From positions 1 through 64,000 of the forward strand of contig NZ_NVXQ01000021.1 in NCBI RefSeq assembly GCF_002733955.1: DNA of 64,000 nucleotides, given 5' to 3'. Both the position numbers and the translations under genes were made by a program. Each line of letters starts with the position of its first letter. Positions within the stretch are counted from its first letter, which is position 1. Shown piece after piece: positions 1 to 64,000 of this stretch. The notes beneath the pieces are model-generated. The model was not told the DNA's origin. It made no database searches and was given only the letters and a program-made list of their open reading frames with translations. This DNA is from Hoeflea sp. (GTDB taxonomy: Bacteria; Pseudomonadota; Alphaproteobacteria; Rhizobiales; Rhizobiaceae).

Positions 1-16
1 CGGCTTGGATGCCCGC

Positions 17-250
17 GCCACCCGATCTCCCCCCTTGCGGGGGAGATGCCCGACAGGGCAGAGGGGGGTAAATCTCTCCCCTCGTGCAAGCCTCAAGGTC
101 ACCCCCCTCTGTCACCTACGGCGACATCTCCCCCGCAAGGGGGGAGATTAAAACAGCCGCACCTCCGTCGTTATTCCTGGGTCTCTTGTCTCATCATCCT
201 CGGGCCCCTCCATTCGTCATCCTCGGACCCCGACCAAGACAAGCGTAGCG
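17..250. repeat. Rhizobial-type intergenic repeat, copy 1
   Basis: A GC-rich block that recurs at 1052-1316. It opens and closes with inverted CTCCCCC...GGGGGAG segments (about 24-50 and 126-150) and continues with the shared GTCTC/TCATCATCCTCGGGCCCC stretch. The inverted ends would fold into strong hairpins in RNA. Short reading frames across it are low-complexity and repeat-derived, so I do not call a gene. The rest of the stretch up to position 483 shows nothing further that I can support. Confidence 0.75.
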
Positions 251-483
251 ACGTCGTTGCCTCCGATGATCCATTCCGCGATGTCTCCACCATGTGCCAC
301 CCCGGTTGCCAGGCCGTTTGAACGCTTCTGATCGTTCGAACCATGTCGGTCATTTGTTGGCGGCTCATCACATCTGATGATTACTCGTCAGTGCCGGTGG
401 ACCAGTATCCGAGCCCAGACGACCCAATGACAGGATCGCAACGATCCACAGGACTCACAAAGGGACGAGGAAGGGGACATGCC

Positions 484-972
484 ATGATCGCCAGGCGAAT
501 TACACAAACCGCTCTCGCTTTTGCCATCGCCGTTGCCGGCATTCAGGTTGCCGCCCCCGCATTGGCGAATGAAGGCGGCGGCCCGCCGCTGAGCGAAAGC
601 CGACCGGCTGCGACCAAGAAGGCGAAAAAGACGTTCAAACAGCGCGGCGCGGAACGGCGGGCCGAGCAGGCTGCGAAGAAAAAGGCCAAGGCGAAAGCCA
701 AGGCCGAGGCCAAAAAGGCGAAGCAGACGGCCAAAGACAAGAAGCGCCTGAAGAATGCCAGGAAGAGCGTGGCGCACCTCGAAAAGGAACTTGAAAAGCT
801 CGAAAAGGAGCGCAAGACGAAGGCCTGGAAGAAGAATTCCGACGTTCGCAAGCACCTGGCCAAGATCAAATCGGTCGAGCGCAACATCAAGAAATACAAG
901 CGCACGGTCCGCACCATGAAAAAGAAGTTGGGCATCAAGCAGCCGGTGCGCGGTGTCATTCTCCTCCGCTGA
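484..972 (+). CDS. Exported Lys/Ala-rich coiled-coil protein, hypothetical
   Basis: Encodes 162 residues. I chose the ATG at 484 because it follows a GGAAGGGG ribosome site and starts a clear signal peptide ending in APALA (residues 1-27). The mature part is extremely rich in lysine and alanine (a run of KKAKAKAKAEAKKAK near residue 62) and then in charged heptads, so a long positively charged helix or coiled coil is likely. It matches no enzyme family I recognise. A basic, exported, helical protein could bind nucleic acid or anionic polymers, but that is inference from composition only. It stands alone between repeat blocks, with no operon partner. Confidence 0.7.
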   Translation: MIARRITQTALAFAIAVAGIQVAAPALANEGGGPPLSESRPAATKKAKKTFKQRGAERRAEQAAKKKAKAKAKAEAKKAKQTAKDKKRLKNARKSVAHLEKELEKLEKERKTKAWKKNSDVRKHLAKIKSVERNIKKYKRTVRTMKKKLGIKQPVRGVILLR

Positions 973-1051
973 CGCGACGGATGTCAGGACGGAAAAAAGC
1001 CCGGGCAGCGCTGTCCGCCACCCCGGGAGAGGGACAACGCGGCTGGCCGCG

Positions 1052-1316
1052 CCACCCGATCTCCCCCCTTGCGGCGGGGTCCGGAGGACGGGGCGAGACC
1101 CGTGGCTCGCGCCAGCAGTCCCGACAGGGCAGAGGGGGTAATCTCTCCCCGCGTGCCAGCCTCACGTTTACCCCCTCTGTCACCTACGGCGACAACTCCC
1201 CCGCATGGGGGGAGATTGGCGACACCGCACCCTCCGTCGTCATTCTCGGGTCTCTCGTCTCATCATCCTCGGGCCCCTCCATTCGTCATCCTCAGGCCCC
1301 GTCCGGAGGCTCCATC
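1052..1316. repeat. Rhizobial-type intergenic repeat, copy 2
   Basis: Second copy of the repeat at 17-250, in the same orientation. It shares CACCCGATCTCCCCCCTTG at the start, GTCACCTACGGCGACA in the middle and TCATCATCCTCGGGCCCCTC towards the end. It differs by an insertion of about 40 bases near 1075-1115 and scattered substitutions, so the copies have diverged. No gene is supported here. Confidence 0.75.
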
Positions 1317-1442
1317 CCGCAATCTCTCGGAATATGGCCGACGTGGAAGGATCACGGTGTGGATGCTCGGCTCGGAGGCCGAGGATGACGAAAACGAGAG
1401 GGCTGAGGCACCCGAAGGCCTGAACGCCACGCCGAATGCGGC

Positions 1443-1625
1443 CCTCTCCCCCTTGGTGGGGGAGAATGCGAATTTCAGCGCCTTGGCTTCAGCCAAGTGC
1501 TAGAAATTCCAAGAGAGGGGGTATTCGCTGCAAATTGGCCGCCCGCCCCCCTCACCAACAAAATCTGAGATTTGGCCTCCGGCCAAGCCCCCGAGATTGT
1601 ATCCTCTCCCACAAGGGGAGAGGTG
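1443..1625. repeat. Diverged CTCCCCC/GGGGAG palindromic repeat
   Basis: A third, more diverged member of the same repeat class. It is bounded by a TCTCCCCCTTGGTGGGGGAGA palindrome region near 1445-1465 and CCTCTCCCACAAGGGGAGAGG near 1603-1623. The interior is unlike copies 1 and 2. No coding evidence. Confidence 0.5.
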
Positions 1626-1651
1626 GCCACGCATCTCCCCTCCACCGTCAC

Positions 1652-1778
1652 CCCGGACTTGATCCGGGGTCCAGCAGCGCCTGCGTCCGCAGGCGCGGGA
1701 GACTCTTTTCGATGTGGGGCAAGGGATGGGTCTTCCGGCTCGCGGACGCTCGCCCGCTGGATGCCGGATAAAGTCCGG
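1652..1778. repeat. MITE-like element with 23-bp imperfect terminal inverted repeats
   Basis: The left end (1652-1674, CCGGACTTGATCCGGGGTCC...) and right end (1756-1778, ...GGATAAAGTCCGG) are inverted copies matching at about 19 of 23 positions. Between them lie about 80 bases without a gene, including a GCGCCTGCGTCCGCAGGCGC palindrome. The CACCCCGGACTTGATCCGGGG motif is a very common intergenic repeat in alphaproteobacteria. Non-autonomous mobility is inferred from the structure only. The remaining bases up to 1957 hold an AT-richer promoter region for the next gene. Confidence 0.6.
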
Positions 1779-1957
1779 CTTAACGGAGAAGATGCGGTAC
1801 TATCATCTCGCTGTCTACAATCTGACTTTTTATTCTAGGCAAGAATGATAACAGGAATAATAGCGCCCCCTAAAAGGGAAGGTTTGCCGAAGCGGGAGTT
1901 TGTTGAGGTTATACAATCTGTGATATATGTGGAGTCCTGGTCAATGAGGAGATCGCT

Positions 1958-2455
1958 ATGGAGACCTATTTGATGATTGCAGGATCGCTTCTCTTGGTGA
2001 TTGGAGTAGCGACGGTCTATTTCAAACGGGATATTTCAGCTGGGCAATCTATGGTTTTCGTTTTCGGTGTCGGGTTGATTGCTTTGCCACACATTCTGAA
2101 CTTTGAATGGTCGAATGGAACCTTTAAATTTACAACCAAATCGGAAAGCGCGCAACTGACCGTCAACGTCAAGTCCGTTGCAGAGCAGCAAGCAGATCTT
2201 GCTGGCAAAGTGGTAAGTCTCACGGATGCGGTCGGTAAAATTACAGAGCAAATTCAAACGCTTGAATCAGAGTTGCGGACTTCAAATCCAAGTCAATTGG
2301 GTGCTGTTCCGGCATTCAAACCCAGCGACTGGAAGACGCTCCAACTTGACAGCCAAGCGCTAGTTGGACAGACCAACATGACAATACAGTCTCTTGATGC
2401 GTTGCAGAACCAACTTCAAGGTATAAGCGGCCCAGTTGTGTCACCTAATATGTAG
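1958..2455 (+). CDS. Small membrane-anchored coiled-coil protein, hypothetical
   Basis: Encodes 165 residues from an ATG preceded by GAGGAG. Two hydrophobic segments (about 4-22 and 31-48) are followed by a soluble part. Residues 70-110 look helical and coiled-coil (spacing of V/L/I in the VAEQQADLAGKVVSL region). The tail is rich in Q, S and N. The codon use and base composition are clearly more AT-rich than the neighbouring genes, suggesting recent acquisition. The gene is isolated, between the repeat block and a gene-free stretch. No family recognised. Confidence 0.6.
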   Translation: METYLMIAGSLLLVIGVATVYFKRDISAGQSMVFVFGVGLIALPHILNFEWSNGTFKFTTKSESAQLTVNVKSVAEQQADLAGKVVSLTDAVGKITEQIQTLESELRTSNPSQLGAVPAFKPSDWKTLQLDSQALVGQTNMTIQSLDALQNQLQGISGPVVSPNM

Positions 2456-2810
2456 GTGCGTGCATCAACTTGACCAATCATCTTCGTCCTCGGGCTCCGA
2501 CCAGAGGATCTGTATTCCCCCAATCTTTTCCCCACCTTCCACCCCCATGCCATAATCCCCTCACTCCCGCTGCCGGATGGATCGCGAGCGTTTCGGGCCA
2601 GGCGGGAGGGAATGCTTCGGGGCGGGTGCGCAGACGTGGCGCGCCAGTCTCGGAGAGGCGGAGGCCATCGGGGTTCCGCTGGCGGGCGGTCCTCTTGTCT
2701 GAGGAGCGTGCAAAGCCAGCCACCGGGCCGGGATCTGCTCCCCGTCTGCCGCAAGGCGGGCGCGGGGCCAGGTGACCGGAACGGGCCTGTGGCGGACATG
2801 ATTGCGTGAA

Positions 2811-2857
2811 TGCATGTCGCGTTCAAACCCCTTTGTTTGAACGGTATCGGACATGCA
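2811..2857. repeat. GCATGTC-type hairpin repeat
   Basis: TGCATGTC (2811-2818) pairs with GACATGCA (2850-2857), and GTTCAAA (2821-2827) pairs with TTTGAAC (2836-2842), giving a two-step stem. The outer GCATGTC motif is common in rhizobial intergenic repeats. There is no adjacent gene for which it would be an obvious terminator. Confidence 0.55.
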
Positions 2858-3156
2858 TCCTTAAAAACACGATCAGGGTCCGTGCCGGAACCCATGCCAG
2901 AAGCATGTTCCGCGGTCTGTCCGGATCGCGGCCGGAGCAATCCGGGCGGGGCGTAAAAACCCCGGGAAATGCGAGGCGCCGCCTGTCGGATGCCGGACAG
3001 CATCCGGCGAGTTCCGGGCCGCGCGCGGACAGCGCCACCCATACTACATTCATTAAGAGGCTCTGCCCGCGTGCGACCCTCCGGACTATCCTGCTTCCTC
3101 ATCCCGGCGGCTTTGCCGCGCGGCAGCGTTTGCGGCTGCCTGCTTTCGGGTATGCA

Positions 3157-3232
3157 GGGGACAGTTTACTTTCGGGCAGGTGGCTGCAATCTGGACACCG
3201 GCAATCCGAATGCCCGAAAGTAAACTGTCCCC
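3157..3232. repeat. Perfect 22-bp inverted repeat, REP-like
   Basis: GGGGACAGTTTACTTTCGGG plus CA (3157-3178) is repeated exactly in inverted orientation at 3211-3232, with a 32-base spacer. Such GGGGACAGTTTAC palindromes resemble repeats that flank REP-associated or small IS transposase genes. No transposase lies inside or beside it, so this may be a non-autonomous relic. It also sits just downstream of the YARHG gene on the minus strand and could act as a transcription end, although no T-run follows. Confidence 0.6.
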
Positions 3233-3245
3233 GACCTTCCTCTTG

Positions 3246-3521
3246 CTAATTGTTGACCTTGCAACCGCGGCGGCGTTCTTCGGCCTTGATGTCGGCCACA
3301 CGGTTGCGTTCCCACCGGCTCAGGTCCGGGTTCCTGGTCCAGCAATCCGCATTGTTGAAAGTGCGCTTGCCCAGGCTGGTGGAAAAGCAGTAGCCGTTGC
3401 GGTCGAAAATCTCGTTGCGCTCGTACCAGAGGTCCCAGCAACTGGCGGCGGATGCCGGGGCGGCGAGGGCGGTGAGGCCGGCAACCAGGCCGGCAGCGAA
3501 GATCATCGGGGTGGTTTTCAC
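3246..3521 (-). CDS. Secreted YARHG-domain protein
   Basis: Encodes 91 residues. I chose the GTG at 3521, preceded by GGAGG at good spacing, over the GTG four codons upstream. A signal peptide covers residues 1-25 (ending APASA). The mature part matches the short extracellular YARHG domain: LWYERNEIFDRNGYCF corresponds to the defining (Y)ARHG-like core, and three cysteines lie in the mature chain. Family members are found in secreted or envelope-bound proteins; no enzymatic role is established. It is transcribed away from the DUF922 gene, from a shared region of about 240 bases. Confidence 0.75.
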   Translation of the reverse strand: MKTTPMIFAAGLVAGLTALAAPASAASCWDLWYERNEIFDRNGYCFSTSLGKRTFNNADCWTRNPDLSRWERNRVADIKAEERRRGCKVNN

Positions 3522-3758
3522 GGTATCCTCCACTGGGGTGAATGCGCGCGGTCTTGCGCCTTTCGCACGAGCCTAGCAGTCCGCAGCACGCAAGTCTTGA
3601 TGCGGATCAATCACCAGGTCCGTCGTGCGTTTTTCACCAGCGGAGCGCAATTTCTGCTTCTGCCGCGCCGCAACTGCAGCGGTCAGCAGGCGGGCAGCTG
3701 CCTTGAATTGGCCGTTGGCTGGCATTACCACTCGCTGTCATCGAGTTGGAGAAACCGA

Positions 3759-4364
3759 ATGCCGTCAGCCCGCCATGCCTTCGCTGCCCTCCTGGCTTCC
3801 GCCTTCGTGCTTGCGGCCCAGCCGGCGCTGGCCTGGAAGGCGTCGGAACAGGTCAAGACCTATGGCATCAGCGGGCAGACCGCGCCGCAGCTCTACGCCT
3901 CGATCGGCGAGAACGGGCCGGTGATTTCCGGTGAGCGGCGGGCGATTGCTCACACCACCTTCAAGCTGACCTGGGGCCGCGATTACCGCGAGCGGGCCGA
4001 TGGCAGCTGTGTCATCGCCGCCAACAACCCGCGGCTGATCATCACCTACACGCTGCCGAAACCGCGCGAGAAACTGCCGCAGGCCGTGGCCGCGCGCTGG
4101 CAGCGGTTTTACGATGGGCTGGCCGCGCATGAGCGGGTGCACGGGCAGCACATCATAGAGATGGTGCAGGCGATCCAGGATGTCAGCGTCGGGCTGAGCG
4201 CGCCCGCTGATCCCGGCTGCCACAAGGTCCGCGCGGAGCTGCAGACCCATCTCAAGCGGCTGTCGGATGAGCAGCGCGCCCGCGGCCGCGACTTCGACCG
4301 CGTCGAGATGGGCGATGGCGGCAATGTGCACCAGCTGGTGCTCGGGCTGCTGACCGGCGGCTGA
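3759..4364 (+). CDS. DUF922-family predicted secreted zinc protease
   Basis: Encodes 201 residues from an ATG after TTGGAG. An in-frame extension runs farther upstream, but only this start gives a signal peptide (residues 1-25, ending PALA). The motif HERVHGQH at residues 124-131 supplies the HExxH zinc ligands and catalytic Glu125 typical of DUF922 (predicted secreted Zn-dependent proteases). Cys84 and Cys167 could form a disulfide. It would act in the periplasm on unknown substrates. It is followed at a distance by an unrelated nuclease-fold gene. The family is recognisable, but peptidase activity is predicted rather than proven. Confidence 0.8.
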   Translation: MPSARHAFAALLASAFVLAAQPALAWKASEQVKTYGISGQTAPQLYASIGENGPVISGERRAIAHTTFKLTWGRDYRERADGSCVIAANNPRLIITYTLPKPREKLPQAVAARWQRFYDGLAAHERVHGQHIIEMVQAIQDVSVGLSAPADPGCHKVRAELQTHLKRLSDEQRARGRDFDRVEMGDGGNVHQLVLGLLTGG

Positions 4365-4499
4365 TCCGACCCGCGAGCGCCCGACCGGTGTTGGCCGGCT
4401 TCCGCGACAGCGTGTGATTTGGCTTGCGGCATGCGGGCCGCCTGCCTAGGCTCGGGCACCGGCGGCAACGCCGCTTCCGGGCCAGAATCAGGACGCCGC

Positions 4500-5606
4500 A
4501 TGACCGTACGCATCGCCAGCTTCAATGCCGAGAACCTGCTCAGCCGGTTCGATTTTTCCGGCTTCCGCAACGAGCTCCGACAGGACCGGGTGGCGCAGCT
4601 TTACGATTTCGACACCGAGGCGCAGTACCGCCAGGCCGAGATCGCGCGCGCCGTGTCGCTGACCGATGACACCAGGCAGTTGACGGCGCTGGCAATCGCC
4701 GAGGCCGATGCCGACATTCTCTGCCTGCAGGAGGTCGAAAATCTCGATACGCTGCACCGGTTCGAATATGGCTACCTGTTCAAGATGATCGGCGACGGCT
4801 ACCGCCACAAGGTGCTGATCAACGGCAATGACGGGCGCGGCATCAACCTGGCGCTGATGACCCGCGAGCGGACCATCGACGGGGCCAGGATCGAGGTGCT
4901 GGACGTCACCAGCCATGCGCACCAGACCTACGAGACGATGGGGCTTTACACGCCGGATCTGGCGGACTTGGCCAAGCCGCAGGACAAGCTGTTCAAGCGC
5001 GATTGCCTCGAGGTGGATCTCAAAGTCGGTTCCAAGCGGCTCACCGTCTACGTGGTGCATTTCAAGTCGATGGGAAGCCCGCGCAACGGCATCGACGGCC
5101 GCACATTGACAATGCCGGTGCGGGTGGCCGAGGCGCGCGGCGTGCGCAAGATCATCACCGACCGCTTCGGGCCCGATGGCGGCGGCAAGCGCTACGTCAT
5201 CGCCGGCGATTTCAACGATTACTCGGAGAAACTCGTGATCACCGGAGACCGCCGCAACGGCTACCAGTTCATTCCGGAACAGGCCGAGGGCGGCGCCGTG
5301 CGGGAGCTGGAAGCGGGCGGCTTTGCCGAAAACGTCGTCGCCCGGCGTCCGGAGATGGACCGCTGGACGCTGTACCACACCCGCGGGCCGGAAGAGCGGC
5401 ACCTGTGCCAGCTGGATTACCTGCTGGCCTCGCCGGCGATCGTGCGCTCGAACCGCGACCGGCTGCCCGACATCGTCCGTGCAGGCCAGCCCTACCGGAC
5501 GCTGTTTCCCGACGGCCAGGAAGTCGAGCGCTATCCGCGCACCGGCTGGGACCGGCCCAAGGCGTCGGATCATTGCCCGGTGGCCATGACCTTTGACCTG
5601 GTGTGA
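4500..5606 (+). CDS. Endonuclease/exonuclease/phosphatase (EEP) family protein
   Basis: Encodes 368 residues. The ATG at 4500 begins MTVRIASFNAENLL, exactly where the EEP fold starts; the longer upstream frame is discarded. EEP hallmarks appear in order: FNAEN (metal-ligand Asn), LQEVEN (metal-ligand Glu, near residue 77), VVHFKS, IAGDFND (catalytic Asp/Asn, near 240) and SDHCPV at the C-terminus (the Asp-His pair). The set is complete, so it should be an active Mg-dependent phosphoesterase. Whether the substrate is DNA, RNA, lipid or a nucleotide cannot be told. No signal peptide is seen. It may be co-transcribed with the Nudix gene 6 bases downstream. Confidence 0.82.
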   Translation: MTVRIASFNAENLLSRFDFSGFRNELRQDRVAQLYDFDTEAQYRQAEIARAVSLTDDTRQLTALAIAEADADILCLQEVENLDTLHRFEYGYLFKMIGDGYRHKVLINGNDGRGINLALMTRERTIDGARIEVLDVTSHAHQTYETMGLYTPDLADLAKPQDKLFKRDCLEVDLKVGSKRLTVYVVHFKSMGSPRNGIDGRTLTMPVRVAEARGVRKIITDRFGPDGGGKRYVIAGDFNDYSEKLVITGDRRNGYQFIPEQAEGGAVRELEAGGFAENVVARRPEMDRWTLYHTRGPEERHLCQLDYLLASPAIVRSNRDRLPDIVRAGQPYRTLFPDGQEVERYPRTGWDRPKASDHCPVAMTFDLV

Positions 5607-5612
5607 GCGCGC

Positions 5613-6359
5613 ATGAGCGGGATTCCCGAGAACCGGATTTTCAGTCTCGATGCGGTGCGGCTCAGCGTCGATGCGGCGGTGCATCCCTGGGCGGCGGCCG
5701 AGGCGTCTGCGATCGAGGCGCACTGGGCGCGCGAGCAGGTGGAGCGGCCGTGGCTCTACAATGGGACCGTCTTGCTGCATCGCGGGCTTCAGCTTGACCG
5801 GGGCACGATTTCCGGCATCAGCCACCGGACACCCTTTGCCGCGCTGCTGCACTGGATCAAGTGCCAGCCCGGAGCCGATGTCTGGCACCTGTTCGGCTCG
5901 GCGGTAATCCTGTCCTCGGATGGCGCCATGCTGCTGATCCGGATGGCGGCGAAAACCGCAAATGCCGGCAAAGTCTACGCACCGTCGGGCTCGCTCGACG
6001 ACAGCGACATCAGGGACGGCTGTGTCGATGTTGACGGCAGCATGATGCGCGAGACCAGGGAAGAGACCGGGCTCGAGCTGTCCGTTGCCGGGGCGGAGGA
6101 TCGGCTTTTGTGCTGGCGCAGTGGCGGCCGTGTCGCGATCTTCCGCCGGTTCCGGATTGACGAACCCGCAACGCTGCTGGTGGAGCGCATGCGCGCACAT
6201 ATCGAGACCGATCCGGAACAGGAAATCGACGACGTGGTGATCGTCCGCGCGCCGCGTGATGCCGGCCCAACCGTGCCGCCGCACATGCAGGCGATGCTGG
6301 ATTTTCATTTTGCCGCGCCGGACTTCAACACCGGTTGGCAGGCCGCGGGAAACAGATAG
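5613..6359 (+). CDS. Nudix-domain hydrolase
   Basis: Encodes 248 residues, starting 6 bases after the EEP gene stop, so probably in one transcript. The Nudix domain lies in the second half. Its helix carries RETREETGLEL, matching the REuxEExGu core, but the upstream glutamate of the GX5EX7 part seems to be replaced, so the box is slightly degenerate. The first 90 residues form an N-terminal region rich in H/W/R of a type seen in alphaproteobacterial Nudix proteins. A diphosphate-containing nucleotide derivative is the likely substrate class; the exact one is unknown. Confidence 0.78.
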   Translation: MSGIPENRIFSLDAVRLSVDAAVHPWAAAEASAIEAHWAREQVERPWLYNGTVLLHRGLQLDRGTISGISHRTPFAALLHWIKCQPGADVWHLFGSAVILSSDGAMLLIRMAAKTANAGKVYAPSGSLDDSDIRDGCVDVDGSMMRETREETGLELSVAGAEDRLLCWRSGGRVAIFRRFRIDEPATLLVERMRAHIETDPEQEIDDVVIVRAPRDAGPTVPPHMQAMLDFHFAAPDFNTGWQAAGNR

Positions 6360-6419
6360 GATGGGCGTCCGCGGCACCTGTGGCCCTGCAGGCTGCACAA
6401 ACAGAGGAACCAGGCCGGC

Positions 6420-7340
6420 ATGAGTGATTACGCAGTCTACGACGTCTTTACAGACACCGGCCTGGCCGGGAACCCGCTGGCGGTGGTGTTTGACGCCGAT
6501 CACTACAGCGACGGGCAGATGCAGGCGATCGCGCGCGAATTCAACCTATCGGAGACGGTGTTCGTGCTCAAGCCTGAGAACCCGGTCCACACCGCACGGC
6601 TGAGGATCTTCACCGCCATGCGCGAACTTCCCTTCGCCGGCCATCCGACCGTCGGGGCGGCGGTGGCGCTGGCCGAGCGGCGGCTCGGCGGCGCCGTGCC
6701 CGACAACGGCATCGATCTGGTCAAGATGCTGGAAGAGGCGATCGGGCCGGTGCGCTGCGCGGTCCGGGTCAAGCCGGGTGCTGCCGGGTTCGCGGAGTTC
6801 GACCTGCCGAAACTGTCGCGGCAATTCGACGTGGAGATCGAACCGGCGGATGTGGGCGTTGCGCTGGGGCTCGACCCGCACGAGATCGGGTTTGAAAACC
6901 ACCGGGTTTCGCTGTGGAGCGCGGGCGTGCCGTTCGTGCTGGTTCCGGTGCATGATCTCGCCACGGCCGCCAAGGCCGAATGCCTTGCCGCGGAATGGGA
7001 CCGGATTGCGCCGATGTGCGACGGCCAGCTGGCCTTTGCCTATGTCTATTGCCGCGGCGGGGTGAACCACGCCTCCTCGTTTCATGCCCGCATGTTTGCG
7101 CCGGGCGACGGCATGCCGGAAGATCCGGCCACCGGTTCCGCAGCGGCTGCGCTGTCGGGCGCCATCCATCATTTCGACGGCTTGCTCGACGGCAACCATG
7201 CGCTGATGATCGAGCAGGGCGTCGAGATGGGCCGGCCATCGCTGATCCACCTGCATATCGACTGTGCCGGAAACCAGGTTTCGCATGTCCGGATCGGCGG
7301 GCAAGCGGTGCGCGTGGCCGAGGGCAAGCTGCTGGTCTGA
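6420..7340 (+). CDS. PhzF-family isomerase/epimerase
   Basis: Encodes 306 residues from an ATG after GAGGAACC. It shows the duplicated PhzF fold: N-terminal YDVFTDTGLAGNPLAVV, the catalytic glutamate in NLSETVFV (about residue 45), GHPTVGAAVAL in the first half, and EDPATGSAAAALSG in the second half. PhzF itself isomerises DHHA in phenazine synthesis, but most members are proline- or amino-acid-type isomerases of unknown substrate. No other phenazine gene lies nearby, so phenazine synthesis is not implied. It is followed by tRNA-Lys. Confidence 0.88.
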   Translation: MSDYAVYDVFTDTGLAGNPLAVVFDADHYSDGQMQAIAREFNLSETVFVLKPENPVHTARLRIFTAMRELPFAGHPTVGAAVALAERRLGGAVPDNGIDLVKMLEEAIGPVRCAVRVKPGAAGFAEFDLPKLSRQFDVEIEPADVGVALGLDPHEIGFENHRVSLWSAGVPFVLVPVHDLATAAKAECLAAEWDRIAPMCDGQLAFAYVYCRGGVNHASSFHARMFAPGDGMPEDPATGSAAAALSGAIHHFDGLLDGNHALMIEQGVEMGRPSLIHLHIDCAGNQVSHVRIGGQAVRVAEGKLLV

Positions 7341-7392
7341 GGGCTGCCACGCATAAAAATCAGCACTTGTTGCTGCTGCGCAAAAAACAGTG

Positions 7393-7420
7393 TGGACACG
7401 GGCTTTGATCCGGTCTATAC
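7393..7420 (+). promoter_or_regulatory. Possible tRNA promoter
   Basis: TGGACA (7393-7398) and CTATAC (7415-7420) with a 16-base spacer lie about 30 bases before the tRNA-Lys gene and resemble a housekeeping sigma-factor promoter. Assigned by eye only. Confidence 0.35.
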
Positions 7421-7449
7421 GCCCCCTCGTTCCTCTAGAGGAACAGGTG

Positions 7450-7525
<76 letters not shown>

Positions 7526-7858
7526 TCTTTTTCTTCCAGTGTTGATAGTCTTGCGGCTGCGGCCGGAGCTGATCCGGATCGCAGGGTGTGCCTGACGCGT
7601 CGCCGTCGTGAGGGCCTGGCAAGGCCTGCGGTTTGCGTTCAGTCGCGATGATGCTGCTTGTCGGACATATTCAGCCACTTTTGCGGTACATTGAACAGGC
7701 GCTCACGCTGTCAGACTGGAAGACAAGGCAACATGCTCCAGTCCCGGCATCCTTGCTTGCCGGTCATCCCCGGCATTAAGCATTGCAGACGGTCTTGATT
7801 GACCTTGGCGCGGGATATCGCCGACTATCGTGGCACAGAGAATCAGGGCGGGGACAGA
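7526..7858. other. Intergenic stretch after tRNA-Lys, no gene seen
   Basis: About 330 bases between the tRNA and the membrane-protein gene. I see no coding region with a ribosome site, no strong hairpin, and no second copy of the tRNA 3' end. An ATG-rich minus-strand frame overlaps the tRNA and is rejected. Confidence 0.5.
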
Positions 7859-9568
7859 ATGGGCACGAACTCCATCGAGATCGACGACACCCGGGGGCGG
7901 GGCGCGTTGGTCTGGCTCTATCCGGTTCTGATCGCGTTTGCGCTGCTTCTGATCGTGCTGCAGAGCCTGCCGCTGGTTCTGCCGATCGGGCCGATGTATT
8001 GGGACGTGCTGGTCTATTACGACGCGATCGGCCGAATCGCGCAAGGCCAATGGCCGGCAATCGATTTCTTCGCACCGGTCGGGCCGGCCGAATATTTCCT
8101 GGCGGCCTTTTCCAACTGGCTGTTTCCGCAAGCGCAGCCGGTGTTGATGACGCAGTGGATCTGGCTGCCGGTGACAGCGCCGGTCATGGCGCTGATCCTG
8201 TGGGACGTGGCTCGCGGCGGCCGCGGCAAGCTGGCCTTCTGGCTCTTGGCGCCGTGGATGCTGTTTACCCTGCTGCCCTACAATGTGGTTGATTTCTATC
8301 CCTATCCGGGCACCGACGCGTTCGGCATCTACAACCGGCACGGGGCGCATCTGATCTACCTGGTGGCGGTGACGGTGCTGTTCGTGCGCGGGCCGGTGAT
8401 CCAGACGGTGCTTTTGAGTGTGCTGGTGCTGGCGCTGGCGTTCTGCAAGATCACGGCATTCCTGGCCGCCGGGCCGATCCTGCTGTTCGGGGTCGTGCTG
8501 GGCCGCATCCGGCTCGTGACCGCGATCACCACGGCGCTGATCTGCGTCGGCGTGACCGGCATCGCAGAGCTGACCACAGGGCTGGTGGTGCCTTATGTCG
8601 AGGATATCATTGTGCTGGCCTCGCAGAACACCGGTGCGCTTCTGCCCCGGTTCCTGACCGCGGCTTCGCTGCATTTCAACGTCTTCGGCGCTGGCGGGGT
8701 GCTGGCGATCGTGTTGCTGATCGCGGCTCTGACCGGCAATTCCGCGGCCGGGGGCCGGGACGGATCGAACCGGATCGCGCGCATGATCGATGCGGACTGG
8801 TTCTGGGTCGGGCTGCTGCTGATCTGCGGCCTGTTCTACGAGACGCAGAACACCGGAAGCCAGGCCTTCCTGATGGTCTGGCCGGCGCTTCTGGCAATCC
8901 TGCTGCGGCCGAAAGCCGGCTACGGTCGCTATGCCATGCTCATCCTGGTGCTGATCGGGTTCACGGTGGTGCCGACGGTCAGCACGGTGCTGCACAAGGC
9001 TGCGCGGGCCATGGCGGTCGCGCCGGGCTATGTCGAGCTTGATGCACCGGATCTGGGGCCGATCGGTCAGGTCTCGGCCAAGGATATCTTCGTCGAGCGG
9101 GCGGAGCGGATGCGCGGGATCTACATCGAACATCGCAATGCCTACGACGCGGTTGCCGAAACCGAGGCGCTGCCGTCGTTCCTGCTGTTTTCCGATCCCG
9201 ATTACCAGTATCTGCTGCTTGAGGAAATGCAGGCGGCGGCAGTGGCGATCAAGGGGCTGGAAGTCCGGAGCCGGAGGCGGTTCGAGCGCGTTCTCAATCT
9301 CGATTTCGCCAATCCGTTTCCCTACATCCTGAACAAGAAGGGTGCGGACTATGTCTCCATCGGCGCCGACCCCAACCGGGCGGTTCCCGAACTGGATGAC
9401 AAGACCCGCGATGCGGTGGCCAGCACGGATCTTGTGCTGGCGCCGACCTGTCCGGTGCACCACGCCAGAAAGGTGCTGTTCGAGCACTATCAATCGGCCC
9501 TGACCGGGCACGAGCGGATCGAGCTGACACCCTGTTTCGACGCCTATGTTCTGCCGGTTTCCAACTGA
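7859..9568 (+). CDS. Polytopic membrane protein, possibly GT-C glycosyltransferase-like
   Basis: Encodes 569 residues. The ATG at 7859 follows GGCGGGGACA and starts just ahead of the first membrane segment; the 20-codon upstream extension is less likely. About ten hydrophobic segments fill residues 15-400, followed by a soluble C-terminal domain of about 170 residues. An acidic/aromatic loop after the first segment (YWDVLVYYDAIGRIAQG, near residue 47) is reminiscent of the first periplasmic loop of GT-C glycosyltransferases, which carries a catalytic Asp. A sugar-transfer role in the envelope is therefore possible but unproven. No partner genes surround it. Confidence 0.65.
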   Translation: MGTNSIEIDDTRGRGALVWLYPVLIAFALLLIVLQSLPLVLPIGPMYWDVLVYYDAIGRIAQGQWPAIDFFAPVGPAEYFLAAFSNWLFPQAQPVLMTQWIWLPVTAPVMALILWDVARGGRGKLAFWLLAPWMLFTLLPYNVVDFYPYPGTDAFGIYNRHGAHLIYLVAVTVLFVRGPVIQTVLLSVLVLALAFCKITAFLAAGPILLFGVVLGRIRLVTAITTALICVGVTGIAELTTGLVVPYVEDIIVLASQNTGALLPRFLTAASLHFNVFGAGGVLAIVLLIAALTGNSAAGGRDGSNRIARMIDADWFWVGLLLICGLFYETQNTGSQAFLMVWPALLAILLRPKAGYGRYAMLILVLIGFTVVPTVSTVLHKAARAMAVAPGYVELDAPDLGPIGQVSAKDIFVERAERMRGIYIEHRNAYDAVAETEALPSFLLFSDPDYQYLLLEEMQAAAVAIKGLEVRSRRRFERVLNLDFANPFPYILNKKGADYVSIGADPNRAVPELDDKTRDAVASTDLVLAPTCPVHHARKVLFEHYQSALTGHERIELTPCFDAYVLPVSN

Positions 9569-9682
9569 CCCAAATCCGCTGCGTGCGCTTATTTGTTCAA
9601 GAGGCCATTTGTCGCCTTGACGGCTGCTGCATGGGGCAGGACAGTGGTTGCTTGAAACCGATTTCCATGTCCGGAGTATGTA

Positions 9683-10690
9683 ATGGTCATCAATCCGCCC
9701 TATCTGATTTTTCTTGGTGATGTGCCTGACGCGCTGGCGGCAAAAACCGGTCTCGGGATTGTCGACTGGCGTCCCGAATGGTGCATCGGTCAATTGCGGC
9801 TGGAGGGTTGCCAGGCGGATGCGAAGATCCCGGACCTGAGCATCGAAGCGGCGGTCGAGCAGGGTGTGAAGACCATGGTTGTCGGCTCGGTCAATGCCGG
9901 CGGTGTGCTGCCGCAGCATTGGGTCGCGTCCATCGTTGCCGCACTCGATGCGGGGCTTGATGTGGCGACGGGTCTGCACACACGGCTGGCTTCTATCCCG
10001 GAGATCAGGGCCGCGGCCGAGCGCAGCGGCGCCAAGCTGCATGACGTGCGCTTTTCCGATCAGCGCTTCGACACCGGCAAGGGCACCAAGCGCCTGGGCC
10101 TGCGCTGTCTCACCGTCGGTACCGATTGTTCGGTGGGCAAGAAATACACAGCCCTTGCGCTTGAGCGCGAAATGCGGGCGCGCGGCATGGATGCGGATTT
10201 CCGCGCCACCGGGCAGACCGGTGTGTTCATTTCCGGCCGCGGGGCAGCGATCGACGCGGTGGCGGCGGATTTCATCTCGGGCGCGGTGGAATGGATCGCA
10301 CCGGCGGCAGACCCCGGTCACTGGGATCTCGTCGAAGGGCAGGGCTCTCTGTTTCATCCAAGCTTTGCGGGCGTGTCGCTGGGCCTGCTGCACGGGGCGC
10401 AGGCTGATGCCTTCGTCGTCTGTCACGAACCGACCCGCACCACCATGCGCGGGGTCAAGCATGGCCTGCCGAGCATCCAGCAGGTGATCGACATGACCAT
10501 TGCCTGCGGACGGCTGACCAATCCGGGGATCACCTGCACCGGCATTGCCGTCAACACGCAGAAGCTCGGCGAGGCGGAAGCCAAGGCACTGCTTGCCGAA
10601 CTGGAGGCTGAATACGGCGTGCCGGCGACAGATCCGATCCGCTTTGGCGTGACGGCTCTGGTCGACCGTTTGCAGACGATCACGGGATAA
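9683..10690 (+). CDS. dgcN: DUF1611 family, DgcN-like N-acetyltransferase
   Basis: Encodes 335 residues, ATG after CCGGAG. It is a full-length member of DUF1611. The N-terminal Rossmann-like part is followed by a P-loop-like GTDCSVGKKYTA (about residue 149), then DLVEGQGSLFHPSFAG. DgcN of this family has been described as acting on D-glutamate (N-acetylation) with a partner epimerase, DgcA, encoded next to it. Here no dipeptide epimerase gene is adjacent on either side, so the partner would have to lie elsewhere. The family assignment is firm; the substrate is inferred from the named homologue. Confidence 0.75.
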   Translation: MVINPPYLIFLGDVPDALAAKTGLGIVDWRPEWCIGQLRLEGCQADAKIPDLSIEAAVEQGVKTMVVGSVNAGGVLPQHWVASIVAALDAGLDVATGLHTRLASIPEIRAAAERSGAKLHDVRFSDQRFDTGKGTKRLGLRCLTVGTDCSVGKKYTALALEREMRARGMDADFRATGQTGVFISGRGAAIDAVAADFISGAVEWIAPAADPGHWDLVEGQGSLFHPSFAGVSLGLLHGAQADAFVVCHEPTRTTMRGVKHGLPSIQQVIDMTIACGRLTNPGITCTGIAVNTQKLGEAEAKALLAELEAEYGVPATDPIRFGVTALVDRLQTITG

Positions 10691-10739
10691 GGGTGATTTT
10701 TCACCAAAGTAGGACTTGCAACGGAGGCAGAGGCGAATA

Positions 10740-10763
10740 AGGTAAACGAGCGTTCATTTAATT
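10740..10763. promoter_or_regulatory. Probable TetR operator ahead of the acyl-CoA synthetase/importer operon
   Basis: Reads AGGTAAACGAGCGTTCATTT followed by AATT. It matches the palindrome just before tetR at 18648-18671 in 21 of 24 positions (differences at positions 2, 3 and 11). The shared core is TAAACGA(A/G)CGTTCATTTAATT. It lies about 170 bases before the synthetase start. This strongly suggests control by the TetR protein encoded at 18681. Confidence 0.72.
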
Positions 10764-10774
10764 GATGCGCTTCT

Positions 10775-10841
10775 GAACTGGCAATTGAGAGGACAGTTGC
10801 CAGTTCCGCTAAAACAGACGCTACCGGCATTCCCCGGTAGC
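10775..10841 (+). other. Two hairpins in the operon leader
   Basis: GAACTGGCAA (10775-10784) pairs perfectly with TTGCCAGTTC (10797-10806). GCTACCGG (10820-10827) pairs with CCGGTAGC (10834-10841). Both lie between the operator and the first gene, so they should be in the 5' leader. No T-run follows either, so they may be stability elements rather than terminators. Confidence 0.5.
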
Positions 10842-10933
10842 ACTATGGTCAGTGGGAACGGCCAACAGCATGGGGTGAGAGCCATGCGCCCGGGCAAGGT
10901 GGGAGCCGGTCCGGACAGGGAGGAGAGTGGAGG

Positions 10934-12919
10934 ATGGAAGCCACAGGCGTAACCGCCGGCGGCAAGCCGGTGACGTTTCCGCAGTATCTGCTGCTGAACG
11001 CCAAGCGTTTCGCGTCGCGACCGGCGATGCGGATCAAGGACTACGGGATCTGGCAGACCTGGAGCTGGGCCGAGCAGCGCGACGAGATACGCGACTTCGC
11101 GCTCGGGCTCAAGGCGATGGGTCTTGTCGAGGGCGAACGCATCGCCATCGTCGGCTCCAACCGGCCGCGGCTTTACTGGGCGTTCTGCGCGGCGCAATCG
11201 CTCAAGGCCATTCCGGTTCCGGTCTATGCCGACTCCGTTGCCGAAGAAATGGCCTATGTATTGCACCATGCCGGTGTGCGCTTTGCCGTTGTGCAGGACC
11301 AGGAGCAGGTCGACAAGATCCAGTCGGTCGCTGACGATATCCCGGGCCTGACCGAGATCATTTTCGACGAGCCGCGCGGACTGCGCGACTACGAGCGCGA
11401 TCATCTACATGATTTCGCCGATATTCAGGACAAGGGCCGCGAGATTGCCGCGGCCAACCCTTCCGCAATTTCTGACTGGGAAGCCGGTATCCGGGCCTCG
11501 GACGGCACCGAAACCTCGGCCATTCTCTACACGTCCGGCACCACCGGACGCTCCAAGGGCGTGATGCTGACGGCCGCGGCCTCAGTCAAGGCTGCCGAGG
11601 ACACCGCCCGGTTCGACAACATGACCGAGCAGGATGAGGTGCTTGCCTATCTGCCGCTGGCCTGGGTCGGCGATCACTATCTCAATTACGCGCAAGGCTA
11701 TGTCGTCGGGCTGTGCATGAGCTGCCCCGAAAGCCCCGAAACCGTGGCGCAGAACCTGCGCGAGATCGGGCCGAGCTTCTATTTTGCGCCGCCGCGGGTG
11801 TTTGAAGGCCTGCTGACCAGCGTGATGATCCGCATGGAAGACGCCAGCGCCTGGAAGAAATGGCTGTTTCACCACTATCTCGGTGTCGCCAAGGCCCATG
11901 GCGAGAAGATACTCGAAGGCCGTCCGGTGCCGCTTTCGGGCCGGATTTCCTACTGGATCGGCGACAAGCTGATTTACGGGCCCTTGCGCAATGTGCTCGG
12001 GTTTACGCGGATCCGCACGGCCTACACCGCCGGTGAGGCGATCGGGCCGGACCTGTTTTCATTCTTCCGCTCGCTCGGGATCAATCTCAAGCAGCTTTAC
12101 GGGCAGACCGAGGCGTTCCTGTATGTGACCGCGCAAAAGGATGGCGACGTGCGTCCCGACACGGTTGGGCCTGCAGCTCCCGATGTCGAAATCCGCATTG
12201 CCGACAATGGCGAGGTGCAGTTCCGCTCGCCGGGCATGTTTACCGGCTATTACGGCGACGAGGACAAGACGAGGGAAACCATGACGCCGGATGGCTGGGT
12301 GATGACCGGCGACGCCGGGGTCTTCGACGCCCAGGGGCACCTGAAGATCATCGACCGGGCCAAGGATGTCGGCAAGCTGACGACGGGCGCGCTTTATGCG
12401 CCGAAATATATCGAGAACAAGCTGAAATTTTTCCCCAACATCAAGGAGGCGGTGGCCTTCGGTGACGGGCGGGATTTCGTTGCGGTGTTTCTCAACATCG
12501 ACCTGACGGCGGTGGGCAACTGGGCCGAGCGCAACAATATCTCCTACGGCTCCTACCAGGAACTGGCGGGCCTGCCGCAGGTCTACGAGATGATGACCAA
12601 TCACATCAACCAGGTGAACCGTGATCTGTCCGCCGAGCCGATGATGGCCGGTGCGCAGATCAAGCGCTTCCTGGTGCTGCACAAGGAACTCGACGCCGAT
12701 GATGGCGAATTGACCCGGACGCAGAAGGTGCGGCGCAGCTTCCTGGCGGAACGCTACGGACCGCTGATCGAGGCGCTCTATGACGGGTCGCCGGAGAAAT
12801 ACATCGAGACGGAAATGACCTTCGAGGACGGCCGCAAGGGCACAATCCGCGCCACGGTGAAAGTGGCGGATGCGGAAGTGCAGCCGGTTTCGAATGCAAT
12901 GCCGGAGGCTGCCGAATGA
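10934..12919 (+). CDS. AMP-binding acyl-CoA synthetase, long-chain/FadD-like
   Basis: Encodes 661 residues; the ATG follows a strong GAGTGGAGG site. It forms an acyl-adenylate and then an acyl-CoA. The ATP/AMP signature YTSGTTGRSKGVM begins at residue 199 and YGQTEA at 389, followed by GWVMTGDAG and the hinge IDRAKD, so all core motifs are intact. The length and the 'long-chain' layout fit the FadD15/ACSL-like branch. It is first in an operon with a LivFGHMK-type importer (its stop overlaps the next start by 4 bases), so it presumably activates the imported acid. Leucine/isovalerate genes downstream hint at a branched acid, which is inference. Confidence 0.85.
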   Translation: MEATGVTAGGKPVTFPQYLLLNAKRFASRPAMRIKDYGIWQTWSWAEQRDEIRDFALGLKAMGLVEGERIAIVGSNRPRLYWAFCAAQSLKAIPVPVYADSVAEEMAYVLHHAGVRFAVVQDQEQVDKIQSVADDIPGLTEIIFDEPRGLRDYERDHLHDFADIQDKGREIAAANPSAISDWEAGIRASDGTETSAILYTSGTTGRSKGVMLTAAASVKAAEDTARFDNMTEQDEVLAYLPLAWVGDHYLNYAQGYVVGLCMSCPESPETVAQNLREIGPSFYFAPPRVFEGLLTSVMIRMEDASAWKKWLFHHYLGVAKAHGEKILEGRPVPLSGRISYWIGDKLIYGPLRNVLGFTRIRTAYTAGEAIGPDLFSFFRSLGINLKQLYGQTEAFLYVTAQKDGDVRPDTVGPAAPDVEIRIADNGEVQFRSPGMFTGYYGDEDKTRETMTPDGWVMTGDAGVFDAQGHLKIIDRAKDVGKLTTGALYAPKYIENKLKFFPNIKEAVAFGDGRDFVAVFLNIDLTAVGNWAERNNISYGSYQELAGLPQVYEMMTNHINQVNRDLSAEPMMAGAQIKRFLVLHKELDADDGELTRTQKVRRSFLAERYGPLIEALYDGSPEKYIETEMTFEDGRKGTIRATVKVADAEVQPVSNAMPEAAE

Positions 12920-13740
12920 ACGCGCGAATCCAACATGTCGAGCTTCATGCCGAGGATGACGGGCTGAACCCCGGCGACGTGATGCTGAAGATCGACAACG
13001 TGTCGCTGTCATTTGGCGGTGTGAAGGCGATCTCGGATATCTCGTTCGATATCCGCAAGGGCGAAATCCGCGCCATCATCGGCCCCAACGGAGCCGGCAA
13101 GACCTCGATGCTCAACGTGATCAACGGGTTTTATCATCCCCAGGAAGGGGTAATCACCTTCCGCGGCGAGGCTCGCTCGCGCATGCGTCCCTACGAGGCC
13201 GCGGCCTCGGGCATCGCACGCACGTTCCAGAACGTGGCGCTGTTCAAGGGCATGTCGACGCTCGACAACATCATGTCGGGCCGGACGCTGAAGATGCACA
13301 AGAACTTCTTCTGGCAGGTGCTCAATGTCGGGCCGGCGCGCAATGAGGAAATCGAGCACCGGCTCAAGGTCGAGGAAATCATCGACTTTCTCGAGATCCA
13401 GCACATCCGCAAGACGCCGGTGGGCAAGCTGCCCTATGGGCTGCAGAAGCGGGTCGAGCTGGGCCGGGCGCTGGCGATGGAGCCGGACCTGCTGCTGCTC
13501 GACGAGCCGATGGCGGGCATGAACCTGGAAGAAAAAGAAGACATGAGCCGCTTCATTCTGGATGTGAACAGCCAGATGGGCACGACGATCGCGCTGATCG
13601 AGCATGACATGGGGGTGGTGATGGACATTTCCGACCGCGTGGTGGTGCTTGATTACGGCCGCAAGATCGGTGACGGGCCGCCCGATGAGGTGAAAAACAA
13701 CCAGGACGTCATCGACGCCTATCTGGGAGTGTCGCACTGA
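12916..13740 (+). CDS. LivG-like ABC importer ATPase
   Basis: Encodes 274 residues, ATG overlapping the synthetase stop (ATGA), indicating translational coupling. Walker A GPNGAGKT is near residue 56. The signature region reads LPYGLQKRVELGRAL, a LivG-type variant without the canonical LSGGQ. Walker B is LLLLDEPMAGMN, and the switch His is in IEHDMGVV. An N-terminal extension of about 20 residues precedes the ATPase core. With LivF at 17722 it would drive the importer formed by the permeases at 13740 and 15080. Its last base is the first base of the permease start codon. Confidence 0.9.
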   Translation: MNARIQHVELHAEDDGLNPGDVMLKIDNVSLSFGGVKAISDISFDIRKGEIRAIIGPNGAGKTSMLNVINGFYHPQEGVITFRGEARSRMRPYEAAASGIARTFQNVALFKGMSTLDNIMSGRTLKMHKNFFWQVLNVGPARNEEIEHRLKVEEIIDFLEIQHIRKTPVGKLPYGLQKRVELGRALAMEPDLLLLDEPMAGMNLEEKEDMSRFILDVNSQMGTTIALIEHDMGVVMDISDRVVVLDYGRKIGDGPPDEVKNNQDVIDAYLGVSH

Positions 13741-14699
13741 TGGATTTCCTGTACTCAATTCTCATTGATCCGTTCGTCCAGATGGTGGAACTGCCGGACT
13801 TCTTCCTGCAGGTGTTGTGGGAAGGCTTTGTCGCCGGTGTGCTCTACGCGCTGATTGCGCTCGGCTTCGTGCTGATCTTCAAGGCGTCGGGCGTGTTCAA
13901 CTTCGCGCAGGGCATCATGGTGGTGTTTGCGGGGCTGACGCTTGTCGGCCTGCACGAAAAGGGCGTTCCGGCCTATCTGGCGCTGATCCTGACCATCGGT
14001 GTGATGGGCGTGCTGGCGCTTGCCGTCGAGCGCTTCGTGATGCGACCGCTGGTCAACCAGCCCGACATCATCCTTCTGATGTCGACCATCGGGCTGACCT
14101 ATTTTCTGGTCGGCTTCGGCGAATTCGTGTTTGGCGGCGAACCCAAGCAGATGATCACCGAGGAGCTTGGCCTGCCGACGGGATCGACCGCGTTCGAGAT
14201 CGGCGATGGCGGGTTGTTGATCCTGCAGCATATCGACATTGCGGCCGCGGTGATCGCCATCATCATGGTCGGCTGCCTGGCGGTGTTCTTCAACAAGACC
14301 AGGATTGGCCGGGCCTTGCGGGCGGTGGCCGATGACCACCAGGCAGCGCTTTCGGTGGGCATTTCGCTCAACCAGATCTGGGCCATCGTCTGGTTTGCCG
14401 CCGGTATCGTGGCGCTGACCACCGGGATTATGTGGGGCGCCCGCTCGGATGTGTCGTTCGCACTCGAAATCATTGCCTTCAAGGCGCTGCCGGTGCTGAT
14501 CCTGGGCGGTTTCACCTCGATCCCCGGCGCCATTGTCGGCGGGTTGATCATCGGTATCGGCGAGAAGATCGGCGAGATATACTGGGGTCCGCTGGTGGGC
14601 GGCGGTATCGAAAGCTGGCTCGCCTACATGATCGCGTTGATCTTCCTGCTGTTCAGGCCGCAGGGCCTGTTCGGCGAACGCATTATCGAAAGGGTGTAA
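13740..14699 (+). CDS. LivH-like branched-chain-type ABC permease
   Basis: Encodes 319 residues, start overlapping the previous stop by one base. About eight membrane segments are seen. LivH features include GVLYALIALGFVLIFKASGVFNFAQG near the N-terminus (residues about 36-61) and GRALRAVADDHQAALSVGI, the loop that contacts the ATPase. It belongs to the hydrophobic amino acid transporter (HAAT) family, whose members carry amino acids, amides, urea and various carboxylic acids. The pairing with an acyl-CoA synthetase argues for a carboxylic acid here. Confidence 0.9.
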   Translation: MDFLYSILIDPFVQMVELPDFFLQVLWEGFVAGVLYALIALGFVLIFKASGVFNFAQGIMVVFAGLTLVGLHEKGVPAYLALILTIGVMGVLALAVERFVMRPLVNQPDIILLMSTIGLTYFLVGFGEFVFGGEPKQMITEELGLPTGSTAFEIGDGGLLILQHIDIAAAVIAIIMVGCLAVFFNKTRIGRALRAVADDHQAALSVGISLNQIWAIVWFAAGIVALTTGIMWGARSDVSFALEIIAFKALPVLILGGFTSIPGAIVGGLIIGIGEKIGEIYWGPLVGGGIESWLAYMIALIFLLFRPQGLFGERIIERV

Positions 14700-14702
14700 G
14701 CG

Positions 14703-15080
14703 ATGCACAAGAGCAGACTTTCAGCCATCGTCGTCGATTGTCACACCGACCATATCGAACATGCTGCCGGGTTCTGGTCGCAACTGCTGGGGCAGCCCTC
14801 GCATGTGGATGATGACGGCCACCGGGCCACCATCCTGGCCGCCGACAAGGGTGTGTCGCTGGTGATCGAGGCGGTTCACGATGAAGCGCGCATCCATTTC
14901 GACATCGAGACCGACAATCTGGCGGCCGAGATCCACCGCATCGAGGAACTCGGCGGAAAGAAGATCGCGGTGGTGGACCATTCGGTGATCATGGAAGCGC
15001 CGACCGGGCACCGGTTTCGGGTGACCGGTCCGCATTCTCACGTACTGCCATCGAGCGGGAATGTCTGGGGAGACGACTAA
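14703..15080 (+). CDS. VOC-family (glyoxalase-like) protein inside the importer operon
   Basis: Encodes 125 residues, starting 3 bases after the LivH stop and ending in a one-base overlap with LivM, so it is tightly embedded between the two permeases. It has one glyoxalase/bleomycin-resistance-type beta-alpha-beta-beta-beta unit pair: DHIEHAAGFWSQLLG early, IHFDIETDNLAAEIHRIEELG in the middle and a C-terminal GHRFRV strand. His and Glu residues could bind a metal. The function is unknown; a small ligand-processing or ligand-sensing role linked to the transported compound is a guess from position only. Confidence 0.8.
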   Translation: MHKSRLSAIVVDCHTDHIEHAAGFWSQLLGQPSHVDDDGHRATILAADKGVSLVIEAVHDEARIHFDIETDNLAAEIHRIEELGGKKIAVVDHSVIMEAPTGHRFRVTGPHSHVLPSSGNVWGDD

Positions 15081-16159
15081 TGCTGTACCGCGAATCTGGC
15101 CAGTACAAGACCAGCTACACTGCCGACCAGGCGATCTTTCCGATCCGGGAAGACCGGATCGGGATGGGGATCATCGGCGTCATCGCGCTGGCGATCCCGT
15201 TCTTTGTCAGCGACTTCTTTCTCAACGCCATCATGACGCCGTTCCTGATCCTGGCGCTGGCGGCGATCGGGCTCAACATTTTGACCGGCTATGCCGGGCA
15301 GCTGTCGCTGGGCACCGGAGCGTTCATGGGTGTGGGCGCCTATAGCTGCTACAAGCTGACGACGATTTTCCCGGATGCGAACATTGTCATTCTGGTGCTG
15401 TTGTCCGGGCTGTTTTCGGCCGGGATCGGGGTGCTGTTCGGGCTGCCGTCGCTGAGGATCAAGGGGCTGTATCTGGCAGTGACGACGCTTGCCGCGCAGT
15501 TCTTTCTCGAGTGGTGCTTCATCCGCATTCCGTGGCTCTACAATTACAACGCATCGGGTGCGATCGAGGTGCCGGAGCGGCGCGGTTTTGGGGATATCAT
15601 CCTCACCGGCCCGTCGGCAGCACCGATGACCCAGTATTTCATCGTGCTGGCGATTGTCGTGGTGGTGACGCTTGCAGTGAAGAACATCGTGCGCGGCCGG
15701 ATCGGCCGGCAATGGATGATGATCCGCGACATGGATATCGCGGCTGAACTGATGGGCGTGCGGCCATTGACGGCCAAGCTTTCGGCCTTTGCGGTGTCGT
15801 CCTATCTGTGCGGCGTTGCCGGGGCGATGTTCATCTTCTTCTATCTCGGTGCTGCCGAACCGTCAGCGTTTTCGATCACGCTGTCGTTCCAGATCCTGTT
15901 CATGGTCATCCTGGGCGGGCTTGGCAGTCTCGTCGGCTCTTTCTTCGGCGCGGCCTTCATCTGGGGGCTGCCGATCGTGCTGCGCGCCGGATTTCCTGCG
16001 CTGGGGATCGGCATCGGTGCTGAAACCGTGTTTCACATCGCGACGATGATCGTCGGCGCGCTGATCATCTTTTTTCTCATTGTCGAACCGCACGGGCTGG
16101 CACGGCTCTGGTCGCTCGGCAAAGAGAAACTGCGCGTCTGGCCGTTTCCTTACGGCTGA
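15080..16159 (+). CDS. LivM-like branched-chain-type ABC permease
   Basis: Encodes 359 residues with about ten membrane segments. LivM features include LNILTGYAGQLSLGTGAFMGVGAY in the first third and GRIGRQWMMIRDMDIAAELMGV, the ATPase-contact loop, in the second half. It pairs with the LivH-type permease at 13740. The N-terminus is a soluble stretch of about 30 residues, somewhat longer than in the E. coli protein. It is followed by a hairpin and 150 non-coding bases before the binding-protein gene. Confidence 0.9.
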   Translation: MLYRESGQYKTSYTADQAIFPIREDRIGMGIIGVIALAIPFFVSDFFLNAIMTPFLILALAAIGLNILTGYAGQLSLGTGAFMGVGAYSCYKLTTIFPDANIVILVLLSGLFSAGIGVLFGLPSLRIKGLYLAVTTLAAQFFLEWCFIRIPWLYNYNASGAIEVPERRGFGDIILTGPSAAPMTQYFIVLAIVVVVTLAVKNIVRGRIGRQWMMIRDMDIAAELMGVRPLTAKLSAFAVSSYLCGVAGAMFIFFYLGAAEPSAFSITLSFQILFMVILGGLGSLVGSFFGAAFIWGLPIVLRAGFPALGIGIGAETVFHIATMIVGALIIFFLIVEPHGLARLWSLGKEKLRVWPFPYG

Positions 16160-16169
16160 CCAACTGGTG

Positions 16170-16203
16170 CTTTCCCGGACGTCTGAGGAGGTGTCCGGGA
16201 AAG
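16170..16203 (+). other. Intercistronic hairpin before the binding-protein gene
   Basis: CTTTCCCGGAC (16170-16180) pairs perfectly with GTCCGGGAAAG (16193-16203), an 11-bp stem with a 12-base loop and no T-run. It lies between permease and binding-protein genes, a place where RNA processing or stabilising hairpins often allow higher expression of the binding protein. A second, weaker repeat of GTCCGGACCAGTG / CCGGACTGGTG follows. Confidence 0.5.
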
Positions 16204-16311
16204 GTTCCATAAGCGACATTGTCCGGGCACGGGACCCGTCCGGACCAGTGATGTCGGGAGGAATAGGGTCCCCGGACTGGTGCGGAATTCGCGCCTAATG
16301 GGAGGAATACA

Positions 16312-17631
16312 ATGCGACTGAAATGTCTGATTGCCGGAACCGTCATGGCCGGCACTTTGGCGGGCGCGGCGCTGCCGGCCTTTGCCGTCGACGAGCTGCA
16401 CGTGCCGCTGTTCAGCTACCGCACCGGGCCCTATGCCGGCTCCGGTATCCCGATTGCCAACGGCATGCACGACTACCTGACCATGCTCAACGAGCGCGAT
16501 GGCGGCATCAACGGCGTCAAGATCCGGGTCACAGAGTGTGAAACCGGCTACGACACCCAGAAGGGTGTGGAGTGCTACGAGCAGGTCAAGGGCGACGGCG
16601 CCCTGGTCATCAGCCCGTACTCGACCGGCATCACGCTGCAGGTGATCCCGAAGGCTTCGGTCGACAAGATCCCGGTCCTGTCGATGGCCTACGGCCTTTC
16701 GGCCGCGGCTGAAGGCAACACCTTCCCGTGGGTGTTCAACCCGCCGGACACCTATTGGGACGGCGCTTCGGCCATCGTCACCGATATCGCACGCCGTGAA
16801 GGCGGTGCGGAAAACCTCAAGGGCAAGAAGATCGGCTACATCTTCCTGGATGCGGGCTATGGCCGTGAAGCCATTCCGCTGCTCGAGCAGCTGTCCAGCG
16901 ACATGGGCTTCGAGCTGATGCAGTATCCGGTTGCCGGCAAGGAAATGCAGAACCAGTCCTCGCAGTGGCTTAACATCCGACGCGACCGGCCTGACTACAT
17001 GATCATGTGGGGCTGGGGCGCCATGAGCCCGACAGCCGTCAAGGAAGCCACCAAGATCCGCTACCCGATGGACAAGTTCTACGGCGTGTGGTGGTCCGGC
17101 GGCAATGACGATGCGGCAGCCGGCGGCGATGCAGCCAAGGGTTACCGCACCCTCAACTTCCACGGCGTCGGATCCGACTTCGGCGCGATCCAGGACATCA
17201 AGAAGTTCGTCGTCGATGCTGGCAAGAGCGAAGTTGATCCGGCCAAGTTCGCCGACAACCTCTACAACCGCGGCGTCTACAACTCGATGCTGATCGCCGA
17301 AGGTATCCGCAAGGCGCAGGAGCTGACCGGCAAGACCGTGATCGACGCAACCGACATGCGCAACGGACTTGAGAACCTCGACATTACCGAGGCCCGTCTC
17401 AAGGAAATGGGCATGGAAGGCTTCGCGCTGCCGATGAAGCTGTCTTGCGAAGACCATTCCGGTCACCACAAGGTCTACGTGGTCGAGTGGGACGGCAAGG
17501 ACTGGCAGAAGTCGGGCGACTGGTTCTCGCCGGACGTCGACATGGTCAAGCCGCTGCTGAAAAAGGCTGCCGAAGAGTATGCCGCCAGCAACGCGCCATG
17601 GCCCGAGCGGACTGAAGCCTGCCTGAACTAA
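16312..17631 (+). CDS. Periplasmic substrate-binding protein of the HAAT importer
   Basis: Encodes 439 residues, ATG after GGGAGGAA. The signal peptide spans residues 1-25 (ending LPAFA). The mature protein is a LivK/type-I periplasmic binding fold: GPYAGSGIPIANGMHDYL near the start and KKIGYIFLDAGYGRE at the second lobe. Cysteines at the ECETGY/ECYEQ segment and near the C-terminus may form disulfides. Compared with amino-acid binders it is longer by about 60 residues. The ligand cannot be read from sequence; the gene neighbourhood suggests a carboxylic acid that becomes a CoA ester. Confidence 0.88.
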   Translation: MRLKCLIAGTVMAGTLAGAALPAFAVDELHVPLFSYRTGPYAGSGIPIANGMHDYLTMLNERDGGINGVKIRVTECETGYDTQKGVECYEQVKGDGALVISPYSTGITLQVIPKASVDKIPVLSMAYGLSAAAEGNTFPWVFNPPDTYWDGASAIVTDIARREGGAENLKGKKIGYIFLDAGYGREAIPLLEQLSSDMGFELMQYPVAGKEMQNQSSQWLNIRRDRPDYMIMWGWGAMSPTAVKEATKIRYPMDKFYGVWWSGGNDDAAAGGDAAKGYRTLNFHGVGSDFGAIQDIKKFVVDAGKSEVDPAKFADNLYNRGVYNSMLIAEGIRKAQELTGKTVIDATDMRNGLENLDITEARLKEMGMEGFALPMKLSCEDHSGHHKVYVVEWDGKDWQKSGDWFSPDVDMVKPLLKKAAEEYAASNAPWPERTEACLN

Positions 17632-17642
17632 GCGCTGAACCG

Positions 17643-17677
17643 GCCTGCCGCGCGGACACGCGCTCCGCGCGGCAGGC
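17643..17677 (+). other. Strong hairpin after the binding-protein gene
   Basis: GCCTGCCGCGCGG (17643-17655) pairs perfectly with CCGCGCGGCAGGC (17665-17677), a 13-bp stem with a 9-base loop. A C-rich rather than T-rich tail follows, so it is a poor rho-independent terminator. It could be a partial stop or a 3'-end stabiliser, lowering expression of the ATPase gene behind it. Confidence 0.55.
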
Positions 17678-17721
17678 CCCCGCCTCTGACATTTATCCCT
17701 GACCGGAGAGGGTCCAATCCG

Positions 17722-18558
17722 ATGTCCACGTCCGTAGCAACCGATGCGTCGACACAGCCGAACATTCTGGCGGTGAACAATATCGAAGTGATCTATGATC
17801 ACGTGATCCTGGTGCTCAAGGGGGTGTCTCTGGTGGTGCCGGAAGGTGGTATCGTGGCATTGCTGGGTGCCAATGGCGCGGGCAAATCGACAACCCTGAA
17901 AGCGATCTCAAACCTGCTGCGCTCGGAGCGCGGCGAGGTGACCAAGGGATCGATCGAATTCGAAGGCGCCCGCATCGAGGCGCAGACGGCCAATGAGCTG
18001 GTGCGGCGCGGCTGCATCCAGGTGATGGAAGGCCGGCACTGCTTCGGCCATCTCACGGTTGAGGAAAACCTGCTCACCGGCGCGTTCACACGGCGCGACG
18101 GCAATGCGGCGATCAAGCGCGATATCGAGATGGTCTATGACTATTTTCCGCGGCTTCGGGAACGCCGGTCAAGCCTGGCGGGCTATACTTCCGGCGGCGA
18201 ACAGCAGATGACGGCGATCGGCCGGGCGCTGATGAGCCGCCCGAAAATGATCCTGCTCGACGAGCCTTCGATGGGACTGGCGCCGCAGCTGCAGGAAGAA
18301 ATCTTCGAGATCATCAAGAAGCTCAATGACCAGGAAGGCGTGTCGTTCCTGCTGGCCGAGCAGAACACCAATATCGCGCTCAGATACGCGACCTATGGCT
18401 ACATCATGGAATCGGGCCGCATCGTGATGGATGGCGTGGCCAAGGACCTGCGCGAGAACGAGGACGTCAAGGAGTTCTATCTCGGCGTCGGCGGCGAGGG
18501 GCGGCGGTCGTTCAAGAACGTCAAGCACTACAAGCGGCGCAAGCGCTGGCTGGCCTGA
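17722..18558 (+). CDS. LivF-like ABC importer ATPase
   Basis: Encodes 278 residues, ATG after CCGGAGAGG. Walker A GANGAGKS is near residue 49. The signature region reads YTSGGEQQMTAIGRAL, Walker B is MILLDEPSMGLAP, and the switch region LLAEQNTNIAL is LivF-typical (Gln replacing the usual His environment). The last 25 residues are strongly basic (KHYKRRKRWLA end), longer than in typical LivF. It completes the HAAT transporter and closes the operon begun by the acyl-CoA synthetase. Confidence 0.88.
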   Translation: MSTSVATDASTQPNILAVNNIEVIYDHVILVLKGVSLVVPEGGIVALLGANGAGKSTTLKAISNLLRSERGEVTKGSIEFEGARIEAQTANELVRRGCIQVMEGRHCFGHLTVEENLLTGAFTRRDGNAAIKRDIEMVYDYFPRLRERRSSLAGYTSGGEQQMTAIGRALMSRPKMILLDEPSMGLAPQLQEEIFEIIKKLNDQEGVSFLLAEQNTNIALRYATYGYIMESGRIVMDGVAKDLRENEDVKEFYLGVGGEGRRSFKNVKHYKRRKRWLA

Positions 18559-18647
18559 GCAGGGCGAAGACCCCGGAGGCTGATATCAATTCAGGGCCTG
18601 TCGCGGCAGGCTCATCGAGGACTTGCAGGACGACGCGAAAGACGATA

Positions 18648-18671
18648 AATTAAACGAACGTTCATTTAATT
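18648..18671. promoter_or_regulatory. TetR operator palindrome immediately before tetR
   Basis: AATTAAACGAACGTTCATTT plus AATT is a 24-base near-perfect palindrome centred on AACGTT (only the C/T at arm position 8 breaks symmetry). It ends 9 bases before the tetR start codon and resembles the 10740-10763 site. Autorepression of tetR and the leucine genes behind it is the natural reading. Confidence 0.8.
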
Positions 18672-18680
18672 GTGTGGGCC

Positions 18681-19283
18681 ATGGCGCGACGGGCGGGATC
18701 AAACGGGGCTGAAACGGCAGAGAAGCTGCGCAACGCGGCGCTCGAACTGTTTGCCCGTTCGGGCTATGCAGCAGTGTCGATGCGGGCAATCGCGGCGGAA
18801 ACCGGCGTGCAGGCGGGGGCGATCTACAATCATTTCCCGACCAAGCAGGATCTGCTCAACGATCTGCTGCAGGTCCACATGGAGACGCTGCTGAGTTCCT
18901 GGGAAGAGGCCGAGGACCTTGAGCTCGGACCACCCGCAGCTCTGGAAAATTTTGTCCGGTTTCACATCCGCTATCACCTGACCAAGTCGCGCGAGGTGTT
19001 TATCTCCTACATGGAGCTGCGCAGTCTCGAGGGCGAGAATTTCAGCGCCATCGAGGCGCTGCGGCGCAAATATGAAAGCTTTCCGCGCGCTATCCTCGAG
19101 CGGGGCGCAAGCGACGGCTCGTTCGACATTATCGACCCGCAGGTCACCACCATGGCGATCATCGCCATGCTCAACGGCATGACCACCTGGTTTCGCGACA
19201 ACGGGCGCCTGTCGCTCGATGAGATCGAGGCGATCTATGTTCGCCTGGTGGCGCGGCTGGTGGGACAGAAAAAGGAAGACTGA
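18681..19283 (+). CDS. TetR-family regulator of acyl/leucine catabolism
   Basis: Encodes 200 residues from the ATG at 18681. A GTG at 18672 is possible, but either start sits almost on top of the operator, leaving no room for a ribosome site, so translation may be leaderless. The helix-turn-helix lies at about residues 27-50 ([27 protein letters not shown]), a textbook TetR pattern. The ligand-binding C-terminus is consistent with acyl-CoA-responsive regulators. It is followed after one base by isovaleryl-CoA dehydrogenase. The shared palindrome suggests it represses both its own operon and the synthetase/importer operon, with an acyl-CoA as probable inducer. Confidence 0.85.
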
Positions 19284-19284
19284 G

Positions 19285-20448
19285 ATGTTCTCTGCAAGCA
19301 TGAATTTCGGACTGGGCGAAGACATCGACGCGCTCAGAGACATGGTCTCCCGCTTTGCCGCCGACCGGATTGCGCCGGTGGCCGAGGAGACGGACCGGGA
19401 GAACCAGTTTCCGATGCATCTGTGGCAGGAGATGGGGGCGCTGGGATTGTTGGGCATGACCGCCAACCCAGATTTTGGCGGTACCGGCATGAGCTATCTG
19501 GCGCATGTGGTGGCGATGGAGGAAATCAGCCGGGCTTCGGCCTCGATCGGCCTCTCCTACGGCGCCCATTCCAATCTCTGCGTCAACCAGATCAACCGAT
19601 GGGGCACGGAAGCGCAGAAGCAGAAATATCTGCCCAAACTCTGCTCGGGCGAGAATGTCGGGGCGCTGGCAATGAGCGAGCCGGGCTCGGGATCCGACGT
19701 GGTGTCGATGAAGCTGCGGGCGGAGAAGCGCAACGACCGCTATGTGCTCAATGGCAACAAGATGTGGATCACCAACGGTCCCGACGCCAACACGCTGGTG
19801 GTCTATGCCAAGACCGATCCGGACGCCAAATCGCGCGGCATCACCGCGTTCCTGATCGAAAAGGAGATGGCCGGGTTCTCGACCGCGCAAAAGCTCGACA
19901 AGCTCGGCATGCGCGGCTCCAACACCTGCGAGCTGGTGTTCGAGAACTGCGAAGTGCCGTTTGACAATGTGCTGGGCGAGGAAGGCCAGGGGGTGCAGAT
20001 CCTGATGTCCGGGCTTGATTATGAACGCGTGGTGCTTTCGGGCGGTCCGCTCGGCATCATGGCGGCGGCGATGGATGTGGTGGTGCCCTATTGCCACGAG
20101 CGCACGCAGTTCGGCGAGAAGATCGGCAATTTCCAGCTGATGCAGGGCAAGCTGGCCGACATGTACACGACGATGAACGCCTGCCGCGCTTACGTCTATG
20201 CGGTGGCGGCGGCCTGCGATCGGGGCGAGACCACCCGCAAGGACGCGGCCGGGTGCATTCTCTACTCGGCCGAAAAGGCGACGCAGGTGGCGCTGGAAGC
20301 GATCCAGACGCTGGGCGGCAATGGTTATATCAACGACTACCCGACAGGCCGGCTGTTGCGCGACGCCAAGCTCTACGAGATTGGCGCCGGCACCTCGGAA
20401 GTGCGCCGCATGCTGATCGGCCGCGAGATGATGGCGGAGACGGCGTGA
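19285..20448 (+). CDS. ivd: Isovaleryl-CoA dehydrogenase
   Basis: Encodes 387 residues; the ATG is one base after the tetR stop. It oxidises isovaleryl-CoA to 3-methylcrotonyl-CoA in leucine breakdown, passing electrons to ETF. Acyl-CoA dehydrogenase signatures are present ([12 protein letters not shown] and the C-terminal [14 protein letters not shown]). The catalytic glutamate sits at residue 247 in [13 protein letters not shown], the position used by isovaleryl-CoA dehydrogenases rather than by the straight-chain enzymes, and this supports the specific name. The following genes encode the next enzyme of the pathway, though a toxin-antitoxin pair intervenes. Confidence 0.92.
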
Positions 20449-20464
20449 CGTAATTGTGCTACAT

Positions 20465-20487
20465 TGCCATGATTGAAAAACATGGCA
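20465..20487. promoter_or_regulatory. Inverted repeat before antitoxin gene
   Basis: TGCCATG (20465-20471) and CATGGCA (20481-20487) are perfect 7-base inverted arms separated by 9 bases, just ahead of the AbrB-type antitoxin start. A likely autoregulatory operator of the toxin-antitoxin pair. Confidence 0.55.
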
Positions 20488-20504
20488 GGTCGGCAAGAGG
20501 TGGC

Positions 20505-20894
20505 ATGATGACCAAGCAGACAGGAAAGACAGGCTTCGCTGAAACCGGCCAGTCCGGTTACGACACCGTGTCAGGCGAAGCGAAGAAGCCGATGCTCGAC
20601 CGGGTGAAGCTTGGGGAGGGTGGACGGCTGGTCATTCCGGCTGCGATGCGCGCAGCACTTGGGGTCAAGCCGGGCGACGAGCTGGCGCTGGAAGTCGAGG
20701 ACGGGGAGCTGAAGATCAAGTCCTACATGGCGGTGATCAAGGAAATCCAGGCTCGTGTCCAAGAGCTCGTCCCTCCGGGTGTGGATATTGTTGAGGACTT
20801 TCTAGCCGAGCGCAGGGAAGAGCAGCGAAGATCTGATGAGCGTTTTGAGCGCTTGCATCGCGAAGGAATGGCGATGCGGGAAGAAGATAAGTGA
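20505..20894 (+). CDS. AbrB/SpoVT-type antitoxin
   Basis: Encodes 129 residues, starting at tandem ATGs (20505/20508) after AGAGGTGG. The swapped-hairpin AbrB DNA-binding domain is at about residues 31-75 (VKLGEGGRLVIPAAMRAALG then PGDELALEVEDGEL). The C-terminal part is charged and helical (EERREEQRRSDERFERL), as expected of a region that wraps the toxin. It overlaps the PIN toxin gene by 4 bases. It probably neutralises the toxin and represses the pair's promoter. VapB-like by organisation. Confidence 0.82.
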   Translation: MMTKQTGKTGFAETGQSGYDTVSGEAKKPMLDRVKLGEGGRLVIPAAMRAALGVKPGDELALEVEDGELKIKSYMAVIKEIQARVQELVPPGVDIVEDFLAERREEQRRSDERFERLHREGMAMREEDK

Positions 20895-21270
20895 ACGTTA
20901 TTCTGGATGCGTCAGCGGTGCTAGCCGGATTGAAAAATGAACCCGGCGCTGAGTTGTTTTGGAAACACTCAGTCGGATCGCGGATTTGTTCGGTAAATCT
21001 TGCGGAAGTCGTTTCCAAACTTATCGATATCGGTAGCGAGCCTGAAGTCGCGGTAGAGGATGTGGCGGCCCTTCGTCTCGATGTGGTGTCATTTGATGCC
21101 GATACCGCTCTATTGGCAGGTCGCTTGCGTGCGGATACTCGCCATCGGGGGCTGTCGTTGGGTGACCGGGCCTGCCTCGCGCTCGCGATCCGCGAGAACA
21201 AGCCGGCATTGACCGCAGACCGAAACTGGGCCGATCTCGACCTGCCTTGCAAAGTGGAGCTTATTCGCTG

Positions 21271-21271
<1 letters not shown>
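20891..21271 (+). CDS. PIN-domain toxin, VapC-like
   Basis: Encodes 126 residues from a GTG overlapping the antitoxin stop (GTGA). The PIN acidic set is complete: Asp6 in VILDASAV, Glu39 in NLAEVVSKL, Asp92 in [11 protein letters not shown] and Asp110 in LTADRNW. It should therefore be an Mg-dependent RNase. Its stop overlaps the methylcrotonyl-CoA carboxylase start by one base (TGATG), so toxin and metabolic gene are translationally coupled, which is unusual for a toxin-antitoxin pair. Confidence 0.87.
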
Positions 21272-22887
<1,616 letters not shown>

Positions 22888-22907
22888 TGGCGGGCAGCTT
22901 TGAGTTG

Positions 22908-22926
22908 TGATATCATTTTGATATCA
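22908..22926. promoter_or_regulatory. TGATATCA repeat before second antitoxin
   Basis: Two copies of the self-complementary octamer TGATATCA (22908-22915 and 22919-22926) separated by TTT form a 19-base palindrome, ending just before the AGGAG ribosome site of the next gene. A probable operator/promoter element of the second toxin-antitoxin pair. Confidence 0.6.
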
Positions 22927-22941
22927 ATAGGAGTGATGAAC

Positions 22942-23193
22942 ATGGGTCAGATCGTGATCAGGCAATTGGACGACGCAGTGCTGGATGCGGTCAAGTCGAG
23001 GGCCAAAGCCAACAACCGATCTGCTGAGGCAGAGGTGCGCGCTATCATTTCGAACGCGGTTAAAGCGCCCGTTCAGACATCGCCCAAGAAGCGAAAGCGA
23101 TTGTCTGATCTGGTTGGAAGCATAGCCTCGGGCCGCACGGCAGAGGAAATTGTGATGGATATTCGGGTGCTTCGCGACGAATGGGAGGATTGA
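22942..23193 (+). CDS. FitA/ribbon-helix-helix-type antitoxin
   Basis: Encodes 83 residues. Start options are ATG 22936 and 22942; the latter has the better distance (8 bases) from AGGAG. The N-terminal MGQIVIRQLDDAVLDAVKSR followed by SAEAEVRAII is a typical Arc/FitA ribbon-helix-helix. The C-terminus (VLRDEW end) would contact the toxin. It lies 3 bases before the PIN gene. Probable role: neutralise the PIN toxin and bind the TGATATCA palindrome upstream. Confidence 0.82.
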   Translation: MGQIVIRQLDDAVLDAVKSRAKANNRSAEAEVRAIISNAVKAPVQTSPKKRKRLSDLVGSIASGRTAEEIVMDIRVLRDEWED

Positions 23194-23196
23194 TCC

Positions 23197-23628
23197 TTGA
23201 GGGCCGGAGATCATGTCTATCTGGATTCCAACGTCGTGATCACCATCCTTGAACATACCACGCCGCTGAACCGGTCGCAGAAACTGTTTATCGATGCACT
23301 AGAGAACGGGACGGTGACGGGGATTTCAAGTCATTTGACGTTGGCGGAGTGCCTGGTGAAGCCAATGCGCGAGAGCAATGCGCATGCAATCGATGCCGTG
23401 CTTCAATTCCTTGAATCTCAGGAACACATTGAACTTGTGCCAGTCAGCCGTGACATATTGGTAAAAGCTGCACAAATACGGGCGGTTTCCGGCACGAAAC
23501 TGTCGGATGCCATTCACCCCGCGTCTGCGGTGGCTGCGGGGTGTGACACCTTCTTAAGTGATGACAAGGGGATCCGAATGCCTGCAAGCGTTCCCCGCGT
23601 TGGATTTGCTGAATTGAAATTCGAATGA
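23197..23628 (+). CDS. PIN-domain toxin, FitB/VapC-like
   Basis: Encodes 143 residues from a TTG at 23197, supported by the GGGAGG site upstream and by the fact that the PIN strand VYLDSNVVI begins right after it. Acidic residues Asp10, Glu51 (TLAECLVKP), Asp104 (KLSDAIH) and Asp122 (FLSDDKG) form the active site. Its stop overlaps an ATG just before mccA (ATGA). It is more AT-rich than mccB and mccA, suggesting later insertion of the pair into the leucine operon. Confidence 0.85.
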   Translation: MRAGDHVYLDSNVVITILEHTTPLNRSQKLFIDALENGTVTGISSHLTLAECLVKPMRESNAHAIDAVLQFLESQEHIELVPVSRDILVKAAQIRAVSGTKLSDAIHPASAVAAGCDTFLSDDKGIRMPASVPRVGFAELKFE

Positions 23629-23642
23629 AACAAGAGCGAGCC

Positions 23643-25643
23643 ATGATCACCAAAATCCTCATCGCCAACCGGGGCGAGATTGCTTGCCGGATCATTCGTA
23701 CGGCGCGGAAAATGGGCATTGCCACGGTGGCGGTCTATTCCGAGGCCGACGCGGATGCGTTGCATGTCGAGAAGGCCGATGAGGCGGTGCTGATCGGGCC
23801 GGCGCCAGCGTCGGAGAGCTATCTCAGGATCGACGCCATTCTCGATGCGGCCAAGCGGACCGGAGCGGATGCGATCCATCCCGGCTACGGGTTCCTGTCG
23901 GAGAACCCGGATTTTGTCGAGCGGGTGAACAAGGCCGGATTGATCTTCATCGGGCCGTCGGCCAAGGCGATCCGGGCGATGGGGCTGAAGGATGCGGCCA
24001 AGGCGCTGATGGAAAAGGCCAATGTGCCGGTGGTGCCGGGCTATCACGGCGAGGCGCAGGAACTGGTGGTGCTGGCCGGCAAGGCCAACGAGATCGGCTT
24101 TCCGGTGCTGATCAAGGCGCGCGCCGGAGGCGGCGGCAAGGGCATGCGCAAGGTCGAGCGGCAGGAGGATTTCCCGGCTGCGCTGTCTTCCGCGCGGCGC
24201 GAGGCCAAGGCCTCGTTCGGCGATGACCGGGTGCTGGTGGAGAAATATGTCGCCACGCCGCGGCACATCGAAATCCAGGTGTTCGGCGACAGTCACGGCA
24301 ATGTGGTGCATCTGTTCGAGCGCGATTGCTCGGCGCAGCGGCGGCATCAGAAGGTGATCGAGGAAGCGCCGGCGCCTGATATGCCGGAAGACATGCGCGA
24401 AGCGATGGGGGCTGCGGCGGTGCAGGCGGCCAAGGCGATCAATTATTCCGGCGCGGGCACGGTGGAATTCATCGTTGACGCCAGCGAGGGGCTTATGGCC
24501 GACAAGTTCTGGTTCATGGAAATGAACACGCGGCTGCAGGTCGAGCATCCGGTGACCGAGCTGATCACCGGGCTCGACCTGGTCGAATGGCAGATACGCG
24601 TGGCTGCGGGCGAACCCCTGCCGCTTGCCCAGGATCAGCTTTCGATCAACGGCCATGCGGTGGAAGCGCGGATCTATGCCGAGGATGCGGAAAAGGGGTT
24701 CCTGCCTGCGGTCGGGCGGTTGATGCATCTGCAGTTTCCCGAGGGCGACATCCGGGTGGATGCCGGGGTGAGAGCCGGTGACGAGATCACGCCTTTCTAC
24801 GATCCGATGATTGCCAAGGTGATCGCGCATGGCACGACGCGGGCAGAGGCGCTGGGCAAGTTGGCTGGCGCGCTCGGCCGCACCGAGATAGCCGGCACGG
24901 TGACCAACACTGCTTTCCTGATACGGCTGTGCCGGGATGCGGATTTTGCTGCCGGCCGGCTCGATACCGGGTTGATCGACCGCAACATTGCCAGCCTGAC
25001 CGAGCGTGTGACGGCGCCGGAGGCGATTGCCGCACTGGCGGTGCTTGCAGCGTCAGGCATGGTTGGGTCGGGCACGGAGCCGCCGGCGTCGGTGGCAAGC
25101 ATCGGCCCGTTCGAGATCTGGGGTGCGCCCCGGCGCATGGTGTCGCTGGAGATCGACGGACAAAGCCGCGGCTTCACGGTAGAGCGGGAGGCCGCCTCTG
25201 ACTGGCGCGTGGCGGGCGAAGGGCTTGGTGCCGGGGACATGCATCTCAAAGTTGTGCGGCGAACCGGCGACGACTGGAGCTTCAGTGCCGACGGGGTCAG
25301 CAAACGCTGCAGGCTGGTGCAGAACGGCACGGAAGTGGCGGTGTTTCATGAGGGCCTGACCTACCGGTTCGTCAAGCCCAGGGGTACGCGTTCCGACGAT
25401 CTGGCGGCAGGCGGCGACCAGGTGGTCTCGATGATGCCGGGCATCGTCAAGCAGGTGCTTGTCAGCGAGGGGCAGGAGGTGAAATCCGGCGAGCCGATGG
25501 TGATCATGGAAGCCATGAAAATGGAAATGACACTGGCGGCGCCGCGCGATGGCGTGGTGGCCGAGGTGCTGGTGAGCACCGGCGCGCAGGTGGCCGATGG
25601 CGTCAGCCTGGTGCGGCTGACGGCTGAAGCGGACGCTGCCTGA
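23643..25643 (+). CDS. mccA: Methylcrotonyl-CoA carboxylase, biotin carboxylase/carrier (alpha) subunit
   Basis: Encodes 666 residues; the start at 23643 gives the family-typical MITKILIANRGEIACRI, though an ATG at 23625 overlaps the toxin stop. The domain order is biotin carboxylase (residues 1-450: GGGGKGMR ATP loop, RDCSAQRRHQK, EMNTRLQVEHPVTE), then the linker/BT region, then the biotin carrier with EAMKMEM, where Lys626 carries biotin. It charges biotin with CO2 for MccB. The later leucine enzymes (methylglutaconyl-CoA hydratase, HMG-CoA lyase) do not follow it. Confidence 0.93.
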   Translation: MITKILIANRGEIACRIIRTARKMGIATVAVYSEADADALHVEKADEAVLIGPAPASESYLRIDAILDAAKRTGADAIHPGYGFLSENPDFVERVNKAGLIFIGPSAKAIRAMGLKDAAKALMEKANVPVVPGYHGEAQELVVLAGKANEIGFPVLIKARAGGGGKGMRKVERQEDFPAALSSARREAKASFGDDRVLVEKYVATPRHIEIQVFGDSHGNVVHLFERDCSAQRRHQKVIEEAPAPDMPEDMREAMGAAAVQAAKAINYSGAGTVEFIVDASEGLMADKFWFMEMNTRLQVEHPVTELITGLDLVEWQIRVAAGEPLPLAQDQLSINGHAVEARIYAEDAEKGFLPAVGRLMHLQFPEGDIRVDAGVRAGDEITPFYDPMIAKVIAHGTTRAEALGKLAGALGRTEIAGTVTNTAFLIRLCRDADFAAGRLDTGLIDRNIASLTERVTAPEAIAALAVLAASGMVGSGTEPPASVASIGPFEIWGAPRRMVSLEIDGQSRGFTVEREAASDWRVAGEGLGAGDMHLKVVRRTGDDWSFSADGVSKRCRLVQNGTEVAVFHEGLTYRFVKPRGTRSDDLAAGGDQVVSMMPGIVKQVLVSEGQEVKSGEPMVIMEAMKMEMTLAAPRDGVVAEVLVSTGAQVADGVSLVRLTAEADAA

Positions 25644-25759
25644 ATGTCTGCTGTCACTGCCCTCAAATTTGCGGGGTGGTAATCCGGCACGGTTTGGGTG
25701 ACCTTGCACGCCCACTCTCCCCACCACATATGAACGCAGCACACAGAACAGGAATTTCC

Positions 25760-26305
25760 ATGACCGAGACTCCCGAAACAGTTCTGAATTTCTGGTTCAA
25801 CGAGCTCACGCCGAAGGACTGGTTCGTCAAGAGCGATGACATCGACGCCAGCATCACCGATCGGTTTTCCGGCCTGCATCTGGCGCTGTCGCGCGGGGTC
25901 AGCGACGAATGGCGGGCGACGCCTGAGGCGCGTCTTGCGCTGATCATCGTGTTCGACCAGTTCCCCCGCAACATCTATCGTGGCTCTCCGCTGGCGTTTG
26001 CCACGGATGGGCTGGCACTGAAAGAGGCCAAGGCAGCCTTGGCGGTCGGTGCCGACAAGGCGATTGCCGAAGACCGGCGGATCTTCTTCTACATGCCGTT
26101 CGAGCATGCCGAGGACATTGCTGAGCAGGAGCGCTGCGTGGCGCTGTTCGAGGCGCTGGGCAACGCCAACTATCTCGATTACGCCAATCAGCACCATGAC
26201 ATCATCGCGCGTTATGGCCGGTTTCCGCATCGCAACCCGATCCTTGGACGGGCCTCGACGGCGGAAGAAAAGGCCTATCTCGCCACGCCTGGCGCAGGGT
26301 TCTGA
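25760..26305 (+). CDS. DUF924 family protein
   Basis: Encodes 181 residues, ATG after AGGAATTTCC; the longer frame starting at 25676 lacks a ribosome site. Matches DUF924 throughout: VLNFWFNELTPKDWF at the N-terminus, LALIIVFDQFPRNIYRG in the middle (about 64-80) and FFYMPFEHAEDIAEQE. The family is all-helical and cytosolic, related to tetratricopeptide-like folds, with no established reaction. Its position after mccA by about 115 bases does not by itself suggest a link to leucine breakdown. Confidence 0.85.
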   Translation: MTETPETVLNFWFNELTPKDWFVKSDDIDASITDRFSGLHLALSRGVSDEWRATPEARLALIIVFDQFPRNIYRGSPLAFATDGLALKEAKAALAVGADKAIAEDRRIFFYMPFEHAEDIAEQERCVALFEALGNANYLDYANQHHDIIARYGRFPHRNPILGRASTAEEKAYLATPGAGF

Positions 26306-26433
26306 ACTTCTTCCAAGCTGCTGACAGGCCATGGTGCAGATCACCCAGGTGAGCCGATGCGGCCGATAGCGTTTGAGAAGCATCGCCATCCTGCTATGGA
26401 TGATGTCAGAAGATCTAACTGGACAGGGCTTTG

Positions 26434-29088
26434 ATGCGTTTTGATTGGTTGAAAGCGGCGGTTGTTGCTGCGCTCATGCTGGCGTCACCCGTCGCCTCCG
26501 GCAGCGCGCAGACGGTTGCTCCCGACAGTGCCCCACAATCTGAAAGCCCGGCAACGGCCGGTGAAACACAGCCTGGCCCCGAGCCTGCAGCAGCAGCTCC
26601 TGCGTCAGAAGGCGCCGCGGCGGCGCCTGCGGAGCCGGTGGTTTCCCCCGCGATCGTGGAAGCCGAGGAGCAGCTGTCGGAAGCGGAAGCCAGAATTGGG
26701 GATCTGGCCAAAAAGGTCGAAGACAATTCGGGCAATGACACCTCGCTGGTCGATCTGAAGCTGGATGCCGAGGCACTGGCGCGCAGCATGCTCGACATCG
26801 GCGTGTCGTTGCGTCCGAGGCTGACCGAAATCAAGGCGCGGATCGACCAGTTGGGGCCGGTGCCGGCGGAAGGGGAGCCGGAAGAGCCGGAACTGGTTAC
26901 GGCCGAACGCAGCCGCCTGACCGCGGAGCGCGCCAAGATCAACGCCATGACGGGCAGGGCGGAATCGGTCTCGGTGGCAGCCAGTCAGCTCGGTGACCGG
27001 ATCACCGAAGCGCGGCGCGAGCTGTTCACCACGACACTGTTCAAGAGAACCGAAATCGGCCCGGCGATGCTGTCGCAGGCGATCAGCACGATGGGCGATG
27101 AAGCGGATGACGCGGTCCGTACCTTCGGGTCGTGGATCAATTTCGTCTGGGCCTTCAAATGGCAGGCCCTGCTTGGCTGGCTGTTCTTCTCGCTGTTGGC
27201 TGCGCTGGTGTTCATGTCGGGCGCCTACCGATTGTTTGGCGGGCTGATCGAACGCGATCCGGAGGTTGAGGATCCTCTCTACACAAGCCGCTTGTCGGTG
27301 GCGTTCTGGTCTACGGTGATCCCGACAGCAGCCATGACCGTGCTGGCGGTAACGGTTTTCGTGCTGGCGCAGAGCTTCTCGATCCTGCGTGCGGATGTCG
27401 AACCGGTCATCACCAGTGTGCTGATGACCCTGGTCGCGATCTTCTTCGTGGCCAAGCTGGCACGCGCGATACTGGCGCCGCGAATGGCTGCCTGGCGGCT
27501 GGTCAATATTTCCAATGACGGCGCACGCATGCTCTATCTGCTGGTGCTGGCCATGGTGATTGTCAACAGCCTGGATTTTGTCGGAGACCAGATCAGCCAG
27601 TCGCTCGGATCTCCGGTGGTGCTGACGGTGTTCAAGGGGATCATCGCGGTGGTGCTGATTGCGCTGATCCTGATCGGCATGGCAATGGGCAAGCCGATGG
27701 TTGCGGCGTCCGGTGATCCTGCCGATCCGGGACAGCCATGGCCGCGGTTCATTTCTGCAACACTGGTGGCTGCCGGTGTCGGCCTGTTGGCGACCGTAGC
27801 GCTTGGATATGTCGGATTTGCCCGCTTTGCCGCGACGCAGATCGTGGTGACCGGCGCGGTGCTGACGACGATGTATATCGGTTACCTTTCCGGCAGGGCC
27901 ATTTCGGAACCCGGCGCCTTTGCCCAGACGGCGATTGGCCGGCGCATCGAAACCCGTTTCGCGCTCGGGACCGATGCGCTTGACCGGTCGGGCCTGGGGG
28001 CGGGTCTGCTGATCAGCCTGGCGGTGCTGCTGTTTGGCGTGCCCCTTATCCTGCTGTCATGGGGCTTTCAGATCCAGGATATCGAGATCTGGTTCTACCG
28101 GTTCCTGACGGAGATCCGGATCGGCGGCATTACCATTTCCATCGTCGGCATCTTCTTCGGCATTCTGTTGTTCCTGCTCGGGCTGGTGGTGACCCGCTGG
28201 TTCCAGCGCTGGCTAGACGGCAGTGTGATGTCACGCGGGCGGATGGATGCGGGGGTACGCAACTCGATCAAGACCGGTGTCGGCTATCTCGGCGTGGCGA
28301 TCGCCGGGCTGATCGGCATATCGGCGGCGGGCATCGATCTTTCGAGCCTCGCCCTTGTCGCCGGTGCGCTGTCGCTCGGCATCGGCTTCGGACTTCAGAA
28401 CATCGTCAGCAATTTCGTCTCGGGCCTGATCCTGCTTGCCGAGCGGCCGTTCAAGGTGGGTGACTGGGTGGTGACCGGCTCGACCGAAGGCTTCGTGAAG
28501 AAGATTTCGGTGCGGGCGACCGAGATCGAGACCTTCAGCCGCCAGTCGATCATCGTGCCGAATTCGGAGCTGATCAATGCGCCTGTGGGCAACTGGAACC
28601 ATCGCAATTCGCTTGGCCGCGTCGATGTGCCGGTGGGGGTGAGTTACGATGCTGATCCACGCAGGGTGATCGAGATCCTGACTGAAATTACCCGCAGCCA
28701 CGAACTTGTTCTCAACTATCCAGAGCCATCGGTGCACTTCGTCGGCTTTGGCGATTCCTCGCTGGATTTCGAGGTCAAGGCACACATCGCCGACGTGCTC
28801 AACGGCCTGTCGGTGCGCACCGAACTGCGCTTGCAGATCTTCGAGCGGCTGAAGGAAGAGGGAATCGAAATTCCGTTCCCGCAGCGTGACCTGAACATCA
28901 AGTTCGGCGAGGACGATGAAGTCGTTGCTGCGGTTCGCGAAAAGATTGCCGGCTCGAAAGCCAGCACGCTCGAAGCTGGCGAGGCGGAAAAGCCCGCGCC
29001 GCGCAAACCCAGACGGCGCGCCACACCGGGCAAGGCGGTACAGGATACGATGGATGATGATGGCGGCGCCGGAGATGGTGACAAGTGA
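26434..29088 (+). CDS. Mechanosensitive channel, MscS family with DUF3772-type N-terminus
   Basis: Encodes 884 residues from the ATG at 26434. A signal peptide (about 1-25) precedes an Ala/Pro/Glu-rich linker (25-65) and a periplasmic helical domain to about 235 (DUF3772-like). Roughly ten membrane segments follow from 245 to 640. The MscS pore helix and beta-domain start near 638: GALSLGIGFGLQNIVSNF, then LAERPFKVGDWV. The charged C-terminal tail after 830 has basic and acidic clusters. It would gate ion release on hypo-osmotic shock, fitting a host that accumulates betaine. Monocistronic. Confidence 0.88.
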   Translation: MRFDWLKAAVVAALMLASPVASGSAQTVAPDSAPQSESPATAGETQPGPEPAAAAPASEGAAAAPAEPVVSPAIVEAEEQLSEAEARIGDLAKKVEDNSGNDTSLVDLKLDAEALARSMLDIGVSLRPRLTEIKARIDQLGPVPAEGEPEEPELVTAERSRLTAERAKINAMTGRAESVSVAASQLGDRITEARRELFTTTLFKRTEIGPAMLSQAISTMGDEADDAVRTFGSWINFVWAFKWQALLGWLFFSLLAALVFMSGAYRLFGGLIERDPEVEDPLYTSRLSVAFWSTVIPTAAMTVLAVTVFVLAQSFSILRADVEPVITSVLMTLVAIFFVAKLARAILAPRMAAWRLVNISNDGARMLYLLVLAMVIVNSLDFVGDQISQSLGSPVVLTVFKGIIAVVLIALILIGMAMGKPMVAASGDPADPGQPWPRFISATLVAAGVGLLATVALGYVGFARFAATQIVVTGAVLTTMYIGYLSGRAISEPGAFAQTAIGRRIETRFALGTDALDRSGLGAGLLISLAVLLFGVPLILLSWGFQIQDIEIWFYRFLTEIRIGGITISIVGIFFGILLFLLGLVVTRWFQRWLDGSVMSRGRMDAGVRNSIKTGVGYLGVAIAGLIGISAAGIDLSSLALVAGALSLGIGFGLQNIVSNFVSGLILLAERPFKVGDWVVTGSTEGFVKKISVRATEIETFSRQSIIVPNSELINAPVGNWNHRNSLGRVDVPVGVSYDADPRRVIEILTEITRSHELVLNYPEPSVHFVGFGDSSLDFEVKAHIADVLNGLSVRTELRLQIFERLKEEGIEIPFPQRDLNIKFGEDDEVVAAVREKIAGSKASTLEAGEAEKPAPRKPRRRATPGKAVQDTMDDDGGAGDGDK

Positions 29089-29201
29089 TCCGGATCCGTT
29101 CAGACTGCATTCAGTTTGCAACCGCTATACCTCGGTCCAAATCGGGCCAATGGCGGTCCGACCCTTGCAACATGGAGCGGCGACCCAAGCGCCGAAACGC
29201 G

Positions 29202-29465
29202 ATGAAGACAGTAGTTTTTGCATTCGCAATGAGTTCCCTGATGGTTGCCGGCGCAACCGCTGCCAGCGTGACCAATCAGGACCAGCAGTCACAGATCCTG
29301 ATCGTTACCGAAGGCAGCGACAAGATCGAAATGGTTGTCGATGCCGGCGCCACCGTCAGTTTCTGCCCGGCCGGGTGCTTTGTCACCATGCCGTCAGGAG
29401 ACCGTGAAACGCTCGGCGGGACCGAGACCATCACCATCATCAACGGCGCTGCCGTCATCAAGTAA
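29202..29465 (+). CDS. Small secreted protein, hypothetical
   Basis: Encodes 87 residues from the ATG at 29202, which starts a signal peptide (residues 1-20, ending ATAA). Starts at 29172 and 29085 are possible but give an unlikely N-terminus. The mature part is a short beta-rich domain with one cysteine pair (SFCPAGCFV, two Cys separated by three residues) and TITIINGAAVIK at the end. The CPAGC segment might be redox-active or bind metal. A terminator hairpin follows at 29486. No family assigned. Confidence 0.7.
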   Translation: MKTVVFAFAMSSLMVAGATAASVTNQDQQSQILIVTEGSDKIEMVVDAGATVSFCPAGCFVTMPSGDRETLGGTETITIINGAAVIK

Positions 29466-29485
29466 TCGACCTGGTTTGCAATTCT

Positions 29486-29528
29486 GCGCCGGTTGTCCCT
29501 TGGGATGACCGGCGCCTGGTTTTTGTTT
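29486..29528 (+). terminator. Rho-independent terminator
   Basis: GCGCCGGT (29486-29493) pairs with ACCGGCGC (29508-29515), with an inner TCCC/GGGA step, followed by CTGGTTTTTGTTTG. It ends the small secreted-protein transcript. Confidence 0.72.
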
Positions 29529-29561
29529 GCATGAAACCACGTCAGCGGCCATTGGTTCGCA

Positions 29562-30062
29562 ATGGACAAGATTCTCGTCTCCGCATGCCTGCTCGGCAGC
29601 CCGGTGCGCTACAATGGCTCCGATCGTCTGGTTGAGCATTCGCTGATCGCGCTCTGGCGCGAGCAGGGCCGCATCGTGCCGCTTTGCCCGGAAGTCGCTG
29701 CCGGTTTTCCGACGCCGCGACCGCCTGCGGAAATCGAGCCCGGGTTGCTGGGCGATGACGTGCTTTCCGGCAAGGCCCGGATTTTCGAGGATACCGGAGC
29801 GGACGTCACCGGGACGTTCCTGCTAGGGGCGGAAATCGCGCTGGAGACAGCGCTGTCGCAGGGATGCCGGTTCGCACTTTTGACCGATGGCAGCCCGTCG
29901 TGCGGCACGTCGTTCGTCTACAGCGGACGCTTTGACGGCGTCGAGCGCGCGGGCGCCGGCGTGGTGGCGGAGATCCTGTCGCAAAACGGCATAGACGTGT
30001 TTTCCGAAAGCCGGATCGGGGAGCTTGCCGAGGCCCTGGATCAGCGCTGCTCACCCGTGTAG
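29562..30062 (+). CDS. DUF523 family protein
   Basis: Encodes 166 residues. A complete DUF523 protein: N-terminal KILVSACLLGSPVRYNG, the central CPEVAAGFPTPRPPAEI, then LLTDGSPSCGTS. The conserved cysteines (near residues 9, 45 and 109) are typical and may bind metal or an Fe-S centre. The family is widespread, often fused to or near DUF1722 proteins, without a proven reaction. It stands alone between a terminator and the flavoprotein gene. Confidence 0.85.
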   Translation: MDKILVSACLLGSPVRYNGSDRLVEHSLIALWREQGRIVPLCPEVAAGFPTPRPPAEIEPGLLGDDVLSGKARIFEDTGADVTGTFLLGAEIALETALSQGCRFALLTDGSPSCGTSFVYSGRFDGVERAGAGVVAEILSQNGIDVFSESRIGELAEALDQRCSPV

Positions 30063-30224
30063 CGGCCAGGCTTGGCGCGCTATGCCGGGTCAGTCTGCGT
30101 GCACCGAGAGCAGTAAGAACCAATCGTCGCTGGTCGTCCTGCACGGTGATAATGTCGTAGACAGGCTCTGGTTTTGGCGCGGCAGATTCTAAATTCTGCT
30201 CAAAGCGCAATCAGGGTTGAGACA

Positions 30225-32786
30225 ATGGCAGAGTTCCCGAAGCAGGCAAAGGTCGTCATCATCGGTGTGGGAGGCATTGTCGGCGCCTCTATCGCGCATC
30301 ATCTGATCGAGCGCGGGTGGGACGACATCGTCGGCGTCGACAAGTCGGGCGTGCCGACCGATATCGGCTCGACGGCGCATGCGTCTGACTTCTGCTACAC
30401 CACAAGCCATGATTATCTGTCGGTCTGGACGACGCAATACTCGATCGATTTCTTCGAGAAGATGGGGCACTACGCCCGCATTGGCGGTCTCGAGATCGTC
30501 CGCGCCGGTGACGATGCCTGGATGGAAGAGGTCAAGCGCAAGATTTCCTCCGGCAAGGCGTTTGGCACACGCGCCAGCTTCATCGGACCGGAAGAGGTGA
30601 AGGAGAAATTCCCGCTGGTCGAGGAAGATATGGTGGCAGGCGCCCTGTGGGATCCTGATGCCGGCCTCGTCATTCCGCGCTCTCAGACTGTCGCCGGCAA
30701 GCTGGTCGATGCGGCCGAGAAGACCGGCAAGCTCAAGGTCTTTGCCAACACACCGGCGCAATCGCTGATCGTAGAAGGCGGCCGGGTCAAGTGTGTCGTC
30801 ACCCATCGCGGCACAATCATGGCGGATCATGTCGTTGTCTGTGCCGGGATCTGGGGGCGCCAGATTGCCGAGATGGTGGGCGAGGACCTGCCGGTGATGC
30901 CGGTCGACCATCCGTTGACCTTTTTCGGCCCGTACAAGGAGTTCGAGGGCACCGGCAAGGACATCGGCTGGCCGCTGATGCGCGACCAGGGCAATTCGGC
31001 CTATATGCGCGACACCGGCGACCCGACAACAGCCGAAGGCGGGCAGATCGAATGGGGCTACTACGAGACCGACGAGCCGCGGCTGTGCCATCCACGTGAC
31101 ATTCTGGAAAAGAACCAGGCCCGGCTCTCGCCGTCGCAGCGCGATCTCGACATGGAGCAGATCATCGAGCCGCTGGAGCGCGCCATGGAGCTGACGCCGA
31201 TCCTGGGCGAGTTGGGCTACAATGAAAGCCATTCCTTCAACGGGCTGTTGCAGGTGTCTGCCGCCGGTGGCGCGTCGTGCGGCGAAAGCCAGAAGGTGCG
31301 CGGTCTTTGGTACTGCGTCGCCATCTGGGTCAAGGACGGTCCAGGCTACGGCAAGCTGATTGCCGACTGGATGACCGAAGGCCGCACCGAGATCGACCAC
31401 AACTCGATCGACTACGCGCGCTTCTACCCGCATCAGATGACGGAAGAATTCATCGAAAACCGCTGCTATGAAGCGGCACAGAAGATCTATTTCCCGGCGA
31501 TCCATCCGCGCGAGCCCTATGCCAAGAGCCGTGGCGTCAAGCGCTCGCCGTTTTATGAGCGCGAAGTCGAGCTTGGCGGTCATTTCATGGAACTGGGCGG
31601 CTGGGAGCGGGCGCATGGCTATGCCTCCAACGCGCATCTGCTCGAGAAATTCGGCGACCGGGTTCCTGTTCGTGAAAACGACTGGGACAACCGCCATTTC
31701 TGGCGCGTCTCGAATGCCGAGCATCTGCAACTGAGCGAAGATTGCGGCATCATCAACCTGTCGCATTTCCACATGGTCGACATCGAGGGGCCGGATCATG
31801 TTGCGATGATGGAGTGGCTGTGCGCGGCCAAGGTCGGCGGCGACAACATGATCGGCAAGGGCATCTATACCCATTTCCTCGATGACGAGGGCATGGTGCG
31901 GGCCGATTTCACCGTGATCCGCATGGCTGACCGCTGCCGGCTGATCAACGGTGCCGATGCCGGTCCGCGCGACTTCCACTACATGCGCCGTGTGGCCGAG
32001 GACAAGGGCTATGATGTCACCATCACCGATGTCAGCGAGGACTACACCACTATCGGCATCTGGGGCCCGAACGCGCGCGAAACCTTGAAGAAGGTGGTGG
32101 CCGATCCAGCCGGTCTCGATGTCGAGAACTTTGCCTTTGCCGCGATCAAGCCGATCGAGATTGCCGGCAAGACAGTGTCGGCGTTCCGGCTCTCCTATGT
32201 CGGCGAGCAGGGCTGGGAGCTGCATATGAAATACGAGGACGGGCTGGCCGTCTGGGATGCGCTGCGCTCCACCGGGGTGACGCCGGTAGGGGTGGAGACC
32301 TATGCCAACTCGCGGCGCATGGAAAAGAGCCTGCGGCTGCAGAATGCCGACCTGCTGACCCAGTACAATCTGCTGGAAGCCGATCTGGCGCGGCCGAAGG
32401 TGAAGGAAGCCGATTTCCGCGGCAAGGACAAGCACCTCGAATACAAGGCGCGCGAACACCAGCCGGCGATGCTGTGCACGCTGGTAATGAGTGACAATAT
32501 CGATGCTGAGGGCGTGGCGCGTTATCCGGTCGGCATCCTGCCGGTGATGGACCCCGAAACCGGCGAGACGTTGGTCGACGCGCTCGGCCGCCGGTCCTAC
32601 ACCACGTCGATTGCCTATGGTCCGACCATCGGCAAGAACATCGCGCTGGCCTATCTGCCCTGGGATTATTGCCAGGTGGGGCGCAAGCTCAACGTCGAGT
32701 ATTTCAGCGAGACCTATCCGGTCGAAGTGGCGGCCGTCGGCTACACGCCGCTGTACGATCCGGAGAACCTGAAACCGCGCAGCTAA
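30225..32786 (+). CDS. FAD-dependent dimethylglycine/sarcosine dehydrogenase-type protein with GcvT domain
   Basis: Encodes 853 residues; the ATG at 30225 begins just ahead of the FAD-binding strand VVIIGVGGIVGASIAHHL. Residues 1-380 are a DAO-type oxidoreductase; GSTAHASDF near 45-55 corresponds to the GSTWHAAG segment whose His carries covalent FAD in dimethylglycine dehydrogenase. The C-terminal half, from about 470, is an aminomethyltransferase (GcvT-like) folate domain (LSYVGEQGWELHMKYE, VETYANSRRMEKSLRL). It likely demethylates dimethylglycine or sarcosine, giving methylene-tetrahydrofolate. This fits the betaine genes 10-25 kb downstream; the exact substrate is inferred. Confidence 0.85.
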   Translation: MAEFPKQAKVVIIGVGGIVGASIAHHLIERGWDDIVGVDKSGVPTDIGSTAHASDFCYTTSHDYLSVWTTQYSIDFFEKMGHYARIGGLEIVRAGDDAWMEEVKRKISSGKAFGTRASFIGPEEVKEKFPLVEEDMVAGALWDPDAGLVIPRSQTVAGKLVDAAEKTGKLKVFANTPAQSLIVEGGRVKCVVTHRGTIMADHVVVCAGIWGRQIAEMVGEDLPVMPVDHPLTFFGPYKEFEGTGKDIGWPLMRDQGNSAYMRDTGDPTTAEGGQIEWGYYETDEPRLCHPRDILEKNQARLSPSQRDLDMEQIIEPLERAMELTPILGELGYNESHSFNGLLQVSAAGGASCGESQKVRGLWYCVAIWVKDGPGYGKLIADWMTEGRTEIDHNSIDYARFYPHQMTEEFIENRCYEAAQKIYFPAIHPREPYAKSRGVKRSPFYEREVELGGHFMELGGWERAHGYASNAHLLEKFGDRVPVRENDWDNRHFWRVSNAEHLQLSEDCGIINLSHFHMVDIEGPDHVAMMEWLCAAKVGGDNMIGKGIYTHFLDDEGMVRADFTVIRMADRCRLINGADAGPRDFHYMRRVAEDKGYDVTITDVSEDYTTIGIWGPNARETLKKVVADPAGLDVENFAFAAIKPIEIAGKTVSAFRLSYVGEQGWELHMKYEDGLAVWDALRSTGVTPVGVETYANSRRMEKSLRLQNADLLTQYNLLEADLARPKVKEADFRGKDKHLEYKAREHQPAMLCTLVMSDNIDAEGVARYPVGILPVMDPETGETLVDALGRRSYTTSIAYGPTIGKNIALAYLPWDYCQVGRKLNVEYFSETYPVEVAAVGYTPLYDPENLKPRS

Positions 32787-32857
32787 TGCTGAAACACGAC
32801 CGGTTTCGGCCGTGGTGCGAGCCCGCGGCGGGTTGATACACGTCGCGGGACTTGCTG

Positions 32858-33448
32858 CTATTCAGCTGCCAGGCCTTGGAGCAAGGCTGCAAGCGCGGTT
32901 TCGATCTCGGTGCGGGAAGCACCTTGCGCAATTTCCAGCGCCGCCCGGTCGAAGGCAGCATCCAGAACCGTTGTCACGGCGTCCAGCGGCAGTTGCGGGA
33001 TTTCTCCCGCGGCCATGGCTGCGGCCAAGCCGTCGCGCAAGGTGTGTGCTGCGCTGTCGCCGTTGAGCTGCTTCATGGTGTGCACCCCCAGAGCTGCGGG
33101 CCCTTCCACGAGCAGGAGATACGCCCGGCCGGGTGTCTGCATTGCGTCGAGATAGGCCCGTGTACCGCTTTCGAGCGCCTGCATGGCGGTCGAAGACTTG
33201 CTGGTGGAGCGGTTTATCAGCGTGGCGACTTCTGCCAGTTCGCTCTCGGCGACGGCGCGGAATATGGCCTTCTTGTCCTCGAAATGATGATAAAGCGCAC
33301 CACGGGTGACGCCCGCAGCCCTGACAAGCTCTGGCGTGCTTGCTTCCGCATAGCCTTTTTCGAGGAACAATTTGCGCGCCGCCGCGACAAGTGCCTTGCG
33401 GGTCATGCTCGAGCGATCCTCGTTGGACATTCGTGTCTTGATATTCAT
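32858..33448 (-). CDS. TetR-family repressor
   Basis: Encodes 196 residues from the ATG at 33448 (an ATG at 33430 is the alternative); longer frames run through the neighbouring gene and are rejected. The HTH is at about residues 36-62: [20 protein letters not shown] then [10 protein letters not shown]. The C-terminal ligand domain is of the TetR_C type common in drug- or aldehyde-responsive regulators. It is divergent from a VOC-family gene, with two half-palindromic sites between them, so it probably represses itself and that gene. Confidence 0.88.
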
Positions 33449-33490
33449 ACAAACAGCCTGTATGTTTGTTGTTGTCATACATACTGTATG
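33446..33490. promoter_or_regulatory. Double TetR operator in the tetR/VOC divergent promoter
   Basis: Two sites with the same arms: CATACA (33446-33451) with TGTATG (33459-33464), and CATACA (33476-33481) with TGTATG (33485-33490). The CATACA...TGTATG pattern is common for AcrR/TetR-type operators. They fill the whole divergent promoter, and the first overlaps the tetR start codon. Confidence 0.72.
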
Positions 33491-33514
33491 TTTGTTCCAA
33501 CGGAGAGGCAAGTC

Positions 33515-33937
33515 ATGAAGACCACCAGCTATTATCCCGTTCTGGTCACGAAAAAGGTTAGCGAAACCTGCGACTTCTATGTCCGGAAGCTCGGGTTCGA
33601 GCCCGCATTTGAATCGGACTGGTATGTGCATCTGCGCTCGAAGGCCGATCCGGAGGTCAATCTGGCCGTTCTGCAAGAGGGTCACCCGACCATCCCGGAC
33701 AGCGACATGCCGGCATCCGGCGTTATCCTGAATTTCGAGGTGGACGATGTGGATGCGGTCTATGCGACTGCCCAGGCTGAAGGGTGGGTGATCCTGAAGC
33801 CGTTATGTGACGAAGAGTTTGGACAGCGCCACTTCATTGCCCGGGACCCGTCCGGTACCTTGATTGACGTGATCCGGCCAATCCCGCCATCGGCCGAATA
33901 CACCTCGATGTACAGCGACGATGCCTTGCCCAGGTGA
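33515..33937 (+). CDS. VOC-family (glyoxalase-like) protein under TetR control
   Basis: Encodes 140 residues, ATG after GGAGAGG. Contains one VOC domain: [22 protein letters not shown] at the start, [21 protein letters not shown] in the middle, and [17 protein letters not shown] near the end, the last being the strand that often supplies the metal-binding Glu (here Asp). Such single-domain VOC proteins bind or detoxify small electrophiles or antibiotics. Regulation by the adjacent TetR suggests induction by its substrate. Confidence 0.85.
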
Positions 33938-33998
33938 TGAGGTGTAGGCAGACCGATATTCAATTTCGGGCTGTCAGGTCGCCATGCTAATATGAGGC

Positions 33999-34832
33999 AT
34001 GGCGGAATGGTTTTACAAAGTTCTGGCGATGGCTGCTGTTCTGGTTCTGGCGTTCGAGGCAAGGGCGCAGGAGCCGGTGGATGTGACGCTGGTGCTGGCG
34101 GTCGATGTATCCCGGTCGATGTCGCCACGCGAACTTTCGATCCAGCGCGAGGGCTACGCAGCAGCACTCAACCATCCGGATGTGATCCGCGCCATCGGCC
34201 AGGGCGCCTATGGCCGCATCGCGGTGACGATGTTCGAATGGGCGGGCAACAGTTCAATCCGGACGGTGTTTGACTGGACGGTGGTGGAGACCGCAGCAGA
34301 TGCGGACGCGCTGTCGGCAGCGGTTCGCAACTCCAGCCCGGTCGGGCTCCGCAGAACATCGATTTCCGGGGCTATCCTGCATGCGCTCAAGCTGCTGGAC
34401 GCGGCACCGTTTGATGGTTTTCGCAAGGTGATCGACATTTCCGGCGATGGCCCCAACAATCAGGGCCAGCCGGTTGAGGAGGCGCGGGAGGTGGCGCTGG
34501 CGAGGCGTGTTGTCATCAACGGGCTGCCGCTGATGACCAGCGATGGCTTTGACGGTGGGTTCAACATTCCCGATCTCGATGTCTATTACGGCGATTGCGT
34601 GATCGGCGGGCCGGGCAGTTTTCTGGTGCCGGTCACGAGCTGGGACCAGTTTCCCGAAGCGATCCGGCGCAAGCTCATTCTCGAGATTGGCGGTCTGCCG
34701 GACTTCGAGGGAAAAGTGATGCCGGCACAGGCGGCCCCGACACAGTTCCTGCGGCCCTCTTCGAAGGCATCCGATTGCATGATCGGTGAGAAAATCTGGC
34801 AGCAAAGGCAGTGGATGTTTGATGATCCGTAG
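33999..34832 (+). CDS. Secreted DUF1194 (vWA-like) protein
   Basis: Encodes 277 residues; a signal peptide covers about residues 1-23 (ending ARA). The mature chain is a von Willebrand A-like fold. Its MIDAS motif DVSRSMS begins at Asp36 right after the first strand (VTLVLAVD), and later TSISGAIL and ISGDGPNN supply the other metal-site residues. Typical of DUF1194. It probably binds protein partners in the periplasm via a metal ion. The ribosome site before ATG 33999 is weak; ATG 34029 would truncate the signal peptide. Confidence 0.82.
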   Translation: MAEWFYKVLAMAAVLVLAFEARAQEPVDVTLVLAVDVSRSMSPRELSIQREGYAAALNHPDVIRAIGQGAYGRIAVTMFEWAGNSSIRTVFDWTVVETAADADALSAAVRNSSPVGLRRTSISGAILHALKLLDAAPFDGFRKVIDISGDGPNNQGQPVEEAREVALARRVVINGLPLMTSDGFDGGFNIPDLDVYYGDCVIGGPGSFLVPVTSWDQFPEAIRRKLILEIGGLPDFEGKVMPAQAAPTQFLRPSSKASDCMIGEKIWQQRQWMFDDP

Positions 34833-35073
34833 CGGGCAAACAGCCCCGGTCATGCGTGTGCCTTTGACAACCGCTTCGAACTGCCAAGCCAGGGTCTGAT
34901 TGCGGGTTTGAACAGCAAGTCGCGCGCCGTTGGTGTGCCGCGATAGTATGAAATGCGTCAAATTGAGACTGTTGCCTGAGCAAATGGCTCGAAACTCTTA
35001 AATTTATTGGTTTAAGTGTTAACCGAAATTCAATCCGGACATGATTAGCCTGCCTCTACAAAGGGGTGCATGT

Positions 35074-35919
35074 ATGTTTATCGGGCTTTCTGGGATGCAG
35101 TATTCGGGTGGATCACTGGGTGACCACCGTATTATCGTGGCGGAGGACTCCAATGTCTTTACCTCGATGATTGGACAGAAGCTGAAGGAGAGCTTCGATA
35201 TCGACATCGAGATATGCCGCACATTCGAAGAATTGCAGCTGGCTTACGATTACAATGACCGTCCGATCACGCTGGCGATCTCGAACGTCAATCTGCCCGG
35301 CGCAGAGAACGGCGAGGCGCTGGGCTATCTTGCAGGCCTGTCGATCCCGATCATCGTCTTCACCGGCACATTCCACGAAAAGACCCGCGAGGGGATTCTG
35401 GCGCGGGATATCGTCGACTACGTGATCAAGGACAGCGTGCTGGCGATCGACATGCTTGAGGAGTCCGTCTGCCGCTTCCTGACCAACCACCGGCATCATG
35501 TGCTCATTGTCGATGACAGCCCGACGGCGCGGGCGCTGCTGCGCACCCGTCTGGAGCGTTTCAATTTCAATGTCAGCGCCGCAGAGAGCGGCGCAGAGGC
35601 GTTGACGATCCTGAAAAAGACACCCGATATCGGCCTTGTGATTACCGATTACAACATGCCCGACATGGATGGTTTCGAGCTCACCCGGCGGCTGCGGTCG
35701 GTTCGCGGCAGCCATGAGCTTCGGATCATCGGGGTGTCCTCATCCGACAACCGGCTTCTATCGGCTCGCTTTCTCAAGGCCGGCGGCAATGATTTCATGC
35801 TGCGTCCCTACATCGACGAGGAATTTTACTGCCGTGTGAACCAGAACCTCGACACGCTTGATCAGATCAAGTCCGCACGGCGGTCGATGGGAAATGTCGC
35901 CAGGGCGAAGGTCGCGTAA
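35074..35919 (+). CDS. Double-receiver response regulator with a degenerate first receiver
   Basis: Encodes 281 residues, ATG at 35074 after AAGGGG. Two CheY-like receivers in tandem (about 18-135 and 140-262) and no output domain. In the first, the acidic pair (AEDS) and Lys119 are kept, but the phospho-accepting Asp is Asn71 (AISNVNLPG). In the second, the Asp is intact (Asp192 in VITDYNMPDMDG). So only the second domain should be phosphorylated. It is paralogous to the next gene. PleD-like tandem receivers without GGDEF may act as protein-interaction adaptors; no histidine kinase lies nearby. Confidence 0.88.
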   Translation: MFIGLSGMQYSGGSLGDHRIIVAEDSNVFTSMIGQKLKESFDIDIEICRTFEELQLAYDYNDRPITLAISNVNLPGAENGEALGYLAGLSIPIIVFTGTFHEKTREGILARDIVDYVIKDSVLAIDMLEESVCRFLTNHRHHVLIVDDSPTARALLRTRLERFNFNVSAAESGAEALTILKKTPDIGLVITDYNMPDMDGFELTRRLRSVRGSHELRIIGVSSSDNRLLSARFLKAGGNDFMLRPYIDEEFYCRVNQNLDTLDQIKSARRSMGNVARAKVA

Positions 35920-35976
35920 CGCGGGCAGCGTCTTATTGCAGCCGTGGCTGGCCTGCGCACCAATGGAGTAGCTGAC

Positions 35977-36834
35977 ATGTCCAAGACTTCGAATGACATT
36001 GAAAGGAAAGCTGCCCTGACCGCAACGGGCGAGCGGCTGCGGGTTCTGCTGGTCGAAGATTCACGGATGTTCACCTCGGCGCTCAAGTTCAGGTTCGAGA
36101 CCGACCTGGGGGTCGATGTCGTGACCTGCAGCTCACTTGCGGAAATGAAACATGCGGCAAGCGATGCCGAACATGGCTTCTTCGTCGCCGTGACCGATCT
36201 CAACCTGCCTGATTCACCGCATTGCGAGGCGCTGGACTACGCGCTCGACATCGAGTTGCCGACGATCGTTTTCACCGGCAAGTTCGATTTCAACACGCGC
36301 GAGAGCATCCTCAAGAAGAATGTTCTGGATTACGTGATCAAGGATACCGACCGGGCGTTTGACGAGATTGTCTCGGCGGTCCGCCGGATCATCAGCAACC
36401 GCGATTTCCGGATTCTGGTGGTCGACGACACAAAGACCCAGCGCAGCATCCTTTCGGCCATGCTGCTGGCGCAGAAATTCGAGATTGTCGAAGCTGCCTC
36501 GGGGCAGGAGGCGCTGGAAGCGATCGCGGCAAATCCGGATATCAAGCTGGTGCTGACCGATTACCACATGGGGGACATGGACGGCTATCAGCTGACCCGC
36601 AAACTGCGCCGCGATTATTCCGACGACGTGCTGCGGATCATCGGTATTTCGAATTCCAATGACCCCGAACTCTCAGCCAGCTTCCTGAAAGCAGGCGCAA
36701 GTGACTTCATGTACCGGCCGTTCGTGCAGGAAGAGTTCCAGTGCCGGATCGCGCAGAACATCGGCATTCTGACCAAGATGGAAGCCTTGCGGAAAGCGGC
36801 CATACCGCTTGCTCCGATGGCGATGCCTGCCTGA
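35977..36834 (+). CDS. Double-receiver response regulator
   Basis: Encodes 285 residues, ATG after GGAG. It has the same architecture as the preceding gene and is clearly its paralogue (shared LDYVIKD, ITDY/LTDY blocks and FLKAGxxDFM). Here both phospho-acceptors are present: Asp74 (VTDLNLPDS) and Asp195 (LTDYHMGDMDG). No effector domain follows. The pair, separated by about 60 bases, likely arose by duplication and may be co-transcribed. Output is presumably through protein contacts. Confidence 0.88.
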   Translation: MSKTSNDIERKAALTATGERLRVLLVEDSRMFTSALKFRFETDLGVDVVTCSSLAEMKHAASDAEHGFFVAVTDLNLPDSPHCEALDYALDIELPTIVFTGKFDFNTRESILKKNVLDYVIKDTDRAFDEIVSAVRRIISNRDFRILVVDDTKTQRSILSAMLLAQKFEIVEAASGQEALEAIAANPDIKLVLTDYHMGDMDGYQLTRKLRRDYSDDVLRIIGISNSNDPELSASFLKAGASDFMYRPFVQEEFQCRIAQNIGILTKMEALRKAAIPLAPMAMPA

Positions 36835-36871
36835 GCCAGGCGTCACTCCGGTCCGACGTGCCGAACTGCGG

Positions 36872-37873
36872 TCAGGCCGCGGTCTGGTACTGCTTGCGCT
36901 CGGCGCGTTCCTGCTGCGGTGAGCGGCTGTAGAGTTCGCGATAGCATTTAGAAAAATGCGACGCCGAGACAAAACCACAGGCGACAGCCACCTCGACAAC
37001 CGGCATCGGCGACTGAATCAGCAGATGGCGCGCCCGGTCGAGACGGATCTCGAGATAATAGCGGGCCGGCGAACGGCCCATTTCCTGGCGGAACAAGCGC
37101 TCGATCTGGCGCCGTGACAGGCCGGCATCATCGGCAATCTCGATCAGCGACAGCGGTTCGGACAGATTGGCTTCCATCAGTTCGATGATCGAGAGCACCT
37201 TGGCGTTCTGCACGCCGAGACGCGCCCGCAACGGCAGCCGCTGGCGGTCATGGGCGTTGCGGACGCGGTCGGTGAGCGCCATTTCGCAGATGCGGTTGAC
37301 CAGCGTGTCGTCGTGATCCTCGCCAATCAGGCTGAGCATCATGTCGAGTGCTGCGGTGCCGCCGGCGCAAGTGTGGATGGAGCCATCGATCTCATAGAGA
37401 TCAGCATAGACATTGGCCTTGGGGAAAGCTTCGGCAAAGCCGGGAAGGTTTTCCCAGTGAATGGCGCAACGGCGCCCCGACAGGAGACCCGCCTGGGCGA
37501 GAATATGGGCGCCGGTGCACAATCCGCCGACAGCCACGCCGCGATTGTGTTCCTCGCGCAGCCAGGCCAGCACCGACTTGTTCTGGAAGCGCTCGACATT
37601 GGCGCCGGAGCAGACAAAGACCATGGTCGGCCGGTGCTCGCCCGACAGGCTGCGGCGCTCATCGGCCAGCGATGTGTTGACCGAAACCACGACCTGATTC
37701 GACGCCGTCACCGGTTCGCCATCATGCGAGGTCAGCCGCCATTTGTAGCAATCATAGCCCAGCATCCGGTTGGCCAGCCGCAAGGGCTCGATGGCCATCG
37801 AAAAAGCGATCATGGAAAAATCCGGAACCATGAAAAACACAATCGACCGCTTCGGTTTGTTCTGTGAGGCCAT
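36872..37873 (-). CDS. GlxA/GbdR-type AraC regulator with DJ-1/PfpI-like domain
   Basis: Encodes 333 residues from ATG 37873 (a TTG two codons upstream is less likely). Residues 1-200 form a class-I glutamine-amidotransferase-like fold (IVFFMVPDFSMIAFSMAIEP; the nucleophile-elbow region is GLCTGAHILAQAGLL, with Cys present). Residues 225-325 are an AraC double helix-turn-helix (LSLIEIADDAGLSRRQIERLF; VAVACGFVSASHFSKCYREL). The family includes GbdR, the glycine-betaine/dimethylglycine sensor of pseudomonads, as well as ArgR and CdhR. Given the betaine genes on both sides, GbdR-like sensing is plausible but not shown. Confidence 0.85.
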   Translation of the reverse strand: MASQNKPKRSIVFFMVPDFSMIAFSMAIEPLRLANRMLGYDCYKWRLTSHDGEPVTASNQVVVSVNTSLADERRSLSGEHRPTMVFVCSGANVERFQNKSVLAWLREEHNRGVAVGGLCTGAHILAQAGLLSGRRCAIHWENLPGFAEAFPKANVYADLYEIDGSIHTCAGGTAALDMMLSLIGEDHDDTLVNRICEMALTDRVRNAHDRQRLPLRARLGVQNAKVLSIIELMEANLSEPLSLIEIADDAGLSRRQIERLFRQEMGRSPARYYLEIRLDRARHLLIQSPMPVVEVAVACGFVSASHFSKCYRELYSRSPQQERAERKQYQTAA

Positions 37874-37924
37874 GCCCAAAATCCTGTGCGCGCCTCGCAG
37901 AGGCCCATGTCGCGATCAGGCCAT

Positions 37925-37964
37925 AAAAATCGCGCTTTGTCACGGGCGTGACAGCGGATTTTTT
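37925..37964 (-). terminator. Rho-independent terminator, possibly bidirectional
   Basis: TGTCAC (37938-37943) pairs with GTGACA (37948-37953), and the outer AAAAATC (37925-37931) pairs with GATTTTT (37957-37963). On the minus strand this ends in a T-run just after the DUF1127 gene. On the plus strand it also ends in TTTTTT. Confidence 0.72.
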
Positions 37965-37990
37965 CGCCCTGCGACATGGGCCAACAGGCT

Positions 37991-38179
37991 TCATTGGGCC
38001 GGGCTGCAGCATTGGGCCGGCTGGCCCAGGACGGTTGGCGCGTTTTCCCTGATTTCAGGCCAGCCAATGTCTCTTTGCAGCTCGATGGGAAGGTCCAGAA
38101 AGATCCTTTCCATCCGGGCGCGCTCGCGGCTCGCATGCAAGCGGCGGGCGTAGCGAACAAGGCTATAAATTCCAAACAT
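37991..38179 (-). CDS. Small DUF1127 protein
   Basis: Encodes 62 residues from ATG 38179, with a strong AGGAG eight bases upstream. The core RARMERIFLDLPIELQRDIGW matches DUF1127, where L..LP..L.RDIG is the hallmark. The C-terminal tail after it (about 20 residues, ending QCCSPAQ) is variable. DUF1127 proteins are small, basic and often RNA-linked or stress-induced; in rhizobia several affect phosphate/carbon or C-di-nucleotide responses. It is divergent from a LysR gene and followed by a terminator, so it may be that regulator's target. Confidence 0.78.
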   Translation of the reverse strand: MFGIYSLVRYARRLHASRERARMERIFLDLPIELQRDIGWPEIRENAPTVLGQPAQCCSPAQ

Positions 38180-38297
38180 CGTGGTGTCTCCTGTTTCGGC
38201 GTTGACCAGTCCTGCTGGATTGACAACAGCATCTCTCCGCTGCATGGTTCAATCAAACGAAATGAATTTACCGCTATGATCAACGGAATTGAATGAT

Positions 38298-39203
38298 ATG
38301 AACGCACCACTCAATCATCCGCTGCTGATGCTGGATCCGGATGTCCTGCGCAGTTTCGTCGCCATCGCCGAGACCGGCAGCTTCACGGCTGCGGCAACGC
38401 GGATCTATCGGACGCCATCGGCGGTCTCGATGCAGATCAAGCGGCTTGAAGAGCAACTGGGCGTGTCGGTGTTCTTGCGGGATGCGCGCAATGTCTCGCT
38501 GACCCATGATGGAGAGGTGCTGCTGGGCTATGCGCGGCGGCTGATCGCGCTGAACCGGGAAGCGATTTCGCGGTTTGTCACCTCCGAAGTCTCCGGCGTG
38601 GTGCGGATCGGGTCTCCATCCGATTATGGTGAAGCGGTGCTGCCGGGTGTGCTCAAGCTGTTTGCGAAATCGCACCCTTCGGTGGTTGTCGATGTGGTGG
38701 TCGACCAATCCTCCAACCTGATGAAGCGGTTTGCGTCAGGCCATATCGACATCGCGCTGGTCAGCTGCATGAAGAACCACACGCCGGAGCCGGGAGAGGT
38801 GGTGATGACCGATGACATCGTCTGGGCCGGCGCCAAGGGCGGGCAGGCGTGCCTGATGGATCCGGTGCCGGTTTCGATGTGGGACGAGGGCTGTGTCTGG
38901 CGCGAAAGTGCGTTGTCGGCGCTTGAGCGCGTTGGACGTTCCTACCGGGTGGCGTTCATGACCTCGCACATGGCCGGGCAGCGGGCGGCGATCCTGGCTG
39001 ATCTGGCGATCGCGCCGCTGGGGCGCAGCTTCGTCGGTCCCGACGTCCAGATCCTGGATGAGGATTGCGGGTTGCCAGCGCCGGGGCAGTACCAGCTGCT
39101 GCTCAAGGTCGCGGCTGACCCTTCGCCCCAAGTGTGCGCGCTGAGCGACCATTTCCGCGCCTGTTTCGAGCGCTTTGGCGAGACCGGGAAGTTCGACATC
39201 TAG
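38298..39203 (+). CDS. LysR-family transcriptional regulator
   Basis: Encodes 301 residues from ATG 38298 (a TTG three codons upstream is possible). The winged HTH at about residues 12-70 reads VLRSFVAIAETGSFTAAATR then AVSMQIKRLEEQLG. The effector-binding domain follows from about 95 (GVVRIGSPSDYGEAVLPGVL). It is divergent from the DUF1127 gene, an arrangement frequent in Rhizobiales, suggesting it controls that small gene from the shared 118-base promoter. The ligand is unknown. Confidence 0.9.
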   Translation: MNAPLNHPLLMLDPDVLRSFVAIAETGSFTAAATRIYRTPSAVSMQIKRLEEQLGVSVFLRDARNVSLTHDGEVLLGYARRLIALNREAISRFVTSEVSGVVRIGSPSDYGEAVLPGVLKLFAKSHPSVVVDVVVDQSSNLMKRFASGHIDIALVSCMKNHTPEPGEVVMTDDIVWAGAKGGQACLMDPVPVSMWDEGCVWRESALSALERVGRSYRVAFMTSHMAGQRAAILADLAIAPLGRSFVGPDVQILDEDCGLPAPGQYQLLLKVAADPSPQVCALSDHFRACFERFGETGKFDI

Positions 39204-39337
39204 GTCCGGATTTCCTGGTGCGTGGCGTGACGAGATGAATGCCGGCTGAACATGGCGTTCAGCACCGGGCCACATGTGACCGGTTAGCTTGCGGATACCG
39301 GCGCAGTTGAGGAGCGCCTCAAAGGGGAGAAACGATC

Positions 39338-39703
39338 ATGAACGCATCCATCCAGATCATCGCAGCACTTGCTGCAGCCACTCTCGCCGCAACGGCGGTT
39401 CCAGCACTGTCTTCGGCCTTCACCGCCGGCACCATCACCGCCATCGCACCTGATGACGCGCTCAACATCCGCAAATGGCCTTCGGCGCAATCGAAGATCA
39501 TTGACGCCTATGAGCTTGATGAGAGCATCAGCATGACCGGGCGCTGCAAGAACATCGTCACCAATGTCTCGTTCCGGATCGATGGCTATGAAAGCACCGG
39601 CTGGAAATATGCGCAGATGAAGAAGGCCTACGTCTGGTGCCAGGTGATGACCAATGATGCCGAACTTGGCTGGGCGCGCGGCAAGTATATCTGGCCGGAA
39701 TAA
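39338..39703 (+). CDS. Secreted SH3-like domain protein
   Basis: Encodes 121 residues, ATG after AAAGGGGAG. The signal peptide is about residues 1-27. The mature chain begins with a bacterial SH3-type motif, ALNIRKWPSAQSKIIDAYEL (LNxRxxPS...), typical of SH3b domains that bind peptidoglycan or envelope proteins, and ends GWARGKYIW, the usual closing strand. Two cysteines (in GRCKN and VWCQV) may be bonded. Likely periplasmic; role unknown. Confidence 0.8.
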   Translation: MNASIQIIAALAAATLAATAVPALSSAFTAGTITAIAPDDALNIRKWPSAQSKIIDAYELDESISMTGRCKNIVTNVSFRIDGYESTGWKYAQMKKAYVWCQVMTNDAELGWARGKYIWPE

Positions 39704-39734
39704 GACCCCATAAGTTGTCGCCGCGCTGCGGGGT

Positions 39735-40910
39735 TCAAACCCCGGGGCTGGCCTTTCTCATGCGCCCGAGCGCCAGATGCGTGGCAATGGCTGCGGCGTA
39801 GCTGATGATTAGAAACAGCGGAAGGCCGAGGCCGCTGCCCAAGGTCAGGATCGCAAGGGCCATGGGGGTGCCTAGGCCATTGCCGATATTGCCCATCTGC
39901 GCCAGCCCGCCATTGGCGAGCGCCCGCTCGGGCAGACCGGGATTGAGCTGGGGGACAGCTGCAAAGCTGGCGCCCTGGACAAGCCCAAGGCTTGCAAACA
40001 AGGCGATTGCGAGCCATGCGCTGACGCCGAGCGCGATCAGGGCCAGGGCCAGGCAGATGGCGAGCGCGAACCCGATGAGGATAACCTGAACGGCCTGCAG
40101 GCGGCGGAGCAGCCAGGTTCCAAGCGTCAGCGACGAGGCAATGCTGGCAAGCGGCATTGCGGCCGTGACCATGGCGCGCTGCGATGGATCGACCATCGCG
40201 GGCAGGATCGCCAGCAACGAGACGAATGTGAGAGTGTAAAACAGCCAGCCCAGAGCCGGTGCCGCAATGAAGGGGGACGCGTAAACGGTGAGGTGGCGCC
40301 GCGCGATCTCTCCCAGAGATGGCCAGGCGGGCGCTGCGGTGCGGTCGTAAGTTGGCAGAACAAGGCTCACCAGCAGCGCAAAGCCGGCCATGTAGAAAGC
40401 GTGAAGAAACGCCAGTGAACCCAGCCCATGGGCGTCAACCAGCGGAGGTGCTGCGATAGCGACCACCGCAAACGCCACGCCGAAAAAAGTGCCCCAAAGT
40501 GTGAGAGCCGCGCCCTGGTGACGCTGGGTGGCAAACTGGGAAATCAGGGTCGGCGCCGAGACCACGATCGCGAGATGAGACAGCCCTTCGAAAAAACGGC
40601 TCAGCATCATCATTTCGAAACCGGGTATTGTCGATTGCCAGGCGGAAATCAGCGCACCAAGGCTCAGGCCGATGATCAGCAGCCTGCGCAAGCCGATCTG
40701 GATGGCGATGACGCCTGCAACCAGACCCAGCGCCATGCCGACAAACGAGATCAGCGACACCAGGTAACCGGATGCTGCGCCGGTCTGGCCGTAATGGGCC
40801 TGCAATTCGGGAAAGATGACCACGATCTTGGCGAATTGCGCCGCGGCCCCGAGGCCGGCGGCCCACAGGGCAAGGACCAGAAACAGCGGTGATCGGATCA
40901 AGGAAGACAC
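39735..40910 (-). CDS. MFS transporter
   Basis: Encodes 391 residues from a GTG. Twelve hydrophobic segments are evident, with the central cytoplasmic loop around residue 190 (PTYDRTAAPAWPSLGEI). The MFS motif between segments 2 and 3 is relaxed (IAIQIGLRRLLIIGLSLGAL). It starts 45 bases after the RACo-like gene stop on the same strand, so it may belong to the methyl-transfer operon and export or import a substrate or product such as a methylated amine. The substrate cannot be deduced. Confidence 0.83.
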   Translation of the reverse strand: MSSLIRSPLFLVLALWAAGLGAAAQFAKIVVIFPELQAHYGQTGAASGYLVSLISFVGMALGLVAGVIAIQIGLRRLLIIGLSLGALISAWQSTIPGFEMMMLSRFFEGLSHLAIVVSAPTLISQFATQRHQGAALTLWGTFFGVAFAVVAIAAPPLVDAHGLGSLAFLHAFYMAGFALLVSLVLPTYDRTAAPAWPSLGEIARRHLTVYASPFIAAPALGWLFYTLTFVSLLAILPAMVDPSQRAMVTAAMPLASIASSLTLGTWLLRRLQAVQVILIGFALAICLALALIALGVSAWLAIALFASLGLVQGASFAAVPQLNPGLPERALANGGLAQMGNIGNGLGTPMALAILTLGSGLGLPLFLIISYAAAIATHLALGRMRKASPGV

Positions 40911-40955
40911 TCCAAAGGGCCTAGACCCAAGTCCGATTCGGGTAAAGCCTGTTTG

Positions 40956-42995
40956 TCAGCCGCGGTTGCGCCGTCCGCCGCGCCGCCGTCCGGCGCCGGG
41001 TTCGATGCCGTCGGCGGCATCGGTGTCCTTGGAGCGTTCGGGCAGCTTGACCACTTCGGTGAGCCTCGGGAAGGCGTCGATCTTGTTGGGGAAGGCCATG
41101 GCGTTGACGAAATGCTCCTGGAATTTCGGTTCCAGCGCGGTTTCGATCTTCTCGATGCGGGTGACCGTCTGTTCGATCTCGCGACGGTGAGCGCGGTTGA
41201 GCAGCGCCATGCGGGCACCGGTGCCCGCGGCATTGCCGACCGCCTTGACCTTCTCCAGATCGCAATCGGGCACGAGCCCGAGCACGAGCGCGTATTTCGG
41301 GTCGATGAAGGAGCCGAAGGCACCGGCCAGTCCGATGCGGTCGACATGGTCGATGTTCTGCTTGTCCATCAACAGTTTGACGCCGGCATAGAGTGCTGCC
41401 TTGGCGAGCTGGATGGCGCGGACATCGGTCTGGGTGACCATCAGCTTCTGTTCGCCGTCGCGCAGCATATAGGAGAATGTGCGGCCATTGGTGGTGATGC
41501 GCGGGCTGCGGGCAGCCAGGTCGCCATTGATGACGCCGTCTTCGGTGATGATGCCGGCGAGATACATCTCGGCGATGATCTCGATGATGCCGGAGCCACA
41601 AACGCCGGTGACGCCGACTTTCTTCGCGGCTTCATCAAAACCGGGTTCATCGGACCATTGCTCAATGCCGATAACACGGTAGCGCGGCTCAAGCGTTTCC
41701 GGGTCGATGCGGATGCGTTCGATAGCGCCGGGGGCTGCACGCTGGCCGCAGGATATTTCAGCGCCCTCGAAGGCCGGGCCGGTGGGCGAGGAGGCGGCCA
41801 CCGTGCGGGTGGCATTGCCGAGCACGATTTCGGCATTGGTGCCGACATCGACCAGCAGCATCATCTCGTCCTGGCGGTGCGGGCCTTCGGTGAGCGTGGC
41901 GGCCGCAGCATCGGCGCCGACATGGCCGGCAATGCAGGGCAGCATGTAGACCCGGGCGCCGGGGTTGAGCGGCAGATCGATCTCGGAGGATTTGACGTTG
42001 ACCGCGCCGGAAACGGCCAGCGCAAATGGTGCGCCGCCGAGTTCGGTCGGGTCGATGCCGAGGAACAGGTGGTGCATGATCGGGTTGCCGACAAAGACGG
42101 CGTCGAGAATGTCGCTGCGCTCGATCTCGCCCTGGGCGCAGACCTTGTCGATCAGCCCGTTGATGGCTTCGCGCACGGCCTTTGTCATGCCTTCGCGGCC
42201 TTCGGGGTTCATCATCACGTAGGAGACGCGGCTCATCAGATCCTCGCCGAAGCGGATCTGCGGGTTCGACGTGCCGGAAGAGGCCAGCGTGCGACCCGAG
42301 AGAAGCGACGACAGGTGCATGGCGATGGTGGTGGAGCCAATATCGCAGGCGATGCCATAGGCTTCGTTCTTGAGGCCGGGATAAAGAGCAACCAGCGTTG
42401 CGGGCCCGCCTTCGACCGGCTCGTGGACCGCGGCGGTGACTTTCCAGTCGCCCGCGCGCAGGATCTTCTGGACTTCTCCAAGCAGATAGGTGTCGATTGC
42501 GAGGTGCTTGAATCCCCAGTCGGCCTCGACCGCTGCCAGCAGCCGGTCGAGATCGCCGAGCGGCTTGTGCATGTCGGGCTCCTCGACCTCGACATAACAC
42601 ATCTGCACCGCCGGGTTGCGCTCGATCAGGCGACCATCGGAATCCTTGCGCACAACTTGCGCGTTGACCACGGCGTCCTGCGGGATGTCGATGACGAGAT
42701 CGCCGAGGATCTTCGCCGAGCAGGACAGCCTGCGGCCGGCTTTCAGGTCGCGTTTTTCTGCGTAGCGTACCTCGTTGCCGCCGAAGGGCGAGATGTGCTC
42801 GTTGGAGGAGGTGATGCCGTGCTTGGCAAACACGCCTTCCTGCACGTCAACCTGGCAGCGTCCGCAGATGCCACGGCCGCCGCAGACGCTTTCCACATGC
42901 ACGCCCAGTTGCCGTGCGGCTTCGAGAACAGGCGTGTCGGTGGCAAAGCGTCCGCGCTTTCCCGACGGCATGAACAGGACAAGGTGTTCGGTCAT
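40956..42995 (-). CDS. RACo/RamA-like reductive activator of corrinoid proteins
   Basis: Encodes 679 residues; start ATG 42995 is 8 bases after the upstream stop. It reduces inactive cob(II)alamin in a corrinoid protein to cob(I)alamin using ATP. The N-terminal 2Fe-2S ferredoxin has Cys38, 44, 47 and 92 (ESVCGGRGICGRC, RRLSCS). The middle and C-terminal parts form the ASKHA ATPase fold of DUF4445/RACo: GIACDIGSTTIAMHL at about 210-225, LLVDVGTNAEIVLG, and GVCGSGIIEIIAEM. The last 14 residues are Arg/Gly-rich (GAGRRRGGRRNRG), like other proteins of this cluster. It should serve the corrinoid protein at 48657. Confidence 0.9.
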   Translation of the reverse strand: MTEHLVLFMPSGKRGRFATDTPVLEAARQLGVHVESVCGGRGICGRCQVDVQEGVFAKHGITSSNEHISPFGGNEVRYAEKRDLKAGRRLSCSAKILGDLVIDIPQDAVVNAQVVRKDSDGRLIERNPAVQMCYVEVEEPDMHKPLGDLDRLLAAVEADWGFKHLAIDTYLLGEVQKILRAGDWKVTAAVHEPVEGGPATLVALYPGLKNEAYGIACDIGSTTIAMHLSSLLSGRTLASSGTSNPQIRFGEDLMSRVSYVMMNPEGREGMTKAVREAINGLIDKVCAQGEIERSDILDAVFVGNPIMHHLFLGIDPTELGGAPFALAVSGAVNVKSSEIDLPLNPGARVYMLPCIAGHVGADAAAATLTEGPHRQDEMMLLVDVGTNAEIVLGNATRTVAASSPTGPAFEGAEISCGQRAAPGAIERIRIDPETLEPRYRVIGIEQWSDEPGFDEAAKKVGVTGVCGSGIIEIIAEMYLAGIITEDGVINGDLAARSPRITTNGRTFSYMLRDGEQKLMVTQTDVRAIQLAKAALYAGVKLLMDKQNIDHVDRIGLAGAFGSFIDPKYALVLGLVPDCDLEKVKAVGNAAGTGARMALLNRAHRREIEQTVTRIEKIETALEPKFQEHFVNAMAFPNKIDAFPRLTEVVKLPERSKDTDAADGIEPGAGRRRGGRRNRG

Positions 42996-43002
42996 TATGA
43001 GG

Positions 43003-43965
43003 TCACGCTCCCCCGGAGCGGCCGGCGCGTCCGCCGCGGCGGCGGCCACCGCCATCGCCTGAAGGTGCGGTGGATTGCGGGGCAGGGGCGGATCCGGCCA
43101 CGTTCGGCTGGTAGTCCTTGTAGGTCTTGATCCAGGTCATGCAGTTCGGGTCGGTGCCGTTGAGCACATTGGCTGCGCGAACGGCTTCCATTTCCTGCGG
43201 ACGGCAGGGGTTCATGATCGCCGATGTCATGCCGGCGCCGATGACCATCGGGATGAAGCCGGCATTGATGCCGTGGCGGTGCGGGATGCCGAATGAGATG
43301 TTGGAGAGGCCGCAGGTGGTGTTGACCTTGAGCTCGTTGCGCAGCCGATGCAGCAAGGCAAAAACCTGCTTGCCGGCGGTGCCCATGGCGCCGATCGGCA
43401 TGACCAGCGGATCGACAACGATGTCGTGCGGCTTGATACCGTAATCGGCAGCATGCTCGACGATCTTCTTGGCAACGGCGAAGCGGACGTCGGGATCTTC
43501 GGAAATACCGGTCTCGTCGTTGGAAATGGCGACCACCGGCACGTCGTATTTCTTGCACAGCGGCAGGATGGCTTCGAGCTTTTCCAGCTCGCCGGTGACC
43601 GAGTTGACCAGCGGACGACCCTTGGCGACCTTGAGCGCTGCTTCAATGGCTGCCGACACCGAGCTGTCGATGGACAGCGGCACGTCGACCAGACCCTGGA
43701 CGATTTCCAGTGTCTTGACCAGAAGGCCGGGCTCGGTCTCGTTGGGATTGACCGAGGTGACGCCAGCATTGACGTCGAGCATGGTGGCGCCGGCGGCAAC
43801 CTGTTCCAGGGCATCCTTGATCACGGTGTCGAAATTGCCTTCGACCATCTCGGCGGCGAGCTTCTTGCGGCCGGTCGGATTGATGCGTTCGCCGATCACG
43901 CAGAAGGGCTGATCAAAACCGATGATCACTTCTTTGGTGGCGGAGGCGACGATGGTACGGGTCAT
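43003..43965 (-). CDS. Methyltetrahydrofolate:corrinoid methyltransferase (MtgA/AcsE-like)
   Basis: Encodes 320 residues, ATG 43965 after AAGGACC. The pterin-binding TIM barrel: FCVIGERINPTGRKKL at the N-terminus, ATMLDVNAG near 60, PLSIDSSVSAAIEAAL, and NTTCGLSNISFGIP towards the C-terminus are the standard folate-site blocks shared with MetH, AcsE and MtgA. It would move the methyl group from the corrinoid protein to tetrahydrofolate. The last 20 residues (GGGRRRGGRAGRSGGA) form an Arg/Gly tail absent from classical MtgA. It is translationally close to the RACo-like gene and has its own palindromic operator. Confidence 0.88.
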   Translation of the reverse strand: MTRTIVASATKEVIIGFDQPFCVIGERINPTGRKKLAAEMVEGNFDTVIKDALEQVAAGATMLDVNAGVTSVNPNETEPGLLVKTLEIVQGLVDVPLSIDSSVSAAIEAALKVAKGRPLVNSVTGELEKLEAILPLCKKYDVPVVAISNDETGISEDPDVRFAVAKKIVEHAADYGIKPHDIVVDPLVMPIGAMGTAGKQVFALLHRLRNELKVNTTCGLSNISFGIPHRHGINAGFIPMVIGAGMTSAIMNPCRPQEMEAVRAANVLNGTDPNCMTWIKTYKDYQPNVAGSAPAPQSTAPSGDGGGRRRGGRAGRSGGA

Positions 43966-43987
43966 GTTCGGTCCTTGCAGTGAAGAC

Positions 43988-44003
43988 ATAAAGATTTGTT
44001 TAT
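43988..44003. promoter_or_regulatory. ATAAAGAT-type palindrome before the methyltransferase/RACo operon
   Basis: Reads ATAAAGATTTGTTTAT on the plus strand, 23-38 bases upstream of the methyltransferase ATG on the minus strand. With flanks (ACATAAAGATTTGTTTATATC) it resembles the element before the Bmt gene at 53166-53181. A regulator of methionine/one-carbon genes such as ArsR-type SahR is a candidate, from memory of such motifs in Rhizobiales. Confidence 0.55.
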
Positions 44004-44043
44004 ATCATTATAGCGGTTCGGCGGTGAGTGCAAGCCTCCGGGC

Positions 44044-45144
44044 TCAATCCTGAGCGTCGGCATCCCCTGCTGCTCCGGCCATTTCGTGCAGCATGTGCTT
44101 GGGCTCTTCGAGAATTTCTTCCATGCGCTCGGCCACCATCTGGTCCACGGGATTGGGTTCCTTGCGCCATGGCCTGCGGCCCTTGAGGACGCCGGAATCA
44201 TGAACGATCTCGGCGACGAACTCCTCCTGGCGATAGGCCATGACGTGAATTCCGGAGATGCCCTCGATTTCCTTGACCTCGTTGATGATGTCGATGCAGA
44301 GCTGCTTGCCTTCCTTCTTCTGGTCCTCGGCGCCTTCCAGCCGTTTGATGATGTGATCGGGAATATGCACCCCGGGCACATTCGAGCGCATCCACTTGGC
44401 GGTTCGCGCTGATGCCAGCGGGCCGACACCGCACATGACAAAGCACTCCTGGTCGAGCCCCATGTCGCGCACCTGCTGCATATAGGCGCGCATCATCGGC
44501 ACATCGTAGCAATACTGGCTCTGAACGAACTGGGCGCCGGCGGCAATCTTCTTGGCGAGCCGGTGCGGGCGGAAATCATGCGGTGGGGCGAAGGGATTGA
44601 TGGCAGCGCCAAGAAACACCGTGGGCGGGCTGGTGAGCTTGCGGCCGGAGAGGAATTTGGAGTTGTCGCGCATGATGCGGATGGTTTCCAGGAGCGACAT
44701 GCTGTCGAGATCGAACACCGGCTTGGCGCCGGGCTGGTCGCCGGCCTGCACGCCGTCGCCGGTCAGGCAGAGGACGTTCTGCACGCCCATGGCGGAGGCG
44801 CCGAGAACATCGCCCTGGATCGCGATGCGGTTCTTGTCGCGACAGGAAATCTGCAGGATCGAGGCATAGCCCATGCGGGTGAGAAGGGCGCAGATGCCGA
44901 CAGACGACATGTGTGCATTGGCGCCCGAGGCATCGACAGCGTTGATGCCGTCGACCCAGCCGTCAAAGATCGCCGCGCGCTCGTAGACATCGTGCGGATT
45001 GGCGCTGTCTGGCGGGTTGAGCTCGGCGGTGACGGCGAATTCGCCGCGGCGCAGGATGCGTTCCAGCCGTCCGAGAGAGGAGTGGCCGGGAAGAGGCTCA
45101 AGCAGGGCGCTGGGATCGTGCGGATTGGTGTCGGGCTGGGTCAT
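44044..45144 (-). CDS. metF: MetF-type methylenetetrahydrofolate reductase
   Basis: Encodes 366 residues from ATG 45144, which overlaps the MetV-like stop by 4 bases; the longer frame is a shadow of that gene. A TIM-barrel MetF: RRGEFAVTAELNPPDSANPHDVYERA at the N-terminus has the catalytic Glu in TAELNPP, FVQSQYCYD and the FAD-site LCLTGDG are present. In acetogen-type MetFV enzymes it interconverts methylene- and methyl-tetrahydrofolate. Here, with methyl groups arriving from the corrinoid route, the oxidising direction (methyl to methylene) is likely. It is not the only possible MetF in the genome. Confidence 0.88.
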   Translation of the reverse strand: MTQPDTNPHDPSALLEPLPGHSSLGRLERILRRGEFAVTAELNPPDSANPHDVYERAAIFDGWVDGINAVDASGANAHMSSVGICALLTRMGYASILQISCRDKNRIAIQGDVLGASAMGVQNVLCLTGDGVQAGDQPGAKPVFDLDSMSLLETIRIMRDNSKFLSGRKLTSPPTVFLGAAINPFAPPHDFRPHRLAKKIAAGAQFVQSQYCYDVPMMRAYMQQVRDMGLDQECFVMCGVGPLASARTAKWMRSNVPGVHIPDHIIKRLEGAEDQKKEGKQLCIDIINEVKEIEGISGIHVMAYRQEEFVAEIVHDSGVLKGRRPWRKEPNPVDQMVAERMEEILEEPKHMLHEMAGAAGDADAQD

Positions 45145-45731
45145 TGCGCGGCACCCTCGGCGAGGGCCGCTTCGCGATCGGCCGCTGCGGTGGCGGTGAC
45201 GCGGAGCCAGGACGAGGTTTCGCGCAGCGACTGATCGACCGGCTTCTGCACCGTGAGGATGTTGTCGCGGCCGTCCATCTTCTGGGCGCCGGACCAGGCC
45301 TGGACCCAGACGCAGGGCATGTCGGGCTCGACCTCGCAGTGACCATTGGCACGGACCCCGCCACAGGGACCGTTGCGCAGCTGCTTGGGGCAGTTCATCG
45401 GGCAGGACATGCCAGTGGATGACAGGGCGCACTGGCCGCACATGCGGCAATCGAAGAGGAACCCCTTGGCGTGCTTCTCGATGAACTTGATCGGGCCCTC
45501 GGCCCGTTCATAGCCAACTGCCTTCCACACTGGGTGCAGCTTGAGAAAAAGTTCGGCGAAATGGGCATAGAACCATTCGAGCGTCCGGGCGTGACGCACC
45601 GACCACAGTCTGATGGCAAAACTTCGGGCCTTGCGGCCGGTCGCCGAGACGCCCGACGGTTTGTAGGACGTCTTCTGGGCGGCCTTCTTGTTGAGGCTTG
45701 CCTGGGTCGGTTTCGTCGGTTCGTCAGCCAT
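45141..45731 (-). CDS. metV: MetV-like protein (MTHFR C-terminal domain family)
   Basis: Encodes 196 residues, ATG 45731 within the preceding gene's end. The core holds Cys95, 98, 101, 110, 114, 123 and 132 (CRMCGQC, SCPMNCPK, GPCGG, HCEV), as in the MTHFR_C family and MetV of acetogens, which binds zinc or Fe-S and partners MetF. The N-terminal 90 residues are a basic, helical extension. Coupling by a 4-base overlap to metF supports a MetFV complex. In an aerobe this is unusual, since most MetF proteins work without MetV. Confidence 0.87.
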   Translation of the reverse strand: MADEPTKPTQASLNKKAAQKTSYKPSGVSATGRKARSFAIRLWSVRHARTLEWFYAHFAELFLKLHPVWKAVGYERAEGPIKFIEKHAKGFLFDCRMCGQCALSSTGMSCPMNCPKQLRNGPCGGVRANGHCEVEPDMPCVWVQAWSGAQKMDGRDNILTVQKPVDQSLRETSSWLRVTATAAADREAALAEGAAQ

Positions 45732-46029
45732 GGCTCTCCCTGCCTCCGCCCTTGACGAGGGCGACCAGCCGCTCCTTGTCGTAGGCTGCTTCAAGCTCTG
45801 CCGTCGCCTTGTCGGCTTCGGCTTCCAGATCGTCGGAGACTTCCACCGGATCCGCCCGCCGCCATTCGGCAAGGTAATCGTCGGTCTCGGCGGCACCGGT
45901 GCGCATGGCACACATGTCGATCGCTTCGGTGAATCTGAGCGAGAGCTCCCGCTTGGCGGTCGCACGTCCCTTCTTGATGATCACCTGGGCGGGAATGTCG
46001 CGCCAGTAGACGACGATTCGGTTGGCCAT
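45724..46029 (-). CDS. 'Virulence factor' family small protein (PF13769-type)
   Basis: Encodes 101 residues, ATG 46029 after AAGGAGAC, overlapping the MetV start by 8 bases. The N-terminal MANRIVVYWRDIPAQVII followed by KKGRATAKRELSLRF is the pattern of the small 'virulence factor' family. The name is historical, and no virulence role is implied here. In Alphaproteobacteria the family co-occurs with MetV/MetF and corrinoid methyltransferases, so a role as an assembly or regulatory subunit of the MetFV complex is a reasonable guess. Confidence 0.75.
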   Translation of the reverse strand: MANRIVVYWRDIPAQVIIKKGRATAKRELSLRFTEAIDMCAMRTGAAETDDYLAEWRRADPVEVSDDLEAEADKATAELEAAYDKERLVALVKGGGRESHG

Positions 46030-46171
46030 TTGAGGTCTCCTTGATGGTTACAATGCGCATGGGAATTCTTGACAGCTTCGCTCACGACGACGCGCGGCGC
46101 GTCAAAAACGACCTGCGTGATGCGGGGGATATTTTGGATGGGGTCCCGGGTCAAACCGCGGCGGGGGATAA

Positions 46172-46942
46172 CTACCAGACGCGTTTGACGAGCCCGGTCA
46201 TCAGGTAGGTCCAGATCGGCGGGTGAAAGCGCTGCACAGAGGGCAAGTCGCTGGAACTGGGCTGAAGATTGCCGTTCAAGGCGTCTTCGACGGCACGCAG
46301 GGCGATGTCGCGGGAGCCTGCCGCCATCGCCAGCGAATCGGTCATCAGCGTCTCGCGCGGATCGGGTGTCAGAAAAGCCTGATAGAGTGTTTCGCCGGTA
46401 TCGACGCCGGCATCGACCAGATGCACGGTGGTGCCGTAGTTTTCATGATCGCCGGTGGCGCGGGCCCACCAGCCGCCGGCCAGCCCGCGGTATTTCGGGT
46501 TGATGCCGGAGTGATAGTTGATCACCGGGCAGGAGATTGCGGCAAGGGTAGACTTCGACAGCATCCGGCAACCGGCCAGGAAAACGACATCCGGTTTCTT
46601 CGCTGCTATCAGGTCAAGGCAATCGCTAGCGTTTGCAGAGGAAACGCGGGTGACCGGTATTTCAGGCGCCAGTTCGGGCTGAGCGCCGCTGGTGGTGATG
46701 ATCTCGTTGCTCCGGCTTTGTGCGAAACGTTTGCCGAAACGGGAAATCAGCATGGTCCCGAACTGGCCGGCGGTCTGAAGCCAGCCGATCTTGCGGGCCC
46801 GGCGCTTGAGAAACAGGGCTTTTGATTCAGGCTGTTCAACAACCACTTCAAGAGTGTCGAAGCGGTTCGCCAAAGCGTTGACGATGACCCAGGCATAGGC
46901 GCCGCCGGCCGTGACTACGATGATCTTGTTCTGACTTGCCAT
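46172..46942 (-). CDS. Formyltransferase-family protein
   Basis: Encodes 256 residues, ATG 46942. The C-terminal half is a formyltransferase fold with the catalytic triad Asn142, His144 and Asp181 (INYHSGINPKYRG and LVDAGVDTGETLYQ), as in PurN/Fmt/ArnA. The N-terminal half is Rossmann-like (IIVVTAGGAYAWVIVNAL) but has lost the usual GAR features. It resembles formyltransferases acting on nucleotide-sugars or amino sugars in surface polysaccharides. It would use 10-formyl-tetrahydrofolate. Its link to the one-carbon cluster may be incidental. No sugar genes are adjacent. Confidence 0.8.
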   Translation of the reverse strand: MASQNKIIVVTAGGAYAWVIVNALANRFDTLEVVVEQPESKALFLKRRARKIGWLQTAGQFGTMLISRFGKRFAQSRSNEIITTSGAQPELAPEIPVTRVSSANASDCLDLIAAKKPDVVFLAGCRMLSKSTLAAISCPVINYHSGINPKYRGLAGGWWARATGDHENYGTTVHLVDAGVDTGETLYQAFLTPDPRETLMTDSLAMAAGSRDIALRAVEDALNGNLQPSSSDLPSVQRFHPPIWTYLMTGLVKRVW

Positions 46943-47052
46943 GATGATCCCACCGAGATGAGATCACAGGGTAATCCGGCCGGGTTAAGATCCGGCTAGC
47001 GGCGAGCCTGACCGGAGCAGGCGGGGCTGAAGGCGAGGGCTTCGACCGATGG

Positions 47053-47697
47053 TCAGAAGATATGCATCAGGAATGCACCGGTGGCGGTGACCACGAAACC
47101 GGCAACGGCAAAGGAAATCACACCGGCCAGCACGCCCAGAGCCAGGCAATTGCCGTCGCGTTCGGTATGGGCAACGCCTAAGATGGCGACGGCAAAGGCC
47201 GGCAGCCAGTTGCCGAAGGGGATCGGCAGAACGCAGGTGATGGCCAGGAGGAGGGCGAAGATGCCGAACAGCCGTTCGCGAATCGGCCCGCCCAAGGGCC
47301 AGTTGCGCGGACGAACCCAGTTTTCGGCGCTGCGCAGCCAGGGGGAAACGCGGGTGACCATGCGCTGAAACGTGGCGCGGTCCATCGAGTAGTTGGCCAG
47401 AGCGCGCGGCAGCCAGACCTTCTGGTAGCCGATCACCATCTGCCAGGCGACAAACACCATCGGCAAACCGAGCACCATGGTGGCGCCGGGTGGCAGCGGA
47501 ATAAGGTTTGGAACCGCGAACACCAGCAAAAATGCGCCAAAGGAGCGGTCGTCGAGCGCATTGGCAATCTCGCGCATGCTGATGCGTTCGCCAGCATCCC
47601 GCGCCAGACGCTCGAGAAGTTCCGACAGCTTCTCGGGATGCTTCCTTGTGCTGGCTGCGATGCCCGGAACGGTGACAGCGGCGGATTGGTGGTTCAC
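47053..47697 (-). CDS. exoD: ExoD-family membrane protein
   Basis: Encodes 214 residues from a GTG at 47697. ExoD-like: a soluble N-terminal helix region (KLSELLERLARDAGERIS), then membrane segments and the conserved FGAFLLVFAVPNLIPLPPGATMVLGLP block (about residues 53-80). ExoD of rhizobia influences exopolysaccharide and alkaline tolerance. It sits beside a formyltransferase gene, so both may concern the cell surface. It is not obviously part of the methyl-transfer operon. Confidence 0.85.
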   Translation of the reverse strand: MNHQSAAVTVPGIAASTRKHPEKLSELLERLARDAGERISMREIANALDDRSFGAFLLVFAVPNLIPLPPGATMVLGLPMVFVAWQMVIGYQKVWLPRALANYSMDRATFQRMVTRVSPWLRSAENWVRPRNWPLGGPIRERLFGIFALLLAITCVLPIPFGNWLPAFAVAILGVAHTERDGNCLALGVLAGVISFAVAGFVVTATGAFLMHIF

Positions 47698-47818
47698 TGC
47701 GAATACCCTGAATGACGACTACCTGTCATCTAAGCACGGATTGCTTAAAAATTATGGCAATAAAGCGCGATTGGGCACCGGGAGCAAAAATATTTGCATT
47801 TGCAAATTTCGCACGCCG

Positions 47819-48430
47819 TTAAAGCGGTGCCAAGGCATCTGCCAGGTCGCCATAACCGGTGAATTGCCGTTCATAGCGCAAACCGAGTCTCTCTGCCGCG
47901 GCCCGGGCCTTTGCTTCCAGCTCGGGATCATCGGTCTGGGCCAGGTAGAGCGCGCGCTCGTAATGGGCGAAATAGGTCTCGCGCAGTTCGGGAAAGCGGT
48001 CGAGCCCGAGCGGGCGGATCAGGAAGGCCTCGAAATGCCGGGCCAGAAAGTCGGTGATGAAGAAGGTGGTGATCATGTCATCGCCGGAAGCTTCGAAAGC
48101 CTGGTTGCCGACATAGAAGGAAAAACAATGCGGCCCTTCGATCCGCTCGACGCCGTGGGCGGCGCAGACCTTGTCGAGTTCGCCACCGGTGCCGCAATCG
48201 GCATAGCCGATGAAGATATGCTCAAAGCCCTCGTCGCGCGCCTTGCGGATGGCACGGTCGACCGCGGGTGCGATGCGATCCGGATAGTGATGGTAATTGG
48301 CGTCGATACATTTGAGATCGACGTGATCATGGCCAAGCTGGCGATTGATGGCCAGCACCTCGCGGCCGATCATGCCGCAAGCGATCACGCGCACGGTCTT
48401 CCGGGGCTGGTCTGATGATTGCTCCACCAT
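47819..48430 (-). CDS. DUF1638 family protein
   Basis: Encodes 203 residues, ATG 48430 after GAAGGC. DUF1638 features: VRVIACGMIGREVLAI at the N-terminus, IFIGYADCGTGGELDKVC (Cys near 101 and 111) and FFITDFLARHFEAFL. The conserved cysteines may bind metal. The family is repeatedly encoded beside MttB-type methyltransferases and corrinoid proteins in methanogens and bacteria, but the role is unknown. Its own leader of about 150 bases has inverted GGCGCCAA/TTGGCGCC arms. It lies downstream of the corrinoid gene, after a terminator. Confidence 0.85.
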   Translation of the reverse strand: MVEQSSDQPRKTVRVIACGMIGREVLAINRQLGHDHVDLKCIDANYHHYPDRIAPAVDRAIRKARDEGFEHIFIGYADCGTGGELDKVCAAHGVERIEGPHCFSFYVGNQAFEASGDDMITTFFITDFLARHFEAFLIRPLGLDRFPELRETYFAHYERALYLAQTDDPELEAKARAAAERLGLRYERQFTGYGDLADALAPL

Positions 48431-48575
48431 GGTGTTGCCTTCTCAACTGGGTCATGTTCGCTCAACGCGCACCCTGATGCGATCCGGCGCAGCACGGCGT
48501 TGCTCGACGACGCATCTGCGCTCACGAGACATGGGGCACAGGGCGCCAACACGACATGAGACGGCATTGGCGCCA

Positions 48576-48636
48576 ACAAAAACCAGCCGGTCACTAGGAC
48601 GACGACGCTCTCGTCAACGTCCGCTTTGGCTGGTTG
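48576..48636 (-). terminator. Terminator after the corrinoid-protein gene
   Basis: AACCAGCC (48581-48588) pairs with GGCTGGTT (48628-48635), with an inner GACG...CGTC stem, and the minus-strand transcript ends in TTTTTG. The structure ends the corrinoid-protein transcript or attenuates read-through to DUF1638. Confidence 0.65.
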
Positions 48637-48656
48637 CCGGGCAGGCCGGTCTCGGA

Positions 48657-49355
48657 TCAGGCTTCGGCGCGGCTGTTATGACGGCGCTTGATCAGTTCCT
48701 TGGCGGTCTCGACCGCAACGGCTGCGTCGCGGCAATAGGCGTCCGCACCCACGGCCTTGCCGAATTCCTCGTTGAGAGGCGCGCCACCCACCAGAACGAT
48801 GAAATCGTCGCGGATGCCCTTTTCCTTCATCGTGTCGATGACGACCTTCATATAGGGCATGGTGGTGGTCAACAAGGCCGACATGCCGAGGATGTCGGGT
48901 TGCTCGCGCTCGATTGCCTCGATGTATTTTTCGACCGGGTTGTTGATGCCAAGGTCGATGACATCGAAGCCGGCGCCTTCCATCATCATGCCGACAAGGT
49001 TCTTGCCGATGTCGTGGATGTCGCCCTTGACGGTGCCGATGACCATCTTGCCGAGTTTCGGAGCGCCGGTTTCGACCAGAAGCGGACGCAGGATGAACAT
49101 GCCGGCTTTCATCGCGTTGGCGCTCATCAGCACTTCGGGGACAAACAGGATGCCGTCGCGGAAGTCTTCGCCGACGATGCGCATGCCTTCGACCAGGGCC
49201 TGGGTGAGAACGTCGTAGGGGGTCCAGCCGCGCTCGAGAAGGATGTTGGTGCCTTCCTCGATTTCTTCCTTGAGCCCGTCATACAGATCGTCATGCATCT
49301 GCTGGACAAGTTCATCATCGGAGAGTTCGGACAGGATGATTTCTTCGTCAGACAT
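48657..49355 (-). CDS. Corrinoid (B12-binding) methyl carrier protein, MttC/MtgC-like
   Basis: Encodes 232 residues, ATG 49355 after AAGGGAGAAA. An N-terminal helical cap (about 1-95, B12-binding domain 1) is followed by the Rossmann-like B12-binding domain. The base-off ligand motif DxHxxG is Asp112, His114, Gly117 in GTVKGDIHDIGKNLV, with MSALLTTTM and VGGAPLNEEF downstream. The corrinoid shuttles the methyl group from the MttB-type enzyme to the folate methyltransferase. It is divergent from the mttB-type gene. Acidic N-terminus (EEIILSELSDDE). Confidence 0.92.
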   Translation of the reverse strand: MSDEEIILSELSDDELVQQMHDDLYDGLKEEIEEGTNILLERGWTPYDVLTQALVEGMRIVGEDFRDGILFVPEVLMSANAMKAGMFILRPLLVETGAPKLGKMVIGTVKGDIHDIGKNLVGMMMEGAGFDVIDLGINNPVEKYIEAIEREQPDILGMSALLTTTMPYMKVVIDTMKEKGIRDDFIVLVGGAPLNEEFGKAVGADAYCRDAAVAVETAKELIKRRHNSRAEA

Positions 49356-49606
49356 CGGTTTCTCCCTTGAATGCACCCGCCCGGTGGCTTGATGCACCAG
49401 ACCCATCGTGCATAGCGATATAGGGGAATGATTGCAAAATGTTCCTTGAAAGCGACGCGCATATTCAGAAAAGCGACGGGCCGTGATTTATCCGATATTC
49501 CTGCTGCGCCAAGGCTTGGCGCTCAGAGGAATGTGCAGGGACGTGTTTTGGCTAGCATGGTCTCATCGGCGTGATGGTGCGCCAACCCAGAATCAGCAGG
49601 CATTTC

Positions 49607-51196
49607 ATGGCGCATTCAGACACGCTTTCCACCCCTGAATTGGCTCAAGAAGCTGCACCCGAAGCGAGCGCTGGACGTCGCGGCAGAGGTGCTGCAGCGC
49701 GGCGGGCGCAACGTTCCGGCGGCGGCCCGGGTGTGTCGATGCCCTATATCACCCGAAAACTCGGGGTCTACGAGGTGCTGGACGAGGAAGGCCTGAGCCT
49801 GATCGAACGCAATGCCGACACGATTCTCGAGGAAATCGGCATCGAGTTTCGCGATGACGCGGAGGCACTCGAACTCTGGCGTCAGGCCGGCGCGCATGTA
49901 ACCGGCGAGCGGGTCCGGTTTCCCAAAGGCTTGTGCCGTGAACTGCTGAAGACCGCTCCGGAAGTGTTTACCCAGCATGCGCGCAACCCGGCCCGGTCGG
50001 TGCAGATCGGCGGCAATGCGACCGTGTTTGCTCCGGTCTATGGCCCGCCCTTCGTGCGCGATCTCGATGGCGAGCGGCGCTATGCGACGATTGAGGATTT
50101 CCGCAATTTCGTGAAGCTCGCCTATATGGCGCCGTCGCTGCACCACTCCGGCGGCACCGTTTGCGAGCCGGTCGACGTGCCGGTCAACAAGCGCCATTTC
50201 GATATGGTCTACAGCCACATGAAATACAGCGACAAGCCGTTCATGGGCTCGGTGACGGCACCGGAACGGGCCGAAGACACGATCGAGATGTGCAAGATCC
50301 TGTTTGGCGCCGAATTCGTCGATCAGAACTGCGTGACGCTGAACCTGATCAACGCCAACTCGCCAATGGTGTTTGACGAGACCATGCTCGGGGCGCTGAA
50401 GGTCTATGCCCGCAACAACCAGGCCTGCGTGGTGTCACCATTCATTCTCGCCGGTGCGATGAGCCCGGTGACCGTGGCCGGCACGCTGACCCAGATTCTG
50501 GCTGAAGTGCTGGCGGGCGCGGCCTTCACCCAGCTGATCCGGCCAGGCGCGCCGGTGTTGTTCGGCACGTTCGCCGCCTCAATCTCGATGCAGTCGGGCG
50601 CGCCGACATTCGGTACGCCGGAGCCGGCGCTGGTGTCCTACGGTGCTGCGCAGCTGGCGCGGCGTCTGAAAATCCCGTTTCGCACCGGGGGATCGCTGTG
50701 CGGCTCCAAGGTGCCGGATTCGCAGGCCGCGCACGAAAGCGCCTCGACGATCAACATGACGCTGCTGGCGGGCACCAATTTCGCGCTGCATTCGGCCGGC
50801 TGGCTGGAAGGCGGGCTGGTCAGCTCCTACGAGAAATTCATGATTGACGTCGACCAGCTCGGCATGCAGCAGAAATTTGCCGAAGGCGTTGACCTGTCGG
50901 AAACAGGGCAGGCGCTGGACGCCATCGCCGAGGTCGGGCCGGGCAATCACTATCTCGGTTGCGCGCATACCCAGGCGAATTTCCAGCAGGCCTTCTACCG
51001 CTCAGCTCTGGCCGACAACAATTCCTATGAGCAGTGGCTGGCCGAAGGCGAAAAGCGCATCGAGGAACGGGCCCGCAGTCTTTGCCGGTCGTGGCTCGAC
51101 AGCTATGTGGCCCCGGAGCTCGATCCGGCGATTGACGAGGCGCTGTTGGCCTTTATCGCCGAGCGCAAGGATTCGATGCCCGACGCTTTCACTTGA
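49607..51196 (+). CDS. MttB-superfamily methyltransferase, non-pyrrolysine (MtgB-like)
   Basis: Encodes 529 residues from ATG 49607 (the upstream ATG at 49571 is less likely). The frame is uninterrupted (no UAG), so it lacks pyrrolysine and belongs with the glycine-betaine-type MtgB group rather than true MttB. Family blocks: LERNADTILEEIG-type start, SLHHSGGTVCEPVDVP, GSVTAPERAEDTIEM and a TIM-barrel C-terminus with GGLVSSYEKFMIDVD. It should take a methyl group from a quaternary amine and give it to the corrinoid protein. An N-terminal Arg/Gly-rich extension (residues 22-42) is unusual. A transporter for betaine lies nearby. Confidence 0.88.
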   Translation: MAHSDTLSTPELAQEAAPEASAGRRGRGAAARRAQRSGGGPGVSMPYITRKLGVYEVLDEEGLSLIERNADTILEEIGIEFRDDAEALELWRQAGAHVTGERVRFPKGLCRELLKTAPEVFTQHARNPARSVQIGGNATVFAPVYGPPFVRDLDGERRYATIEDFRNFVKLAYMAPSLHHSGGTVCEPVDVPVNKRHFDMVYSHMKYSDKPFMGSVTAPERAEDTIEMCKILFGAEFVDQNCVTLNLINANSPMVFDETMLGALKVYARNNQACVVSPFILAGAMSPVTVAGTLTQILAEVLAGAAFTQLIRPGAPVLFGTFAASISMQSGAPTFGTPEPALVSYGAAQLARRLKIPFRTGGSLCGSKVPDSQAAHESASTINMTLLAGTNFALHSAGWLEGGLVSSYEKFMIDVDQLGMQQKFAEGVDLSETGQALDAIAEVGPGNHYLGCAHTQANFQQAFYRSALADNNSYEQWLAEGEKRIEERARSLCRSWLDSYVAPELDPAIDEALLAFIAERKDSMPDAFT

Positions 51197-51281
51197 ACAA
51201 AGCCCGATAAAGCCAGGGAGACAGGCGGGCAGGACAAGGTGGCAGGCCTCATTCACAAGGAGGTCTGGCGCTCTGCGTTCA

Positions 51282-52034
51282 ATGACCGGGGCAGCGATCG
51301 GGACCCGGGTGAGTAGCCCGCCGCGTGACGCTCAAGTGTTTGCGGCGCTGGAGCCCTTCGGGCTGCAGCCTCGGGGCTGGCTGGTGCCGGATGAAGCTTC
51401 GGCGCCACGACTGGGAAACGGGATGGCTGCCAAAGCCATCTGCCTGGTCGGGCATGGCGGCGGCGGCTTCTGGCCGGTGTTTCAGGCCTGGCGCAGCATG
51501 CATCCGGGCATCGCCGATCCGCTCGATGCCTGGTCGAAGGCGGTCATTGAACCCGTGGCGGCCTTGCTCGGCGGGGAGGCGGTGTTTCCATCCGACCGGC
51601 CGTGGCATCCGTTCCAGCAGTGGGCGATGCAGGCGGAAGCGCTGAAACCGTCACCACTTGGATTGCTGATCCATCCTGACTACGGGTTGTGGCACGGCTA
51701 CCGCGGAGCGATCCTGTTCGCTGAAGCGCCAAATGATGGCGTCTCTGCTCTACCGGGCACAAGCGCCGTGGGTCCTGGCGTCGCGAGACCACGGCCAGAG
51801 GCTGTTCATCCCTGCGATATGTGCTGGGAAAAACCCTGTCTTTCGGCGTGCCCGGTCGGTGCGTTCAGCCCTGACGGTTTTGCAGTCGAAGACTGCCGCA
51901 CATTTGTGACGACGGAGGCCGGCACGACCAGGTGCATGGCTTCAGGCTGCCGGGCGCGGGATGCCTGCCCGGTCGGGCGGCCCTATCGCTATGGGGCTGA
52001 CCAGATCCGCTTTCACATGGCGGCATTCGTGTAG
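51282..52034 (+). CDS. Dicluster 4Fe-4S ferredoxin-like protein next to the MttB-type gene
   Basis: Encodes 250 residues from ATG 51282. The strong AAGGAGG is 17 bases upstream, so an alternative CTG at 51273 is possible. A preceding domain of about 170 residues (FWPVFQAWRSMHPGIADPLD) is followed by two cysteine clusters, CDMCWEKPCLSACPVGAF and CMASGCRARDACPVG, of the type that bind two 4Fe-4S clusters. It follows the methyltransferase gene by 85 bases on the same strand. It could feed electrons to the RACo-like activator, but no direct evidence exists. Confidence 0.78.
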   Translation: MTGAAIGTRVSSPPRDAQVFAALEPFGLQPRGWLVPDEASAPRLGNGMAAKAICLVGHGGGGFWPVFQAWRSMHPGIADPLDAWSKAVIEPVAALLGGEAVFPSDRPWHPFQQWAMQAEALKPSPLGLLIHPDYGLWHGYRGAILFAEAPNDGVSALPGTSAVGPGVARPRPEAVHPCDMCWEKPCLSACPVGAFSPDGFAVEDCRTFVTTEAGTTRCMASGCRARDACPVGRPYRYGADQIRFHMAAFV

Positions 52035-52072
52035 ACGTCAGTGGACGCGGCGCGCGCTTCGGGCTGGCGCAC

Positions 52073-52100
52073 AAAAAAGGCCGGTGCATGTGCGCCGGCC
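52073..52100 (-). terminator. Terminator after Bmt
   Basis: GGCCGGTGC (52079-52087) pairs with GCGCCGGCC (52092-52100) with one wobble and a short loop. The minus-strand transcript then runs into TTTTTT (complement of 52073-52078). It also separates convergent genes. Confidence 0.72.
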
Positions 52101-52126
52101 TCTTGATGTGTGGGCGGTGCCCCGCG

Positions 52127-53137
52127 TCAGCCGCGGCGACCGCGGCGCTCGCGCGTCGGGGCAGGGCTGTCGGTGGCGACCGTGTTGCGCATCGGGCCGA
52201 TGCGTTCGACAATGGTTTCCACGGTCGGGCGCTGTGCCTTGATGTGGTTGTCGACGGCCTCGCGCATGGCGGCAAGGTGATTGCAGGAAGTGCCGCAGCA
52301 ACCGCCGATGATGCGGGCGCCACCGTCGATGGCGAGACGGGCATAGTCGGCCATCAGGGGCGGCGTGCCGGAATAGTGGATCTCGGCGCCCTTGAATTCG
52401 GGGATGCCGCAATTGCCCTTGACCACGACGATGGCCTCGGGATCGGCGGCGGTCATGTCAAGCAGCGAGGACAGGATGTCGGAGGCGCCGACACCGCAAT
52501 TGGCGCCGACGGCAAACGGGCCGTCGCCGATATCGCTGGCAATCGAATGGATGTCACGCGGGTGTACGCCCATCATGGTCTTGCCGGCAGTGTCGAAGGA
52601 GCCGGTGTAGACATAGGGCAGGCCGCAGCGCACGGCCGCTTCGGCGGCGGCGCGGATCTCGTCACGGGCCGACATGGTTTCGATCCAGGCGACGTCGACG
52701 CCACCGGCCTTGAGTCCCTCGATCTGTTCCACGAAAGAGGCGACCGCATCCTCGTAGGTCATGGCGCCCAATGGCACCAGCAAATCGCCGGTCGGGCCGA
52801 CGGAGCCGCCGACGATGACCTTGCGCGGCGCCTTGTCAGCCACGGCTCGGGCAATCTCGGCGGCCTTCTTGTTGAGGGCAAAGACCCGGTCGTCGGCCTG
52901 GTGCAGCTTGAGGCGGTTGCGGGTGCCGCCGAAGCTGTTGGTCAGGATGATGTCGGAGCCTGCATCGACAAAATCCTGATGCAGCTTGGTGATCTTTTCG
53001 GGAGCCGTTTCGAGCCACAGTTCGGGCGCTTCGCCGGATTCCAGCCCCATGGCGAACAGGTTGGTGCCGGTGGCGCCATCTGCAAGCAGGACGCCTTTTT
53101 CGGCCAGCAGGTCGGCAAGCGGGTTGGATACGGACAT
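52127..53137 (-). CDS. bmt: Betaine-homocysteine S-methyltransferase
   Basis: Encodes 336 residues, ATG 53137 after AGGAGA. It transfers a methyl group from glycine betaine to homocysteine, giving methionine and dimethylglycine. Zinc ligands are Cys214 (GANCGVGA) and Cys280/Cys281 (GGCCGTSCNH), and GATGTNLFAMG is the N-terminal substrate-site block. Homologous to Bmt of Sinorhizobium meliloti. The last 8 residues are Arg/Gly-rich (RERRGRRG). An ATAAGGATATCTTTAT palindrome lies 29-44 bases before its start. It provides a second way to demethylate betaine beside the corrinoid route. Confidence 0.9.
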   Translation of the reverse strand: MSVSNPLADLLAEKGVLLADGATGTNLFAMGLESGEAPELWLETAPEKITKLHQDFVDAGSDIILTNSFGGTRNRLKLHQADDRVFALNKKAAEIARAVADKAPRKVIVGGSVGPTGDLLVPLGAMTYEDAVASFVEQIEGLKAGGVDVAWIETMSARDEIRAAAEAAVRCGLPYVYTGSFDTAGKTMMGVHPRDIHSIASDIGDGPFAVGANCGVGASDILSSLLDMTAADPEAIVVVKGNCGIPEFKGAEIHYSGTPPLMADYARLAIDGGARIIGGCCGTSCNHLAAMREAVDNHIKAQRPTVETIVERIGPMRNTVATDSPAPTRERRGRRG

Positions 53138-53165
53138 TCGGTTCTCCTGTAAGGTTGCGTATCGT

Positions 53166-53181
53166 ATAAGGATATCTTTAT
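53166..53181. promoter_or_regulatory. ATAAGGATATCTTTAT palindrome before bmt
   Basis: A 16-base near-perfect palindrome around GATATC, 29-44 bases upstream of the Bmt ATG on the minus strand. Read on the minus strand it is ATAAAGATATCCTTAT, closely similar to the element at 43988-44003. SahR-type sites in Rhizobiales look like this, as far as I recall. Confidence 0.62.
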
Positions 53182-53204
53182 GTGATTGCAAGAGAACTGA
53201 GTGC

Positions 53205-53243
53205 GGGAAAAGAAAAACCCGCAAGCCATTCCTGGCCTGCGGG
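53205..53243 (-). terminator. Terminator after proV
   Basis: CCCGCAAGCC (53218-53227) pairs with GGCCTGCGGG (53234-53243) with one mismatch. On the minus strand the hairpin is followed by TTTTTCTTTT. It separates the ProXWV transcript from the bmt promoter. Confidence 0.8.
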
Positions 53244-53284
53244 TATCTTGTGACGCTTGTTCCGGGATCCGGATGAGGGCCGGA

Positions 53285-54355
53285 TCAGGCGACGGCCGCC
53301 TCGGAATCGGCTGTCTCATGATCGACCGGGGTAACCATGGCCGAAATCACGTCATGGATGTCCAGCGCGCCGACAGGCTTGCCGTCGCGGTCGGTGACGT
53401 GCGCCATCGAGACGTTGGTGTCGGTCATCTTCTTGGCCGCTACCTCGAGCACAGTTCCCTGCCTGATCGGCATGCCCTGGGGTTCGCCGGACAAGGGTGT
53501 CATCACCATGTCTACCGAGATCACCCGGCCGCGATTGACCTCGCGCACGAAGCTCGAGATGTATTCGTCGGCCGGCCTGAGCACGATTTCCTGCTTGGTG
53601 CCCTGCTGAACCACTTCGCCGTCGCGCAGGATGGCGATGCGGTCTCCGAGCCTTAGCGCCTCGTCAAGATCGTGGGTGATGAAAACCACGGTCTTGCGGA
53701 TTTCCTTCTGCAGGTCGAGCAGAACCGTCTGCATGTCCATGCGGATCAGCGGATCGAGCGCGGAGAAGGCCTCATCCATCAGCAGGATCGGGGCGTCGTT
53801 GGTCAGGGCGCGGGCAAGACCGACGCGCTGCTGCATTCCGCCCGAAAGCTGGTTCGGATAGTTGTCTTCAAATCCGTCCAGTCCGACGCGGGAAATCCAG
53901 CGGCGAGCATGTTCTTCCTGCTCCTTGCGCGGGATTCCCTGGATCTGGAGACCATAGACCGCGTTCTCCAGCACTGTCCGGTGCGGCAGAAGCGCGAATT
54001 TCTGGAACACCATGGCCGTCTTGCGGCGGCGGAATTCCCGCAGTTCGGTCTCGTTCATCTTGACCACATCCTCGTCGCCGACGATGACTTCGCCGGCGGT
54101 AGGATCGATCAGCCGGTTGATGTGACGGATCAGCGTGGACTTGCCGGAGCCCGACAGGCCCATCACCACCTGGATGCCGCCTTCGGGCATCTCGATGTTG
54201 ATGTCCTTGAGGCCAAGCACGTGATTGTGCTTGTCGTTGAGCTCGGCCTTGGTCATGCCGCCCCTGACGGCATCGATGTAGTCTTCCGGGTTTGTGCCGA
54301 AGATCTTGTAGAGGTTTCGGATACTGATGCCGATGCCTGTGTGTTGCTCAGCCAT
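53285..54355 (-). CDS. proV: Glycine betaine/choline ABC transporter ATPase, ProV-like
   Basis: Encodes 356 residues, ATG 54355 after TGGAGG, overlapping the proW stop by 8 bases. Walker A GLSGSGKS is at about residue 70, signature LSGGMQQRVGLARAL, Walker B ILLMDEAFSALDP, switch His in FITHDLDEAL. Residues about 285-345 form a C-terminal CBS-type domain (VDMVMTPLSGEPQG, VTDRDGKPVGALDIHDV), as in osmoregulated ProV. It couples ATP hydrolysis to import by ProW with ProX. Confidence 0.92.
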   Translation of the reverse strand: MAEQHTGIGISIRNLYKIFGTNPEDYIDAVRGGMTKAELNDKHNHVLGLKDINIEMPEGGIQVVMGLSGSGKSTLIRHINRLIDPTAGEVIVGDEDVVKMNETELREFRRRKTAMVFQKFALLPHRTVLENAVYGLQIQGIPRKEQEEHARRWISRVGLDGFEDNYPNQLSGGMQQRVGLARALTNDAPILLMDEAFSALDPLIRMDMQTVLLDLQKEIRKTVVFITHDLDEALRLGDRIAILRDGEVVQQGTKQEIVLRPADEYISSFVREVNRGRVISVDMVMTPLSGEPQGMPIRQGTVLEVAAKKMTDTNVSMAHVTDRDGKPVGALDIHDVISAMVTPVDHETADSEAAVA

Positions 54356-55235
54356 GAACCACCTCCAGGTGACGCTGCAGACGCTTGCCGTAGGCCTGGC
54401 TTGCGCGGTCGAAGATAATGGCGATGCCGACAATGGCGAGACCATTGAACATGCCGAGAGTGAAGTACTGGTTGGCAATTGCCTTGAGCACCGGCTGGCC
54501 GAGGCCCTGGACGCCGATCATGGATGCGACAACGACCATGGCGAGTGCCATCATGATGGTCTGGTTGATGCCGGCCATGATGGTCGGCAGCGCCAGCGGC
54601 ATCTGCACGTCCTTGAGCCGTTGCCAGTTCGAAGAGCCAAATGCGTCGGCGGCTTCGAGCACATCCTTGTCGACCAGGCGGATGCCCAGATTGGTCAGGC
54701 GGATGATCGGCGGGATCGCGTAGATGACGACCGCGAGCAGGCCCGGCACCTTGCCGATGCCCAGAAGCATGACAACCGGAATGAGATAGACGAAGCTCGG
54801 CATGGTCTGCATGACGTCGAGGATCGGGTTGACGATTGCCTGCAGCCGGTTTGAGCGCGACATGCCGATGCCGATCGGGATGCCGATGACAATGGCGAGC
54901 AAGGTGCAGACGAAGGTCATGGCGATCGTCTTCATCGTGTCGTCCCACATATCGAAGAAGCCGATTGCGAGAAGGGTGACGATCGAGCCAAGGGTGATCT
55001 TCCAGGATCGGCTGGCGATCCAGACAAGCACGGCGACCAGCAGCAGGATCAGCGGCCATGGCGTGTTGGTCATGAAGCGTTCGGAATAGATCAAGAACCA
55101 GCGTACCGGTTCGAACATGGTTTCGATGGTTTCGCCATAGGCGCGGGTGAAGTCTCGAAACCCGCCATCGATGGCTTTCTTGAGGGCGCGTAACGCGTCG
55201 TCATTCAAGTGTGGAAATGTCGTGAGCCAGTCCAT
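54348..55235 (-). CDS. proW: Glycine betaine/choline ABC transporter permease, ProW-like
   Basis: Encodes 295 residues, ATG 55235 after AAGGGACC. The N-terminal 60 residues are soluble, then about seven membrane segments. The contact loop with the ATPase reads EAADAFGSSNWQRLKDVQMPLALP, the ProW-type EAA motif (about residues 198-222). It forms the channel for betaine import with ProV and ProX. A hairpin separates it from proX. Confidence 0.92.
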   Translation of the reverse strand: MDWLTTFPHLNDDALRALKKAIDGGFRDFTRAYGETIETMFEPVRWFLIYSERFMTNTPWPLILLLVAVLVWIASRSWKITLGSIVTLLAIGFFDMWDDTMKTIAMTFVCTLLAIVIGIPIGIGMSRSNRLQAIVNPILDVMQTMPSFVYLIPVVMLLGIGKVPGLLAVVIYAIPPIIRLTNLGIRLVDKDVLEAADAFGSSNWQRLKDVQMPLALPTIMAGINQTIMMALAMVVVASMIGVQGLGQPVLKAIANQYFTLGMFNGLAIVGIAIIFDRASQAYGKRLQRHLEVVHG

Positions 55236-55314
55236 TTTTTCTGGTCCCTTGAAGTTTTCTTATTGCGGTCTGGATTTGGCTATCAAAGGTTGTGCGCCCC
55301 ACCCCAACATTGAA

Positions 55315-55337
55315 AGGGCGGCCCGATGGGCCGCCCT
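55315..55337 (-). other. Hairpin between proX and proW
   Basis: AGGGCGGCCC (55315-55324) pairs perfectly with GGGCCGCCCT (55328-55337), a 3-base loop. On the minus strand only a short TTTC follows, so it is a weak terminator or stabiliser that should leave proX mRNA in excess over proWV. Confidence 0.6.
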
Positions 55338-55349
55338 GATGACCCGTGA

Positions 55350-56360
55350 TTACATCACGGACTTCTTGACTTTTTCGGCCACTTCAGGCGAGACCCACTC
55401 GGTCCAGACCTCTTCGTTGTTCTTGAGGAAGTAGCGTGCGCCTTCCTCACCGGTTGCCTGGTTGTCAGTCATCCAGGCGAGCAGAACGTTGACGGTCTGG
55501 TTTTCCCAGGAACGAGCCTTGAGGTAGTCCATTGCCGGGCCGGCGCGATCGGCGAAGGCCTTGGTCACGACGGTGTAGACTTCAGACTTGGCCCAGGCGT
55601 TGGGCTGAGGATCGGCACAGTCGAGAACGGCGGTGCAGGATTCCCACTCTTCCTTGTCGTGCTCGACGCCATGGTCAAGCTTGACCATTTCGTACTTGCC
55701 GAGGATCGAAGTCGGAGCCCAGTAGTAGCCGAGCCAGCCTTCTTCGCGCTCATAGGCCTTGGCGATCGAGCCGTCGAGGCCGGCAGCCGAACCGGTGTCG
55801 AGAAGGCGGAAGCCCTTTTCTTCGGCATCATAGGCCTTGAACAGGTTGCCGGTCGTGATCTGGCAGTTCCAGCCAGCGGGGCAGTTGTGCACGACGCCCT
55901 TGTCAGGATCTTCGGGATCCGGGAACAGCTCTGGGCGCGCCAGCGCGTCGTTGATGGTCTTGATGTCGGGATTGGCTTCGGCAATGTATTTTGGGATCCA
56001 CCAGCCTTCGACGCCGCCTTCGGACAGCGATTCAGATGCGTAGACCAGCTTGTCTTCGGCAACAGCCTTGTCCAGCACGTCGCGCATGGAGTTGATCCAG
56101 GCTTCCGGAGCAACATCCGGCTCGCCCTTTTCAGTCATCGACGTCAGCGACGGCATGGTGTCGCCGGGGACCAGCTCGACTTCGCAGCCATAGCCTTCCG
56201 AGAGGATGATGTTGTCGATCTGCGCCAGCACTTCAGCTGACTGCCAGTTCATGTTGGCCACGGTCACGCGGCCGCATTCGCTGTGAGATGCTGCCTGGGC
56301 AGCCCCTGCAAAGCTCATGAGACCAATGGTGAGAACGGTGGAAGCGAGAAGCTTCTTCAT
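55350..56360 (-). CDS. proX: Glycine betaine/choline-binding protein, ProX-like
   Basis: Encodes 336 residues, ATG 56360 after GGGAGG. Signal peptide residues 1-23 (ending AAQAA). The mature chain is an OpuAC/ProX-type fold: VTVANMNWQSAEVLAQI near residue 32, then LVPGDTMPSLTSMTEKGEPDVAPEAW, an aromatic-rich GGVEGWWIPKYIAEANPD and GYYWAPTSILGKYEM, which supply the cation-pi box that binds quaternary amines. Cysteines at GCEVE and NCPAGWNC may be disulfide-bonded. Choline, betaine or a related osmolyte could be the ligand. It is first in the proXWV operon. Confidence 0.9.
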   Translation of the reverse strand: MKKLLASTVLTIGLMSFAGAAQAASHSECGRVTVANMNWQSAEVLAQIDNIILSEGYGCEVELVPGDTMPSLTSMTEKGEPDVAPEAWINSMRDVLDKAVAEDKLVYASESLSEGGVEGWWIPKYIAEANPDIKTINDALARPELFPDPEDPDKGVVHNCPAGWNCQITTGNLFKAYDAEEKGFRLLDTGSAAGLDGSIAKAYEREEGWLGYYWAPTSILGKYEMVKLDHGVEHDKEEWESCTAVLDCADPQPNAWAKSEVYTVVTKAFADRAGPAMDYLKARSWENQTVNVLLAWMTDNQATGEEGARYFLKNNEEVWTEWVSPEVAEKVKKSVM

Positions 56361-56950
56361 AGGTAAGACCTCCCAGTCTTATTGCTGCAGTGATAAATCC
56401 ATCTTTCGGCAGATCCGGTCACTGCTGTTTGCCGGATGCCGATGGAATTGAAGGCCAATCGCCCGTGTCGGCCGTCGAAGACCAACCATACGCCCGCTAC
56501 GGCGCAAAGGCGACATCAAGCGGCGCAAATGAATCCTGCAGAACGTGGTCGCAGGGTTTTTGCCGTTTAAAAAGCCACCTTTAAGGGTAAGGACTTGGCC
56601 AAAGAAATCAACAGCAGCAATGAGAAATCGTAAATCGTCCGAGGCGTCGGTGGTGCAACGCATCATTGTTTTGCGGGCGCAGCAAATAAAATGCGCGATT
56701 CATAAATGTTTAGGGTTTCAATAACTCTCCGGTAACGATGTCCGGGTTAAACGTATTTCCACGGCGGGGGACAACCGCCGACCATTCCGGATCAGGTATT
56801 GCGTACCGGAGTGCCGCGACCCTCGCGCGTTTTTGTGAGGGCGTCAGAGTATTTGGCAGGCCGCTTGGATCGATCGATCCAGGCGGCCTTCGCATTTGGA
56901 GCATCGAGTATCGTGTTCATCAAATGATGCTCTGAGGAAATGACGACACG
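56361..56950. other. Gene-free stretch upstream of proX
   Basis: About 590 bases with AT-rich portions (56570-56760) and short unsupported frames on both strands. It holds the palindrome 56858-56889. It must contain the proX promoter, but I cannot fix its -35/-10 elements. No tRNA or known RNA element was seen. Confidence 0.5.
56858..56889. repeat. 32-base palindrome centred on GATCGATC
   Basis: AGGCCGCTTGGATCGATCGA with TCCAGGCGGCCT forms a near-perfect palindrome (two mismatches, at complementary positions). It folds into a long hairpin but lies in no gene; a further AT-rich stretch precedes it. Function unknown. Confidence 0.55.
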
Positions 56951-56980
56951 AAAAAGGCCGGGTGATCATCTCACCCGGCC
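56951..56980 (-). terminator. Strong rho-independent terminator after a small gene
   Basis: GGCCGGGTGA (56956-56965) pairs perfectly with TCACCCGGCC (56971-56980). The minus-strand transcript then ends in TTTTTCG. It lies 44 bases after the stop of the 43-residue gene at 57025-57156, supporting that this is a real transcription unit. Confidence 0.8.
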
Positions 56981-57024
56981 TCCTGCCGAGCGGTCAGCCC
57001 GGCGAAAAACATTCAATCTTGACT

Positions 57025-57156
57025 TCAGCGGGCAGAAAGGCTGCGGATAAAGCTCTTCAGCATGCCGTTGCGGCGTTTCTTGCTGGGCTGCTGACCGGGA
57101 ACTTCGTTGTTCCATGCGATCTGAACGCGGTTGGCAGAATTATAAACGTAAAGCAT
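57025..57156 (-). CDS. 43-residue small protein, hypothetical
   Basis: Begins at ATG 57156 with AAGGG about eight bases upstream and ends at TGA 57025-57027, followed by a strong terminator. The sequence MLYVYNSANRVQIAWN then an EVPGQQ segment and a basic stretch KKRRNGMLKSF is a plausible compact basic peptide, and codon use looks natural. No known family. The gene is divergent from cobQ (229 bases apart). A translated small protein is likely but unproven. Confidence 0.6.
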   Translation of the reverse strand: MLYVYNSANRVQIAWNNEVPGQQPSKKRRNGMLKSFIRSLSAR

Positions 57157-57384
57157 CGCAATGCCCTTTCAGTCTGGTGTTGATGACGTCTCAATGGCCC
57201 TTGCCATCCGTCGCAGCACTATGCCGATCGGAAGATGCGGGATGCGTTAAAACCGCCTCGGCGTGTCGCAATTCAGATGCCGCAGAAAGAAATTTCCGGA
57301 ATTTCAAATGCGCGGTTTCCACCAGGTTAACAGACGGGCATCAAACCGCTTTCGAACCTCGCACTGCAATGCTATCGACAGGCC

Positions 57385-58851
57385 ATGACACGGGCATTGA
57401 TGTTTCAGGGAACAGGGTCGGATGTGGGCAAGACCGTGCTGGTTGCGGGCTTCTGCCGGCTGGCCGCAAATCACGGGCTGAAGGTGCGGCCGTTCAAGCC
57501 GCAAAACATGTCCAACAACGCCGCTGTCGCCGATGATGGCGGCGAAATCGGCCGGGCGCAGTGGCTGCAGGCGCTGGCCTGCCGGGTGCCGGCCAGCGTG
57601 CACATGAACCCGGTGCTGCTCAAGCCGCAGTCGGAAACAGGCTCGCAGGTTGTCGTGCAGGGCAAGGTGTTCGGCCAGGCGCGGGGCCGCGACTACCAGA
57701 AGCTCAAGCCGCAGCTGATGGCGGCGGTGATGGACAGTTTTGGCCGTGTCGCCGAAGGCGCCGATCTGGTGCTGGTCGAGGGGGCGGGGTCGCCGGCCGA
57801 GATCAATCTGCGTGCGGGCGACATCGCCAATATGGGGTTTGCGACATCCGCGGGTGTGCCGGTGGTGCTGGTGGGCGACATCGACCGGGGCGGGGTGATC
57901 GCCTCGGTGGTCGGGACCCACACGATTTTGCCTGACGGTGACCGGTCGATGATCGCCGCCTATCTGATCAACAAGTTTCGTGGCGATGTCAGCCTGTTTG
58001 ATGACGGAATCACCTCCATCGGCGGGTTTACCGGATGGCCGTGCCTGGGCGTCGTGCCCTGGCTGAAGTCGGCCGCTCGGTTGCCGGCGGAGGATTCGGT
58101 GGCTCTGGAACGGCTGGTGCGCGGTGAGGCGCGAGCGCTGAAGATTGCGGTGCCGGTGCTGTCGCGGATCGCTAATTTCGATGATTTCGATCCTCTCAGG
58201 GCCGAGCCGGAGGTCGAGCTGGTGTTTGTCCGACCGGGCGAGCGGCTGCCCGGGGACGCAGGCCTGGTTATCCTTCCCGGCTCGAAATCGACGATCTCCG
58301 ACCTTGCCGATTTCCGGCGCCAGGGCTGGGATGCCGATCTCGAAGCACACCGGCGCCGGGGCGGGCGGATCATCGGGATTTGCGGCGGCCTGCAGATGCT
58401 GGGGCGGATGGTGCGCGACCCGCAAGGGGTCGAGGGTGGGGAGACCGCCACCGAGGGGCTCGGGTTTCTCGACATCGAGACCGAGATGGCGCCGGAAAAG
58501 ACGGTCCGCAACATTAGTGCTCGCTCGGCGGAGTATGACGTCGCCTTGTCGGGCTATGAAATCCATCTCGGGGTCAGCAAGGGCGCGGACGCCGTCCGGC
58601 CGATGACCATTCTCGATGGCCGTCCGGACGGGGCGATGTCGCCCGACGGCCGGGTTTCGGGGACCTATCTGCACGGGCTGTTCGATTCGGATGAGTTCCG
58701 CGCCAGGCTGCTGGCCGAATTCGGCATTCGCGGCGGCGAGAGCAATTACCGGGCGGATGTTGACCGGGCGCTTGACGAGATCGCCGAGGAGCTTGAGCGG
58801 CTGGTGGGGTTTGAGCAGCTGATGCGCCTATCTGCACCGATCGGTCGTTGA
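57385..58851 (+). CDS. cobQ: Cobyric acid synthase
   Basis: Encodes 488 residues. Amidates four carboxyl groups of adenosyl-cobyrinate a,c-diamide using glutamine and ATP. The ATP site is MFQGTGSDVGKTVLVAGFCR at the N-terminus. The class-I amidotransferase half has the nucleophile Cys333 in GICGGLQMLG, and GYEIHLGVS and SGTYLHGLF near the end (the catalytic His-type region). Full length. It precedes the riboswitch-controlled cbt-cob operon on the same strand but lacks an evident B12 box itself. Confidence 0.94.
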   Translation: MTRALMFQGTGSDVGKTVLVAGFCRLAANHGLKVRPFKPQNMSNNAAVADDGGEIGRAQWLQALACRVPASVHMNPVLLKPQSETGSQVVVQGKVFGQARGRDYQKLKPQLMAAVMDSFGRVAEGADLVLVEGAGSPAEINLRAGDIANMGFATSAGVPVVLVGDIDRGGVIASVVGTHTILPDGDRSMIAAYLINKFRGDVSLFDDGITSIGGFTGWPCLGVVPWLKSAARLPAEDSVALERLVRGEARALKIAVPVLSRIANFDDFDPLRAEPEVELVFVRPGERLPGDAGLVILPGSKSTISDLADFRRQGWDADLEAHRRRGGRIIGICGGLQMLGRMVRDPQGVEGGETATEGLGFLDIETEMAPEKTVRNISARSAEYDVALSGYEIHLGVSKGADAVRPMTILDGRPDGAMSPDGRVSGTYLHGLFDSDEFRARLLAEFGIRGGESNYRADVDRALDEIAEELERLVGFEQLMRLSAPIGR

Positions 58852-58929
58852 TGGATCGGGGGATGGCGCAGTCTCGATTGACAGCCTGTCGCACCCGGCC
58901 TATCACTTGAAGTTCGAATGGTTCCAGAA

Positions 58930-59262
58930 AGCCAAACTGGTTTTCCGGATCAAAAGGGAATGCGACGAGATGGACCCAATCAGGGCATCTTTATCGCAGC
59001 CGACCCCGCGACTGTAGAGCGGTTAGGCGAATGTCACCGGCCCCGGCAGGCCAGAGTGGCGGAAGACAATGGTGTCTCCCCGTCATCTTGAAGCTCCGGA
59101 CCGGACAGGCCACTGACGTGGCGGCATGATCAATCGGCGCGGACGCCTCTTTGTCTACGAATCGTCCCGTTTTCATGACCGCAATCACGTTGGGAAGGCC
59201 GACATTTGCTGAAGTTGACGGCAACGTCGACGCGACCCGCGAGCCAGGAGACCTGCCATTCG
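58930..59262 (+). promoter_or_regulatory. Cobalamin riboswitch
   Basis: Conserved blocks appear in the right order: GGGAA (58956-58960), CCCCGCGACTGTAG (59004-59017), GCCACTG (59109-59115), GGGAAGGCC (59192-59200), and the B12 box AGCCAGGAGACCTGCC (59242-59257). The spacing fits a class-I cobalamin aptamer with an extended peripheral domain. It precedes cbtB and should switch the cobalt-uptake/cobalamin operon off when cobalamin is plentiful. The exact 5' boundary is estimated. Confidence 0.9.
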
Positions 59263-59279
59263 CACCGGTTGAGAGCCGG

Positions 59280-59319
59280 ACCTCCGGAAGAAAAATCTTC
59301 CGGAGTCACTCACGGAGGT
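59280..59319 (+). promoter_or_regulatory. Expression platform of the cobalamin riboswitch
   Basis: CTCCGGAAGA (59282-59291) can pair with TCTTCCGGAG (59296-59305) around AAAA. Alternatively ACCTCCG (59280-59286) can pair with CGGAGGT (59313-59319), which is the ribosome site of cbtB. The two pairings exclude each other, so the switch probably regulates translation initiation by exposing or hiding CGGAGG. Confidence 0.72.
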
Positions 59320-59323
59320 TGTC

Positions 59324-59503
59324 ATGTCTGCAAATACCCAAACACTTTCCCTGACCGATCGTATCGGCGCCCGTACCGTTGCCGGCCTGATGGCGCTGGT
59401 TGTGGGTTCGATCCTGGTGTTCGGAGTTGGTCTCGCCAATTCCCAGACGCTGCACGACGCAGCGCACGACACCCGTCATTCCTACGGCTTTCCCTGCCAC
59501 TAA
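59324..59503 (+). CDS. cbtB: CbtB, cobalt transporter small subunit
   Basis: Encodes 59 residues, ATG after CGGAGG. One membrane segment (about residues 20-38) is followed by the conserved histidine-rich C-terminus LHDAAHDTRHSYGFPCH, typical of CbtB and presumably cobalt-binding. It pairs with CbtA, whose start is 13 bases downstream. It is the first gene after the riboswitch. Confidence 0.92.
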   Translation: MSANTQTLSLTDRIGARTVAGLMALVVGSILVFGVGLANSQTLHDAAHDTRHSYGFPCH

Positions 59504-59515
59504 GGGATTGATCTC

Positions 59516-60220
59516 ATGATTGTCAGATTGCTCCTGGCGGCCCTGGCCGCCGGGCTGATTGCCGGTATGGCAATGACGCCCGCTCAATATGTCAAGACCA
59601 TCCCGTTGATCATGCAGGCCGAAGCCTATGAGAATGGCGAGGCTGGTCACGCGCATGATGCTGCAGAAGCTGGCGCGGCGCATGAGCATGCGGAAGACTC
59701 CATGCTCGGCTTCGGCCGGTTCTGGGACACCGTTCTCGCCAATCTGGTTGCCGGCGCAGGCTTCGCGTTGATGCTGGCCGCCGTGGCGCTGATCATGGGC
59801 GTCGAACTGCCCGCCGGGCGCGAGGCCATCATGCGTGGGCTGCTGCTCGGGGCAGGGGCGTGGTTCTGCGTCCAGCTCGCGCCGTCATTGAGCCTGCCGC
59901 CAGCCGTCCCCGGGTTCCCCTATGCCGATCTCGGCGACCGCCAGAGCTGGTGGATGATCACGGTTGCGGCCTCCGCGGTTGGGCTGTGGTGCCTGGTGAT
60001 GAGGCCGGAGTGGGTTTTGAAGGTGCTGGGGCTCGTGATCATCGTCGCACCGCATCTCTGGGGCTCGCCTGTTCCCGAGGATCTCGCGAGTGAAGTGCCG
60101 GCCTATATCGCGTCGGCCTACGCGGCTGCGTCGCTGGCAACCACGCTGTTCTTCTGGCTGCTGCTTGGCGGGTTGCTCGGTTACTTCCTGTCGCGGGTTC
60201 CCGAGGAAGCCGCGGCGTGA
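59516..60220 (+). CDS. cbtA: CbtA, predicted cobalt transporter
   Basis: Encodes 234 residues with about five to six membrane segments. Between the first and second lies a His/Glu-rich loop ([18 protein letters not shown], residues about 44-61), a likely cobalt-binding site. The family is repeatedly encoded under cobalamin riboswitches and is predicted to import cobalt. Its stop overlaps the start of cobP (GTGA). Confidence 0.92.
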
Positions 60221-60741
60221 GCAATCGCCTGCCACCGGTGACACTGGTGCTGGGCGGCGCCCGCTCGGGCAAATCCGCCTTTGCCGAAAAACTGGTGGAG
60301 GCGGCTTTTCCGGCACGGCTCTATCTGGCCACCGGCCAGGCCTGGGACGAGGAGATGCGGAGCCGCATTTCCTCGCATCAGGCGCGGCGCGGCGAGGGCT
60401 GGCAGACAGTCGAAGCACCGGTGAAGCTGGCGGAGGCGCTGCTTGCAAACACAAGGGCTGACCGCCCGGTGCTGGTGGATTGCCTGACGCTATGGGTGAC
60501 CAACCTGATGCTGGGCGAGGAAGATCTGGACGCTGCCTTTGACGGGCTTTGCGCCGCACTGCCGGGGCTTCCCGCACCTGTAGTTATTGTATCGAATGAG
60601 GTGGGGCTTGGCATCGTGCCTGACAACGCCATGGCGCGGGCGTTTCGCGACCATGCCGGACGTCTCCACCAGAAAATTGCGGGCTTGGCTGACGAGGTCT
60701 ATTTCGTCGCCGCCGGCCTGCCACTCAAAATGAAGGGCTGA
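60217..60741 (+). CDS. cobP: Bifunctional adenosylcobinamide kinase/guanylyltransferase
   Basis: Encodes 174 residues from a GTG overlapping the cbtA stop by 4 bases. Phosphorylates adenosylcobinamide and adds GMP, preparing the lower-loop attachment. P-loop GGARSGKS at about residue 13, then [14 protein letters not shown], and [12 protein letters not shown] (the conserved CobU block). Full family length. Confidence 0.94.
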
Positions 60742-60745
60742 GGCC

Positions 60746-61804
60746 ATGAATGGTTCGAAAATTCCCGCCACTGTCATCACCGGCTTTCTCGGTGCGGGCA
60801 AAACCACGCTGATCCGGCACATGCTGGCCAATGCCAAGGGCAAGCGGATTGCGCTGATCATCAATGAATTCGGCGATCTGGGCGTCGATGGCGATGTGCT
60901 GAAAGGCTGCGGCGACGAGGTGTGTAGCGCCGACGATATCGTCGAGCTGACCAATGGCTGCATCTGCTGCACGGTGGCAGATGATTTCATCCCGACCATG
61001 GAACAGCTGCTGGCGCGCAAGGACCGGCCCGATCACATCGTCATCGAGACCTCCGGCCTGGCGCTGCCGCAGCCGCTGGTCGCCGCCTTCAACTGGCCCG
61101 GCATCAAGACGCAGGTCACTGTCGATGGCGTGGTCACCGTGGTCGACAGCGCGGCTGTCGCCGCCGGCCGCTTTGCCCATGATCACGACAAGCTCGATGC
61201 GCAACGCCTGGCAGACGAGGGTCTTGATCATGAAAGCCCGCTTGAGGAGCTGTTCGAAGATCAGCTGACGGCTGCGGATCTCATCATTCTCAACAAGGCG
61301 GACCTGATCGGAGCGGCGGAACTGGATGGTGTGAGGGCCGGGATCGCCGGGCATCTCACGCGCAAGCCGGTCTTCGTGGAAGCGCGGCAGGGCGAGGTGG
61401 CGCCGGAAGTTTTGCTTGGCCTCGGCATCGGGACCGAAGACGATATTGCCAACCGCAAATCACATCACGAGCTGCATCACGAAGACGGTCACGAGCATGA
61501 CCACGATCATGACGAGTTCGAGAGCTTCGTTGTTTCGCTCGGACCGGTCACGGATGCGGCAGCGTTTACCGAAGGCCTCAGGAACCTGATCGTCACGCAC
61601 GATATCCTGCGGCTCAAGGGCTTTGCCGACATGGCCGGCAAGCCGATGCGGATGGTGGTTCAGGCCGTTGGCAGCCGCATCGACACGCATTTCGACCGCC
61701 CCTGGGGACCTGGTGAAACCCGCGAAACACGCCTCGTGGTGATCGGCCTGCACGATATCGATGAGGCCGCGATCCGTGAAAGCCTGGCCGGGCTGACCGG
61801 ATAA
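60746..61804 (+). CDS. cobW: CobW, metal-binding GTPase
   Basis: Encodes 352 residues. G3E GTPase: Walker A GFLGAGKT (residues 13-20), the CxCC metal motif Cys72, Cys74, Cys75 (NGCICCTV), NKAD near 182, and a His/Asp-rich stretch around residues 235-252 (HHELHHEDGHEHDHDHDE) that can bind metal. In aerobic cobalamin synthesis CobW is thought to deliver cobalt to the CobNST chelatase. Its stop overlaps the cobN start by one base. Confidence 0.94.
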   Translation: MNGSKIPATVITGFLGAGKTTLIRHMLANAKGKRIALIINEFGDLGVDGDVLKGCGDEVCSADDIVELTNGCICCTVADDFIPTMEQLLARKDRPDHIVIETSGLALPQPLVAAFNWPGIKTQVTVDGVVTVVDSAAVAAGRFAHDHDKLDAQRLADEGLDHESPLEELFEDQLTAADLIILNKADLIGAAELDGVRAGIAGHLTRKPVFVEARQGEVAPEVLLGLGIGTEDDIANRKSHHELHHEDGHEHDHDHDEFESFVVSLGPVTDAAAFTEGLRNLIVTHDILRLKGFADMAGKPMRMVVQAVGSRIDTHFDRPWGPGETRETRLVVIGLHDIDEAAIRESLAGLTG

Positions 61805-64000
61805 TGCATCTGCTTGTCGCACAAAAGGGAAGCCTGAGCGATGGCGACGAGGCCGTCGATCTTGGCCAGAGCCCGGGCGACATCCTGTTTCTCAGCGCCG
61901 CGGACACCGAGCTTGCCAGCATCGCGGCAGCACGGCAGACCACCGGGCGGCTCAACTGGCGGCTGGCAAGCCTGAGCGATCTCAAGCATCCGATGTCGGT
62001 CGACACCTTTGTCGCCCGGATGGCGCCAAAGGCGAAGCTGATCATTGTGCGGGCGCTCGGCGGGGCAAGTTATTTTGCCTATGCGCTCGAAAGCCTGCAT
62101 GCGGCGGCGTCCACACATGCCATAAAGCTGGCGGCGCTGCCCGGCGATGACCGGCCGGATCCGGGGCTCGAACCGCTGTCGACGCTGGACCCGGCGGCAC
62201 GTGACCAGCTCTGGGGCTATCTGATCGAAGGCGGGGCGGAGAATGCGCGCGGGCTGATCGAGTACGCCGAGGCGCTGCTTGATGGCGGCGAGAAACCCGC
62301 ACCGGCGGCTCCCCTGCTCAAGGCCGGGCTGTGGCATCCGCAAGTGAGCAATCCGGCACTGGCGGATCTGAGCAGGGACTGGATTCCGGGCGCGCCGGTG
62401 GCGGTGCTCTGTTTTTACCGGGCGCTGGTGCAAAGCGGACAGACTGCTCCGGTGGCGGCCCTGTGCGGCGGGCTGAAAGCACAAGGCGTTAACGCGCTGC
62501 CGGTGTTTGTCTCGAGCCTCAAGGATCCGGTCTCGGTCGGCACCGTTGAGGCGATCTTCGCCGATGCACCGCCGGATGTGGTGGTCAATGCCACCGGCTT
62601 TGCGGTGTCGTCTCCGGGCGGGGCGACCAAGGGCACGGTGCTGGAAACGACCGGTGCGCCGGTGTTGCAGGCGGTGTTTGCCGGAGGCGGTCGCGAGGCC
62701 TGGGCAGGGTCGCAACAGGGTCTGACCTCGCGTGACCTCGCCATGCATGTGGTCTTGCCGGAGGTCGATGGCCGGGTGCTTTCCCGCGCGGTGTCGTTCA
62801 AGTCTGCGGCGCGGTTTGATGAGACGGTTGAAGCCAATATCGTCACCCATGCGCCGGAGTCTGACCGGGTTCAATTCGTTGCCGAGCTTGCTGCGCGCTG
62901 GGCCCGGTTGCGGCGGACGCCAGCGCCGGATCGCCGGGTGGCAATCATATTGGCCAATTATCCCAATCGTGACGGACGCATCGCCAATGGCGTCGGGCTC
63001 GATACGCCGGCGGGCACGATCGAGGTGCTGAAAGCCATGGCCGAGGCCGGATACCAGACCGGTGAGCTGCCCGAAGACGGCGATGGGCTGGTGACGGCGC
63101 TGAAGGCCGGGCCGACCAATGCGATCCGTGACGACCGCAGCGGTGGGGTTCCTCTTTCGCTTGAGGACTACCGGGCGTTTTTCAATACGCTTGATCCGAG
63201 CATTAAAGCGGCCGTGACCGAGCGCTGGGGCGCGCCGGAAGCCGATCCGTTCTACCGCGACGGGGTGTTTCATCTGGGGCTGTTGACCTTCGGCAATGTC
63301 GCGGTCGGCATCCAGCCGGCGCGCGGCTACAACATCGATCCGAAAGCCAGCTATCACGCGCCGGATCTGGTGCCGCCGCACGGCTATTTCGCGTTTTATG
63401 CCTGGCTGCGGCAGCAGTTTGATGTCCACGCGGTGGTGCATATGGGCAAGCACGGCAATCTTGAATGGCTGCCGGGCAAAGCGCTGGCGCTGTCGCGAGC
63501 CTGCTATCCCGAGGCGGTGCTTGGGGCCATGCCGCATGTCTATCCGTTCATCGTCAATGATCCGGGCGAGGGGACGCAGGCCAAGCGGCGGACATCGGCT
63601 GTGATCATCGACCATCTGACGCCGCCGCTGACCCGGGCGGAAAGCTACGGTCCGCTCAAGGATCTCGAGGCGCTGGTTGACGAGTTCTACGAAGCCTCCG
63701 GCCACGATCCGCGGCGGCTGAAATTGCTGAAAACCCAGATCCTCGATCTGGTGCGCGATATCGGTCTTGATAGCGACGCCGGCATTGCGCCGGGCGATGA
63801 TGACGATCTGGCGCTGGAAAAACTCGACGCCTGGCTGTGCGATCTCAAGGAAATGCAGATCCGCGACGGGCTGCACATCTTCGGCAAATCGCCTGAGGGT
63901 GGGTTGCTGACCGATCTCACCGTGGCGCTGGCGCGGATCAAGCGCGGTGAAGCGCCGGGTGACGACAGCCTGCAGCGGGCGATTGCGCGGGATGCGTTGA
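61804..64000 (+). CDS. cobN: Cobaltochelatase subunit CobN, 5' part (runs off the window)
   Basis: The frame from ATG 61804 is open to the window end, giving about 732 residues of an expected 1250-1280. CobN/Mg-chelatase H-type features: VVHMGKHGNLEWLPGKALAL (near residue 547), GVFHLGLLTFGNVAVGIQP, and the preceding NYPNRDGRIANGVGLDTPA. With CobS and CobT it inserts cobalt into hydrogenobyrinate a,c-diamide, marking the aerobic cobalamin route. The start overlaps the cobW stop (TAATG). Confidence 0.94.
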   Translation, partial: MHLLVAQKGSLSDGDEAVDLGQSPGDILFLSAADTELASIAAARQTTGRLNWRLASLSDLKHPMSVDTFVARMAPKAKLIIVRALGGASYFAYALESLHAAASTHAIKLAALPGDDRPDPGLEPLSTLDPAARDQLWGYLIEGGAENARGLIEYAEALLDGGEKPAPAAPLLKAGLWHPQVSNPALADLSRDWIPGAPVAVLCFYRALVQSGQTAPVAALCGGLKAQGVNALPVFVSSLKDPVSVGTVEAIFADAPPDVVVNATGFAVSSPGGATKGTVLETTGAPVLQAVFAGGGREAWAGSQQGLTSRDLAMHVVLPEVDGRVLSRAVSFKSAARFDETVEANIVTHAPESDRVQFVAELAARWARLRRTPAPDRRVAIILANYPNRDGRIANGVGLDTPAGTIEVLKAMAEAGYQTGELPEDGDGLVTALKAGPTNAIRDDRSGGVPLSLEDYRAFFNTLDPSIKAAVTERWGAPEADPFYRDGVFHLGLLTFGNVAVGIQPARGYNIDPKASYHAPDLVPPHGYFAFYAWLRQQFDVHAVVHMGKHGNLEWLPGKALALSRACYPEAVLGAMPHVYPFIVNDPGEGTQAKRRTSAVIIDHLTPPLTRAESYGPLKDLEALVDEFYEASGHDPRRLKLLKTQILDLVRDIGLDSDAGIAPGDDDDLALEKLDAWLCDLKEMQIRDGLHIFGKSPEGGLLTDLTVALARIKRGEAPGDDSLQRAIARDAL

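Follow-up and report, generated by a model that had tools for sequence, protein, structure and literature searches.

A gene cluster in Hoeflea sp. for a probable split, dual-purpose B12 methyltransferase with arginine-rich enzyme tails and a candidate corrinoid-handling Fe-S protein

The gene cluster at positions 40956-53137 of a 64,000-nucleotide stretch of Hoeflea sp. DNA (contig NZ_NVXQ01000021.1; hereafter the window) very likely specifies a B12 methyltransferase of split, hub-type organisation, serving both methionine synthesis and quaternary-amine catabolism. By sequence comparison it is a member of the already published MtgBCDE/RamA system, with separate homocysteine, pterin and corrinoid proteins and a PF06253 MttB-family protein alongside. 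Two of its features, arginine-rich tails on four of the enzymes and an eight-cysteine Fe-S protein, are not found in the available accounts of MtgBCDE.

The corrinoid protein in common use, MtgC (48657-49355, minus strand), has a cap and a B12 domain (PF02310, PF02607), and carries the DxHxxG motif as GDIHDIG. Also on the minus strand are MtgD (43003-43989; PF00809, 103 bits; NF005719, 392 bits, cut-off 259), a methyl-tetrahydrofolate (THF):corrinoid methyltransferase equivalent to the pterin module of a split MetH; MtgE, or Bmt (52127-53137; NF005718, 559 bits, cut-off 338), the homocysteine S-methyltransferase module; and a RamA/RACo-type corrinoid reductive activase (40956-43055), in which an N-terminal 2Fe-2S domain is followed by the RACo linker, middle and C-terminal domains (PF14574 304 bits, PF17651 168, PF17650 86, PF00111 28). 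The solved RACo structure 3zyy aligns with RamA up to residue 663 of 699, and the NCBIfam AcsV model gives 387 bits, under its cut-off of 800. The same strand encodes MetF, a methylene-THF reductase (about 44044-45144, the start taken from the translation; PF02219, 113 bits), a MetV-like DUF5981 protein (45141-45731; PF12225, 94 bits), a small conserved protein of the "Virulence_fact" family with no assigned function (45724-46029; PF13769, 94 bits) and a DUF1638 protein (47819-48430; PF07796, 94 bits). On the plus strand, an MtgB-like MttB-superfamily methyltransferase (49571-51196, the start more likely being 49607; PF06253, 777.6 bits) is followed by the Fe-S protein (51282-52034).

The initial annotation had listed a RACo-type activator, a methyl-THF methyltransferase, MetF and a MetV-like protein in this span, and Pfam and NCBIfam matches bear this out; its corrinoid protein with DxHxxG and its MttB lacking a UAG codon are likewise as described, and the CobN-type cobalamin genes that it placed nearby are present (PF02514, 626 bits, in a gene cut by the window end). 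CobQ, a CobU-type kinase and CobW were also recognised. MtgE, whose start is the end of the span, had not been named there, nor had DUF1638, the Fe-S protein or a dimethylglycine/sarcosine dehydrogenase-like (DMGDH/SarDH-like) gene at 30174-32786.

The MetH model is covered successively by three window proteins, MtgE (model positions 5-325), MtgD (320-594) and MtgC (about 631-863); with MtgE and DUF1638 also in the span, the three methyl-transfer modules of MetH thus exist as separate genes. The host genome, rated 100% complete, yielded no full MetH and no match to MetE. It has four partial MetH matches only, the best of which (163.7 bits) falls far below the TIGR02082 cut-off of 1010.85 and so does not qualify as a canonical single-chain MetH. 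Because of these partial matches and the absence of MetE, MtgC, MtgD, RamA and MtgE are very probably the methionine synthase of this genome. RamA/RACo and DUF1638 would stand in for the MetH activation domain, an assignment based on the Pfam matches of the two and on the lack of a full MetH in the search with the whole MetH model.

MtgE could instead be a stand-alone betaine:homocysteine methyltransferase that merely shares the locus, as the title of NF005718 (betaine--homocysteine S-methyltransferase) would suggest, but it is nearer to 1q7m, which we take to be T. maritima MetH (138 bits), than to 1lt7, presumably human BHMT (51 bits), and it bears an arginine tail of the same kind as the other MtgC partners. 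In the portions of the published work available, Bmt of Phaeobacter inhibens, an MtgE homologue, forms methionine in vitro with betaine or DMSP as the direct source (PMC12366255), so that MtgE may also act alone, whereas mutants of the three genes of that bacterium's three-part split methionine synthase behave alike (Price et al. 2018, PMC5764234); we regard mere sharing of the locus as improbable. A purely catabolic quaternary-amine demethylase, with methionine made elsewhere, is very improbable: MttB, MtgC, MtgD, RamA and MetF would be enough for such a route, and four genomes (G033, G141, G128 and, from another class, G219) have, besides MttB and MtgC, a further corrinoid-domain match within a long open frame whose size (955-1249 aa) resembles that of MetH, but in the Hoeflea genome neither a full MetH nor a MetE was matched, and MtgE lies within the cluster. 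Of these four, the three searched for MtgE (G033, G141 and G128) have none above its cut-off.

For the catabolic side, the MttB open reading frame is uninterrupted, and a pyrrolysine MttB was rejected, given this frame and a score of 274.8 bits against the TIGR02369 cut-off of 525. Against solved structures it scores 977 bits with PDB 4yyc and 417 bits with the glycine betaine methyltransferase 9yce, the highest value among the four MttB paralogues of the host genome (the others give 397, 342 and 195); these scores do not by themselves fix the substrate, for which glycine betaine is the likeliest candidate. The four paralogues stand against a single PF02607 match in the genome, which is MtgC itself. 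MtgC falls below the models for its anaerobic counterparts (NF047995, 177 bits against 310; NF047996, 218 against 370), and the likeness to the MtgB/MtgC/MtgA system of Desulfitobacterium lies in the pairing of an MttB-superfamily methyltransferase with a corrinoid protein. Next to MtgE is a glycine betaine/choline-type ABC transporter (53285-56360, minus strand; ATPase, permease and OpuAC-type binding protein) with 353 bits to TIGR01186, above its cut-off of 326.6, and 207 bits to PF04069. A GbdR-like GlxA/AraC regulator lies at 36872-37879 (minus strand; NF052371, 365 bits, below the cut-off of 480), and the DMGDH/SarDH-like protein (plus strand) has DAO, FAO_M, GCV_T and GCV_T_C domains, with no NCBIfam model above its cut-off.

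In the methionine direction, MtgD would transfer the methyl group of methyl-THF to cob(I)alamin on MtgC, and MtgE would pass it on to homocysteine. In the catabolic direction, MttB would shift a methyl group from the quaternary amine to MtgC, MtgD would deliver it to THF for oxidation by MetF/MetV, and the leftover amine would go to DMGDH/SarDH-type enzymes. RamA, using ATP and its 2Fe-2S cluster, would act with DUF1638, and perhaps with the Fe-S protein, to reduce cob(II)alamin again to cob(I)alamin; oxidation in air would thereby be repaired rather than prevented. We infer that flux in the host strain runs both ways. The earlier reading of this locus, a complete route from a methylated amine to methyl- and methylene-THF, is partly upheld: homology and orthologue genetics favour the route, but its corrinoid protein, pterin protein and activase, joined by MtgE, very probably also form the methionine synthase.

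According to the available parts of the reports, MtgBCDE/RamA of Ruegeria pomeroyi is a dual methionine synthase/glycine betaine demethylase in an aerobe described as lacking metH, and both functions, making methionine and growing on betaine, depend on mtgC and mtgD (Mausz et al. 2025, PMC12478193); proteomics of the orthologues also supports the system (PMC12478193, PMC5764234). RamA and DUF1638 are described there as likely reactivation factors (PMC5764234, PMC12478193), the P. inhibens DUF1638 protein being genetically tied to B12 reactivation (PMC5764234). All components of the R. pomeroyi system (MtgBCDE, RamA and DUF1638) are present here, where the genes are clustered and not dispersed; the homocysteine, pterin and B12 pieces, the RamA-like protein and DUF1638 resemble those of P. 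inhibens, but are clustered here with MttB, MetF and MetV. Because the system has been published in aerobes (PMC5764234, PMC12478193, as far as available), its occurrence in an aerobe is no new puzzle; the contrast drawn in the initial annotation with strict anaerobes is outdated, and a system confined to anaerobes is rejected.

The partner genes recur around the 80 best MtgC loci, all of which were searched (tblastn, E<=1e-10) for up to 10 kb on each side of MtgC, some loci being shortened by contig ends. RamA was found in 68, MtgD in 70, MetF and MetV in 57 each, DUF1638 in 76, MttB in 76 (including L040, a 47% paralogue), MtgE in 53 and the PF13769 protein in 70, and this recurrence argues that the cluster is not a product of chance. 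Of 144 genomes in a class-wide sample, 25, the host genome (G000) among them, have an MtgE that passes its cut-off; among the other 24, MtgD passes in 23 and RamA and MttB in 24, and every one has an MtgC relative of 76-86% identity. Alignment A2 omits L073 (stop codon) and L076. Gene order in an annotated Sinorhizobium meliloti record is nearly identical, although this species also encodes MetH (PMC5764234).

Translation of the window genes shows arginine-rich tails at the C-termini of RamA (GAGRRRGGRRNRG, 40959-40997), MtgD (GGGRRRGGRAGRSGGA, 43006-43053) and MtgE (TRERRGRRG, 52130-52156), all on the minus strand, and at the N-terminus of MttB (AGRRGRGAAARRAQRSGGGPG, 49670-49732, plus strand). 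Such tails recur over about twenty alphaproteobacterial families, including members at 32-36% GC, and in nearly all examined MttB paralogues. With a C-terminal tail defined as at least 5 Arg within the last 20 aa, and with the count restricted to complete ORFs no shorter than 120 aa that survived an overlap filter (from 64 of 68 RamA loci, 58 of 70 MtgD loci and 44 of 53 MtgE loci), tails were present on 63/64 RamA, 47/58 MtgD and 44/44 MtgE proteins. In the class-wide set, scored on tblastn frames and comprising 28 MtgE loci, of which one is truncated at a contig end, one is that of the window and three score under the model cut-off, the counts were 23/25, 22/24 and 24/27. The two MtgD misses carry an arginine-rich stretch somewhat further inward; the clients without tails are RamA of G013 and G069 and MtgE of G069 and G050, and the MtgE of G073 has 4 Arg. 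Among the ten families counted, the C-terminal tail was absent from MetF (0/52), MtgC, DUF1638, a formyltransferase and the PF13769 protein, and was seen in 2 of 30 MetV proteins. As background, such a C-terminus occurs in 7 of 539 ORFs of the host genome and in 2 of the 109 CDS annotated for S. meliloti.

Related MttBs have an arginine-rich N-terminus in 30/30 and 75/80 cases in two scored sets, the segment of L189, one of the 30, being possibly out of register; this measure discriminates less sharply than the C-terminal count, with a background of 53 of 539 host ORFs (the host's own MttBs among them) and 11 of 109 S. meliloti CDS. These 30 and 80 come from 123 PF06253 matches, of which L255-L257 and those in L258-L260 were judged by eye, and one full-length match (G027:C1) and three partial matches were left out; MttB start codons are guesses throughout. 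Three MttBs lie beside a dedicated corrinoid gene, and one of these (L257) is tail-less, the other two (L255, L256) starting arginine-rich. No comparable tail is seen in the Desulfitobacterium-type chains 2qne and 9yce, which have 19 and 4 residues ahead of the aligned domain; we take both to be Desulfitobacterium MtgB, the listing calling 9yce glycine betaine methyltransferase. Among the literature matches listed, supplements being outside their scope, no arginine-rich or N-terminal extension of MttB is described, and the main text of Mausz et al. 2025 (PMC12478193, in its available part and apart from supplements) makes no mention of arginine tails.

MtgC, with a net charge of -20, begins with a conserved acidic segment (MSDEEIILSELSDDELVQQMHDDLYDG, 49275-49355, minus strand; alignment A1). 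In 24 of 25 class-wide loci its first 30 residues hold 9-13 acidic and 0-2 basic residues, the 25th (L213) being out of frame. We tentatively propose that the tails of MttB, MtgD, MtgE and RamA bind this acidic protein and thereby replace the covalent linkers of MetH. An acidic start unique to MtgC was considered and rejected: the window MtgC has 11 acidic and 1 basic residues in this stretch, but the dedicated corrinoid protein of the tail-less pair has 11 and 2, and 7xcn_M has 10 and 2 (aligned residues). Since other corrinoid proteins share such a start, we lowered our estimate for docking slightly, from nearly even to somewhat short of it. AlphaFold2 gave a low-confidence model of MtgC (mean pLDDT 61), from which no conclusions are drawn.

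There is close to an even chance that the tails serve something other than docking to MtgC, either as binding sites for a polyanion such as RNA or polyphosphate or as tags that affect solubility or turnover. Arginine/glycine-rich tails commonly bind RNA, and two of the few arginine-rich C-termini in the host genome belong to what look by eye like a DEAD-box helicase and SmpB, both RNA binders; the acidic starts of other corrinoid proteins also fit this explanation. It does not account for the restriction of the tails, among the ten families counted, to the four enzymes expected to touch the corrinoid protein. Drift in GC-rich genomes, with CGN and GGN codons piling up at termini, is rejected: linkers are of low complexity, the window is 58-66% GC and most hosts of tailed proteins are presumably GC-rich, but the G051 loci keep their tails at 32-36% GC, where 11 of 21 Arg codons across the three C-terminal tails are AGA, and the background counts are low (the MttB of G128, L395, gave no match in this check and was not counted).

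The Fe-S protein downstream of mttB was found in 68 of the 80 loci; in 65 of these it shares the strand of mttB and lies no more than 1.5 kb from it, and eight cysteines are invariant among 41 sequences. Its AlphaFold2 model (mean pLDDT 85.7) has a predicted fold common to MMACHC (CblC), QueG and RdhA. The best 50 of 127 Foldseek matches (E<=10) are all to these proteins, the best at E 6.4e-5, with a query-normalised TM of 0.35-0.53; the 18 of these 50 at E<=0.001 are all MMACHC or its worm homologue. Family profiles stay below their cut-offs, PF16690 being matched at E<=1 by 21 of 41 members (best 0.0012) and the QueG model by 22 of 41 (best 4.8e-4); the window protein itself matched neither. 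QueG and RdhA have a cysteine-rich C-terminal part, as does this protein, and to our knowledge MMACHC has no Fe-S cluster. Unlike all three, the putative cobalamin binder is compact, at 250 aa. On the strength of the model, it is a candidate for reducing or otherwise handling the corrinoid. That it is instead an unrelated ferredoxin of, say, the NapG kind, kept in place by gene order, is unlikely; the best single-sequence match is to part of a NapG ferredoxin model (20 bits; cut-off 269) and the S. meliloti record labels the protein "ferredoxin", but the model is of good confidence with the structural matches given above, and the gene adjoins mttB in 65 of 80 loci. The literature matches listed, supplements being outside their scope, describe no such feature.

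Taken with the proposed docking, the candidate handler fits a possible scheme, somewhat less likely than not, in which unrelated enzymes each gained an arginine-rich tail that recruits MtgC, and the MMACHC/QueG-like protein helps to keep the corrinoid reduced in air. MttB paralogues number four in the host genome, and elsewhere a genome has up to 11 that are full-length.

The locus would account for methionine synthesis in an organism with neither MetH nor MetE, and for probable betaine use. If docking is correct, the tails would explain how a single separate corrinoid protein can work with a methionine synthase, with an activase and with as many as eleven or so demethylases; as docking tags they would offer a handle for rewiring B12 methyl transfer and a sequence tag for new clients. 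The Fe-S protein offers a specific candidate for part of what the initial annotation asked, namely how cob(I)alamin chemistry persists in oxygen.

The region 40956-53137 encodes RamA, MtgD, MetF, MetV, a PF13769 protein, a formyltransferase-like protein, ExoD, DUF1638, MtgC, MttB, an Fe-S protein and MtgE. All genes named in the initial annotation are present, but its list missed the most telling one, the homocysteine S-methyltransferase MtgE at the end of the span (559 bits vs. a cut-off of 338). A betaine-type ABC transporter, a GbdR-like regulator (below cut-off) and a DMGDH/SarDH-like protein, also in the window, fit betaine catabolism. The small PF13769 "Virulence_fact" protein (45724-46029, -), whose family name is probably misleading here, is kept in 70/80 of the loci surveyed below, and the formyltransferase-like protein (46172-46942, -), a possible C1 link, is matched in 46/80.

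Three window proteins match consecutive stretches of the MetH model (positions 5-325, 320-594 and 631-863). The genome, 4.86 Mb in size and rated 100% complete, yielded neither a full-length MetH nor any MetE, and a single PF02607 corrinoid protein vs. four MttB paralogues. The cluster corresponds to two published descriptions: Price et al. 2018 (PMC5764234) reported it as a split methionine synthase, and Mausz et al. 2025 (PMC12478193) as MtgBCDE, which doubles as methionine synthase and glycine betaine demethylase. The latter describes R. pomeroyi mtgC and mtgD mutants as methionine auxotrophs that are unable to use glycine betaine even when given methionine, and in S. meliloti places MtgBCDE next to both reactivation genes and the operon for cobalamin. 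A 3.7 Mb annotated record of S. meliloti, labelled pSymB, bears this out as regards the methyltransferase and reactivation genes. Paracoccus aminovorans shows this cluster too, with mtgE missing from the 24.7 kb viewed. The cluster belongs to an already published kind of system. How such chemistry survives in air, posed initially as a puzzle, is not a new question: reactivation, with RamA and DUF1638 as the likely factors, is the outline for aerobic operation given in PMC12478193 and PMC5764234.

Among at least 584 confirmed MtgC relatives, the best 80 loci were surveyed; the top five, at 92-95% identity, are from four Hoeflea genomes and one alphaproteobacterial MAG, so the window probably comes from Hoeflea or a close rhizobiaceous relative. 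DUF1638 and MttB recur in 76 each, MtgD in 70, RamA in 68, MetF and MetV in 57 each, and MtgE in 53. In 144 genomes sampled evenly across the class, MtgE exceeded its cut-off in 25 and MttB was matched in 32, including 25/25 MtgE-bearing genomes. The 24 MtgE genomes besides our own have MtgD over cut-off in 23, RamA in 24, and an MtgC relative of 76-86% identity in 24.

Two features are undescribed as far as our searches show: neither Arg-rich tails nor the likely nature of the Fe-S protein was found in the main texts and passages searched. The Arg/Gly-rich segment forms the C-terminal end of RamA, MtgD and MtgE and the N-terminal start of MttB, beyond the alignments to solved relatives. RamA aligns with RACo (3zyy, 631 residues) to residue 663 of 699, MtgD with an AcsE-type methyltransferase (2e7f, 262 residues) to 291 of 328, and MtgE with the MetH homocysteine domain (1q7m) to 304 of 336; the 9yce alignment begins at MttB residue 66, which only 4 residues precede in 9yce.

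Across the 80 loci, a C-terminal 20-residue stretch with at least 5 Arg was found in most or all of RamA (63/64), MtgD (47/58) and MtgE (44/44), against few of MetV (2/30) and other ORFs (30/693) and none of MetF (0/52), MtgC (0/70), DUF1638 (0/66), the MttB C-terminus (0/73), the formyltransferase (0/41) or PF13769 (0/17). Class-wide counts were 24/27 for MtgE, 22/24 for MtgD and 23/25 for RamA. The MttB N-terminus contained at least 5 Arg in a 25-residue window in 30/30; within 20 residues, 80 further MttBs had at least 5 in 75 and at least 4 in 79. Background frequencies were 7/539 (C-terminus) and 53/539 (N-terminus) for coding-like ORFs of the window's genome, and 2/109 and 11/109 for annotated CDS of S. 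meliloti with 100 aa or more. S. meliloti has the tails on 4/4 proteins and P. aminovorans on three, mtgE not being in view. All 4/4 MttBs of the window's genome (G000) have the Arg-rich N-terminus, including paralogues at C35:309609-311108, C39:210683-212185 and C2:31768-33258 (loci L002-L004). The C2 gene lies between, by eye, a GcvT-domain dehydrogenase-like gene before it and an aldehyde-dehydrogenase-like gene after it.

The tails may dock the client enzymes on MtgC, a tentative reading of the sequences that we place somewhat below even. Relatives of the four tailed families touch a corrinoid protein in solved complexes; the matches listed include MttB with such a protein (7xcn), RACo (4c1n) and AcsE (4djd). 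MtgC is acidic (net charge -20), with 9-13 acidic against 0-2 basic residues among its first 30 at 24/25 class-wide loci. Four genomes (G033, G141, G128 and G219, the last from another class) carry, beside MttB and MtgC, a second corrinoid match in a long, MetH-like frame. The MttBs read there keep their tails, as does MtgD in G033, G141 and G219, where its C-terminus is in view; MtgE over cut-off is absent from three of the four, so the tail tracks MtgC and not MtgE. GC drift is disfavoured as the tails' origin: genome G051 keeps them in loci of 32-36% GC, and of the 21 Arg codons in the tails of its MtgE, MtgD and RamA, 11 are AGA.

Several observations count against docking. The tail is absent from RamA of genomes G013 and G069 and from MtgE of G069 and G050, and that of G073 MtgE has 4 Arg. 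RNA-binder-like proteins encoded by the window's genome carry similar tails. Of the three MttBs that have a dedicated corrinoid gene next to them, two show the Arg-rich start and one lacks it. Nor is an acidic start special to MtgC: acidic/basic counts over the 30 residues compared are 11/1 in the window MtgC, 10/2 in 7xcn_M and 7/1 in 1y80, and the dedicated corrinoid proteins have, in their first 30, 11/2 (L257, the tailless pair), 7/4 and 7/2. In these three loci (L255, L256 and L257) a divergent MttB gene and the divergent corrinoid gene directly behind it form a private pair, in genomes that also carry the shared MtgC. If the tail does mark MtgC contacts, DUF1638 (47819-48430, -), tailless though genetically linked to reactivation, may not bind MtgC directly.

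Directly after mttB, 51282-52034 (+) encodes an eight-Cys Fe-S protein of ~250 residues, for which the S. meliloti and P. aminovorans annotations give no more than ferredoxin or hypothetical and which has no Pfam match at E ≤ 0.001. It occurs in 68/80 loci, in 65 on the same strand and within 1.5 kb of mttB, and its eight Cys are invariant across 41 sequences. The AlphaFold2 model is good (mean pLDDT 85.7), and every one of the 50 Foldseek matches listed, out of 127 with E ≤ 10, is an MMACHC, an epoxyqueuosine reductase or a reductive dehalogenase; the best has E 6.4e-5, and query-normalised TM scores run from 0.35 to 0.53. Weak profile matches to MMACHC (21/41) and QueG (22/41) agree with this result; the NapG ferredoxin model matches 25/41. 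Matches in the plasmid collection came from Sinorhizobium (4), Paracoccus (2), Shinella (1) and, weakly, Methylibium. Since it was seen in only 1/69 of the class-wide loci, whose length was mostly 4-5 kb, the protein may be mainly a Hyphomicrobiales accessory. From its modelled fold, we read it as a probable small cobalamin-handling Fe-S protein, possibly a candidate reductase for MtgC.
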